From Xiphophorus maculatus (Eukaryota > Chordata > Actinopteri > Cyprinodontiformes > Poeciliidae): a DNA stretch of 64,000 bases. Below are positions 1 to 64,000 of the stretch, one piece after another. The notes beneath the pieces were generated by a model. It ran no database searches. It was not told the DNA's origin and worked only from the letters and a program-made list of their open reading frames with translations. The stretch is from the NCBI RefSeq assembly GCF_002775205.1, contig NC_036454.1, positions 13,660,882-13,724,881 on the forward strand, read 5' to 3'. Every line of letters starts with the position of its first letter. The first letter of the stretch is position 1. The position numbers were made by a program, and so were the translations under genes.

Positions 1-2516
1 CTATTTGTACTGGGCTGTCTTTGTATGATATAAAAAATTGTTTGATGACCTGAAACTGAAACATACAATCGAGAAGAAATCTGTAGTGAGGTAAATCATA
101 TTTCATGGCACTGAACATTATTTTACCATGTAGATTCCCTTTGATTGGTACTGTAGTAACAACAAGTACCAACCATCCCACAGAAAGTACAGCTCTAGTG
201 AAACATAATTCCTCCACTCCAGAGAATTCAGTGGCATTGGTCTGTGGGTCAGGTGCATTGTTCTCTTGTCACATTCAATACAGCATAAGTCCACATGATT
301 CAGTAACGGATAAAGTGGTTCACTGCATGCCCCCATTCTCCTCGAACTGGAGCTATCTGTCACATAACTCCCTAATAAAAAGGGGATTCTTGGCCATTTA
401 ATGGGTGCAGATAAATAACAAGTGTTCCTTAGTTTCAATATGAATGTCAAACACCTTTTGGAAATCAAATGAGAATAATGAGGGGAAAAAAAACTTGACA
501 TAAACATTTAATCATAGATTTAGCCAATTAAAAGAAAAACCACAAAATATAACTTGGGGCTTGTTGTGTTACTGTAGGTTTTAATTGGAGATTTGAAGTA
601 TTTATGTTGTTTTGTCTCTCATAAAGAGTGTTTTATGTGCAGTACAGTTGGAGGATTCCGAAATGTCAAACCATAACTTGTGGACCTTGTAAATGAGAAA
701 GGGGGGTGGAGGGTATAAAAACAAGATGACTCTCAGTGCAGACAGGGCAATTGCATTTCCTCACCATCACATCACAAATTATGTGTTGACAAATTATGTC
801 AACACAGAATCTGTACATTGGAAATTGGAGTGGAGGCGATGAAGAGATCAAAACATACTTCCAGCCCGCCTCCCTGCCTCTCTGTTGGTATTTGAATTTG
901 TCTTGCATTATTTTTGGTATGTTTCCACTGCTCTTCAGATATGGTCTGGTAGTGTGCAACCTTGGGCAACTATCTGACTTCAAATGAAGTCAGATTTATA
1001 GGTCACACATATCATTAATAAAGCAAACTTCATTTGCTCTAGCTTCATTAAGGCCATTGATTTTTTTTAAATACTGATAGATGTTTGCCCTCAAAAGACT
1101 GACTGAACCTACAGAACTGTGTAAGAAAAACACTCACGAGATCCATGCAAAACAAAATATGCTGTTTCTTGACAAATACAACTAACAATTGTGTGTCAAC
1201 AGCAAGCAACAGCTGGAAACATTTTTTTTCTCTTATATGCTCACGTGTTTGGGCTGGACCTCCATAGTGACCGGTGGCTGTTGGTCAGGGGGTGGACAGC
1301 TGCTGAAAGCTAAAATTATGGGCGAGCCTCTAGAGACTTCACATCTCTAATGAGCCCAGGGAGCAAGTAGTTTGTCCTGCATCCTCTCAGCCTAAATGCC
1401 GACTAATTCCATTTACAAGCCACCGTGTTTTGCAAGGAGCATTTTTATGGTTTTCTAAGAAGAAAAGGCTGTCTCTATAGCTACAAATCTGAACTGCGTT
1501 ACACTGCAAAATTTTATTTTACAAGGTATAAGTAGTAGCCATAAAAATTATTAATAAGAAAAGCAGCTTATTAGTTTTTAATGCTCAATATTCCCAGAAC
1601 CATATGCACTTCTGTAACTGTCTACCTAAATATTTTGATTACAATTCAACTGATAACATTGGTTTTGTGAAATGTAACTTTTGGTCCTGCGGGGGAACGC
1701 TAAGACTAATATGTCGAGTTGTCTCAGAAATGAATATTTAGCCCATCAACTTGGTAAAATTAGGAAGTGTTGTACAACCAATTCTTGAGGAAATTTCTTT
1801 GCTGAAGCAGTATTTCAGTTTGTATCCATGTTTATATAGTTTAGTGACAGTGCTCATTGCTAAAGTCAAAACGGCTGGCAAGAAGAGATTCTTAGCATTA
1901 CATACAGTTGCAGTTTTCAGCACATCGCCAGAAAAGATGAAACTTTACCAATAGTTTACCCAACAGGGCTAATGCTAATGCTAAAGTCAAAATTGTTGAC
2001 AAAGACATTTTTGTTATCCAGTCATTGCAAAGGTAAGGCCCATCTTTGCTGCAGTTGTTGGGGAATTAATTTGAAAAAGTTTGAATAATGTTTCATTTTA
2101 GTGCATTATTATTTTTTCAACTTGTGAGGACAAACCAAATATGCAAAACGATCTTAACAAAATTTTATTTATAAAAATTTAGCTAAATGACTGCATTTTA
2201 AAATGTACTTGTAATGTAACAGATTTTTTAAAGAGTGTTTTAGATGCTACAAAGCCCAACTTCAGAAACCTACATGAATAAAGTGCAGCAGTTTCATTGG
2301 CTAAGTCCAAAAGTTGCTCTACCAGTCTGGTATGTTTGCTATAATTGATTTATTTGGTGCCAAACACAAAACCCTTTTAAAGGTTAAAAATAAAATGTCC
2401 TCCCTTTTTTTGTATCAAGTTTTAGGAGTTTAAAAAGAATCTAAGCACTTAAGAATCCTTAACATTCGGTCACTCTAATAATAAAGTTAATAATAATAAT
2501 AATGAAACAGCATTAT
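1..2516. other. Upstream flank of ghr, no gene recognised
   Basis: I found no coding exon here. Most of it is AT-rich and simple. The stretch at about 1235-1450 is of higher complexity and more balanced in base composition than its surroundings, and could be a conserved noncoding element, but I cannot test conservation. The short open frames present have no recognisable domain. Confidence 0.5.
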
Positions 2517-2936
2517 TCAATCTTTGGCTCTTGCCACGAGCCTGCAGCTAAGGGAGCATCTTATTTTGGAGGTTTGGCCCAGCAGTCTGTCCCCTCGGTG
2601 GTCCTCCTCTCTCAGCAGACTTTTATAGTCGGCGGATGAGGGCGCCTCACCGCCGTTAGACACCCACATACTTTCTCTCTGCGCGTCCATTTGAACCGGA
2701 CTAGATGATGAGCGCCAAATAAGACGAAACCCGTCTACAGGAAAAAAGTTCGCTCCCGATTCAGTTTTTCGGTGATGTGAAAACCTCGAGTGGAGGAGAT
2801 CTTTACCGGACACGGGCCGAAGGGAAAACTGCAGGATTCGTGCCTGTTGGAGCTCGCGCTGACCATCAAATGACCAACTTCTGAAAAGTCGATCTGGGCT
2901 GTTCTTGCAGTTTCTCAGCTCGAAGCTTCGCAACAA
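2517..2936 (+). promoter_or_regulatory. Candidate promoter and noncoding first exon of ghr
   Basis: This block is richer in CpG than its flanks (for example around 2635-2660 and 2740-2860) and ends at a good splice donor, with GTAAGT beginning at 2937. Vertebrate GHR genes have noncoding first exons far upstream of the signal-peptide exon, and the coding start at 10934 sits just after a splice acceptor, so an upstream 5' UTR exon is required. The transcription start is not determined; no convincing TATA box was seen. Assignment to ghr is an inference from position and strand. Confidence 0.4.
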
Positions 2937-3248
2937 GTAAGTTTGGTCACGTTTTGAAAAAGTGCACAGCGAGTCGCGGCCATGCTTTAAATGCTGATGC
3001 ACGTCTTGGAAGTATTAATTGCCACACTTTTTTCTTTGCTTGTTACAAAATCTTCTCAAGCGCTTCTACATGAATGCGGACAACCTCCTGCAGTTTGCAG
3101 AGAATAATATCCACTATTAGTAAAAGCATGTGTGTAGGACACTGAAATAGAAGATTGGCCGACTAAATAAGATTCGACTCTTGCCAAAAGTGACCAGCCA
3201 TGTGTTGATTTGATGGATGCAGACTGTCACCCTCTGAAGCGTGTTTAC

Positions 3249-3660
3249 AGTGCCTTGCACAATTATTCATAGCCTTTCATATAGTTTCACATTTTGTCAC
3301 ATTTGAATCGCAAACTTCTACGTATTTTTATGCGATAGATCAAGGCAAAATGAGACAATGTAAAGAAATTAACACAACATTTTCATGATTGAGATACATA
3401 TATATAGGTATACAGTATGTATCTTAAAATCCGCTGAGTCAATAAATTGTAGAACCACCTTTCAACATGTATCACTAAAATGTTTGTCCCTCCTTTTTTT
3501 CTTTTGCCAAATAGTTGAAGGTCTTGCCATATTACCTCAATTGTAAGTCTGGACTTTAATTGAGCCAGTATAAATGGACAAATTTCCTTTGCATTTGAGT
3601 ACATTTTTGAAAACCGCAGTTGGATAATATTGAGAAATTGTTGCAATACTGTTCATGAAA
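3249..3660 (+). mobile_element. Tc1/mariner-like DNA transposon terminal relic
   Basis: Begins with TACAGTGCCTTGCACAATTA, the familiar terminal sequence of a fish Tc1-type family. The next 400 bases keep the recognisable order of that family: the TTTCACATTTTGTCACATTT segment, a GATAGATCAAGGCAAAATGAG segment, and GTCTTGCCATATTACCTCAA followed by GTCTGGACTTTAATTGAGCC. No intact transposase frame is present. Family recognition is from memory of the consensus, not a search. Confidence 0.6.
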
Positions 3661-4010
3661 TTTGTGATTATGATCTTGATTGTGGTCACATTGTACTCTT
3701 GTCTCTTTATTTAAAAAAATAAAATAAAATCTTGACCAGCCTCTGTGAGTTCTAGCATCTCAACCATTAAAAATATACGTAGCAGACATTAAGGGCACAT
3801 AGGGTTACTCCACATGACCAAATATATGACTGATATTAACATTTGACAATTGAAATACGTCATCCTATAAAATGATACAAGGAGTTCTTGTGGTTGTGAA
3901 ACTGCATACAAACAGAATGTCGTAATGTTTAATATAATAAGTGTGCTTTATTATATTATTTGTTTATCCAAATTCACATAGAATACCTTGTTTATCTAAA
4001 TAGCATAGGT

Positions 4011-4157
4011 ACACTGTAAAAAAAAATAAATAAAAAAGTCTCAAATTTACGGCCTCTGTGGTTGCCAGAACTTTATCGTATAAACACGGCAAAGTCTGTT
4101 TTATATTATACGGTAAAATATTGGCAGACCACAGCTGCCGGTATTTTACTGTAAATT
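4011..4157. mobile_element. Non-autonomous hAT-like MITE
   Basis: Starts with CACTGTAAAAAA, contains GTGGTTGCCAGAACTTTATC and later an opposing GGCAGACCACAGCTGCCGG segment, and ends near TTTTACTGTAAATT. This arrangement is typical of the short, very abundant fish elements with CACTGTAAA termini usually placed with hAT MITEs. The 3' terminus is degraded and I could not confirm an 8-bp target duplication. Confidence 0.45.
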
Positions 4158-7100
4158 AGAGATTGAAATATTTATTTGAAATATTTAAAAAAAGACAATT
4201 TGTATTATGTGTCTAATGTCTGGTTTTATCCAGACAAATTTGTTATTATCTTATAGGTTGAAGTGCATGCATTCACTTGTTGCAACTATTTGTGCAGGAG
4301 AAAATAAGGCTTGCAGTTACACAGCAGCACTCACCAGGTCACCAACGAGTTGTTTAAATACATGAGGCGAGGAATTTTATGAGACATGTGCTCCATCCGC
4401 CTGTGTGTCTGCAAAAGTAGATCTGTAACTTTCTACATCTGACAGCTCAACAACTCTCTGAAACCATTACATTTTACATATGTCAATTTGCGCCTCGCCG
4501 TCAGAGAATGGTTGCCAGGATGTGGCGAGAAACAGCTTCTCTAGAGCAAATTAAAGAAGCTGCATACCTGTGTTTTCTTATGGAAACAGGGGATTTCTTT
4601 GTTCAATAAAGGTTTAATTCTGCAGGTTTAACCATTGATTGTTCTTAATTTGTACAAAAGCCTAAGACCTATTAAAACATTGATTTTTGTTTTTACTGCT
4701 CAGCTGTTTGCTGTGTGCAAAGAACACAGTCTGGAATGGTGCATTTCTCTTGCTGTGTTATAATTTGTGCAGCACATATTTCCTCATCGCTGGACTCACT
4801 GTTTTTTATGTGTTTAATGCACATGTCTTCTTTTTGTCCAGCATATATGCATACGCCCCCGACCTCTCTTTTCCTCTCCTTCTTTTCATACACACAGACG
4901 TGAGTGGTGGTTTGCAGATGTGTGACCCAATCCGCTTCCAGCCGAGGCTCATCTCATGCCAGTGTGCTGACTCTAAGTTTTCCACACTCTCTTCTGAAAT
5001 AGGAGTAGGAGACATTAGAACCATCCAGTAGCCAGGCTTGAATGGCTTTAGAGCACATACATGTAGACGTGTTCAAGTTGAAAGTGTACGCATACGGCCA
5101 TATGGTCTCACCGTGACCACCTATATATCCAAATATAAGTGCACAGACAGTGGGTGGTAAACATACGTCAAACAGTCCATAGGCTGAAAGGAGCAGCTGC
5201 AGCTTGTAGGTCTTTTGTTTGAGTCAAGCAAAAAGTCTAATGTTTATTTTTAAAAAAGCAGCTGGTAGGGAAGAAAAAAAGGTACATGTTTTGTTTTTTT
5301 TAATCATTTTTATAGATAGAAATCTGAGGTGTGGAGTGCTTTTGCTTTCAACCCACTTAGTCTGATTCTCCGAAAATGAATTGTGCAACATTTATAAATC
5401 ACCAGAGTATCCATGTGTGTGTGATTTGATGTCAGTATAAATAAAGAATAAATTCAATCTCAGAATAAATTCAAATTAGAATAAATGTTTCAATGAGTTT
5501 GTCTGTCAAATTAAAAGTACCTTTCGAAACGTCATTAAGCCCAAATTTCAGTGTTAAAATATTTATTGGCCTCATGTAATATTATCTTAATCTTAAATGG
5601 CCTGTTTTGATTAGCTGAAAGCGGAAAATCATGATTAAGTGGAAGAAAGGATTCAAAACATCAGCCTGTTCGTAATTAATTTACATAATGTGTTTCACTT
5701 CGTGAATTCAGTCGCTGAAATAAATAGTCTCATTTATTAAATGCTTATCCCCTCTCCACGGTGTTGTTTGTGGTGATGCTTTTCTTCAGCAGGGAGAGGG
5801 AAGGAGGCCAGAGTTGATGGGAAGTTAAATCATCTTGTTGAAGGACCACAACCCTAAACTTGTAGTAGGAGATACTATGAAATGATTTAGAACAAAGCAT
5901 TTTGCTGTGTCAGAGTGGCCCCTAGTTCAGTCATAAGTTTAATTAAGACTCTTTGACAAGAATTGATACTTGCCCTTCACAGATGCTTTTGAACAATCTG
6001 ACGGACGTTAAATATATATTTCCCTGAAAATAATAGCTTCCCCCACCTCCCTTTTTTATAAATAAGGAAAAAAATGAGAGGTGAAATTACACACACTGAG
6101 GTCAACCTAGCATGTCCTTTAGAAAGCATGAGCTACTTGATACAAAATCATTCAAGACCAACAATGCATCACCAGTGTCTGTGTCTATCTTACGAACAAA
6201 TGCCAGTACATCTAACACACTGGTCACTGTTGATGTCAGAAGATCAACCAAAATTCTATGATTTTACAGTTTTACACAGCATTGATGTAACAGCAAAACC
6301 TCTGCAATCTTTAGGTTTACTTGCCCCCTGCCTTTTTGGTATTGGTTTTGCAGAAATGTCAGCTGTTTACAAGTAAACATTTTGAGGGCCTGTTTTAAAT
6401 GCACTGAAATCTTTGCTCTCAATTTTATTTTTATACCCAATTTCTACCTTGTAGATTCATTCTCCCAAGTTCTTCATTGTATATATACTTTGAATGACCA
6501 TTTTACAAAATGATGGCTGAGTCTGTGAGATACTGGCAACACAAACAAGAGTAAGAGAAAAACTGCAGTCTTTTCAGAACATGGCCTTTCATGATTTGAA
6601 TTGTAGGGAAGTGAAAGGTTGAGCATAGAGCTGTATGAAGATAGTGAGAGATCAGTGATAACAAATAGGCTAAGAGACAAGTATAGATGTTGGCAAAATG
6701 TTAGGGATTAGTTGATGCCTATTTGTGCTTGATATAATTTAAGCCATGATTGTGAAGTAGCTACACAGTAGAATAAGCTACCTGGTCAGCCAAATTGAAA
6801 ATTTACCTTGCTTATAAATAACAAAAGATTCTGTAAAGATTGTCATTTTAATTTCAATGCTTGTCTTGTTAGAAGAAAACAGGCCAGGTGAGAAGGTGAA
6901 GAGGTCAAAGGAATGTTTTACTTATTTAATTGGAGTGTATTGATGAGTTTGTGTTGTTTGGATAATTTTGTTTTGATCTATGACATCAGCAGGTATATTT
7001 TAAATGTATTTTTGAAAAGCAGCCTTAAGCCATGATAACAGGAGGCTGATCAAGCTGTCATTATCTGTGTTTGGTGAAAAACATTGAATATTTTCTCTTC

Positions 7101-8599
7101 CATGTAAACAATTCACACCTCAGCTTTTTTAAAATTTTGTGGGATTGACAAGTTTTACTTTTTTCAACCTGGCAGCCAAAATGTCTTACTTCTCATCCAA
7201 GATTTCACCCATTTAAGATGCTTTATGGCATCCCATTTAAATGACCTTCATCCCATAATTACATTTAAATGCATTTCTGTCAGGCTTTGCTCAAACCTCA
7301 AATAGCTTGAGATTTTGAAATGTTGGCTTCACTGGACTGGTAATAAAGTAATTAACAAGGTCATGCAAAATTAATTCATATATTTTCTATCAATAGAGCA
7401 AGGTCTGATCACAAACTTTGAGCTTTATAATATATAAAGTATGTAATGTAAGTGTAATGGTTTTATATAATAATAATTCTCTATTCGGTATCTTTTTTTG
7501 GTATGTGTGATTCAAAAGACTTTATTTCAGAAAAGTGTGCATCAAAATTACACACCTGCTTTTAAAACTAATGAAAAGGCCAATTTACTTACATTTCACT
7601 TTTTCAAGATTTTCTGTTTTGAACACGATCATACATTCAAAAGATAATGGATAAAACACACAGATCTCTGTGACTGGAGCAGAAAAAGTAGGTTATAGAA
7701 TTATACAGAGGTGTATTGTAATTTTCTACTTATATTACCCCAAACGTTAAAGGAATGATGATTTATAAGATAGGAAGTGGCAATATTCTTTTAATTACCA
7801 CACTGCTTAACCACACTTGTTTTATTAACATTTTGTGCCTGAGTTTGGAATATCTAACTTTGACAGTGACATGTCAATGTCTCTTATGATGCACAGCATT
7901 ACTGCATCAACAATTCATAGTTTCCCCTTCTGCTTAAGTAGAACGCAGATGGAGTTCTTCTCTTTTCAAGAAACAAGAAGTCCAGAACCTTCTTCTTACG
8001 CACTTGGGATCATCTTGTACTGGACGAATGAGAATATATATGTTGATACCCGGAAATAGTACTTAGTTTGAAAACAGCTACGCTCTTCATGCGTATGAAC
8101 TAATTAAAAGTCCATTCTCATGTTCACTTAGTCATTTTATTTCTGTGTCTTCAGATATTTGAAAAGCGTTCAGTATGCACAGAGGTTGCAGCTTACATGT
8201 GCCCTCTGTTCTCTTTAGAGGAACCTCAAATTGAACTCAGGCTTGCAACATTGCTCTTTGGGTGTGTTTGTGGTTATGTGTGCTTTTATTCTGTTTTTAT
8301 TCACTTAAGAGAATCTAACAGAGATTGAATGACCTCTCTCCCCCTGACCTTTTGATTTTCTTTGCTTTCGCCCTTATACCTCCATCCTATTTATTCTTGT
8401 CCCCCTCACCACCTCACCTCTCATCCGATTTGGAACAAACAGAGATGATTAATAGAAATTTGAGGAAACATGGCAGAGGCATGTTATTGACAGCGAGGTG
8501 ACAAGTCAAAGTGTGCATAACGCCTGTGTATGTATGTGTGTGTGATAGTGATGTGCTCATATTGAATACATGCAGGCATGTTTTATGAAAGCAGTTTTG

Positions 8600-8990
8600 G
8601 GAAAAGGGTTGACCTCATATGTTTACCAAGGAAACCCGGGAGACTTGTGCTAAGCCTCCCTCTTTTCTTATTGGACCCTGCTGCTCTTCCTGGAAATCTG
8701 GGAGCTTGTCATTGGCCTAAAGAGTTAGGGAAATGAGGGATAAAGGTACTGCCCTGGCAGGGCTTTCGCAGACACTTTCAAAAGATTAACATGAAGTGAA
8801 ATGTCAGTCAAGTAGCTCTTCGGGGTTAATTTAGTTTGGTTCTTCCACTCATGACACAACAGACTTTGAAGGAAGAGACAATGTAGAAACAAAGAGAAAA
8901 ATGGTTTGATCGTCCTAATTGCCCTAATGGCGGTGCTTCAGTTAGAAGATTAAGAGAATAATTGCATGAATCATAAGTGAGGGGGAGACT
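8600..8990. other. Candidate conserved noncoding block in ghr intron 1
   Basis: The sequence is notably less repetitive than neighbouring intron, with two CCAAT-type (ATTGG) words near 8671 and 8711 and homeodomain-like TAAT cores near 8827, 8918 and 8926. That texture resembles conserved intronic enhancers in vertebrates. There is no coding potential. This is a judgement from texture only. Confidence 0.2.
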
Positions 8991-10319
8991 AAATTATTCT
9001 AAAGATTAGACGAAGTAGACCAACGCAGAAACTGAGCAACACATAAAGTAAGTGGGATATTCTACCCAGTCCAGATGAGCCTGCTGCTTGACAGCTTTCT
9101 GCCATGAATTCCTGCTTTGTATAACTTGGCCTTCTGTGGCCTCTGAACACATGGAATTTATGCACACATACACAGGCACACACACGTCAGCCTGAAAGTT
9201 TAATATAAAGAATAAAGTTGTTGCCCAGAACTTTGATTTACTGTGAAAGTCTGAACATTCCTGCAAACATTCATTTTCAGTTTTTTAATGTGTCTAATGA
9301 TTTTTTCTCCACAGTTTAGATAAAACCTTTTTTTATGACTTAGAATTACATTGTTTATTAAATCATGTGAAAGATGTCCAATGAACAGGAGAACATAATA
9401 ATAAGAAGAAAGCTTGGAGTGTCAGCCAGCATCCGAGTTGGGACAAACACATATAGAGGCATAAACTCCACATTCAGGGTAGCTGGCTGCCCAGCAAATG
9501 TGCAGCACAGCTGTAAATAGCTAAGGGTGTGGACTGAAGGTTTGGCCTATATTTAGAGGTTGGACTTAACTTCTAGAAGTTGTCCACCAGAATATTCTGA
9601 ATGACCAAGGAGAGTTATCTGATGTTTTACACTAAGAACTTTTGGGGGAAAAAAATATTAGTTTTGTTGAAAAGAATAGTCTGGGGAGTTGAGTGTTTAC
9701 AACAAGTGTATCCTGTAGATTTGTTTCTTTATTGCTGCATGACAGCAGTCAAAAGACACACAACCCCTTTTACACTAAAACAGAGCCTAATACTATGAAA
9801 GCTTATAAAATTAGTCTAAAAATATAGGTTTAGTTGTACTTGCAATTTGTCAACCTAGAAAAAGTAGAGTAAAAATGTCTTCTAAATTTTAATTGTCGTA
9901 TTCTTAGCTTTGGTCCACTCAAACTGCAAACAATTACACATTACTAACTGCAATGTGTTTTTGCCATTTCAGCCTTGTGACCATTTTGTACCTTTGCAGG
10001 TACTCATTTCAAGAAGGTCATTGGATGTTTTATTTATTTATTTTATCATTTGCCAACTATAATTCCATTAATATCCACAAGTGGGGATGTTTTGTGCCTA
10101 TATTTGACCAACTTTGAGTGTCTGTATTTTAAAATAATATTCTCTGTCTACTACATTCATTGTTTTGCTTTTGTCAACTGGTATTGATTTATGATGAGGT
10201 CCAACTCTTAAGTTGGATGGTCTTCATGACATAACACTAATCTTTAGCTCCACTACCAATATTGGGTATAATATAAAAATATCCAAAAAATAAGATTAAA
10301 TTGAACTGTACATTAGATT

Positions 10320-10640
10320 GAAAGCGAATGGCGGGAAGAGCGCTGCAGGAGTATTTATACAGGTAAGCAGATAGACTGAACACGGCGGGTGGCTGAGTAG
10401 TTGATGGTTACAGTGTAAGTGTAGCTTTACAGACGAACCGCACGATAAATTTTATATCATCCCAGTCTCAACAAACGGGTGGCAGAAATCATCGTGGCGG
10501 TACATGGCTGGTAGATGAGTCTCCGAGTGTGTTGACGGAAGGTGCCGTAAATATCCCGCATTGCTCCCACCACCCGTTCTTACTTTCATCCCCTGGTAAT
10601 GTACGACCGGTAGACCAGGTCGTACATTACGTTTGTTCGT
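10320..10640. promoter_or_regulatory. CpG-containing block upstream of ghr coding exon 1
   Basis: An island of CpG-containing sequence (for example CGGCGGGTGG near 10383 and CGTACATTACG near 10621) in an AT-rich intron, ending about 300 bases before the signal-peptide exon. It contains a consensus-like donor (ACAG followed by GTAAGC at 10362). A perfect 13-bp inverted repeat lies at 10596-10630. It could be an alternative ghr promoter and first exon, as mammalian GHR has several, or a recent mobile insertion. I cannot decide between these. Confidence 0.3.
10596..10630. repeat. Perfect 13-bp inverted repeat
   Basis: GTAATGTACGACC at 10596-10608 pairs exactly with GGTCGTACATTAC at 10618-10630 around a 9-base spacer. 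It is CpG-bearing, unlike the AT-rich hairpins elsewhere in the window. Confidence 0.85.
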
Positions 10641-10933
10641 TCGTCAACACAAGTTTAATTAGGAATTTCAAAAAACAGCATCATAGATTAATCTTTTAAA
10701 TTTTGAAGAAACAAAACCAATACTTTTACTCCTGTCTCCTGTTGGGTTACACCAGCTAAAAATAAAAATTAAAAAGGCAATCACAATTTGCACTCTCAGG
10801 GAAGCAGCAAAGAGAGAGCAAGTGGGAGAAGGAAGATTCGTTTCACATAGACGTGTCATCGTGATTTTTAACTATTTACAATCACTGTGTTTGTCCCTCT
10901 CTTATTCAATTCCCTCTCTCTCTTTCCAGTATC

Positions 10934-13900
10934 ATGGCTGTCTTGCTCTCCTCCAACCTATTTCTCATACTCCTGGTTTCTGCTTTGGATTGGCTGCCCA
11001 CTCCTGCATCTGCATTTCTCATTGACTGGGATCGCACAACATCATCAGGTGAGTTACTGATGTTCCAACTTAAATACTCAGGAGGAAATGGTACGATGTT
11101 GGAACGAATCGTTCTTCAGTCAGTTCATCAGATTGTCAATGTGTGCTCTATCAAATATTAACAAATGAGATTCGATTTTGTGCTCAACGTGCTGTTGACA
11201 CCTGTTATCAAACCTTATGTCAGACATCAGTTGCAGAATGATGTGTTTGCTTGGATACATGTGGAAAAGTTCACTGTTGAGCAAACGTTGCACTTTCCCG
11301 ACTTGTTGGTGATCAATAGTGCTAGAGTAAACACATGGCTGGAGCTGTGCTGTCAAAGTTCAGGGACAGAGCAATGCACAATGTTCAGCCAACTAATCTA
11401 GTTGTCACTGGATCATTTAAAAATAATTAGGTTCAAGAATGCTGGGGCTGGCTGGAGATGCAGACCAGATTTTATGTATTTTTCCACTTTCGATCTTTAA
11501 AGCCACAAAACTGTTACAATTAGAATTTTTAAATGAATGTTGAACTATGTTTTATGGCTTTTTAAAACTGAAGATGCAACATGAACAGAAAAAGTGCAGT
11601 GGGTCTCAGAAGCAGTGGGTCTCAGAAGTGGATGTTTTTCAGAACAAGAAAAACATCTTGATGGAATGTCTGTTTTTGTGAAAATAAAAAAATGTGATAC
11701 CAAGACAAATCATTTCACTTGGTTGAGGTAAAATTGTGTGTGACATTTGTCTCACACCATTCAACTGAAAACAATTCATACAAAATGTCCAACTATTTTC
11801 TTGCATGTTGAAACACTCACTTGAATTTTATAATTGAGTTTTTAGCATTCATTTATATTGAGTTATACCTTTACATAGAATTTGATGACCGTCGAATAAT
11901 GTTTAGTTGTTGATTCCAGACTATCCACATTTGCATTCTTTAGCTAAATGCCATGTTTTCATAAAGGTTTCAAAAGATCTTGTATTGTAAGGATATCAGT
12001 CAGGAGAAGGGTGCAAAGTATTATGCAGCATTATCTGCATACCATGGAACAGTGAAGACAGTTACTAATATTTGCAGAATAATAAGGACAAAAGTGAGGT
12101 AATGTCCAATGGACCTTTTTCCAAAATCATTGAAAAAGCAGGAACTGATCGGCACTGGAGGAACTTCCAACAAGGATTTTGTCATCTGCATGTGACTGAA
12201 TATGAAAGTAAGTTCTCAGACTTTGAGTAGTCCTCAATGTCTGATAAATTTGAAAAACATTTACAAGGCTCACTTCACAAGTATTGCCACATCAAGATGT
12301 GGGATGACGACAGATTTCCACCAAAGAAAACTGAACGGTGAAACTTAATCCAAAAGTACTTTGTTATATAACCAGGGCTATTGCGATAACAGCTTTATTT
12401 TTCAGTTAAGTTTTACTGTATAAATATTACATTACATGTGGAAATTGTGATCGAAAAGATTGACCATTATCTCATTGACATTACCAACTGCTATCTGCCC
12501 CTGGCAGCTAAAGCAGCTTCAGTTGAAATTGGGTAAAACACTAGAACTTTGGCAGCACTTGTTTATTTCAGCTCCACCTCTGCCAGGACAGCAATTCTCA
12601 CAGCCAAAAAGCAGCAACTGCAAAATATAAATCTGTTCTAGGTTGTCTGTATTACTTTCTCGAATGGAAATGGAGTTGGCAGCTGTTTCTGACTTGTTAT
12701 ATACGTACAGTATAAAGCTTACTTGTTCAATAAGGATTACCAACCAGTTTCTCTTTTAACCTATATCTTTAAAGAGCCTGGTTCATGGGTGTCATTTACT
12801 TGATTTCCTCACATTACTACTTAAAAACACAGCCTTTAAATCTTCCTTTTAAACTAAAATTTGTAAAATCCATTTACAAGTAAAATCAAATTTTTCTCTT
12901 AATAAATAGATTTTAAAAAGTAACAGAGTTCTCTCTGTTTGCCTCAGAAATAATATTTTAGTTATTTTACATGTTAGATTCATTCTGCCAAACATAAACA
13001 TAGAGCTTTGTCTTACACTGAAGGATCAGCATTTCCTTTGAGTAAATAGCGTCGACAGCATTTAGCAGCTAAACAAAAGTTGTTCTTTGAACGGGCATTC
13101 AGAGAAGTCAGGGAGTATATCTTTAGGTGCATCTGATCATTGATTTTATTGATTTGTGCTCATCACGTGTAAATGATTTCTCATTTTGCTGCTGAAACAT
13201 CTGTCTAGTGTTCCCCTTTGAAAAGAGCACACAAGTGTCAAAAGAAACCATGTGTCATTAAAGTTACAGAAAGCTATGGCATGCCACAGGGGTTGTTAAT
13301 GTTATTAATAGGCTAGTGCTGTTGGCAACACAGTGCAATTTAGTTTTTTTGTTTTTTATGTTAAGCTATTACAACATTGTGTTTTGTAGTAGTGTTTTCT
13401 GGTTTGTAGTGTCACTTGGCAACAAAGGAAATATAAAAGATCATAAAAACCATCTAAATCTAGTTGTGTTGGTGGACGCAAACAGGTCTTTTGTTTTTTT
13501 TTATTGGTAATTTGGTCATATTTTTCATGGCAGCATTTGACAAGAAAACAACCCTTTACCAGTACACTTCTTTGTTCTTTGTGTGGGTTTAGTGAAAAAC
13601 AGCTGCAGACATACCACTGGAATCCAGTGGAGATAGCCAGCATTTTTGGTCTTCTTCTGCACTCTATAATTCAGCTCCTTAGTGGGGCACCGTTTCATAA
13701 GTGTGTTTTTATCATTATTACAATTTGCTGACAGATACAGTTCACTTTTCTCAAATAGTTCCCACAGTAAAAAAAATAAACTTCAATGTGTTGGTCTTCC
13801 TGCCGATTTTGTTCAAAGAAATTCAGCTGTTCTCCGTTCCAAAGGGTTACTGATTGCAGATTGTTACAGTAGTTCAGGATAGTTCAAGTGAAACACTGTA

Positions 13901-16900
13901 GAAAAGAGTATAATTTTATAGCTACCCTATTAGTGTTTATGTTAAATGGCTTAGCGTAACATATTTCAACAGTGATGAAAGTATAAAAATTAAAATAATT
14001 ATATCAGTTGTTGTTGATTATTTCTACTGCCACCTGGTCTATAAAAAGAAACACACACAAAAAAACGCCCAAAAATTAAAAATTAGTCAATAGCTTATGT
14101 ACTTTCCACACACATAGTACTATTTCATAGCACAGTCAAGCAACTATGTTACCATGAGCTGTTATAAAAATTGCTATATATCAAAGTTAGCTTAACTTTT
14201 TCTAAAACACAGTGCTGATGGCCTGACCGGCCCACCCCCTTCCACTCTTCAAATTGTTTCCAGAGAGCACGGCAGTAATGCAGTCCTGGTCTTCCTCAAC
14301 AACCGTTAAAACATTTGTAAACACAAAGCAGCCAGCGATAGCAAGAACAAACACAGACAGCCTATGTCTTTTTCAAACTACCAGAACAGCATCCTATCCT
14401 GACATTCATTTACAGCCTTCAGGTTCACTCTCTCTTTCTCTCTGTGTGTCTCTCTCTATCTCCGTCTCCATGTCTGCATAACACTTTTTTTGTCTCACCT
14501 GTCAACCACAGTGGTTTTCCTGGGACTGTGCCTCTTGTCATATCAGCCACAAAACAAGCAAAGAGTAGATATTTGGAGATGCTGCTATGCAGTTAAAGGT
14601 TTACCAGAGTAATTATAGGCAGTGTTCGTCTCTGTCTTCACGGTCTACTTTTTTTCCTTAGTGTGTCTTCCCTGATCTTTTCTTGTCTGAGTGTCTCAGG
14701 AGGATTCCCATACTGGTCCCACTGAGTGAGGCTGTGGTCTTTGCTACAGTGGTGGTAATCAGTGGTAGCTGTGCAGAGGTTTTGGTTTGGTGTTTCTGGC
14801 TCTTTCACAAAAACCTTCTCTTACATCGGCTTCAAGAACGAGCCATGAGTGTGACGAACAAACACAACAAAAAGGTAGAGCTGGATGTTATAGCCAGGAA
14901 AATATATATTATATGAGAAAGTTTCAAATCAACAATCCAGTTTAGAAGATAACGTCCATTCAATACTTATGAAAAAAAAACCCTAATTAAATAGAAGTCA
15001 TTAATAGGTAATAACATTTAGTTGATAAGCTAAACACAAGTTCTCTTAAGCAGTGTGGAACATTATGGATTACAAGTAAGCAATTAAATTTTGTAAAGTA
15101 GCAATTTATTAATGTACAACCATATTTACAGCACCACTTGAGAGTAGTAGTGTTATGAGTATGTTAGAGTGCAACTTAAAGTTAAAAATATAGTATATAG
15201 TTCTTCTCGCCCGAAATGTTCACTGGTGATAGGCACCAGCATCCCTGCCGACCCCACTAGGGACAAGGGTGTACAGAAAACGGATGGATGGATGGGATAA
15301 AAATATAGTTAAACCTAAACTAATGGTTGCAATCTTTTGTCCATTTTGTGATGCTGCAAAAAGGGTGAAGCTTGATGGTTCACATGTATTATCTGTCTTA
15401 CTGAATTTTCATTACTGTTGTAAGGTCTTTCCTTGACGCCACCTGGAGGCAGATTTTTGGGTTTTTACAGCTTTAACTGACCTTTACAGATTTTAGCCAA
15501 AGACACCAAAATAGTACTCTAACACGTTAGAATGCACAATCCTAAAGTTACACAATATATATATATATATAATCTTAGTTTTCATCATTTTATTAATGAG
15601 TGCAGTATCTCAGTTGCAAACGACTGTTTGGATGTAAATTTTCTGCCCTGCCTGCAAACTCTGCTCATAAGTAAAGTACTAATCCAATGGAATGGGCCCT
15701 GACATTGCTGTGTGACCCACACCTGTTCTAGATCTTAGAAAAAAATGAGATGTTATAATTATTTAATACTGTTCCTGGACCTTTGAAGAAATTTCTTTGC
15801 AATTTCTAGTCTTTTGATATTTCCTTTCAATAACTGCTAATTTGATCTTTCTGACAAATTCATTTTTAGAGAAAGAGCCATTTTTCTGTTTTTTTTTTTT
15901 TGTTTCTCCATATACAGCTTATAATAACAAGAGAAAAGACAAACAAACATTTTTATTCAATTTTAAGATTTTTTATAATTGCACTTACACCAAGTAAGTA
16001 CAATTAATTAGTGCAAGTGCACTAATTAATCAGTGCACTGTATTTTTAATGAAATCTAAAAATAGGTGTGAGTGACATAAGGAAGAAAACACTATATTGA
16101 GTTAAACAGAACATGATTCATGGCATGACTCAATGTATTCTTTTTTAATTTCTTGGGATGACTAGTTGGGTGTCACAAAGTCTTGTTGACTCATTTGTGA
16201 GTCATGGATCTCATGCTGAGTGTGAAGCCACAGTCTTAAAAAGCTGAATTTTACACAGTTCTTGTCACTATGCTAAAATATCTGAAGCCAAACTTATAAT
16301 GAGAAGAGAAATCAGATAGTAACTATATTGGTTTCATGGTATTTAATGACTTTAGAGGAGAGAAGAAGTGTAATTATTTCCAGTTAATGTATTTCTTGAG
16401 CCTTTAAAAGCTAAGGAGGACACTGTAAAGGTAAATAGAGCAAAGTTTGCACTTGACTTCAAAGCTCAGAGCACTGTTGGAAATTATCGAGGATCAATGG
16501 CGGCAACAGCTTGTTATCTGGTGGTCCTGTTTCATTGCTGGTAAGAAAGGCAGGATGCAGTCACCGAATTAAACAATGGCACTTTGAAATTCTTTACCTG
16601 TTTTTGTTTTGAAGATGTATATTCAGCATGAGGCTATGTGCAAATGTTGCCAGTTATTTATATCCCCTGTTGACATACATTTATTATATCATGTTCCCTT
16701 CTGTCACCTTTACCCCCCTTTACTCTGGCCTTCTTCAAAGTCCTGGTAGATTTTTTTTTTACTATAAATACAGTTTCTGCTACAAATGTAGTTTCCAGAC
16801 GGCTCTTTTGAGCTTTCCTCTGAAGAAGAAATTAAATTCCTCTTTCGCTGACCTTCTCTTCTCTCTCCCAGCTGGAGTATAGTTTGGTTTCCTCTGAGTT

Positions 16901-19900
16901 TATTGAATGTTTCTTTCTGAAGAAGTATGAAAAAATAATTGTGCACATAATGTAACATTTTTCGCTGTTATTTTTTGTTGTTTTTTTGCAGCAAAACATG
17001 CATATGTGCAGCACTTGGCCTGTCCTCGGTCACAAACACTCTTAGCACAGCGCTGTTCTGTGCTGGCAATTGTTCCATCTGGTTAGCTAAATTCTGATAT
17101 TCATGCTCAGATTTAAAGGGCTGAAGTATGAAAACATCTGGCATGGATGATGTGGTGGCAGTGCAGATTCCAAATACCTCATGTTTGAACCATCCCCTGG
17201 CTCGTCTAGACCATTTAGGGAAATAACCACTGGGTGTGGAACAATAAAACGTACTTCAAGTAGTAGAATGTGAAATATACTTAGCATTTGTTAGATATTG
17301 ACTTTTAACTTTATATTCTGTAATTTATTATGGCTAACACTCCATTAACCAAGCTTAGTTAGTTTTCAGTGTGGTACAAGCTGTTGAGGACAAAGGAAAC
17401 ACATCAATTGCCTTGTTGCTGAACATGTGCTATATAAATAAATAAAAATAAATTAAATAAATGGCTCTGGTCAGATCAGACCAGTGTCATGTTCTGTGTT
17501 TTCTGTGTGTTAATTTCGAGTTTTCGGTGTCTCTGTGTCTCCGTGTTGTCCTGTTCTCCCCTTGATTACTCCCAGGTGTTTCTCGTTCCCTAATTACCCC
17601 ATGTGTATTTAGTGTCACCTGTGTCTCTGCGTCTCTGTCGGGTCGTTGTCGGTGTATCCAGCCCGTCGTCGTGTCCGTTTGTGTAACCGGTTGCTACCGG
17701 TGTCGAGCCCTGGCTTCCGCTCGGCCGTGCTGCCCGGTATTCTGGACATTATTGGACTGTGCAAATTCTGGATATTCATCATTAAAAACCATCATTTCTC
17801 ACTTTACCTGGGTCTACAGCATCTGCCTCACCACCTCTACACCGCACTATATGACAACCAGGTTAATCTTTCAGCCACAAAACAAACATAAACATACATC
17901 CAGAACCACAAAAGAATGGCTAAGAACGAAGCTTGTTTCTGCTGGAATACTCTAAACCCACATCTGAATCTAATAAAGAATTAGCACTAAGACGCTTTCT
18001 GTATGGCTTCACTGAGCTTGATCTATTTTGTAAAGATTAGACAAAAACGTCTCCAGATGTGTAAAGCTAGTAGAAACAACATGGTTCTGCAAAGTCTTGA
18101 TTCATTTATCATTTCTTAGTTTAGTTGATGTTGGGAATATACATTCAGTATTTGTGCACAAAAATGTTAACATCAAGATGTTATATCTTTTTGCAAACCT
18201 TTAATTGAACAAAGCTGATTATACATATTCGGCAGTATGCATTATTCTATTGATGGAAGGACTCCATTAATAGTGCACACTCAATCCCTTCTCTTTAAAC
18301 CTTACTACAATGTTTAGGACCCATTGTCTAAACCGTAAAAGTTAAAAGATTTTGCCAGATTATTGAGTCCAGTGTACTCTCTGCAGATACTCCAGTGATA
18401 AAGTGAGTTTGTGACTCAGTTTAGAAGACAAACTGAGGAACTAAAAGCAGATGAAGTGAGAATTAAGTAAGGAGCAAAGCTTAGAAAGAATCTGCTACCT
18501 CTAACTGCTCTTCTCTTATACATTGAAGTGTAACCATTGTAATAAATAATTATGGCTGAATTTGTTGTTGGTGAAGGTTTGTAAATATTAAACAGTCTGC
18601 CGTCATATAAGCGTCTTCTAAATATCTTAGCTTTAAGGCTTGTGCAAATTGTCAAGGAATAACAAATCTGCTCTCTGCTTTATTTATTTTATAGTTTCAT
18701 CTTATGGGTTTTTGGTGAACTGTTTATGGCTTCAGTTTTCATCTGTGATCAATTTTTACCATATTGGCTAAATACGTTGTCTTAACCACATTCGTTATTC
18801 ATGTGAACCTTTTTAAATAACTTTAAAAAAATACCAACTAAAAGTACAGTTTTAAATTCAGTGCAACATAAAAACATTTCTTGCATAACAACATACATCT
18901 GCATTTTTAGATCCGTTAAAATGAAAGTCAAGAACAAAATAGTTTCTTGGATTTTATTCTAGACCATTAATAATTCTGTTTTAGTATAACAGTGTGTGTT
19001 GCACAATGACAAATTTATTCTCTTGTGCAATCTCATGCTTTCTTACATTTGGCTATCATTGTGCACACATTGTCAATCTGACCTTTGCTCTCCATCTCTT
19101 CCCTTATCTTCCAACTTCAACTTAATTCTGCAAATGAGGTGGAAATGTGAGTATTCCAATGTGTCATGGGCTCATTCAGTCCCTCATTGCAGGTAAATAT
19201 TATTAAGTAGGGTAAGGGTAAAGTAGGATAAGTCCATTCACATTTCCCTATCTTTTTAGTACTATTTTCCAAATAGTACTGGGACTGAAAGCCCAATTTT
19301 GGCTTCCTACTGGATTTTTAAGCCTTAATGGCTGTGGCCTGCATCATTTTCAGTGGATGGTTTCCTAGCTCCTCTACATGACCTGGTGGTTGGTAGAGAA
19401 GAGGCTGAGAGCTGTTTATCAGTCTGTGAAGCCTTCAATAACAGGCAGAAACATATGGGCAGATAGGATGGGGGGCTGCACACACATACACACATTTCTG
19501 GACAAAATTAGCCATCTTCCGTCAGTTGAGGGCTTTCAGCTGTGAATCATTTAATGGCAACTAGCAAGAACAGACAGAATTTAGCTTTCCATTACCTAAA
19601 CTCACAAATAATCCTACATTTTGCTGGTCAAAGGTGAACAAACCCAAGCTAAAAGAAGTAAAAAGTAAATAAGAATGAAAATAAAGATAAAAACTTCAAC
19701 ATTTACATGAAAATGAATTAACAGCCTGAAGAAACAGCATAATAAAGTGCAATAATGAGCAGAGAGGGTTTGGAAATTAGACTCAGATATTATTGAAGTT
19801 ATTCCATGTGTTGTTATATAACCTTTTATCTCTGGTATGTTTCAGATTTTACTGACATACAGCTGACATGAAAAAATGAACTGGCTCCTAAAGCCTTACT

Positions 19901-22900
19901 GCACTACTTCACTCGTACAGTGTTGGTTATTTTTAAAGGATGTGTATCTTCTTTTACAGATTTTTCTTTTCTTGTACCTCAACATGTTTTAAATCATTTC
20001 TGTGATCAAAATCAAGAAAAAAAAAAGACAGAGAGAAAAAAGGGCGCACAAGAGACAAAAATTCACAGCAAATGGCACTAACAGCACAAGTCATCCACAC
20101 AAGAGATCTTAAAGAGGGCTGTTATGAAGGCTGTTAAAAACCAGCCCCTTGTTCTATGCTTTGCTTCGTGCAAAGAGTCTGGACTCCCGGCTATTGAGAA
20201 ACGATTGCTTCCTCGAGACATGGACTCTGTTGAAGTTTTAAATTTTACCCAGTCGCTAATATTTAACTGTGTTGTATGCAATGTGGCAGTTTGATGCAAC
20301 TGAATGGCTTTGTTCACTACCTCTGCTGCCATTGCTAAAACTACAGGCAAACAACAATTCTTCGCTTGCTGTTCGCTGATTGGCCCGGTTGGAATTTTGC
20401 TGGAGAAATCCATGTCAATGGGAGAAAGCCCAGGCTGAGCAGTGAAGAGATATTAGAATTGAGTAGGAAGGCAATGGCGAGGCTAGATATTATATATTTT
20501 ACATTTACACTCTAACACTCTTTCCTGTCCAGTATAAGTGCTTCATCATTGACAATGTAGTTGAAAAATGTCCACGCTATTGTAAAGGATGACACATGTC
20601 ATAATTTTATCAGAAACCAACCACGGCCTGAAGCTGTAGGAGGGCTAAAAGAATAATCAGAAGAGATGTTCAAGTTTCAAGGAGAACACACGCAGCTTCA
20701 GAAAGACCTGGAAATAACAGATATCATTTTTTCACATTAAAACAGTAAGTAATGATTTTACTGCGATGACCTCTACATACACTCTGTGCAAGGCTCCACT
20801 GCTGAAGAAAAAGCATGTTGGAAGCTTGTTTAAAATTTGTGCAGATGATTTGGACAAGCCAGTGATACTAGGAAAATATAATCTGGCCAGATGAGGCAAA
20901 ACTGATTTTTTTTAATGTTATTGCTCACATATTTGGAGGAAGAGTTTTCCAACATGCCAAAATTGAGGTTTGTAAGTGGGAACTTCGTGGGGTCGGATGT
21001 CTTTCAGCATGGTACTTGCAAACCTTATTTCACTGAAGGAAGTGTGCAGAAATTACATACTTGATAAAAAAAAATAAAATTCTGTGCCACCAATCAAAAA
21101 AATCCCTTTATCATTCTCCCAGTATACATTGTTGATGCACCCACTAATTGACATACTTCCTGTTATAGAAGGTGTGACTCAAAAAGTTATTTTTGCGTCT
21201 GAAAGGTGTGCAATAACATTTTTGTGTTTCATACTTTTAAGATTTGTTAGTTTTCTGACTCCAAAACAGGATGATGGATGCAGTACAATAAATCTTTGGA
21301 AACTAATTCAATAAAGGGGTTCAAAAGAGAGGCACTGGAAATTAGATTGAGGCTTTATTTTGTAAGTTTTTCCAGGTGTTGTTGCATAACGTTTTATCTC
21401 TGGCATACTACACACTATATGGACACACTGCTGACTTAAAAAATGAAAAAAAGATTCTCAAAGCATGACTGCACCGTTTGGCCTCTGCACTCAAGCTAAC
21501 TTATAAAAAATATTGTTTACCTTTGAGCCTTCACTTATTTCCTCCATGGACAAACAGGAGTGATGTAACACAAAATACTGTAGGCCTGTCTTGAAGTATT
21601 TAAACCTAATATCATATTCTGTATATATTAACATGCTTATTTTTCTATCTGAACCATTTCTGTTGAAAGGACCTCATTTGCACATAGTCGCTGTAGAAGC
21701 TGTTTTCTTGATATCAGCTGGAATTTGCAGGGATGAAGGAGGAAAGTATGATTCGGAGAACCATTTGGAACCACATGAAAAAGATGACGTGAAGGAAAAC
21801 GGGGAATCATATGAATTTTGAGGTTACTCTGACATTGGATTACAAGTAGTAAAAGTAGTAAAGCGCTGATTTTTATTAGTGAGGAGTGTTTTTGTTGTAA
21901 AGCCCAGGGATTAAGTGTTTGTGTGTTTATATTTGTTGTGTAAACACACTGCTGGCACCCAATTTAGCGTCGTCTTGTGTTTTATGTTGAAAAGCTTCAA
22001 ACATGTGGAGAAAGTTCTGCAGAAGTCTGTCTTTAATTTCTAGCTAATGTTCCAATTTTAGTTGTGATTTATAATTCTGCGCAGAGTTAGCAGAAGGAGC
22101 GTAGAATGAGTAGAGCAGAAATCGATGATACACTCAGCAGATTATTTATGGCTGCACCAAGCCCTGGGGCTCCCAGCTGGATGAGAAACTGGTTCTCTGG
22201 CAGGAGTGGGTAGAAGATTGTTGATGGTGAGTGATGAGGTGCCAAGGGAGAGATGAAAGAGGCTGAGTAAGGACCTCAAGGTCTGTGTGGACAGATCAAG
22301 GGCTGGTGACTGAAATTTGATCCTACTTACAGATCAGCAGTTTGTATTTCTGCACATCCATGTTTGGAGGGTAGATTTACCCTCTGTGTTCCGCTCTTTT
22401 CACCTACTGTTTGCCTCATCACATATTTCATCAGATGCTTGTTGGCTTTCCTCAGTCAATGAAAACAAGATGCTGATGTACAGTCCAAATGCCAGCATGT
22501 CAAAGGAGAGAAAGATTCTGATATGTCACTTTCACATTAAATACTAGATGGCATGCAAAGAAGCATTCTAAATTGATGTTTCTTATGTAGGATTGAACAT
22601 GTTATCTTTTTCCTCATGTTTTGAACAGCCGCTGGCTGGTATTGGATAAAAGCTTTGGGTATTGGGTTAGGGTACTCAAACCCAATACAAAAATGTCAAA
22701 CTCAATATTGATACTAGAAAAATGTCAAACTCAATATTAATACTAAAAAAAATATTCAATACTCAATGCCATTTTCTATATTGCGGCAACATTTTTGGAG
22801 GCACAGGGCCTTTTCTACTTAAGAGCAAATATGATTAATTACAATATCACAATATTTAATTAACTTATTAGGGAAAAAACAATAAATGGGGGCAAAAAAA

Positions 22901-25900
22901 ATTGTCCTTCTTTTGAAAACTAAATTAATTTAAATGTGTCGCTTTCCTGTTTGAAAAATCTGTACTTCAGGAAATCTTGTACCATTAGTCATTACTTTAT
23001 TATGATAGGCTTATCTTTTCTAATAAAGATAAGCCTCTGTGTACTTCCATTTGCCTGTCAATTTGATTTTGTTAAAGTTTCACTACTAAGATGACAAATA
23101 AAGCATCATTCTATACTAAAATAAATTGGGCTTCAAATCAAACATGGGTCTGCTTACAAAACATTTCTTCACTGTATGAACAAGAGTATATCAGGGTGCA
23201 AATTTCTTTACTTCTGGTAGTTTTGCATAATATTTATGTTTTTATATATGGCTAAATATCTACTGTAGCAGGGTAGTTGATATGGCTTCCTACATTTTTC
23301 TGCTCCAGTTGTCAGCTTCAGTCTAGCTTCATTATTTACCTTTGTTAATATTTGCCTCTTTCTTTAGACTTTATTTAGTTGTATAGCCTCCAATGCCTAT
23401 GCAACTAAAAGGAGGGGATAAACAGGATTGCTTCCATACTGGCTACAACCATCAGCATGTACAAGGACTCTTTGGAAAGTCTTGGTCCAGCAACATTTAA
23501 TTTAATTGTGGGATTTCTGAACCATTTTTTGAAAATGAATAAACCACCAACCTTCCTGACACTGGCTTTTGTCTCACTGATTTTACAGCTACCCTTGGAC
23601 CTCACTTCACAGACTGCATCTCAAGGGACCAGGAGACTTTCCGCTGCTGGTGGAGTCCAGGCAGCCTCCAAAACCTGTCCTCTCCTGGAGCACTGAGAGT
23701 ATTTTACCTAAAGAAAGAGTGAGTGCAGCTTTAACACTGATTTATGTGTGCATGTCGTAAAACTTTACTTTACAGCTACCCTTTCTTCTTTTGTCTTCAT
23801 TTTCTTTTGTTTAGTTCCCCCACCAGTGAATGGAAGGAATGTCCTGAATACATCCATGAAAACAGAGAGTGCTTCTTTGATGCCAACCATACATCCGTTT
23901 GGATCCCCTACTGCGTTCAGCTTCGTGGCCACAACGTCACCTATTTCAATGAAGACGACTGCTTCACAGTGGAAAATATAGGTTTGTAGTCAATCTGTCT
24001 GCACAAATATTTTTTTGTTGTTGTTTGTTTGTCTTTATTACAAACAAACCATTAGGAAAATCATCTCCAGAGCTGAAGTGGACATTTTTGTTGATGACAA
24101 AACTGTAATGAGGATTGTTTTTTTGAGGCAAGCTATTGAGGGACTTCAAACTGCCTTTGTCATATCATTTAAAATCAGTATTTCTGTCCTAGTAGGAGAA
24201 CTTACCTGAGCATCACGTTACAGATACAGTACAGACCAAAAGTTTGGACACAACTGTGTGTCCAAACTTTTGGTCTGTACTGTATGTATTTGGGCATTTA
24301 GCTTCCTTACAAGCTTTTTTTTAATGCACAGAATATACTAATAAAACTCAAGGCAATCGTTATATAAATAAAGACTTTATGTTTGACGAGCAACTCATTT
24401 ATTATTGGTAATGTAGCACTATGGAAAATTCTGACAAATGTATGAACTACAAGTATTGTAGACTATGGTGCCATTATTTTTAGGGGTTCAACATCTTATT
24501 TAAAAGTGTCACATTAAAAACATCATTTATTTTCATGCTTACTCTGACTTTCTGACTTTATTTTCTTTTGCATGTTGATGTCCAACTTTATATCTGAATT
24601 GTTGAAATTCGGACTTTCTGGGAAAATATGTTTTCAAAACAATCTATCCCCCACCTTACATTTTTTGGCCAGAGAAAACTGACCACATAATTAAAGAAAG
24701 TGTGTAATATTTAATCTTTAACATATAGGGTGTCATTATACCAACATAGCAAGTTCTCAACATCTCTGTAAGGACTTATGTACTTTTGTTTGTCAAAAAG
24801 ACTTTATATTTGACAACCAATTTACAGTGATCTCAGATTTTGCTAAGAAATGTTTTTTTTTATATATTGTTGATTTATACTTCAAATTGTGCTAAATTTT
24901 CTGTAATTCAGCTTTTAAGCAATAATTTTGAAACTGGTCTTCAAAAAAGGCTTTAGTCATCACCACAGAATTTTCTGGAACCTTCGTTAGTCTGAAAGTC
25001 TGTGTGAGAAAGAATAAAATAAGCCTTTGCTGCTGGCTGAAACAAACATTAGATAAACTGACTGTCTGCCAGACAGTGAAGCTAAAGACCGAGACCAGCA
25101 CCCTGTGATTCATGGGAACTTGACAGACAAATTTAAAGCAGTGGTCAAATGTTCTATCCAACCAAAAGGCCAAAAAGTAAAAACCAAACCTAAAATATTT
25201 CTTTTCAATACAGCATGCCAAACAAACTTAGAATAATCTTCTTCTCTACACACTTTCTTATAAATGTACATATTTTGTGAGTTAAATTTTTTACCAGTGT
25301 CAGCGTTTCTGTTAATGCCACTAAAACACCACATTGTAAAAATGCTGCTCCCTTCACTGTATTTGTTTCCTAAAACCTTTTGCTAATGGAAAGCATATTA
25401 GTTTTGCTAATTTGAAAGATCTCAAAATATCAGCACAGTGCAAAAGTCATGTTCTAATGCCGTAAACATTGCTGAACAGCAGTATTTTAGAGTGCAAACA
25501 AGATTGTGCAGTGAAATTGAAAGACGTAAACAGCTGCATGTTTTCTCTCATGTTCACATCTAAACTTTTGCCCTTTTCCCCCCACTTACAGTGCGTCCTG
25601 ACCCGCCCGTGTCTTTAAACTGGACCCTGCTGAACATAAGCCCCTCTGGCCTCAATTACGATGTCTTAGTCAGCTGGAAGCCCCCGCCCTCTGCAGACGT
25701 TGGCGTGGGCTGGATGCGCATTGAGTATGAAATCCAGTACAGAGAGAGGAACGCCACCAACTGGGAAGCAGTACGTTTTTCCGTCAAACTTTCTTTCTGA
25801 CTGCACAAAACACCCGAGAGCTTGCGCAAATGAAAGCACTTACACATAATTTTGAAAGTAAACTCTTGGTAGGTTGTAGAGACACCATGTTTTGTTTCCT

Positions 25901-28900
25901 TTCCACCGTCTGGACTCCCTCCTGAACTCTTGTGGCTGAAATGCACCGTAGCTTTGTTGGCAAGCCCGCTGAAGCAGGAGCAGGACCCTCTGCGAAAACA
26001 AACTCTGAAGGAAGAGAAGGGAGGGAGCTGTGGGTCAGAGGGCATGGGACCTTGTATAGGCTTGTTTATTATTGCCTGGCCACCCAGTTTGACAAATGCA
26101 AACTTCAAAATAGCAACAGATGTCTCTGTTAACATGTCTTCTATCATATTTATGTGAAAGGCCTGGGCAGTCTTGCCACCTTTGAAAAGGTCATAGTTAC
26201 GGATACCAAAAATAAGTAAGAACCTCTTGGCACATTGTGCTGTTTCAAGTTAGCCACTGTGTTTATTTTCTCCCTCCACGTGTCAGGACATTTGTCTGCT
26301 CTGCTAAAATGCGCTAAAGAGTTCTTTGAAATTTCCATTTTCAGCTGGAGAAGCAGCCACACACCCAGCAGACGATCTACGGCCTGCAAATAGGAAAAGA
26401 ATACGAAGTGCACATCCGCTCCAGGATGCAGGCCTTTGTGAAGTTTGGAGAGTTCAGTGACTCCATCTTCATTGAAGTTACAGAAATTTCCAGTAAAGGT
26501 GAGAGAGCCTTTTTAATTTAATTAATGCATACCTGCCTTATTACTTGCTAAGTTATTAAATTCACAAAAATAAAATATAAGGAATTTAATCAGAAATTGT
26601 GCTACATTTTGTTTTCAGATTCTACTGTCCCATTCACTTTAGTTCTCATTTTTGGGGTTGTGGGGGTCCTGATTGTCATCATGCTGATAGTCATTTCTCA
26701 GCAGCAAAGGTAAGAACCTTCTCTTTCTCTACTTCTGCTTTCACCTTAGAAATGTCCAATAATACTTTATGTGCAATATTAAGATGTTTTTTTTTTTCTT
26801 TCATGCACGGCAAAAAAAAAAAACATGCATCATCTTTACCACATGTTTCCCCCTAGAATGCATGGTGTTAATCATCTTACATTCTACTTTTTATATTTTA
26901 AAACTTATGAATCGGTTTATTTTGAATAAGTTTAAGCTGAGAAAATGGGGAAAAGAGACATAGAAAATTTGACTCTTTATATACTTTTTGAAGCGAACTG
27001 ATTACTGAAAGGGAAACCAAATGCTACAGTCATGTGAAATAATTTGAACACCCTATAGTCAGTCTGATCTTTGACATATCCATATTTTATATCCATTCTA
27101 ATACTAAAAAACTGAAGTTACAATTAAAATAAAAATATTTAGTAAATTATAGTAAAACCAATAATGACCAGATTTAAGGTAAATCTATCATTATTCATTA
27201 AAAAATTATAAAATTCATCAAAGTGGATTTTTAAAATAAAACTCACCACAAACAGATGAGAGTGAAAAACCTTTTGTAAGAGGTTTGTGTTAATTTTGAA
27301 AACCATACATGTGTGGAACATGTAGGGTTTTGATTCAAAGGGTTTTATCCAATTTAAAATATAGCAAAGAAATACTTTTGCAAAACACTCTGTAAATATT
27401 GCCTCCAAACACAGTGGCCCTGGAAATTTACAAACAAATCCTCCAATCAAAAACTTACTCTTGAAAATTTAATCTGTTATGAAATTTGAAAGCTGGTGTT
27501 GTACAGCTAAGAAAAGACAAAACAAAGTTTTCTTGTAGGTATAAATCATAAACTGCACTCACCAATCCAAATAAAAAAGTCACCCTTTGTTTTAAGATGC
27601 TCCAGTCAACATTGTTAACTTTATCACATTCTTCTGTCATTTCAGAATAATGATGATTCTCTTGCCACCTGTTCCTGCACCCAAAATCAAAGGCATTGAT
27701 TCAGAATTGTTGAAGGTATCGCATATATTCTTGTGTTTTCCTTTTTTTACTCTTTCGGTTTAATTTAAGTCTGTTTCCTTTTTCAAATACCATGCATGTT
27801 GTTTGCCAACAAATTTTGATGCCAAATTTAAATAATGTTCTGTTAAAGTGAAATTCATCCACTTGCTAGTTGTCAAAGCTGCGATACTATCCACATTTTT
27901 ACACGGCCATTTTTATTTGTGTATATTATTATTTATTTACATAATTCATTTACATAATAGCAAATCCATTGATATTACCAATCTGGGATTGGTAATATTA
28001 ATGAAAGAGACGGCATTCATTTATGCGTTGTTATTTAGTGAAGTGATTACTGTATTTATCGCCCGAAATGTTCGCGGGAGATTGTCACCAGCAACCCTCC
28101 TGACCCCACTAGGGACAAGGGTGTTAGAAAATGGATGGATGGATTACTGTATTTAAGGTGCTGCATAATTTTCTCGTTGTTGTTACTTTGATAAAAAATT
28201 GACTTATGCGTAAATACAAAGAAAGTCAAAGTAGGAAAATAGGATAAGCTTTGAAATAAATCATATACCATGAGATGCTACAGAGCAAATCCACCTTCTA
28301 ACAAAAGAAAAAAAATATGGGAATATAATGAATGATATGCAACACTCTGTCTATATGTCATCTCTAATATTCTGAAGTGAAAAAGATTGCTCTCAAAGCA
28401 ACAGCATGTAAATTTTCTAAAACATCTTTTCTGCATATTTGGTAAAATGATCATTATGTCGTGGCAGGATAAATATCAAGTAAGAGTTATATACTGCAGC
28501 TTTAACAGCTTTTGTCAATATTTTATATCTTTTGTAGAAGGGGAAACTGGAGGAGCTGAATTTTATCCTGAATGGTGGGGGTGTGGATGGCCTGCCAGCC
28601 TATGCAACAGATTTTTACCAAGAAGAGCCTTGGGTGGAGTTCATTGAGGTGGATGAGGAGGATGCAGAAGGTGGAGATAAAGAAGACAATTATAATTCAG
28701 ACACTCAGAGGCTCATTGGTCTCCCACACAGGAATGTAGAGGGTTTCAGAGCCATTAGGTAATTTAAAAATTTTCAGGTGAATGGATTGTTTCATGCTAA
28801 CTGGTATCATAGATTTGAAGTTATTTCCTCATTGTTTTCACCTTGGGTTTTTTATCTAGCCACCCTGACGATGACTCAGGCCGGGCCAGCTGTTACGACA

Positions 28901-29595
28901 CAGATCTGCCGGAACATTTGGCGTCCCTGCTGCCAGGCCAACCTGAGGACAACAAAACCTGCCTGGATGCCCCAGCTACAGAGATGGGTGAAAAGCCCCT
29001 CATCCAAACTCAAATCGGAGGACCACAGACTTGGATCAACACAGACTTATATGCCCAGGTCAGCAATGTTATGCCATCTGGGGGTGTTGTGCTGTCCCCT
29101 GGCCAACAACCCAAAATCCAGGAGAACACCTCAGGTTCAGAGAGGGAAACACAGAAAGGAGGAAAGCAAAATGAAGATGTTGAGGGCATCAAGGAGCAGA
29201 AGAGAAACGAGCCCCAGTTTCAGCTGTTTGTACTGGTTCCAGAGGGAAGTGGCTACACCGCCGAGAACAACACCCAGCAGACCAGCACTCCTCCCAGCAC
29301 TTCGGTGCCTGGGGTAGGGTACCAAACCATACAGCCTCAGCCAATGGAGACCAAACCTGCAGCCACAGGAGACACCAACGAGTCCCCGTATATTCTCCCC
29401 GAGCCTTCCCAGTCTCAGCTCTTTACCCCTGTTGCAGACTACACAGTGGTGCAGGAGTTAGACACGCATCGCAGTCTGCTCCTTAACCCGCCTCCCAGCC
29501 AATCTCCCTCTTTGTGCCAGCCACAGCATCCTCTCAAAGTCCCAATGCCTGTAGGGTACGTCACCCCAGACCTGCTGGGGAATCTCGCACCATGA
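10934..29595 (+). CDS. ghr: Growth hormone receptor, type I teleost form
   Basis: Coding exons: 10934-11048, 23589-23718, 23815-23981, 25592-25770, 26345-26498, 26619-26709, 27646-27715, 28538-28758, 28860-29595. All have GT-AG borders and matching phases, giving 620 residues. The product is a single-pass class I cytokine receptor that binds growth hormone and signals through JAK2/STAT5. Residues 1-27 look like a signal peptide. The extracellular part has three cysteine pairs (TDC/RCW, KEC/REC, PYC/DDC), then fibronectin-type domains ending in FGEFS (231-235), the fish version of the WSXWS-type motif. The membrane helix is at about 253-274, Box 1 is LLPPVPAP (284-291), and the WVEFIEVD endocytosis motif is at 334-341. 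Tail tyrosines include DLYAQVSNV. Six extracellular cysteines favour the type I receptor (ghra/ghr1) over type II. The start is the first ATG after the acceptor ending at 10929. A small additional exon inside the 12.5-kb intron cannot be excluded. Confidence 0.95.
11596..11627. repeat. Two perfect 16-bp tandem copies
   Basis: The unit GCAGTGGGTCTCAGAA occurs twice back to back without mismatch. Confidence 0.9.
11990..12370 (+). mobile_element. Degraded Tc1/mariner-like transposon
   Basis: The run from GGGTGCAAAGTATTATGCAG through CATGGAACAGTGAAGACAGT and on to AAAATCATTGAAAAAGCAGG follows the order seen in a common fish Tc1-like transposase gene. The frame is broken many times. Recognition is by memory of the family consensus. 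Confidence 0.35.
14427..14475. repeat. CT-rich simple sequence
   Basis: A pyrimidine-rich run of TCTC and TGTC units without an obvious function. Confidence 0.7.
15195..15297 (+). mobile_element. 5'-truncated LINE/SINE tail fragment, (GGAT)n-ended
   Basis: The run from TCGCCCGAAATGTTC through CCCCACTAGGGACAAGGGTG ends in repeated GGAT. The same element occurs at 28059-28141 and, inverted, at 46378-46480. TAAAAATATAGT lies on both sides (15183-15194 and 15298-15309), a likely target-site duplication. Confidence 0.6.
15558..15572. repeat. Short (AT)n run
   Basis: A short AT dinucleotide repeat inside ghr intron 2. Confidence 0.7.
16003..16030. repeat. Perfect 13-bp inverted repeat, 2-base spacer
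   Basis: ATTAATTAGTGCA at 16003-16015 is followed after two bases by its exact reverse complement at 16018-16030. It could extrude as a cruciform or be a mobile-element core; no function is evident. Confidence 0.85.
17485..17856 (+). mobile_element. Solo LTR of a retrotransposon with 5-bp target duplication
   Basis: The 372-bp segment begins TGTCAT and ends ATGACA, the TG...CA inverted ends typical of LTRs. It is flanked by identical ACCAG pentamers at 17480-17484 and 17857-17861. It is clearly richer in CpG than the surrounding intron and has an ATTAAA poly(A)-like signal near 17780. No gag/pol or second LTR is present, so it is best explained as a solo LTR left by LTR-LTR recombination. 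The style resembles fish Ty3/Gypsy-class LTRs, but the class is not proven by this sequence alone. Confidence 0.7.
19740..19925 (+). repeat. Copy A of a diverged duplicated block
   Basis: This segment and 21310-21495 share an ordered series of words in the same orientation: GGAAATTAGA, then a TTCCA(T/G)GTGTTGTT segment, then a run ending CGTTTTATCTCTGG or CCTTTTATCTCTGG, then GCTGAC followed by AAAAAATGAA, then a run near TACTGCACTA or GACTGCACCG. Divergence is substantial, so the copies are old. The unit matches no family I recognise. Confidence 0.55.
20560..21060 (+). pseudogene. Degraded Tc1-like transposase
   Basis: Conceptual translation from about 20775 gives TLCKAPLLKKKHV, then DLDKPVILGKYNLAR followed by an in-frame stop. 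This corresponds to the hxDxPxxxWxxIxWSDE region of Tc1 transposases. The upstream part (about 20560-20760) also follows the family order. Several frameshifts and stops make it non-functional. It lies between the two copies of a duplicated block. Confidence 0.55.
21310..21495 (+). repeat. Copy B of a diverged duplicated block
   Basis: Direct-orientation partner of 19740-19925, starting about 1.57 kb further on. Confidence 0.55.
22692..22749. repeat. Two 29-bp tandem units
   Basis: Two adjacent copies of a unit beginning AATGTCAAACTCAATATT, with two or three mismatches. Confidence 0.8.
23007..23036. repeat. Perfect 12-bp hairpin, 6-base loop
   Basis: AGGCTTATCTTT at 23007-23018 is mirrored exactly by AAAGATAAGCCT at 23025-23036. 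Confidence 0.85.
24225..24284. mobile_element. Fold-back MITE, perfect 28-bp arms
   Basis: Arm 24225-24252 (starting TACAGTACAGACCAAAAGTT) is the exact reverse complement of 24257-24284 around a 4-base loop. The arm sequence matches the terminal inverted repeat of a widespread fish Tc1-like family, and both ends carry the TA expected of Tc1 target sites. The element is reduced to its two termini. It lies in the ghr intron between the 23815-23981 and 25592-25770 exons. Confidence 0.75.
27026..27140 (+). mobile_element. Tc1-like terminal fragment
   Basis: Begins TACAGTCATGTGAAATAATT and continues TTGAACACCCTATAGTCAGT, a recognisable fish Tc1-family end. The relic may extend to about 27640, just before the Box 1 exon, but I could not identify the opposite terminus. 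Confidence 0.45.
28059..28141 (+). mobile_element. 5'-truncated retroelement tail with 14-bp target duplication
   Basis: An 83-bp copy of the same (GGAT)n-ended element as at 15195-15297. It is bounded by identical GATTACTGTATTTA at 28045-28058 and 28142-28155, the mark of target-primed reverse transcription. It sits in the ghr intron between the 27646-27715 and 28538-28758 exons. Confidence 0.8.
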
Positions 29596-29761
29596 GTGGA
29601 CAGGACCATTAGACTTTAACTACAGTTACAGGCTTATTGGACAGGACGTCAATATGAAGTCACCCTACCTGATTCCTGATAACCACCAAAAAAACTTAAA
29701 AACCTGCAGGACACTGGATGAATAAGTGTGTGAATTAACCAGATGATACAGAGGGGAGATA

Positions 29762-30180
29762 TACAGGTACATCTCAACAAATTAAAATGTAATTGAAAGT
29801 GTTTTTTCAGCAATTCTATTTAAGAAGTAAATGTAAAAAATTAAATAGTTTGATTTGACACAGAATGATATTGATCAAGCATTTGTTTCTGTCAATTTTG
29901 ATGATTATGTCATAGCTACTGAAAGTCAAAAATTTGGTTTCCCTGAAAATGTTAGCATTCTATATTTTCATTATTTATTGGCCTGATGTAATAATTTTTT
30001 ACAAACTAAACTTTGGATTGTCATTGCCTTTAATCATAAAACTTGAGAAACAAATGCAATATATATGTCTCTTTGTGTGTAATAAATGTACATAATATAT
30101 GAGGTACACTTAAATTGAATTGCTGAAACAAATTAACTTACTAATTAACTAAAGTATAGTAATTTATTGAGATGCACTAA
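29762..30180. mobile_element. Tc1-derived MITE inside the ghr 3' UTR
   Basis: Starts TACAGGTACATCTCAACAAA and ends with TAATTTATTGAGATGCACTA. These are near-complementary terminal inverted repeats of a fish Tc1-like family whose ends read TACAGGTGCATCTCAATAAA. The interior has diverged and has no transposase. It begins about 165 bases after the ghr stop codon, so it is probably transcribed as part of the mRNA. Confidence 0.6.
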
Positions 30181-31076
30181 AAACTGTACTCTTACATTAG
30201 TCCCCACTTAATCGCTGAATTTTTGGCCGAAACACACTAAGGGTAATAACATCACAAAAACATCACAAGCAAAATGCAAAGTTTGTATCAATGCATGATT
30301 GTAGTAAGTGACAAAATACCTATATATACAGTATGTGTGAAAAATTACCTGAGATTGCCTTACAGTCTTAATATTGAATGTGAAGTCAGTATATCAATGA
30401 GGAGAAGAGAAAGACACAGTAGCCATGTTTTTAACTACACAGTAATTCGGCTTTGACAGTACTTGTCTTTTTGAGGTTTAATGCCTATCACATTTACTAT
30501 ATTCCAAAGTTTCCTATTTCACCATGTTATACTGATAGTACTTCACAAGAGATATATTTTTATACAGAACACGAAACATTTGAACAAAGCAATGCAGATT
30601 TGAGTGTCTGTCTTTGTTTCTTTAAGAAAATAAAAGTTTTATCTTTTATAGTTTTTGGTTTTAGCTGCACCAAATGTCAAGAATTAAACCAAAGTTAGGT
30701 TGACCACTAAGGGTTTTTTAAGGGTCACTAGGTTCCAATCAGGAATGCAGGGAAATACTTGCAAAAACAAATGCAGATCATTTACATGAAAAGGAAACTA
30801 AAATACTTGACTTAATAATTCCAAGATTAATTTGAATAGATTTTGTTGGACTCGTTACACTGTTGAAGTTACTTTAACTAAAAAAAAGTAATTAAACTAT
30901 ATGTTCACATCAACACAGAACTTTAAGGGTAAGGGTTTATTTACTCCGATTTTCCTTACATTTGGGAACCAACCTTTTGCCTATATAGCGTCCCTCTTCA
31001 CGCTGCACTAGGGCAATAGCATGAGAATAACATCCCATTAGTAGATATAGCTTGAGAGTACCTCAGCTGTTTTCTC

Positions 31077-31098
31077 CATGCCCCAAATGTGGGGCATG
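31077..31098. repeat. GC-rich 8-bp hairpin in the ghr 3' UTR
   Basis: CATGCCCC and GGGGCATG flank a 6-base loop. In RNA this would be a stable small stem-loop. Confidence 0.7.
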
Positions 31099-34041
31099 AC
31101 TTCAACCTGAAATATTATTTTGCGGTAACCTAATAATATTCAAACATTATTTGATATCCTAGTTTTCATAGGGCAGTCTTCTGCTAATGGAAGGCAAAAG
31201 GTGGTTCAACATGTGTCACAGAACCAGCAGCAGCCCCAAGTTGCTTGACGGTACATTGTTTTGATTCATTAAACAAAAGTAAGGGAACATTCATGTTATG
31301 AAATTATTGCATTTTAAGCTTTCTGCAGAGGAACTGTGTTCTACATTGTCATTGCAGAGACAGCAACTGGAATAAGTTGACTGTGAAAGTGTACCATAGA
31401 TGTTACTAGCTTACACAGTACTTATCTGCCACATTCACTATGTAACAACCTATGTCTGTCGGAGTATTATGGTTTGTTTAATTGCTATGGTACTATGCTA
31501 GTGTGGTTTAGATTTCTGCATATCAGTTAACAAAAGGTACCTCTGTTTGCTATGTATAGATGAATTGATTTATATCTTCTCTGTGCCAACAAACAGTTAA
31601 AAATCAACACAAAACATGCATGCAGTACATAAAAGAACATTCCCCATTGTAATAAGATACTGTCCTTAATGTTTCCATTTAAGAAAAAAAAAGATTTTCA
31701 TTTTGTGTGCTGAAAATTATTTGACATTTTACTACAATTTTCAAATTCAAAATACTTATCAGCATATTTTGAGCTTGGCATTCATAAAAAACAAGTTGTA
31801 GACACTCAACAAATTGGAATCTTGTTTGCTTAGCTTCAGGCTTCTTGTAGATGAAATATTTAAGGCAGTGTTTATAAAGAATATTTTGCCTAATCCAGCA
31901 TCTTCTGTTTGTTTTCACAAATAATGTTTAACGTAGTAATTCCCCCACTTTGAGACAGTAAAGGCTATACCAGTTTCTGTTCTACTCCTAATGGGATTCT
32001 TGAAAAGAAATCAGGTGCCTCTTATGTTTCATCCCATGTCTCGACTTAATGATTCAACAACATGCTCATCGCAAGCATAATATGAGTACTGTACTTATGT
32101 AACATCTGTAACTTACTATAGTGGCTGTCCAATCAACATTGCTTTGTGCCAAGACAAAAGAACATCAGGACTGATAGCCTCAAAATGACAGATACATTTG
32201 AACTAAATTACAGTAATAATAAACCTTTTTAATGATATCCAAATTTATTAACCTGCACCTGGAACTTCACCGTGAACAAAACTTTCCTAACAGTTTAAAA
32301 AAAAACACAACCAGTCTGTGATTTATGCTGCTTTCTTGCCTTTCTGGACGTAAATATTCTGAATATATGGATCAATGTATTTTTTTGTATCAATCGGATC
32401 TACAAAGAGAAGTTTAAAATGTGAATTTGATGACAATATGCCATTTCTCTTTCAGAAATACTCAGTTCTCTGCTGCTCCTGCCATTATGTGGATGATACC
32501 AACAAAATTTGTGCTGTCGCAAAATGTCTTAATATGTCTGCTAGTGCTGTGCAAATATAAAGGTTTATGTTGAGGATTATACTTTTACACGGTGATGCTG
32601 CTTGGTGCATGTATTTCTCTTTTACTCAGTTTTTTATGGCTGAGTTCAAGTCAAGAAAGAGCAGTAATCAGTGTCAAATTTTTGTGATAGTAAAGTGTGG
32701 GTTTTGTTTAGGTATCTTGTTTGTCACAGTGTCCAGTGATCACAGAAGGTTCTCACTATGTTCACATAGCAAGAACAGAGATTGAAGGACTTCTTTTTTA
32801 GGTAAAACTGTGAATGTGTAACTGGAATACACAATGCAATCATAAAACTGAGGAAACGTTTTAAGCAGTGTTTGTAATAGTGGTGGTGAGATGAAGAAAT
32901 TAGGAGGTGCTTTTTATTCTTCAAGCCAACTGTGCAGATGTTTACTACCTTAAGTATATATTGTTCTTTTTGCCATATCGCTCATTTCACAATGGCAGAA
33001 TTGGTAGTTTTTTATTTGAAGGTTATAAATGTCAAGGACACTTTAGAGGAAGCACTTTGTACACATAAAGCATATATGTGATATTTAGAAATAGTATTTA
33101 GATTTTATATTTTTTGCTAAATCAAGTGTGTGATTTCTATGTTACTACAGAAAAGCATTACGTTTTCTGGTCAGCACAAAAATCAAACTTTGAGGAACCT
33201 TCAAAATGAATAAGCTTTGATTTTGTTATACAGAGTTTATGTTTATATAAAAAAAGCGTATTTCACACTAACAGATTGCTAGATTGTTGTACTGTAATGG
33301 AGTATTTAATGTTTCATATAGAGTTTATAGGCGATTAAACCAGATAGAACATTTATAAAGTCATATTAAATATGTGTTGTGTGATATACTCATCTTTTTA
33401 ACTTTATGTTCCTGTTTGTATCTCTGTGTGATTTCAGTTTTTCATGACCACAAAGAACTTTATGACAGGGGTGAATTATTTTTGCAATGATGCATGTTGG
33501 CCTGCAGCGTTGAAGGCTGACTTTTGTCACTCTCTCTAGCCTGGAAGTAATTTTGCTGGAATCTTTGGTCGTCAGTTAATGTTTTTGAAGCTATCAGCAC
33601 CATACCCTGTGCCGTTCAGTTTGTTAAGGAAAGTGCTTAATTCTCCACTTGACTTGAGGATTTACTTCAAGTCAGATGCTGATTTGAGTCAATCCTGTTT
33701 TTTAGTTTTTACAATATTCCATGGCTCCTGTCTGTCTTACTTCCTGTATGCCCTCTGCCATGTGTCATTCATCCCCCAGCAAACTGGAAACAAACGACAA
33801 ATTAAAATAATAACGTAGTCTAAGTTGATAAACCGGTCGATACTGGCTTTATTAATTCTTATGACTCCGTTTTGTTGTCTTTTTTTTTTACACCTGAGTT
33901 CTTTTTTTTCTTTTTGCATCCGAGAGCCAATGTTCTTGTGTAAAAACTGCTGCTTTCCCTAGGGCCAAGAAATGTATTGATCCTTGAGGATTTGTCTGTT
34001 TTGTTCTCTTTTTGGTGTTGTATGTGCGATCAATAAGTTCT

Positions 34042-34047
34042 CAATAA
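34042..34047 (+). terminator. Probable distal ghr poly(A) signal
   Basis: AATAAA within TCTCAATAAAATAAATATAA, the last good signal before the intergenic region. Confidence 0.5.
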
Positions 34048-34637
34048 AATAAATATAACATCATCTTGTCCATTTTTTGGTAACCTTTAAAAATGGCTTG
34101 GGGGGGTTTATCTTAAATAAACACACTTTTCTTTGTAACTTTGAATTCTAATTTTATTATACTACTGCCATTGAAAGTGCAATTGTTTTTTTATTTATTG
34201 ACTCTTCTACTTATTGTTCTAAGTAAATTGCCTTTTGCACTAGTCCCCAAAAGACTCTCTACACTTTACATGGCAGTTAGGGACTTTTAATATTTCTATA
34301 AATAAAGGTCTGTGGGGCAGTAGTACATTGAAATGGCTCCACAGTGTCCCCTAAACTTCCACTCCATCGAGATGAGTTTCTTGTGGAAATTTGATAAAAA
34401 TTGTAAATTTAACAGTGAGTCAATCACTATATATGTTTGTGGCTGACTTAAAGTCTTCATTGTATATACTAAAGGTTACTGCTGATTCAAAGTGATCAAA
34501 AGCTTGAACAACATACAGAAACGTATTAGGGTAGCCTAAGTTTGCTATTTTGGATCAAAGCTGACATTTTGTGAACTCACTTGGGCCCGCTAAAAATTTA
34601 AACTCGGCCTCTTAAAAAAGTAATTTACATATTTGAA

Positions 34638-34687
34638 GGCAATGTTGATTAAAAGTTTTGTAGGCAATATTGATTAAAAGTTTTGTT
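34638..34687. repeat. Two 25-bp tandem units
   Basis: Two adjacent units, GGCAAT(G/A)TTGATTAAAAG continuing to TTTTG, with one mismatch. Confidence 0.8.
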
Positions 34688-35310
34688 GTTGACTTTGCAC
34701 CAATCCCTAACAGTGGAGAAAAAAAACTTCCTCCAAACATATATTCATTAAGTTTTCACTGGACGCTGCATAAACTGGATCCAAAGCAACTTGCAGAATT
34801 TTTTAAAAACAGTCCATTCTAGATTGTAGTCCTCACCAATCCTTTGCTGCCAAAGGGGAAGTTGATTTATGTTCATAATGCAAGATCAAATTTCACATGA
34901 TCTTAATTTTTTATTTGATTTATTGTTGTCACTGTGCACATGTAAAATGAGCTTAAAGCCAACTCCAAAAACAGTGCAAACAATGTAAGAAATATATACA
35001 AAAATGGCTGCTTTATAATAACAAGCCTTTACTGTATATAACTGAATGCCATTTTTAAACTTGTCTCACTTTTTTTACTTCCATGAATGACAAGTCCCGG
35101 TGTGTCAAAGACCTCAGTCATGACGCAGGCTTAAACACTGCCAAGGTACAAGGGCCATTTAAGCCACTTTTAAGTTTAAGTTAATTGTTGTACATAGCCC
35201 CTTCCTAAATAATGACTTAAGTAAAAAACAAATCCCTCCTTTTTTCTCCAAAAAATTACTTAGGCCATTACTTTAGAAAGGTGACGAAATGTTAGCTAAG
35301 TTAACTGTAA

Positions 35311-35332
35311 ATATATATATATATATATATAT
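35311..35332. repeat. (AT)n microsatellite
   Basis: An uninterrupted AT dinucleotide run. Confidence 0.85.
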
Positions 35333-36714
35333 CATTATTTTTGGTCCTTTATTGACAGTTGAATCAATTTAGGACTCTTCAAATTATGTACTGTTACTTT
35401 CATAAAAGCACACAAGCAGCATGCACTAAGATTCACACACAGTTTCAGAAAAGGGTTCTTCATGCAAATATGCCCTTTTGGAGTTCAAATCCAGTCCAGT
35501 TGATGTAGATTGTGCCTGAAGAATGTATTGCATGCGTACGATAACTGAAGGGTGGATGTTTGCACGCTCATAAGCCATACAGAGGACCTTCTATGTGAAT
35601 TAGCTCACAAGTATGTGATTCTCTGTCTGCTGCTTCTGATGGGGTAACTAAGGGAGGAAAAACCGGTTGCAGAAGCAGTTGTGCACCGAGGGGAAAGCAT
35701 ATTGGACAATTAAGACAGAAGCTGTGTACTGCGCTTCTCTGTGTGGGGTTGATTGAATCAGAGAGGTGGCCACTCACAGCTCTTTGTCTCAGGACATTGC
35801 AGGTAATTGCCCATAAGTCACCGTTCCTCTGTACTGGATCTTCAGTCCAATTACGCCCACACAAGCTCTGCCTCATTTATTACCTCCGGTTGCTTGTTGA
35901 CCTTTTTAGACATACAGCCCAACAGGCAGTCCAGCCACATAACACTGAACACAGGGTATTGTACTCACAGACAGATATCAATGCTTTAGTGATTGCATGG
36001 AACAAATTTGCTTAAGATGCTCATTCTATCTGGCATCATGATGATTTTTACTCCATTTACAAAAAATAAAATAAAAATACTGACAATATATTTTAACCTA
36101 AATTGCTATTCAAGGAAGATGGTTTTCTGACTTGAGTTCTCAAATTCATGAAGAGGTTTTACTAATATTCAGCCATTATGTTGATCAAAAACAAACGTGT
36201 AAAGCTGCAACTGGTCATATTTGATACAGATTTGTTTCCATAAACCTGTAGCAGTTTTCTGAAATAAAGTGTTGCATCCGACACCACTGCAAGCAATGAC
36301 CGTGAATATTCTTATTTTTTCCACATGAAATTCGACGTGACATGTTTGTGCAAGACAGAGGTGACCCTTGAAATGAAATAAAATGAGTCACTTTGGGTAA
36401 TGACCTGAAATGATGAGGCTCTGTATAAACAGTAATTTTGTTTGTGGCTCATAATAACTGTGGTAGGATCAGGTCAGCAAATAGAACGAACAAGGTGGTT
36501 TTATGCTGAGCAGATGCTCAATGCCATCTGCTGATAAATTTGGGGAATGGCATCATTTCTTTTACACACATATCTCAAATATATTCTTGATAGAACAAAA
36601 TCATTACATCAGTGAATAGAAAAGGAGGTAAAATGTTGGAGACAACAGTGCTGCAGTCAATCTGTTGTTATTGCAGAGCAGAACTACTGACAAAATCTCA
36701 AACTTTAAAAAATG

Positions 36715-36930
36715 CATTCAGTGCTTTGTTGAAGTATTCACACCCCTTGAACTTCTATGTATTTGTCACAACAAAGCCACACAATTTTATATTTTATGTT
36801 TTCAAATTATTTTTATGAGATCATTGGTTTTTTTTTCACAAATTAGAATCTAAAAAGTGTGGCATGCATTCCTAATCGGGCCCCCTTTCCTTGATACCTC
36901 TAAATTAATGCAATGCTTTTTTTTTTTTTT
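36715..36930 (+). mobile_element. Tc1-like terminal relic
   Basis: Reads GAAGTATTCACACCCCTTGA, then TTTGTCACAACAAAGCCACA, and later AAAGTGTGGCATGCATTCCT and CCCCCTTTCCTTGATACCTC. That is the order of the same Tc1-type family as at 3249. It lies just beyond the selenop poly(A) signal. Confidence 0.6.
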
Positions 36931-37020
36931 TACATATTCTTGAATATTGTCAAGAACAGGCTCTTCACAATATTCTTTATCAAGAACATAAACACAAATT
37001 ACAAAAGTAAATTGACCATC

Positions 37021-37026
37021 TTTATT
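37021..37026 (-). terminator. selenop poly(A) signal
   Basis: On the minus strand this reads AATAAA, about 60 bases after the second SECIS hairpin. It places the mRNA end near 37000. Confidence 0.65.
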
Positions 37027-37074
37027 AAACTTTCTATAGTATCATGTCCAAAAACCCCAACACAATGCAACTCT

Positions 37075-37140
37075 CTGTGCTAGCATCAGGATTTCCTGGT
37101 GACTGTTATCTTCCCACAGAAACCGTCATTAAGCACATTT
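37075..37140 (-). promoter_or_regulatory. selenop SECIS element 2
   Basis: On the minus strand, ATGA (37129-37126) is followed after 13 bases by AA in the apical loop and then by TGA (37088-37086). Between them TTTCTGTGG pairs with CCAGGAAA (one bulged base), and GG/CC closes the base. This gives the AUGA/GA non-Watson-Crick core and AA loop of a form 1-like SECIS. SELENOP mRNAs characteristically carry two SECIS elements; they recruit SBP2 and the Sec-specific elongation factor to recode UGA. Confidence 0.75.
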
Positions 37141-37539
37141 CATCACATCAATTCACTCTTGTTATCCCTTTCTCTCCATCCAAACAATATAGTTATTTTT
37201 TTAAGATATCTTGAATAAATGTTAGTCCGAAATATTTAAAATAAGGGATGTTAAAATCATGGATGTTTTTAGTGAGAGCAAAACAGAAAGAAATTCATGG
37301 CAGTAACTGTTATTTTTTCAGGAGTGAGCAATAACAAAAATCTAAACAATAAGACTGCTTTGTAGCATTTGTTTTTCCAGAAATTAACTTGTGCTTTCTG
37401 TTAAAACAACTCCACAATGTCGTTTTGTTTTCTTGTAATCTCTAAATTATCATTTTGTGCTTTTTTTCTACTTGCAGATGTTTTCTTCTCTGAAGTATAA
37501 AAGGTTTATAATGTTCTTAAACTACCTCCTTCTCTCTCA

Positions 37540-37605
37540 CCTGCCAAACATCAGACAGACGCCACTAGAGCATAGTTTACGCATCTGGTTTCATAACGGA
37601 TGGTG
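37540..37605 (-). promoter_or_regulatory. selenop SECIS element 1
   Basis: On the minus strand, ATGA (37594-37591) is followed after 12 bases by AAA and later by TGAT (37553-37550). CAGATG pairs with CGTCTG directly above the quartet, and ACTA pairs with TAGT around a 5-base loop, giving the extra apical helix of a form 2 SECIS. It lies about 290 bases beyond the TAA stop. In mammals SECIS 1 of SELENOP is the one needed for reading through the clustered C-terminal UGA codons. Confidence 0.85.
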
Positions 37606-37884
37606 AGAACAACATGAAGGAGTCAGTTTATGGACATAATATCCCATTAACCACCTGAGAGAGAGGGGGAGGCAATCCATGGTAAAACAAGGCAAGTTAG
37701 TTGGAACAGCATACTTTTATCAAATGTGAAATCCAAAAATTTGAATATTACAGCTGGACACATTTCATGTTCTGATCTTTTCCAGCATTTAAATCAAGGA
37801 TTGACCTTCCCCCTCTCCCAGGGAAATACTTGTTGGTAATAAGAACACTCGGCCCTAGCATTGATAGCTGACATAAGTTCCAGC

Positions 37885-40087
37885 TTACAGCTGCTCTCAT
37901 GCTCAGCTCCCAACGCCGGAGGGTCAGGCTCATTGGTCTGGCTGAGGCTGCTGTCATTCAGCAGAAGGCATGCGTCACTGTCAGGTCTCCCTGACATCGG
38001 CGGCTGCCTCGCTCGTGAGGCCCTGTCACTGTCAGGAGGCCGGCAGTCCCCCTTCACAGTGTCAGAGCCCGAGCGACTGTTCGCTTCCCGCCTCGCCAAA
38101 CATCCTGCGTCAGTGTCAGCATCAGCTGGCTTTGGGAGCAGTTTCGTTTTCGGAGCCTGCTGTTCCCTGTCAGGTGAACTTTGACTTTCACTTTCCCTTT
38201 TCTGCCACTCAAGGCCTAACAGGGGCTGCTATGGCCTGCTGTAATAACTGCTCTGTGTCCACTGCTTGCTGTAACTGCAGTGAGTCAAAGCCATGCTGAG
38301 CATGATCCTGCCTAACCCCCTGCTGACTTTGCTCCAAGTCAGAGCCAAAGCCATCACCATTGTGGTTACCATGGTGATGACCATGATGATCAGGGTGGTG
38401 CCTATGGTGATGATGACCATGCTGACCGTGATGGCCATGACCATGATGGCCATGACCATGATGACCATGACCATGATGACCATGACCATGATGGCGACTG
38501 TGGTCAGGTTCTGTGTTGTCTCCTACAGCTGCAGGTGTATCTGCATCAGGCTGTGCATTTGGTGTTGCTCTGCATTCCTCTGGAGTCTCAGCAGTCTGCG
38601 AAAAAAATCAGAGAATGCAAAAAGGGTTTTATTTTTAATTTCCAGTACTCACAACATGTTCCAGTGAAGTCATTTCATCTCTTTTACCTCATGTGAGCAG
38701 GCGCCACACTTGCGATTGCAGTAGGCTTCTTTGATCGCACTCTCAATATGGCCATGTCCAATAACAGAATAAGGAAGGGAAATATGGTCGGTAAGACGGC
38801 CGCACCTAAGGTTACAAAGATTAAAAAAAACAACAACAAAAAAACATTGTGAGACAAGGGATAGTGTTTAACTCCAAACTCCTCCATTCTGTAAAATACA
38901 TTTGAAACACATAACAAACCTGTCATAGATGATGAAGTCGTCTTTCTTTCCATTCAGGGTCTGCCAAACATCAGGTTGTTGTTCACCCTGTTTGTACAGT
39001 GAGATCTTATCCGACAGCCTCTGAGCCAGTAGGGGGTGGAGCCGCTGGGCTTGCTCCCCCTGGTGGTTGATGACCATGTAAACCACGTCATTCAGTCCCT
39101 GAGTCTCCAATTTCTGGCGCAGACCATCAATTCTGTGTGGAAAATGCACAACGGAACGTAGAGTTGATTTATATTAGAAAGTACTATGTTTATTAAGAAC
39201 GTAAGAAAGTTGTGTTTGAATATTCATTCCCTTGAATATTCACTTCTTGGACAAAGGACAATTATTTATTAATTTTTTTCAGAGGGGTGTAATTTTATTT
39301 CTTTAGTTAATATTTTATTTTATTTTATTTCAGAACTTTATTGAACCCCTTTTATCCAGAATTGTGCCTTCGAACACTAAATGAACATGTCTTCAAATAA
39401 TTGTATGGAATCATCTACCTCTGGTTTGATAGGATTTGTAGTCTTACTGTTAGAATTGTATTAAATAGGTTATACCTGCTACTTATTTTTGCGGCAGCCA
39501 TGATAACCTACTGAACTGGCTGCTTGTACACCCGGCCAAACAGCGTCAGGGGGTGTTCTCCTAGTATTTTCATCTTAAAAGTGGATTTGTAAGCCTTTCC
39601 AGACTGACAGATCTCAATGACTTTGTTTCTTATCTGGTCTTGAGTTACTTTAGATCTGGTCACATGTTGCTTTTTGAGATCTTTCGACCTATACTTAATA
39701 TAAGATAGGTTCTACTTAAGTGACTTCTTCATTATTGCTGACCTTCCACATAAATTAAATATGGCAGCAGTCAGGATTTCAGTCTGAGTGCTTTTTTTCT
39801 GAGTTGTACTTTGCTGCTTACTTTGGTATTTTTTAATTAAAAGTGAAAGAAAATAGAGCATAACAAACTGGGGCTGATCCATACCTGGAGGCCTGCACCA
39901 AGCAAAACAGTCAGGTGGCTTGTAACAGGGCAACCACTGTTACTTGGCCTGCTGTGCCCTTCATCGGTTCCACCTCCCCGATCATCCATGTCGGTGGGGG
40001 CTGACAGCGAGGCCCGCCGCCCTCACTCTCTGCACCGCCCCCATGGAGCAGGCAGAGCGTGAGGAGCAAGCTCAGGCGCACCCACAT
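37885..40087 (-). CDS. selenop: Selenoprotein P with 17 selenocysteine codons
   Basis: Minus-strand coding exons: 40087-39885, 39132-38920, 38805-38688, 38595-37885, with GT-AG borders and matching phases, giving 414 residues if UGA is read as Sec. SELENOP is a secreted, mainly hepatic glycoprotein that carries selenium to other tissues. Residues 1-19 form a signal peptide. A thioredoxin-like domain carries the redox motif ULFC with Sec59 (UGA at 39913-39911), the same residue number as human. The next exons encode [22 protein letters not shown] and [10 protein letters not shown]. The last exon has a His-rich segment (about 213-257) and sixteen UGA codons (Sec 307, 314, 320, 336, 338, 340, 356, 366, 368, 383, 385, 392, 400, 402, 409, 411) before a TAA stop. 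The total of 17 Sec equals that known for the zebrafish Sec-rich paralogue, so this is the long (a-type) gene rather than the short one-Sec form. Standard ORF finding truncates or misframes it. Confidence 0.95.
37897..38211 (-). other. Sec-rich C-terminal domain, 16 in-frame UGA codons
   Basis: UGA codons begin at 38211, 38190, 38172, 38124, 38118, 38112, 38064, 38034, 38028, 37983, 37977, 37956, 37932, 37926, 37905 and 37899 on the minus strand, with no TAA or TAG until 37887-37885. Typical local contexts are SUCUHURRM, ASUQUQ and TUQUR, which correspond to SUCC- and UQ-type contexts of other SELENOP proteins. This domain supplies selenium to cells through lipoprotein-receptor-family uptake in mammals. 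Sixteen UGA with no TAA or TAG over 105 codons is very unlikely in a decayed frame. Confidence 0.9.
38359..38493 (-). repeat. His-rich coding minisatellite in selenop
   Basis: The 15-bp unit CATCATGGTCATGG(T/C), encoding HHGHG, is repeated four times at 38493-38434. It is followed by degenerate units and His runs down to 38359. In SELENOP the His-rich segments bind heparin and metal ions. Such a repeat is prone to length change by slippage. Confidence 0.85.
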
Positions 40088-40114
40088 CCCTCTGGCGCCT
40101 CCTCCCTGCCCCAG

Positions 40115-40633
40115 TCTGAAAGTACAGAAGGCAGGAGGGGTGAAATTAAGGAAGTGAAAAACAAAATGAGAAGAAACAATTTTGTCAAACTCAGCAGAAA
40201 AAAGCTAGATGAATGCATATGAAATGAAATTGAACCCACTTCAATTGCATTAAAACGTTTAAAAGCACTGAAAGATTTCCTCAAAGTTTCACTTTACCTC
40301 TATGTTTATAGGTGAAGTTTAAACTGAAACAAGGAGAAAAAAATCTATCTCTAATGTCAAGTTTTCACTTCTTTTCTACGTACACGATCGTCTGAAAGTT
40401 ATATCAGTGCAAAAATTACAAGATCTAAAAAACTAAATTATGTGCACTTAGCAAAACCTTTGCAATGTGAAATACATTCCTTATGTTAAGATTGTTCTAT
40501 TCATACAGGATAAAGATCAAAGCTAACTCAAGCCAGAAGTTGTTTTTTTGGGAGGAATCGGCCACTTACCCTTTGTTTAAAGTAATGCTTTGCCTCTGCT
40601 GTGCTCTGCTTTCTCTGCAAGTCTTTGAACAAA
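40115..40633 (-). other. selenop 5' UTR exon 1 and intron 1
   Basis: A noncoding first exon at about 40633-40570 ends in a donor reading AAAGG followed by GTAAGT (GT at 40569-40568). The acceptor TTTCAG then opens the coding exon at 40115, leaving 28 bases of 5' UTR before the ATG at 40087. The start site is placed about 30 bases after the TATA box and is approximate. Confidence 0.6.
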
Positions 40634-40660
40634 AACATGCCTCCTCCTTTGCTCCCCCCC

Positions 40661-40667
40661 TTTTATA
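40661..40667 (-). promoter_or_regulatory. selenop TATA box
   Basis: Minus strand reads GAGTATAAAAGG. It lies about 90 bases upstream of the 5' UTR exon donor, fitting a short first exon. Confidence 0.65.
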
Positions 40668-40698
40668 CTCAGCCTGTTGTTTTTCCTCTGTAGATGGA

Positions 40699-40710
40699 GG
40701 ACAAAGTTCA
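40699..40710. promoter_or_regulatory. HNF4-type (DR1) site in the selenop promoter
   Basis: GGACAAAGTTCA fits the HNF4 consensus and lies about 35 bases upstream of the TATA box. Human SELENOP is known to be driven by HNF4-alpha with FoxO1 in liver. A GTCAACA word at about 40725 is a weaker forkhead-like candidate. Function is inferred. Confidence 0.5.
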
Positions 40711-41844
40711 GTTCCCTCTGCTGATGTCAACACTTTTCTCTGGTGAAAAAAGTCACAGTGCATGAAATCCTCTAGTTAAGAGGAAACAGAGCATGAAAAA
40801 TATTTTGCAGCAACTGAAAATTTTGAGGAAACAAATGTGTGTGCAGAAAAAACATTTTTGCTTGACTTGTTAATGTATTCTATATCAGCTCTAAAGAAAG
40901 AAAAAGGGATTAAATTGTATTTTTATTTTATTTTTTTTTAAATGAATGTAAAATAAAATTTTGATTAAGACCTGAGGAATCATATATTAATTTCTTGCAG
41001 CAGTGGAGAAGTGAAAAGAACATTCTGGAGGCCGTCCAGAATGTTTCCAGATAAACACAAGTGGAAGGGGGTTTCGCAATATGCACAAGTTGCTTTGCTT
41101 TAGCTGTCACTGGAACAAATGCTTCACTTTAATTCACAGATGTAGCCTGTAAACAAAGTATACATTTATAGAATTGCACAGACTGCTAGATGTCTGTGAA
41201 GAACTCAACTGCACATTTTACTTATTGGAAAATTTGTTACGTAAGGCTTAATATGGAGGCTAATAAGAGAATATCAAGGCAATAAACTGATGCAAAGCAG
41301 TAATCTCATTGACACTGAAAGATAATATTATATAAAGTAGCTGTAAAGACTATCACTATGCAGTCAGGCAATTTCATCCCCCCACCTATGAAGGACACCC
41401 AACTGACAGTGGAAGTGAGAACACTGCTTGGAGATAAATGAAGACAAGAACAATTTAACAGCGTAATCTTAACTGAAAGCTTACAATAGTTTAGATTTAA
41501 CTTTTTTCTGGAAACTTAAATAACCGAGTGGTCTGAAACATTAACCAACCCTAAGACACTGCAACTGGCTTAAAATCCAGTAGACATGACTCGGATGACT
41601 GAGAATTATACACAGAACCTTTCCAAAGCCAATGTTTACGTGTTTTGAGGATCACTAAACTGGTCTAACACCAAACTGTGAAAAGGTTTCACTTAGCACA
41701 GTTAGTGAAACCTTAGCTCCAAATGAAGAACCAAATGGATCCCCTCACATATAATTTTTAATCAAGATAATTGGAGGGTCTGAAATTAATTGATTACAAT
41801 CCATTTTATGTAGACAAAAACACCAACATTTTCAAACAAGTAAT

Positions 41845-41883
41845 CTCATTGACACTATATATAATGTATATAGTGTCAATGAG
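41845..41883. repeat. Perfect 17-bp hairpin, 5-base loop
   Basis: CTCATTGACACTATATA at 41845-41861 is followed by a TAATG loop and its exact reverse complement at 41867-41883. The first 12 bases also occur at 41305-41316. Confidence 0.85.
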
Positions 41884-43294
41884 TGTATATATATATTTCA
41901 GCCTGCACACTGTTTCTTTTAATTCACTGTAATTTAATGATTAAGGAATGGAATAATTATAAAATTTGCTGAGTTTTGGCCCCTTATGTTTCTTTATGAG
42001 TGGATTTAGTGTGTGTGTAATGTTCTTATAGACCCATTGGCGCTTGTTAAGAATTGCATAAGACGCAAAGTAAAAAGTATTCTTTGAAAACAGAACTATG
42101 TGCGCTGTTACAGTGCGGTTTATATTTGTAGTGATTTTATATTAAAATCGGGTGACTACAACATCCACCCACAATGCAAAGCCAGATTGATGTTACACAG
42201 TGCAATTTGTAGGATTTAAGTAATGCTGTAGTGATACTGTACAGAGTAGGTGAAAACTTGTTTTGCAAATGCGGTGCTGTTGTGACTAGTACCTATGAAT
42301 GCAACTTGATCAGCTTAGAGACATGTGGCAACTTGACCTTGTGATTCAAGTACTATTGCTCAAAAAAGTTCATGATGTTAAAAGAACTCTGTATGTACCT
42401 TCCATATCAGGACCTTTGGTTCTGTAGGGTCAGATACAGGTAATCCAGTACTCAGCTGGCCTCAATATACTGTTAAGACGTCACTGTTGTGTGGAACTGA
42501 GTTGTAAACTGATTACATGTCCATCATAAAGATGTAAAACCTTTGATCTTCTAGATTCATAAAATCTTTACATTCTGAAAAGAATGTTTTTATGATCAGA
42601 TCTCAAGCTAAACATTTTTTAAATTAAGCATTATGATGTGGTAAGTAATTTTATTTAAACTTAAATAAAATGTAAAGTGTGTAATCTTAAACCTGATGCA
42701 GTCTAATAAGCTTTCCATTAGACTCTAAGTTTTTTTGTGCACATAAGTGGGCTGAGTTTGAATACATAATTCTCATGAAACCTAAAATAGTGTTTACACC
42801 CACATTAATGGGTTTTTTTCATTCCAATTCTCCTTCATAATAAAAAAAATCAACATATTTGCACTGTGTATTTCTTTTTAGAAAATATCTCAAATGACAG
42901 GACATCTCAAATGTATAAACAATCCCATTAAAAAGGCAGATTTTTGTTTAATAAAAACAGAAACAGTGATACATCCTACACATGATGGTGATTGCATAAT
43001 TGTTTTAGCCTGAGTCCCAAGCAACTTGCCGAGGGCTGTGGATAAGCTATATCCTCACAATCAGTAACAGATTTGGAGAACTATTGTAAGGCAAAGTGGG
43101 CAAATATTTACATGTTGCTGTTGCACATTTTTATGCTCAGGTAGTCAATTTTGTTTTAGCTTTTCAACAAACAAATACATTTGTGAATTCTAGTATTTCA
43201 AAGAATAACCATAAAAAAGAGGTGAAATAAATTAAATAAAAACATAATTTATAAAACTAATTCAGAATCAACACATATTTAAAAACTAGATTTT

Positions 43295-43296
<2 letters not shown>

Positions 43297-43356
<60 letters not shown>
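43297..43356. repeat. (TA)n microsatellite
   Basis: About 30 uninterrupted TA units, the longest simple repeat in the window. Confidence 0.95.
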
Positions 43357-43361
<5 letters not shown>

Positions 43362-43599
43362 CACCTACTAAAACTAGTAGTTACAGTAGAAAATGTTGAT
43401 TCCCATTTGTGATTTCTTGGGATTTACCTTTGTCACTAAGCAACGTACAAGGCGTCCTTCTTTTGTTTGCAAAGGCTTCTGGGAAACTGAGGCCTGTGGG
43501 CCACAACGACCGCCCTTTTTCGAGCAACGAGAGTAGAACAGCGCCGTGGGAAATATAATCGCAAAGCTACTTTTTAAAACAGTGTACAACTACTTGAGG

Positions 43600-43825
43600 T
43601 ATGTCAAGCGATGCTTTTCGACGCATTCTTCGACCCAGAGTAGTTAAAATCAGGATATCTGTCTGGTAAAAGTGTATTTTAATGCGCGGATTGATGACGT
43701 AATGTTGATTGTCAAACGCGAAATGGCGAGTGTGCTAGGAGGCCCGTTAGCAGCAGAAAACAGGATTTTTATTACACTTTTTAACTTACCATATGGAGAC
43801 AGTTGTTGCATTTTATCAACGCTGG
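43600..43825 (+). promoter_or_regulatory. znf131 promoter and noncoding first exon (candidate)
   Basis: A CpG-containing block within AT-rich sequence. It contains a CRE/ATF-like TGACGTAA at 43694-43701 and ends at a strong donor (GCTGG followed by GTAAGT, GT at 43826). The znf131 coding exon follows an acceptor ending at 44786, so a 5' UTR exon is needed upstream. The start site is unknown. Confidence 0.5.
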
Positions 43826-44801
43826 GTAAGTTCAGCGGTAGTTGTATGCGGTGGATGTGTGTATATAAATGTATATTTTATTAATCTCTGAGGGGTAGTG
43901 TACGAATCTAAGCTAGCAAGGATGTTTAGCTAGTTAAATAAGCTCCATGTGTCAACAGCAAGAAAGCAATTTGTTTCTAGAACACAAGTTTTTTACGAAA
44001 TTAAACCTGGCAGAGTAGTAGATGTTTTAGTAGACGTACTACTAACAAATAGCATGTCATTAGTCGGATGCAAACAACAAAATTGTTCTATAACAGACAT
44101 ACACTTGCTAAACAGAACATTACAAAACACGTAATGCCAGGGTCAAAATATACTTTAAACATTCTACGGTATATTTCGTGTAATATCCAAGTAAGGAAAG
44201 CAAAGCTTAGCTTTTAGGCCAATACACTTTTTTATGGTAATAAGCCAGAACTAACTTATAACCATTGTGTTCTTTCTATGGAAAGAGTTCACAGTGCTTT
44301 TTTTTGTTATGTGCATGAGATATACATGTCAGTTTTAGGACAAAGTCAGTACTTCACATTAAGGAGAGAGCAGACGTAGATAGGCACTTAATGGGCAAAT
44401 ATAAGATGATTCACGTTATTAATTACACATTTTAATAAGGTGCATTTAAGCTGTTTTGTTTTGTTGTCCTTTGATGACAAAGGAGCGGCGTCATCTAGGA
44501 GAGATGATGAGCTCATATTTCAACTCTAATCTTATTAGACAAATGTCATTACTGGTAGCCAGTCCTAGTGTGTGTTCCCTATGGAGTTAGTAGACTCATA
44601 TGTTAACTGTGAGATTTACAAAAGATTGCCTCTACCCAATTTCCCGATACATCTCTAGTTTTTAGTGTCTGCTTTCCTAAAACAAATTTTAGCAGTACCG
44701 TTTGTCTGTAAGAGATGTCAAGTAACTGTGTAGCTACTTGACATCCACATTCAGAACTGTCTGTCCACGTGCCTCTGTTTTTGCAGGGCAGGGTCAGGTG
44801 A

Positions 44802-47800
44802 ATGATGGCGGCGGGGGCAGAGGTGGAGGTGAATGGAGGCAGCGAGTACCCGGGGCTCTACAAAGTCATGATGGACAAACTTAACGAACAGCGACAATTG
44901 GATCAGTTTACAGATATCACTCTCATAGTGGATGGTATGTACAGTTGTAGATTTATATCTTTTTTCTATTTCCACACTGCCATGCAGTTCAAAAAGGTAA
45001 ATTGCTGTAGCTTTATTTTGTAATGTCCAGTTGAAGCTGTTTTTGTATTATTATAAAGTCAAGTTTGCTGGCATTTTATCAAACTGTCACTGTTATTCTG
45101 GTTCTGTGAAGAAAACTGAGCTGTATAGTCATTGTTGGGCTTTACACAGACCCCTGTATTTTTGTGTTTGAGTCACATTTGCATGTCATCTGTTCTGTGG
45201 GCATGGGTACTATTCCAAAATATATCTTATTGAAAGCCAACTAAAAGTTATAAAATGCGTCTTCCAGCTGTGGTTACCCAAGTGTTTCCTGGAAATTATT
45301 TGTATGGTAAAACGCTATTATTCTGCAAAGTTAATTTGCATATCGGTTGCTTGTTGCAGGACACCACTTCAGAGCTCATAAAGCTGTGTTGGCAGCATGC
45401 AGTCAGTTTTTCCACAAGTTCTTTCAGGATTTCACCCAGGAACCTCTGGTGGAGATCGAAGGTATTCAGTGTTTCTGTTAAATCCCAGTTAAAGAATGAG
45501 CAGCCATGCCTTCACATAGTAGCAAAGTCAACTTTGAAAGTGAAACCTGTGTATGTTATTATTACGGTTGCAGGTTTTGCTCTGGTAGATAAATGATGTC
45601 ATAGCATTTTGTAAATGAGGTAAAAAAAGCATGCTAACTATGAAAACAATAGCTAGTATTTTTGTTCCTATTATAAACTTTTAGGTGAACAAAAATTTAT
45701 CTTTTTTTTTATAAGATACAAAAATGCAGTTAGATGTTTTGTATTACATGTGTTTCGTATTACATACTCACTGGTCCTCTGACATTTTTTAGGAGTTAGC
45801 AACACAGCGTTTCGCCAGCTGATGGAGTTCACGTACACAGCCACACTAGCGATATCTGGGGAGGAAGAGGCGCTCGATGTGTGGAAAGCTGCTGAATACC
45901 TTCAAATGCAGGAAGCCATCAAAGCACTCAAGAAGTAAAACATAAGCAGAATAACCAGTCGTCTTGTACTGATAGACTCTCATGCCTGAGTGATGATCAT
46001 TAAATAACAGTGTGATTTTTTTTCTTTTTGAAGAATAAATTCCTCAACGACAACAAAGAGCATTGCTAAGAAGAGGACGATTGCAGAGACGTCTAATGTG
46101 ATTACAGAAACCTTACCGACAGTGGAGGGAGAGCAGGTTGGTGTTTATGTGTAATTCTGGTTAAAGGTGTGCATACATTCATCAGTGTGTGCACAAGTTC
46201 AAATTTACTGGTGATGTTGTTAAACATGATTGTAATGTAGTTAATTCATCCTTTTTGTGCAAAACAGCTAGTCCACTAACAGGTAACGATGCTACCCTGC
46301 TTTAATTTACATTTTTTCCCCTTGATTTTCCAAACCTTTTTCTTGCTTTTGTGCCAAATAGCTCAAAATCTCATCTGGCCATCCATCCATCCATCCATTT
46401 TCTGTACACCCTTGTCCCTTAGGGGGGTCAGGAGGGGTGCTGGTGCCTATCTCCAGCTAAAGTTCCGGGCGAGAGGCGGACTCTGATTTGGCCATAAAAC
46501 ACAACATTAGAAAAATGGCAAATCACAATATTATTGTTGAATATTGCAATATCAGTTGTGATAACCCAAATTCTCACAGTTCTTGTTCTTTTACATCATC
46601 TTGACAACTTAGTCATTCTCCTTGTGCTTTAGCATTGTGTCACTAATGTAGGCATTAAAGATAATGAAAGATCATCAGAGCTGGAAGACGCTGACTTTAG
46701 AGCAAGACCTATTTTCTTGGTTGGCATCTTCTCAGACAGTGTTGACTGAATTTTTTTTTTATGTGGACAGTGACACTAGAGACAATTAGTGGTACCTGAG
46801 ATTTTCTTTTGAACACCCTCACTAACTTCCTTTTACGAAACTTTTCAGAAGGACGATATTCTCAAACACACAAATACTGGGATTTGGAGTGGTTAACTTA
46901 GGCTTACATAAGGCTTGTGGAATGGCCTTCACCTAAACTCTGCTCTCTGCAAATCAATCAACCAGTTTAAATGAACTCTGACATTTTTGAGGAAGAGTAG
47001 GCCAATATCTAGCCAAAAATATACCAAAAACAACAAAAAGTAGTCAAGTCGCAGCTTGCTAAAGAATATTTAATCAAATATTAATGGGCATATTGTTTAT
47101 GAATATTTGATTCTTTACATACAATTGTTATGCAGTTAAGAGTAAATCTATAGTTTTTTCAACTTTTTACAATGAGCTATTGTTTGCAAAAATCTCCAAA
47201 GTTGTTGCTTGTGACATAATTTCACATTGGAAATACAAATACATTAATAAAAGCCATAAGCGTATGACATTTAAGCTAGATGATTACCTTAATTAAAGGT
47301 ATGGATTAAATGTTTTGTTGTCCTCTAGGTGGAGATTGAAGTGGTGGAGACCGGAATGGAGGTGGTGGTGGATGGAAAGACTGCTCAAGCTGCATCAGAT
47401 GACTCTGCTTTGGCTCTTCTAGCTGACATAACTAGCAAATACCAGCAGGGGGAGCCAACAATTCATGTGATCAAGAAGGATGAAGAGGTATATATTTTAT
47501 ATTATTAATTTCTTAAATATGCATATACTTGTCCTTGGGAAAGCATTCTCTACAAATATCAGTGTTTACTTTACAGGAGGTCCTGTATCAGGAGGAAACC
47601 GTGACAGCCTCCAAAGTACTGGAGAACGTTGAAGTCGTAGAAGTCCAGATCTCCCAAGGAGACATCTTCCGCTGCAGCAAGTGCGACCGTAGTTTTAAGC
47701 TGTACTATCATCTCAAGCAGCACCTGAAAACTCACCTGGGTTCTATGGAGAAGCCTCATGTGTGTAACCACTGTGGCAAAGCTTACACACGGGAGGGCGC

Positions 47801-50133
47801 CCTGAAGCAGCACATCAGCACGTTTCATTTTGATGCAGAGGAACTGTCTCGAGGGCAGAAAATTCAAAAGAAAGTGCACATCTGTGAATACTGTAAGAAG
47901 CACTTTGACCACTTTGGCCACTTTAAGGAGCACTTACGGAAGCACACTGGTGAGATTTGAAATATGAAACCAAAAAAGCTCAATTTAAGTTACTAATTTT
48001 ACCTGAACTCTATTCATAATTTCTTATTTATACAGCCATTCTATAATTATATATGCAGCTTTAGCATTTTTGGGCTTTTATATTTTCAGGTGAAAAGCCT
48101 TATGAGTGTCCAGATTGTCATGAGCGATTTGCAAGGAACAGCACATTGAAGTGCCATATGGCCGCCTGTCAGAATGGAGCAGGAGCCAAGAAAGGACGAA
48201 AGAAGCTCTACGAATGCCAGGTACAGCGTGCCAATTATTTTTTCCTTTGTTAAAACAATGTTTTAATATTTATTTATGTAGAAAGAAATAATGCTCATAC
48301 AACTGCCGCAGAAACCTCTGAATCTGTAAATCTTTGATCTGCTGTTGCAGATCTTTAGCTGGTTCAAATCTTTCTTTATTATTAATTATAGTTATTAGAA
48401 TTATTTTTTTCCTAGTTTTGGCAGAAATCGGAAATGTTTATTTTTTCAATAAAACGTTTTAATGGCAAAGCCATTTAACCAAAAAGAACAAAGATTTTTC
48501 TCTAAAACGGCTGAAAGCTACAGAGTCGTCTGTCTCAACACACAATGTCTAGAGACACAATAAAATCCTTCATGTTTAGGATCTGAGATATCAACAATTA
48601 AACACAACTGAAAACTCTTTTCAAAGACATTTCAATAACGTGTCTTTTTATTGTTTTTATTTTCAATGAGAGTCATTCAGAAAAATAAACAATAAAGGTG
48701 CAATTTAGTTTTGTTGTACCCTTTCAATTCTTTGAAAGCTTCAAACAATTGAATTTATTAGTATCAGAGACATCACCACAATGCAGTCAGTGTTACACAG
48801 GAATAACAAGATTTTATTATTTGAATAAATACAAAATGACTACAGTATTGATATTTCAAACTGCCTTCTCCATTTCATAGTGACGTTTAGTAAGACTGGT
48901 ATTGTTAGTTCGGTTAGTGTTACTAGCCAATTACCAGTTAGCAGTTAGCTGCTGTCAATTTTTTTCCTGATACAGCATGTTCAATAAAAAAATACTCTTC
49001 AAAAAGTTTAAATACATCAACATTGCAGTTGTGAGTTTAGCTTCTTGGTTTCTCCTGAAGTTTCACAGAAATGGAGGCCAGAAGAAACAGTAAACATGCT
49101 CCTGTAGAAGATAGCGTTTTTGTTTTAGAACTTTTAACTGATTTGTGTTCTCAGACTTCATTATTAACACTGCACTAATACTGAAAATAGCTTTTTTCTG
49201 TCTGTACAACTTCAGTAACCATGGGGCATTGTCACAAAATTCAGTACTCATTTATTTGTCAGTGCATCTCTCATTTATTATTTTAGCATTGCTAATGCAC
49301 ATTTATGAATATAGTTAAATCGGCTGTGTATACAAACATCCACAAACGTTAAAAAACAAAATATTTTAATCTTTTTTGCACCAGTATTATTGTACGGTAA
49401 TATAATTAAGCATGGCTGCAAGTGTTCACTAACCTTAACACATTTAGATTTTAAATACAGGTCATACTAAAACATTGTTTTGCGGTGTAAACAAGTTGAA
49501 TAGTGTTCTTTATACTTTGCTTTTGCAGCAGAAATGCAGAACATGCCAGTATTAATTGGTTCAAATCTTTAATTTATCATTAACTCTTCAAACTTTTTTT
49601 CCCATCAGGTCTGCAGTAGCGTGTTTATAAGCTGGGACCAGTTCAAGGAGCATCTTATGTGCCACACAGGGGACAAGCCAAACCATTGCACCATGTGTGA
49701 CCTATGGTTCACTGACGCCAAAGAACTTAAAACGCATCTCAAAGACGTACATTCTATTGAGGATAAGTGTATGGAGCAGGTGGTCCTCACCGACTCGGCT
49801 GCAACTGCCGCTCTCACCATAGCGACACAAAGCATAGGAGGCACTGAAACCGTCCTGCTGGACGATGGCATTCACGTCGAACATGTTACGGTGGAGCCTG
49901 TGGACGTAATGCAAATGGAGGAGACTACAACAGTCGTAGTGGAAGATGGAGGAGTGGGGGGGATATGTGAGGAGGACCTGGAGAGACTAAAGCAGGCTGG
50001 GTTGCAGATCCAAGTGGTCCATGTGAACACCGCTTCAGTTGATGAGCACCAAGTGGTCAACTCTGAGGTGGAAGTAGAGCTTGAGGATGAAATTGTGAAC
50101 CTAGAGGAAGCTGAACAAGCAGTAGCTGTATGA
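44802..50133 (+). CDS. znf131: BTB and zinc-finger protein ZNF131
   Basis: Coding exons: 44802-44934, 45360-45461, 45793-45934, 46034-46136, 47329-47487, 47577-47949, 48090-48220, 49609-50133. Phases agree throughout and give 555 residues (human about 589-623). The N-terminal BTB/POZ domain (about 20-130) contains FTDITLIVDG, HKAVLAACSQFF and EPLVEIEG. A basic KKRTIAETSNVI segment follows, a possible nuclear localisation signal. DDSALALLADITSKY is a strongly conserved ZNF131 signature. Six zinc fingers lie between about 246 and 430; finger 4 ends H...C rather than H...H. The C-terminus is acidic. The protein is a nuclear DNA-binding transcription regulator that modifies estrogen-receptor signalling in mammals. 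Two ATGs (44802, 44805) are adjacent; the second has the better Kozak context. The donor after the 46034-46136 exon (GTTGGT) is weak. Confidence 0.95.
46378..46480 (-). mobile_element. Inverted copy of the (GGAT)n-tailed retroelement
   Basis: Starts with repeated CCAT/ATCC, then CACCCTTGTCCCTTAGGGGG and a GGTGCTGGTGCCTATC segment, and ends at GGGCGAGAGGCGG. It is the reverse complement of the elements at 15195 and 28059 and extends further into the body. It lies in a znf131 intron. Confidence 0.65.
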
Positions 50134-50415
50134 GAATAAAACAAGGATTGTCTTAATGTACCTTAAAAAAGGTCTTTCCAAATCAAGCAGAAGAAACTTT
50201 TCTACTGCAGACAACTTATTTTTTTAATGGAATCCTGCATGTGGGAGATACCACATATCTGTATAATCACCTGTCACATTGAATGTCCATGTCTGAACTC
50301 TGAATCTTTTGAGAGATTTGCAATATCAAGATTTCTTTAAAATATTGTATTTATTCTAAACGTGTTTTCCACCCCATAACTTGAGTCTTCAGGACTCCAG
50401 CAAACCTTTTTTCTC

Positions 50416-50421
50416 AATAAA
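50416..50421 (+). terminator. znf131 poly(A) signal (candidate)
   Basis: AATAAA in TTCTCAATAAATTGC, about 280 bases past the stop. An earlier AATAAA at 50135 is too close to the stop to be the main signal. Confidence 0.5.
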
Positions 50422-50439
50422 TTGCTGATGTCAAATCAG

Positions 50440-51290
50440 ATCACTCGCAGTGTGCTTTGGGAAACTTCAGAGATGTTGGTAAATATTTGTAAATTAGGAA
50501 TTTGATTTTCAGCCAGTGCTTTTTTTTTAATACCTCCATAGTGAAAATAAAAAATCAGACATTTTTGTACTTTAGGACTTGGACTTAAGTCTTACAATTT
50601 ACGTTAATACACTACTAAGTATTCTGTTTTTATGCAGAGGGTGAAATTCAAAGATTTCAGCTTGAAATAATTCACAAAAAAGGATAATTGAAACTGAATA
50701 AGCTTTAGGAACAGCCACAATAAAAGTCTTATTTCCACAGCAGAAGAATAGCCACTCGCTTTGAATTTTTTTCTAATTATCCTCACTGTGTTTGGCAGCA
50801 CCTCTGTCATGTTTTATATATATATCGTCTCCCAACAATACCTGTGGGTCAAAACATGGACAAAGACATCGAGCTTTTCCTTTTTGATTGTTTTTACTTT
50901 ACTGCAACAGACTGAAGCAGCTCATTAACCAATGATATATGTTAATATTAATATATATCAGTGTTATTAACAACATCGCCTTTTTCCAGGTTAAAACTGA
51001 GCTAAATGCCTCTAAGTAAAAAAAAAAAACAAACATTTAAAGTGGTTGGGGTACTAATAAAAGAACAATTGGAGATATAAAAACCCTCAGCTATATCTAA
51101 AAGTGGGATTTTTACCCCCAAACAGAATCAAATTTGCTTAAAGGGTTTTAGTGAAAAGAAAATAAATTTGTCTCTAAAAATATTATGAATGTCACGTACA
51201 CATGCAAGGTTGCCAACAAATTTAACAAGGGTCTTAAGACACTTCCTACTCTTGTGCCAGTCAAATTTAAAGTGATAAAGAACTCTCTAA
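50440..51290. other. znf131-nim1k intergenic region
   Basis: AT-rich sequence with a short TATATATA run near 50815-50824 and no recognised exon. Confidence 0.5.
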
Positions 51291-51675
51291 GCTCCTGGTC
51301 CCTTCACCCCACGCTGTACCTCTGATGAGGTCCCCTACAGTCATCATGGGATCACGCTGCGTGACACATGCAGCTTCAATTACCTGCTGCGTCCTGCCAC
51401 CTGCTATTTGTGTTAAACGGCTCTCCTGCTCCTAGAATAAAATTAGTTCCAATCCTTCCTTCTCATTGGACACGGTGTAGCGCTGTTGCCGTCGCTGATT
51501 GGTCCACCCGCCCGTCCTTTAAGTGGATTTCCTTGACAACAGACCGAGCTGGGCAGCAGTTGCTGCAGAAAGCCTGAGCGCCCAATGTCACCGGGTAGTG
51601 GGGATAGGATGGATTTGGCACCAAGGTTGGTAAACATGGCTGTCACGGATTCACGAAGATACTGTACACATCCAA
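51290..51675 (+). promoter_or_regulatory. Candidate nim1k promoter and noncoding first exon
   Basis: A GC- and CpG-richer block in AT-rich surroundings. It contains an inverted CCAAT box (CTGATTGGTCC near 51495) and ends at a donor (CATCCAA followed by GTAAGA, GT at 51676). nim1k coding exon 1 begins right after an acceptor at 57365, which requires an upstream 5' UTR exon. Linking the two is an inference from strand and position. Confidence 0.4.
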
Positions 51676-53199
51676 GTAAGATCAATTTCCATGTGTAGGC
51701 TCAGCTATATATATATATTTTGTGGGGTTGTGATAGAAAGCGTTTTGGCTCACAGAAAACGGCCTACTGTGGGGCATTTTTGGCTAACTGTTGACTATGA
51801 TTGAACAGAGATGGGTGTATTATTTAATAGACACACTTCAAGATGTATTTCTTCGAAAGAGGCCTTCCTTGAGAATATTGTCACTGAAAAATATACGCGT
51901 TTAATGTAAACACATGAACCATTCAAGGTGAGATGTGCCGCTTAATTGTTTTCTCTGATGGGAGAGCTCATGTCGTTTAATTTGGGTTCACAAAAAAAAA
52001 AAAAAAAATACACCTTGAGGTACCTTAACTTACCGTTGCTGAAAGACTGAAGCGCAGTATAACTGCATGACTAAACTGGTGCAAAGACACCTGTTGCAAA
52101 GCGTTTTGTTTGCTGTGTTCGCCTGTGACAATTTTTAGATGTAAACAAATGAGGTCAAATTTGCATGTCAGAAGAATTTGTTCAATTACGCCTCAATGGA
52201 TGTTGGGAGCTCCAAAGATGAATCTTTCGAGAAACAAAACAAGGAGAAAATTTTGTATTTTCTTCAGAAGTAAATGGGCGGAAGATGTGACGAATTAAGG
52301 AGGAAATTTCAGTCATTCATCTACATTGTAAGCTGGTGAATAATTTTCCATATTGTTAAAACAAAAATGACCCCTTTTGTGGTTCTTTTTATGTCCACCT
52401 GGAGGAAATCTTTTTCCCAATTTTATTCTTTTGATGATCAATTAATCAGAGTACATAAAACATTTTGCTTCATGTGATTTTTCTTTGATGCAAACCTCTT
52501 TGATGTGTTGATTGGGAATGACATGCAAACTCAGACAGCTCTTTAAAGCTGGAAGAAATTAATTTGATTTTGTTGTGAAACAGCAGAGGTAAGCTTGGCA
52601 GTGGCTGCTCTGCACCATAATTTTGCTTTTGTGCTTCCTGTTTATATTGTCATGGTAACTTCATTAAGGCCTCGGTGACATATATGTCCCTCGACGGTGC
52701 TCATTCATCTTGTTTGTGTACATGTTTTGTATAACCAAACATTATTAGTATTAGAGCCAGAGTCAGAGATTCAAAGTTCCCCACATTGTGCAAATCTGTC
52801 CTTCAAGGTTCACTTCTTGATTAAGTTTCAAAACACATGCTTTCTAATTTTTACAGACCAGTCTGAAACAAAAAAAAAAAATCACATCTTTTACAAACTG
52901 GTGACAGCACCACAATAGCTACAGACATTTGGTGTAAACAGTATTACTATGGAAATTAGCAGTTTTCAGTATCGGTAAGATGTTTAAATAATAATTCATA
53001 GGAAGTAGAGAGATGTGAGAAGCCATAGGTAAGCTGGCCACATTTGTGCAGGTCTCCTAAAAAAATAACAGAAAGGGTTTAAATTATGACAACTTAAAAA
53101 ACCTTGTAAGTTGTCTTAGACTTATAGGTAGTAGAATGTTTTCAACTAACCATTTGAAATGCCATCTATTTTGAATCCCTCTCTTAAGACTATTTTGTT

Positions 53200-53345
53200 T
53201 TGCTTTTGTTTAGCAGTTCCTTTAGGTTACTGGTGATCCATGGTTTGTTTTTGGGGAAGCATTTCACTGGGCTGGTGGGGATGCTGTTCTCCACACAGAG
53301 GTTTACAGTCAATCATGCCACTAATGTCATTTCCATGTGACTAGT
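53200..53345 (-). pseudogene. LINE ORF2 relic
   Basis: On the minus strand the sequence encodes VENSIPTSP, then CFPKNKPWITSNLKELLNK. This is the segment between the endonuclease and reverse transcriptase that is typical of many fish non-LTR retrotransposons (xxPNNKPWxTxxLKxLLNxKK). Stops occur on either side. The relic may extend from 53040 to 53650. Confidence 0.5.
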
Positions 53346-53730
53346 AGAGTTCATCTCAGTCTGCAGTTTCAAAATATCCTACAGAGCTTCTTTAGCTTTC
53401 CGTGAACATGTTTTTACAGTTATTTTGAATATAGGTGTCCTCTGAACATGGGATGTTACACACAGAGCAAAGAAAAACAAAATTGTGATCTGATTTTCCA
53501 AAAGGAGCTCTTACTTTGGAGATTTTTGAGTCCCTGTCATTTGTATAAAACAAATCCCAACGTTTTATTTTTTTTTTTGTGGAACAGCTAACAAATTGCT
53601 GAAATCTTGGAAGTGTGGTGTCTCCATTAGCAGGTTGTACTTTTAACAGTAGTAAACTTGATAACTGTATAATTGGCAAAAATTGGCATTTTTGAATTTG
53701 GAATTGAAACATGGTTTAATGTCATTCTCT

Positions 53731-53761
53731 GATATAGGTTTCATCTTCAGAAACCTATATC
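53731..53761. repeat. Perfect 12-bp hairpin, 7-base loop
   Basis: GATATAGGTTTC and GAAACCTATATC are exact complements around ATCTTCA. Confidence 0.85.
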
Positions 53762-56700
53762 AGTACCACAAATGCCATCTGTGGTACTTAAAGAACAGTT
53801 TCAGGGCCATGGATTTTAAGGTATTGATGCTGATGCATCTTTGCCTCAAACTGCTTTCATTTGCCTGTAAAGGTTGGGGAGGGATTTAGAGATCATATTA
53901 TTCTTCTTTCATTTCTTTAGAACAAATAACATTTTTGCCAAGACATTCCAGGGAGGCCAGTCCCTCTGTTCCCGGGATATTTAATGTCTTTACAGTTACA
54001 CCTTTTCACTATTGAGATTTCTATTATTTTCAAGTGTGCATCTTAACTAACACACTGGAGAAAACTTTGTGTGAAGAGTCATTTCTGCACTAACTCGTAC
54101 AGATGTATGATGAAGATTTTATTTTCGGTAAGAATAGGAATTGGGATGCAAACACAACCAGAAAAATGTTTTTTAAATTATTGAAAGCAAAGGGTTGTAT
54201 TTATACAGAAATAGCTCTCCTCTCTGCCTCCTCTTTGAATTGTTAAACACACAACATGAGTTTTGTCGGTGATGGGAAGCGTACCAGGTGGATAGCGCAG
54301 TAATTAATCCACAACTGCTGTGGATGAGCTGCTTAAGTTCTCTTTTGCTGGAAACCATAAAAGAGGCTGCTGATGGCAGCAGAACAATCAGCGGGAGAGT
54401 GAGCAGCACAGCCTGATATTTACCTTAAGTGATTCTTGCAGCAATAATTGTGCAGTGAGTAAGGAAGGCCTCATACTTGGCAAAGCAGATTGTGTTTAAT
54501 GATGACGGACTGTTTGCAGACCCGTGCACCAGTTTCTGATGGTTTTGTACGTTAATAATGCAAGTTTAATTCAGGTAACTGATAAGTGCAGTGTCTTGTC
54601 TGAACAAACTTGGCATATAATTTAAGAAAAAATATGTGTTTTACATAAGCCCAGTTAATTTTCATCTCTAATGTGTTTTTTTTTTCTGTTTTTCCTCATG
54701 GGGCATTGTTAGAGCTCTGTTTTCTGAACAGCATGCAATTATCACCTTCTTCCATGCTTATTCAACCACACTGATTCACAGACACAGATAAAGAAGCTGA
54801 CAGTGAGCACTCTGCAATTGAAATGATTTTGCTTAGTCATACTGGTAGTTTTGAAGGTTTTCTTTCTGTTACCAAATCTTGATTTGCTTACCCCAGCTGC
54901 CATAGCAACCTGAATCTATGAGTGAGCTCCTAATTATGAATTGCAATACAAATTATAGAACATTCGAGCAAAGAAAGCCCAAGTGTACTGCTTTTTAAGA
55001 TCTGCGCATTGGCCTTCGCGTGCAAGTGGTGCAAAAATGTGTTTAGTGGTGTTCACGATTTATTAATGTTTCAAACAAAAGCACAGATGGTAATGTTGCT
55101 GCTACATTATCAAGATGAGACAATTTGAGGAAAAACGTCATATACGGTTCATAAAATATGTACTAACCTATAAATAAACCTCTAAATTATGCTGTAAAGT
55201 ACAAGTTTCAAATTCGAAACCTCCTAAAGAAACTAAGCAGCTGAATAGGCTTAAAAACCAATTCAAATTTGTGCATCTGTTTGTCTTTGTTCTTTTCACA
55301 GGTTGTCCTGGCTGTCACCCTGTGGCTGCACCCTGACACAATCACCTGTTCATCTTCACTCTTTCAACCTCTCGCGTCCTTCTCCTCTTCCCTCCTCCTC
55401 ACCTCATGGCCTATTAATACTCAGACACAAAAGGCTCCATTAACGTCCCCGCTCCGAGACAGCAGGGAGCATGAATCTGATAATACATGCTTTGGTGAAC
55501 CTTTGGCCATAAGCGAGGGAAAGTGGAAGATTGACAGAGGAAATCCCCAAATGCAACAGCATAACAGCTTTAAGCATCCTGTGACAATCTGATCATATTA
55601 TTCTTTTGTGGCCAGCTTCAGGTGCAGCTTACTTGGGACATTTTGGATAAAACATGGGCTCTTAGATGCAAATATGTGTTGAAGTGTTGAGCTGATATAG
55701 AGAAAGAAACTGAATATTTCTTCTTTAATAGAAGTGCCTATACAACAATGATGCAGTGACAAATCTGAAAGAATCTATCTTGAAAAAGAATCACACACCA
55801 GAAGGTAAGTCTATTTTTTCTGTGTTTGTTGCATAGTTGAAGTTAGTAAAAGTATATTTGGATCAGATAATAGCCATGTTATGGGTACCTGCTTATATTT
55901 TCCTTCTTTTATATCTCATTACATTCAATGTTGTTTTTTGAATCTATGAAGATTTTTATTATTTTACAGCAAAATAATTAACATAATTTGTTAAAACCAT
56001 GTATTATTATTATTGTGTGCTAATGCACAACGTAGATTCATTACTCAGTGATTTATTTATAATGTTTATATATCCTATGATTATAGCTTACAACCCAGAA
56101 TGTAATTTTTTCAGAAAAAAAAAAATGTTACATAATATCAGTAAAATAAATTCTGACCCAGAGGTGCAGTGCAGCATATGTACTTACTTCTTGATCAGGG
56201 TCCTATTTGATGAATTGCTACATTAGTGCATCTTGGTATGAAGGTGATTAGTCTGTGACTCTTCAATGTTGGTTATGGTGTCTATCATTTTCCTCATGAC
56301 GGTACTCGATGGATTATACATGCAGTTTTGGTCAGAACAATGTGCTGGTCAATTATTTATAACCTTTTATTGGTACTTTTGGCAGTGTGGATAAATGCCA
56401 AATAATACAAGAAAATTAAATCAATGTTTCCATAAAGCTTGTCAGCACAGGTAGCATGTAGTGCCCTATGATTTCCGGCTGCTTTTGACTTTGGACTTGC
56501 TAAACTACAATCGATTGACCAACACTAGAAGACATGAATCCCCAAATCGTTACAGAATGTGGAAACTTTACACTGGACCTCATTCAGATTGGATTATGTT
56601 CCTCTCCACTCTTCCCCTAAATCCTGATTTTGATTTCCAAATGAAATATAAAATTTACTTTTGTCTTTGACTTTGGACTTCTTTTTGTACTTTAGTAAGT

Positions 56701-57366
56701 ACAATTAAGTAACACAATTCACTCTGGTTTAGGAGTGACTTAACAGAAGGAATGTGACAGTTGTATCCTATATCATGAGGTTGGTATTGGAAGCGTCGAC
56801 TTCAGCCACAATCCAAATTTTGTTCACCTGCAAACACTTGGCTTTTTATTTATCCTGGTTATTTTTCTACCACAATTTTCCCTTCTATTTAACTTTCAAA
56901 TAATATCTTTTATTCTGCTGTCTAGCAATAGTCAGCATAAGGAGCAATGTGTTTTTGTTGCTTATCTTCCTTTTGGGGGACTCCAATTACAACTGTCTAG
57001 TTTTTAATCTTTCTTGTGATTATTTTGCCCCTAACATAACATGTCTGTCTTGTGATTTTTGCTAGTCTTTTATTTTTTATTCTTTCACTCTGTGTGCATT
57101 GAATCTCCATGATTTTCACTTTATTCACTGAAATGTTAGAATTACATATTAATTTTATTCTAATTCATAAAAATTTTCCTGTTTAGTGATAATAGTCAGA
57201 GATGTCTTCAATTCAACTTAAAGAATATTTTCAGGCGCTCAAAGTTTAGGAAAGTAGAAATGAAAAAGGAAGTAAAGTAGAAAATGACTTCTTCCATTCT
57301 GCATCCTGTTCTGCGTTACTCCTAGCTATGGCCTAAGCCCACTCCTCCCTGAGCGTTCCTCGCAGG

Positions 57367-60300
57367 ATGACTGCTGTCTGCCCCTCCGAGAGCAGCCCAG
57401 ATGGAGCTGAAGCCGGGACTGGGACAGCAGGCACCACTGGGAACAGCTCAGTCTCAGGAGCAGATTCCAGGGAGTCTAATGGAGACTCTGTTGAAGGGTC
57501 CACTGTAGGGACAGCTGTGGTTTCTGGCGGACAAAGGTATAGCCGCTGGAGCCGGCAGGATAGCTCTGACATCAACACAGATGATGAGGGAGCCACTGTT
57601 CGTCGCCTAACTCCTCTGGAAAGGCTGAACCTGGATATGTGTCAGGATGAAAGGTAAGATTTCAGAGAAAAAGTCTTTATTTTTTACAGTCTGACATTTC
57701 TTTGGACTTGAGCTACTTTTTCCATTTTTGATTGACTTGCCTTAGACTGCAATCCTTTCTTGTGAGTTTGTTAAATTATGGAAAAAATATCAGTGTCACA
57801 TTTCGTGTTACATAATCTGGTCACAGGGTGGTCCGTGAGCTGACAGTGGGCAGAAGAATTGCCTTCTACAAGATTCGTGGCGAAATAGGGTGTGGAAATT
57901 TCTCCCATGTCAAACTAGGAATTCATGCTCTTACAAAAGGTAATTAGTGCAAATAATGTTATGTCATATGACAACACCTAAGACAGATACAAACAAAGCT
58001 CCATGTATAGAAAACTGTAAAGTAAGCTTTCTGTTCTTTCAGGAGTGAGTCATTGTGATCGATGAGCAAGAGGTTTTTATTTCATAATAATTTATAAAGC
58101 AGTTTTTTTCCTGGTGAGGAGACTGATTCATCCACAAACAGAGTTACTGTCTGCTGCACTTGACCTAAAGGATTGATTAGAGATCTCCAGTTTCCTTAGC
58201 GACAGCTAAAACTGCTGCATGCCTCATCAAATACTACAGATGGGGCCACGAATGAGTGTGTAGTTCTGTCAGACTGGGTGTTTTAGTATATTTTGCTACT
58301 TCATGCCTCTTTGTGTTATGAGTGTTTTTTTGGATTTAAACTGCATTTCTGATGCTAAAACATTATGAGCTGGATTGCGTTTTGAATGCTCCTATTGACA
58401 GCTATATTGCGTCTGAAACTGAGCCTAATACCCGCCTTAATAATTCATGCTGGAGCACAAAGAGATATCTCAACACCATTTTGCTGCTTGAGCACTTTTC
58501 TGGATTCGGTTACTTGAGAGTTGTTTTAAGGATCTCTATTAATGATTTAAAGGCATATAGCCAACAGCTGGGGCATTTAAATGAAATATTTCTAAAGTTT
58601 TTAGATCTTTAATCTTACTTTTTTGGATTGTAAATTTATTATGCTTACACCTCAAGTTGCTGCTGTTTCAAAAAGAAGTTCCCATGATATGTAAAAGTAA
58701 ATTTAATTTTAAGATGGCACTATAAATGAGAATGTATAAAATAAAAAATGTTTTAAAGGGCAGCTAAAACTCTTAATATGAGTAGATTGTCAGTGTCTGT
58801 TGTTTTTTTATATTATGCATGTACCTGGAATTTCTTCTTTATATATGTTGTTAATTTAAATTAGAATTTAAAAGGATTTCTTTCTGTCACATGATTGAGC
58901 TCTGGTTGATTATTAATTCTCTCTTTGGTATAACCAGACAAAGTGGCCATTAAGATCTTAGACAAAACTAAGTTGGATCAGAAGACTCAGAGGTTGCTTT
59001 CAAGAGAAATCTCCAGCATGGAAAAACTACACCACCCTAATATCATACGCCTATATGAGGTTTGTCTTTAGATTCCTTTTCCTTTTTAAAACCAGCCTTC
59101 TTCATCCTGATCATTATGCCTCTGTCTGTATCCTTTTTAGGTGGTGGAGACGTTGTCACGGCTACACTTGGTGATGGAGTATGCAGGTGGAGGGGAGCTC
59201 TACACTAAGATCACTACAGAAGGAAAACTTTCTGACACTGACAGCAAGATTGTCTTTGCTCAGATCCTCTCGGCTGTTAAACACATGGTGAGTACTTACT
59301 CATATATGTTAATAGAATATATTTGAGTAGAATTACAGTAAATTGTACTGTGAATACATTCTGTAATGTACTTAGAGTCCCAATAGCCGTGCCACCAAAA
59401 TATTGATATTCTCTGTGTCTCTCTCAGGATTAACAGTACGCATGTCTGAGTATGCAATAAAATTAAACTTAAACATAAAATAAACTTTCCTTTCTGGAAG
59501 TTTGTCCCACTTGAATTTATTTTCAAACTCCTCCTTAATATTTCCAATAGATTAAAGTTTGCCTAAAATCTGTTATAACCTTGGCAGATTAACTTTTTTT
59601 TATTTTTTTTTTTTAATGGTGCACCTTTTTTTTCGTATTATGATTTGGAAGATTCCTGTGACAAACCTTTTGGTTTGATAGAAATACACGTATATCTAAA
59701 TATCCCAGGGATATGAATATGTTTCATTTTTCTGACCATAGTAATTTTTTTCACACCTTGGAATGTCGTTGATATAACCTGGCATCGCCTTTTTAAATCT
59801 CTATTCAAATTTCAAATCTACATGTAAATTTTTAATGAAATTTATAAACTGATTTCAGAATAGAAGATCTTTTGTAGATCCAGTTTAATCTAATGTGAGT
59901 TGGCGTCACATGACATTAGTTACTTATCTTGTTTAGGTAGATGGTACGTTTATGACTGTGATTTCTATTCTTCTCCCATAGCATGAAAATAACATCATCC
60001 ATCGTGACCTAAAGGCAGAAAATGTCTTCTACACAAGCAGCTCTTGTGTCAAAGTCGGGGACTTTGGATTTAGCACACTGAGCCGCCGCGATGAGACACT
60101 CAACACTTTCTGCGGCTCTCCACCTTATGCGGCTCCAGAACTCTTCCGGGATGAGCATTATGTAGGAGCTTACGTAGATATTTGGGCTTTGGGGGTCATG
60201 CTGTTTTTTATGGTGACCGGCACCATGCCATTCAGGGCAGACACTGTGGCCAAACTGAAGAGATGCATCATGGAGGGAGCCTATGTGCTTCCCCCATGGG

Positions 60301-60740
60301 TCCCTGAGGCATGCCAGAGGCTCATCAGGGGGATTCTACAGCCAGTCCCATCGGACCGCTATACAGTGGAGCAAATGGTGGGTTGTGAGTGGCTGCTCCC
60401 TGTGGAATTCCCATGTGCCATGGAGCCTTGTAAGCTAGATCCATCTCACCTTGCTGAGAGCAAACCAGCTGAACTGCTGGAGGAAGAGCTGGAGGTAAAG
60501 GCTGCATTAGAGACTCTAGGAATCACTTCAGAGCACATATTCAACAACCAGGGAAAAGACTGCAGAAGCTCCATCACTGGGGTCTATCGGATTTTGCTAC
60601 ACCGGGCTCAGAAGAAACGGGTGGTTGAGAGGACACCAGCGGTCACACAGAAAGTCAGGCCAACTACAACAAGTAAAAAGGAGCGACTAAAAGTGTATCG
60701 CAGTTTGCGGCACACATCTAAACTGTGTGTGGTTCTGTGA
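57367..60740 (+). CDS. nim1k: Serine/threonine kinase NIM1
   Basis: Coding exons: 57367-57653, 57827-57939, 58938-59059, 59141-59287, 59982-60740, giving 475 residues (human 436). NIM1 is an AMPK-related kinase activated by LKB1. The divergent Ser/Gly/Thr-rich N-terminus leads to [10 protein letters not shown]. The kinase domain has a glycine loop IGCGNFSHV (116-124), catalytic VAIK Lys139, HRD (230-232), DFG (250-252), the T-loop [14 protein letters not shown] with Thr265 as the expected LKB1 site, and [20 protein letters not shown]. The C-terminal region keeps the NIM1-specific [20 protein letters not shown] and ends [10 protein letters not shown]. All catalytic residues are present. The start ATG at 57367 begins MTAV as in human NIM1, two bases after a splice acceptor. 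The longer N-terminus accounts for the extra length. Confidence 0.95.
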
Positions 60741-61575
60741 CAAAAATGTTAAACTTTACTATGGAAATTCAATGATTATGCAGCCTGGGGATAAATTGCA
60801 CAGACTGCATTAGCAAAGTTTTTCAGTCTAGTAGTATATGTCAAAGTAATCGTACTAAAACCTCACTGAGCTGCTGAAACTTGATTTTTCTTACTTAGTA
60901 TGTTTTCTTTTTCTTCTAAATCTAGTCTCTGTGAGAAGGCTGCAGAAAGTTTATTATGTTTATATACTTTTTTGTTTTGAAATGAAATTTTTATCAGATT
61001 TAACAAGGTATGGAATGTAAATAATTAAAAGTCAACATAATGGTTAGACTGCTAATAATTTCATTTGGGTCATATAGACAATACACTGTTAGTTATCAGC
61101 TCTATGCTCATTATTGGAATTATTGCCAGATACAAAGGCACCAATTTAACAGAAACACCCTAAAAAAGGCTCGATATCAGTAATATGAAAACAAAAACAT
61201 TCAGTGCATTAAACGTGGTATATTTGATGTTTAAGTGCAATTTTCTGAAATGCCTTATTTTTCACTGTTTTGAAATCAAATTGGTTTCAGTAATGATACA
61301 GGTGAAAGGGTTATATGTGATGTATCTCTATGAGATGTTCCAAATATTTACTTCATTAACCTCAATTTGTTGACTAACTTTTTGACTAAAAACAAGCTGT
61401 GTACTGGTACACTAAGATACAATTTCATTACAGATATACCAACTAACAGAAGATTAATTAATGTGGTAAAACATTACTTTCAGGTTCAAGGTCTAAGACT
61501 GAATATCAGATTTGCTACATCATGCAATGCCATGTCAATGTGCTGATTGAAATAAATGTCAAATGAAAACTAAAC
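60741..61575 (+). other. nim1k 3' UTR with candidate poly(A) signals
   Basis: AT-rich sequence with AATAAA at 61551-61556 and another near 61594. Either could end the transcript. No coding content. Confidence 0.4.
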
Positions 61576-61599
61576 TGCTTCTGTTCATTGAAGAATAAA

Positions 61600-62560
61600 T
61601 GCTAACAACAAATAAGCTAATCTCTTTATATCTGATTGAGTTTCATGTAGAAAACTTTGATTAGTTTGCGTTATCACTCCATAAGTAATTTATGTATATT
61701 TAGGTTTTTGGGGTTTTTTAATTGACAAATAGTTTAGTTTTATAGGTAACTTTGGTTTATAATTACTCTAATATGTTATGTTAGAATATATACTACACAT
61801 ATACTAGTGTATGTGTAATGACAAAACGTATATTAATTTTCTGTAGTGCAAGAACTTTTAATAATTTATTTTTTTAAATAATTGTACAGTACACAGCCTG
61901 TGTATCAGCTGCTTGAACCTTATTATGTGACTATTATTAACATTACTAGAAAGAGATTTTTCACAAGATCATTGTTATAATTCTGAGAATTGTTATTCAG
62001 TATAATATTGCTTTAAATTAAAAAAGAAACATAATTGTAAGCCTCATTGCTAAAATGTGTATATGTTTTGCTTTATAAACTGTACAGGCAGTTTTTTTAT
62101 GTGGCTAAATATAGTTTATCAATAAGTATAGGCTATAGGGAAAAAACACAAACATCTAGTCTTTGAACTTGACTAAGTTCAATGCAGTTTAAGAAGTTTT
62201 ATTACTTCTTAATGTACAGCCCATTTACTTAATGGTAAATGGACTGTAAATCCATAACAATAGTAATAAAAGGTGCATTCATCTGCATTTTACATGACTG
62301 TTTTTTTTATTAAAATGATTTATATTTTTTGTCATTGTAGACACGACAGTAGAATATACAGTAGCTTCACCATATTAGATCTAGCAAAAACGGATAACAT
62401 TTTACTATGTATATACTACATATTTTTATTTAATAATAAATTGTCACTTTACTGAATATATCATAATTTATTTGTAGAACTTCTTTTATGTGATATTTTT
62501 AGTATTTTGTTCGTGTAATAAGGTTCCATATTCACAAAACATCAAAATAGGTCAGTAGCG
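61600..62560. other. Intergenic, nothing recognised
   Basis: AT-rich sequence without exon, repeat family or structured element that I could identify. Confidence 0.5.
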
Positions 62561-62571
62561 CAAACTAGCTT

Positions 62572-62792
62572 ATGACGCATTTGACTACATTTCCCATAAA
62601 CACCCCCAAAAAACCTACGTACCAAATTCGTTTCCGCCTTTGCGTGATGACGCGTTTTTTGCCTCGTTGGAAGGTGTTTTCAGGAGGAAGCTCCGGGCTG
62701 TTCACGGTAGCGGAAGAAAAAAGCCGAGTAGAGAAAGCAAAACGCATTGGACCGAGCTTGTTTGAGTTGATATCATCTTCTGTTATCAAACG
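62572..62792 (+). promoter_or_regulatory. Promoter and noncoding first exon of the next gene
   Basis: A sharp CpG-containing block with ACTACATTTCCCA at 62584-62596, a close match to the ZNF143/SBS promoter motif ACTACAATTCCCA. It has CRE-like TGATGACGCG near 62645 and an inverted CCAAT (ATTGG near 62747). It ends at a donor, with GTAAGA beginning at 62793. This is the pattern of a housekeeping-type promoter. In mammals the gene after NIM1K is HMGCS1, so hmgcs1 is likely, but no coding sequence is inside the window to prove it. The open frame across this block has no recognisable domain. Confidence 0.5.
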
Positions 62793-64000
62793 GTAAGAAA
62801 ATGTGCTTCTTTTGCCACCAATACTAGGATGTTTTGTAGTGTTTTTTTATGTTTAAAAAGGGGGCCACGCCTTTGACATAATGCTTAGAACAGCTCAGAG
62901 AAGTCAAGTGTTAATCCGAAAATATTCCTTACTTTTTGCTGGAATTAATAACGCAGCTGCATTTTCGTGGTATTTTTAATAAATATTATGCTTTATCGCC
63001 TTGAAACAGCGCCCTCGGTTTCCGTTTTAATCTTAGTTTAACATAACATGACATATATTGCAATGCATTGGTGCGGTTTAAAACCAAGGCAAAAACACTC
63101 TTAATCAAGCCGAATCAGTTTTTGATTTAACCTTTTGACCACCTTCCTTTTATGAATCTATTTGTTATGGATGTTATTTGTTTTGACATCTGATACCGCA
63201 TCAGATCCTGTGAGAAGGGTATGGGGGCGGGGCACATTGTCGGATGAGGTCATGCTGAAATGTTTAAGATGATGCAACATTAGACGGTTTACAGACGCAC
63301 TGTACCACGTTGTCACCTGCTTCAGAAGAGAAAATCCCTTTACTTTTAACTAACGTAATTAAAATTGTCGCTACTGATCTGAGAAAATCTTCTTCAGCCT
63401 ATGCCTAGAGGCCACATGTGAAATCAAATGCAGCATAGGCTGAGAGGATTCAGAGAACGCCCCCCTTTGTTCTGACGCATTGTTGTAATTGTGAGGCTGT
63501 TGTGATAACAAAAATATCACCAAACGTTATCATCTAAAGCGCATTTAAATCTTTATCTACGGATGCACACACGTTCATGCAGCAAAAAAATATAATACAA
63601 CTTATTTTTGAAAAGCGTGAATGCCCACGTGGCTGCCGCTGCGCAACAATAGTAAAATGTTTTGATTTGTTTTGATTTGGCTGAACTTAACTACTCATTA
63701 TCAAGCCCTATCACGGAAATGGTGTAATAAAATTGCTAATTATTTTTAATAAAAACATTAAATTAGCACAAATAATATTTTTACAGGCACTTTGACTCCA
63801 GGTAGTGGTTTTCAGCAGTATTTATACCCCTTGAGTATCTTAATGTTTTTTTCCTATTAACACTGAAAACTTTGATGGGAGCTGTGGAGATTATATGTGA
63901 GCAAAACAACACAAGGAATTGAAAAACTAGGTGGAAGAACAATGAAATAAGGTTTTCAAAATTATGAACATATCTCTGTTGTGTTTGTATTTATCCGTCC
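62793..64000 (+). other. Likely first intron of the next gene
   Basis: No coding exon was recognised up to the window edge. Scattered CpG-containing stretches continue to about 63660. Confidence 0.35.

Follow-up and report, generated by a model that had tools for sequence, protein, structure and literature searches.

Selenoprotein P is a blood protein that carries selenium. For fish, the literature gives a SelPa with 17 selenocysteine (Sec) residues in zebrafish, the number that the initial annotation had quoted (PMC2397514; PMC6301783), in carp and two pufferfish (PMC4699779) and, as SelPa1, in trout and salmon (PMC6301783), while the fish annotated by 2015 had SelPa proteins with 15-17 Sec (PMC4699779). 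Other reports add counts of 18 Sec for Xenopus, 28 UGA codons for a sea urchin, and up to 132 Sec/UGA for bivalves (PMC8230778). In salmonid SelPa, as described in PMC6301783, a single Sec within a UxxC motif is encoded in the first coding exon and all others in the last, and the 3' UTR of SelPa1 carries two SECIS. Teleost SelPb is described as a shorter protein with one SECIS and with 1 Sec in zebrafish or 1-4 in salmonids, its UxxC Sec likewise lying in the first coding exon.

The gene described here, selenop, lies on the minus strand of a 64,000-nt stretch of Xiphophorus maculatus DNA (the window; Table 1). Its reading frame opens with the ATG at 40087, closes with a TAA whose final base is 37885, and yields a product of 414 residues; the coordinates and counts of the initial annotation were exact. 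The four coding exons, of which the first is coding over 40087-39885, join in frame and all three introns have GT/AG ends. The frame contains 17 UGA codons, and the first in-frame UAA or UAG is the UAA stop itself. The first UGA corresponds to residue 59 and the later ones to residues 307, 314, 320, 336, 338, 340, 356, 366, 368, 383, 385, 392, 400, 402, 409 and 411, so that codons 307-411 (n=105) hold 16 UGA, as a recount agreed. None of 20,000 sequences drawn from a first-order Markov model of the Sec-rich domain's own dinucleotides had at least 16 in-frame UGA (mean 3.3). The base following the UGA is C in 11 of the 17 codons, G in four, and A and T in one each. UGA 1 is followed by the exon end 26 nt further on, a spacing in keeping with the intron position that PMC5133445 treats as conserved. 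All 16 remaining Sec codons sit in the last coding exon, with the UxxC motif in coding exon 1; the same layout is described for salmonid SelPa. Upstream, the probable 5' UTR exon was taken to begin some 30 nt downstream of the TATA box; the transcription start is a putative one.

Table 1. Features of the selenop locus and its neighbourhood (positions within the 64,000-nt window)
Feature	Position	Strand	Basis or remark
TATA-box-like sequence, TATAAA within GAGTATAAAAGG	40662..40667	-	sequence
Probable 5' UTR exon	40570..40637	-	ends at 40570, donor GTAAGT
Exon with start codon (ATG 40087) and UGA 1 at 39913 (residue 59, ULFC)	39885..40115	-	sequence
Signal-peptide-like hydrophobic start of protein	start-codon exon, 39885..40115	-	by eye
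Predicted 12-pair hairpin, nine bases past UGA 1	39901-39890 + 39125-39114 (spliced)	-	one arm in each of coding exons 1 and 2
Coding exon 2, SelP_N domain	38920..39132	-	ORF and Pfam
Coding exon 3, SelP_N domain	38688..38805	-	ORF and Pfam
Last coding exon: His-rich region, then Sec-rich domain, TAA	37885..38595	-	ORF and Pfam
15-base tandem repeat encoding His-rich stretch	38423-38495	-	between SelP_N and Sec-rich domain
16 UGA of last coding exon	first 38211, last 37899	-	
Predicted stable hairpin with last two UGA and UAA stop	37851..37925	-	-37.0 kcal/mol
SECIS 1	37540..37602	-	RF00031, 32.9 bits, E 0.00084; gathering score 35
Probable SECIS 2	37076..37137	-	RF00031, 20.7 bits, E 1.9 (weak); gathering score 35
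AATAAA polyadenylation signal	37021..37026	-	49 nt past SECIS 2
Growth hormone receptor domain PF12772 (GHBP)	28538-28762 + ORF 28819-29595	+	
BTB domain	45347-45457	+	
C2H2 fingers	ORF 47517-47960	+	clear
C2H2 fingers	ORF 49573-50133	+	weak
Protein kinase domain (Pkinase)	58937-59287 + ORF 59982-60740	+	

When the translated protein was searched against Pfam with Cys in place of Sec, it matched PF04592 (SelP_N) with 278.9 bits (E 3.7e-83; profile positions 1-232 of 234; cut-off 23.2) and PF04593 (SelP_C) with 44.7 bits (E 1.7e-11; positions 32-121 of 133; cut-off 28.8). Five Sec (392, 400, 402, 409 and 411) come after an ETUQUR segment, and the same number is given for vertebrates beyond the ApoER2 site in PMC4699779. 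A sequence search of the PDB gave just two matches, each with a His-rich end (E 0.53 and 0.78), and a search for related loci in viral and prokaryote contigs gave 2 and 101 pattern matches, respectively, none of which was confirmed. SelPb was considered as an alternative identity. It shares with the gene found here a UxxC Sec encoded by coding exon 1, but SelPb is shorter, with few Sec and one SECIS, whereas the present gene has 414 residues, 17 UGA and two SECIS-like elements, and this identity was ruled out on length and UGA number.

At the level of individual residues, the protein was compared with published human and rat SELENOP peptides (from Table 1 of PMC8230778). Eight human and five rat peptides went into the first alignment and the rat 239-260 peptide into a later one, to the exclusion of overlapping peptides and of two human ones whose printed letter count differed. 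Near the first Sec, the protein is identical to human at 17 of 31 residues and to rat at 17 of 24, and the published human peptide 38-68 agrees with the earlier claim that the first Sec is residue 59, as in human. Identity in the C-terminal part is 30 of 75 aligned positions with human (X positions included) and 23 of 62 with rat. All ten human Sec align with a Sec (59, 336, 356, 368, 385, 392, 400, 402, 409 and 411), while Sec 338, 340, 366 and 383 align with human Cys 302, 304, 328 and 343, numbers counted from the printed peptide positions. Ten of these sites fall within the rat C-terminal peptides, which have Sec at seven and Cys at three (366, 383 and 385). Sec 307, 314 and 320 lie upstream of the human peptides used. 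They pair with rat Sec, Cys and Cys in two cuts of a longer stretch (11 of 36 and 7 of 31 identical), and the longer rat alignment includes one rat linker Sec that has no counterpart here. The alignment thus places 14 of the 17 sites firmly and 307, 314 and 320 weakly, because another cut, of the rat 252-278 peptide, paired these three with Ser, Sec and Cys (4 of 23 identical). The Sec count is 17, compared to 10 in human SELENOP, and two papers attribute much of the fish-mammal difference to Sec-to-Cys changes (PMC2397514; PMC4699779), a view that the pairing of sites fits.

Two SECIS-like elements share the gene's strand and are placed, as expected, after the stop codon and before the poly(A) signal. 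The initial annotation had proposed a SECIS search but named no such element. Their E-values in Table 1 come from a search of 4227 Rfam families against 36400-41000 (4.6 kb) with matches kept to E 10. SECIS_1 accounts for two of the 15 matches listed for this region, the remaining 13 all staying below half of their gathering scores. At gathering scores, Rfam gave no match in the whole 64,000-nt window, neither element reaching 35; among the 11 matches listed in a whole-window scan SECIS 1 is present (E 0.012) and SECIS 2 is absent. By eye, each element has an AUGA...UGAU core and apical A's. Extended by 10 bases per side, both form a small extra apical helix and a type 2-like fold; the trimmed SECIS 1 alone does not fold as a SECIS. 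PMC5133445 assigns the two SECIS of fish selenoprotein P to type 2. Against 200 shuffles, the extended folds have z-scores of -1.89 for SECIS 1 (12 of 200 as stable) and -2.11 for SECIS 2 (5 of 200), and no SECIS-spanning window is among the 14 lowest z-scores listed of 108 mRNA windows. A loose SECIS text pattern matched 118 and 131 times on the window's two strands and is useless as evidence. The spacing is 282 nt from the stop to SECIS 1, 402 nt from SECIS 1 to SECIS 2 and 49 nt from there to the AATAAA, compared to 254 nt before SECIS 1, 358 between and 63 after in human, where the SECIS limits are drawn differently (PMC9337670). The size of the 3' UTR is similar as well, with 843 nt in human per PMC9337670 and 858 nt from stop to AATAAA here. 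Human SELENOP has two SECIS; one clear and one weaker SECIS-like element are found in this gene.

The neighbourhood of the gene was examined through its protein domains. Those with GHBP, BTB/C2H2 and Pkinase domains we take to belong to ghr, znf131 and nim1k, and human 5p12 presumably has the same order of these three genes around SELENOP. The neighbouring domains fit a vertebrate SELENOP locus. Synteny of SelPa is stated to be kept from fish to human in a passage of PMC6301783 that gives no neighbour names. In human, CCDC152 is antisense to SELENOP and covers its 3' UTR, as described in PMC8266573. Here, CCDC152 was not recognised on the plus strand between the GHR end and SELENOP (29600-38600), and a short CCDC152 motif, translated from an siRNA target printed in PMC8266573, gave no match; both are weak tests. 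The three plus-strand frames of 29598-38600 had no Pfam match other than a weak LYRM_2 (E 0.055). Elsewhere in the window, both strands of 24201-24300 (GC 0.39) fold strongly into a hairpin (-49.6 and -48.6 kcal/mol), and a match to mir-4703 there falls far short of its gathering score; the element is perhaps a small inverted-repeat transposon. Within the intron after coding exon 1 (39133-39884, minus strand), a stretch is reminiscent of a Tc1-like transposase relic; the three frames of this intron gave only SapB_1 at E 1.2 in Pfam, which did not bear out a transposase.

Taken together, the two Pfam domains, the UxxC at residue 59, the SECIS-like elements (the second weak) and the locus context uphold the earlier identification as selenoprotein P, and it is close to certain that the gene is a full-length, intact fish orthologue of vertebrate selenoprotein P (SelPa/SELENOP1). 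The main competing explanation is a decayed or short form, in which translation gives nothing beyond the N-terminal domain and the UGA-rich exon is a non-coding tail, either of a pseudogene or of a UGA-terminated protein. The standard code does read UGA as a stop, translation by that code would end after residue 58, and the literature describes short forms in mammals that probably terminate at UGA codons. However, the 105 codons contain 16 UGA and no UAA or UAG, the UGA-rich exon matches SelP_C, its Sec align with Sec or Cys of the human peptides and SECIS-like elements are present. This evidence shows that the frame is kept, and a short form is very improbable. Less credible still is a ribosomal frameshift at a UGA into the +1 frame, which is stop-free over the Sec domain for 144 codons (38228-37794, minus strand) and would give an alternative tail, a kind of event to which one section of a ribosome-profiling study is devoted (frameshifting at UGA/Sec codons; PMC9599142), since 14% of 5000 synonymous redraws were equally without a stop in that frame over the domain, making its openness ordinary.

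For the intact orthologue, the mode of expression may be sketched from what is known of the family. SECIS-bound SBP2 would bring eEFSec and Sec-tRNA to ribosomes at UGA codons, with SECIS 2 acting mainly at a slow first UGA and SECIS 1 at the later ones. Such a division between UGA 1 and the later UGA codons is described in PMC5133445, and UGA recoding is generally inefficient, the C-terminal UGA codons of SELENOP being a notable exception according to PMC8704476. Termination at UGA codons may yield shorter forms. By family analogy, the secreted protein would deliver as many as 17 selenium atoms to tissues via receptor uptake, and its thioredoxin-like N-terminal domain, with the UxxC motif, would have a redox role. 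The statement that the gene requires 17 recoding events holds for the full-length form only, and Sec insertion itself is a prediction from the DNA.

RNA structures in SELENOP mRNA that act on initiation and on UGA redefinition were reportedly described by Mariotti et al. in 2017. In the mRNA predicted here, the lowest z-scores of 108 windows were -4.17 (stop), -3.79, -3.72 (His-rich repeats) and -3.57 (UGA 1). The stop hairpin, folded in another cut, was the only stretch to keep its value (z -4.15, none of 200 shuffles as stable). UGA 1 with 79 nt, a longer cut at the 12-pair hairpin of Table 1, was unremarkable (z -1.43, 20 of 200 as stable), a stretch partly overlapping the second-ranked window (38120-38040) had a z-score of +1.55, and the start codon stretch (40115-40040) one of -0.43. 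Out of 1500 synonymous redraws, those at least as stable numbered 42 for the 44-nt and 83 for the 80-nt UGA 1 stretch, 13 for the stop and 18 for the start; the corresponding numbers for 1500 codon permutations were 33, 79, 15 and 9. These four stretches are leads only, because they were picked after looking at the scan. On both strands of the window, eight of 6394 fixed 80-base windows lie at -36.9 or lower; the stop hairpin is off this grid and appears there as -33.3. Based on these folding models, the stop hairpin could be a functional RNA element, additional to the structures described before in SELENOP mRNA, at which ribosomes slow down so that the final Sec insertions compete better with termination; we consider this unlikely. 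The hairpin possibly has no function.

The gene is an ordinary fish orthologue, as 17 Sec had already been published for the selenoprotein P of several fish; zebrafish SelPa and the SelPa1 of trout and salmon share this number, by comparison with their published descriptions. Existing knowledge is left unchanged, fish SelPa with 15-17 Sec being well described (PMC4699779). What is added is the confirmation, in this fish and at the locus expected, of a full-length 17-Sec selenoprotein P; with the exact exon, UGA and SECIS coordinates given here, there is no need to truncate the gene at residue 58.
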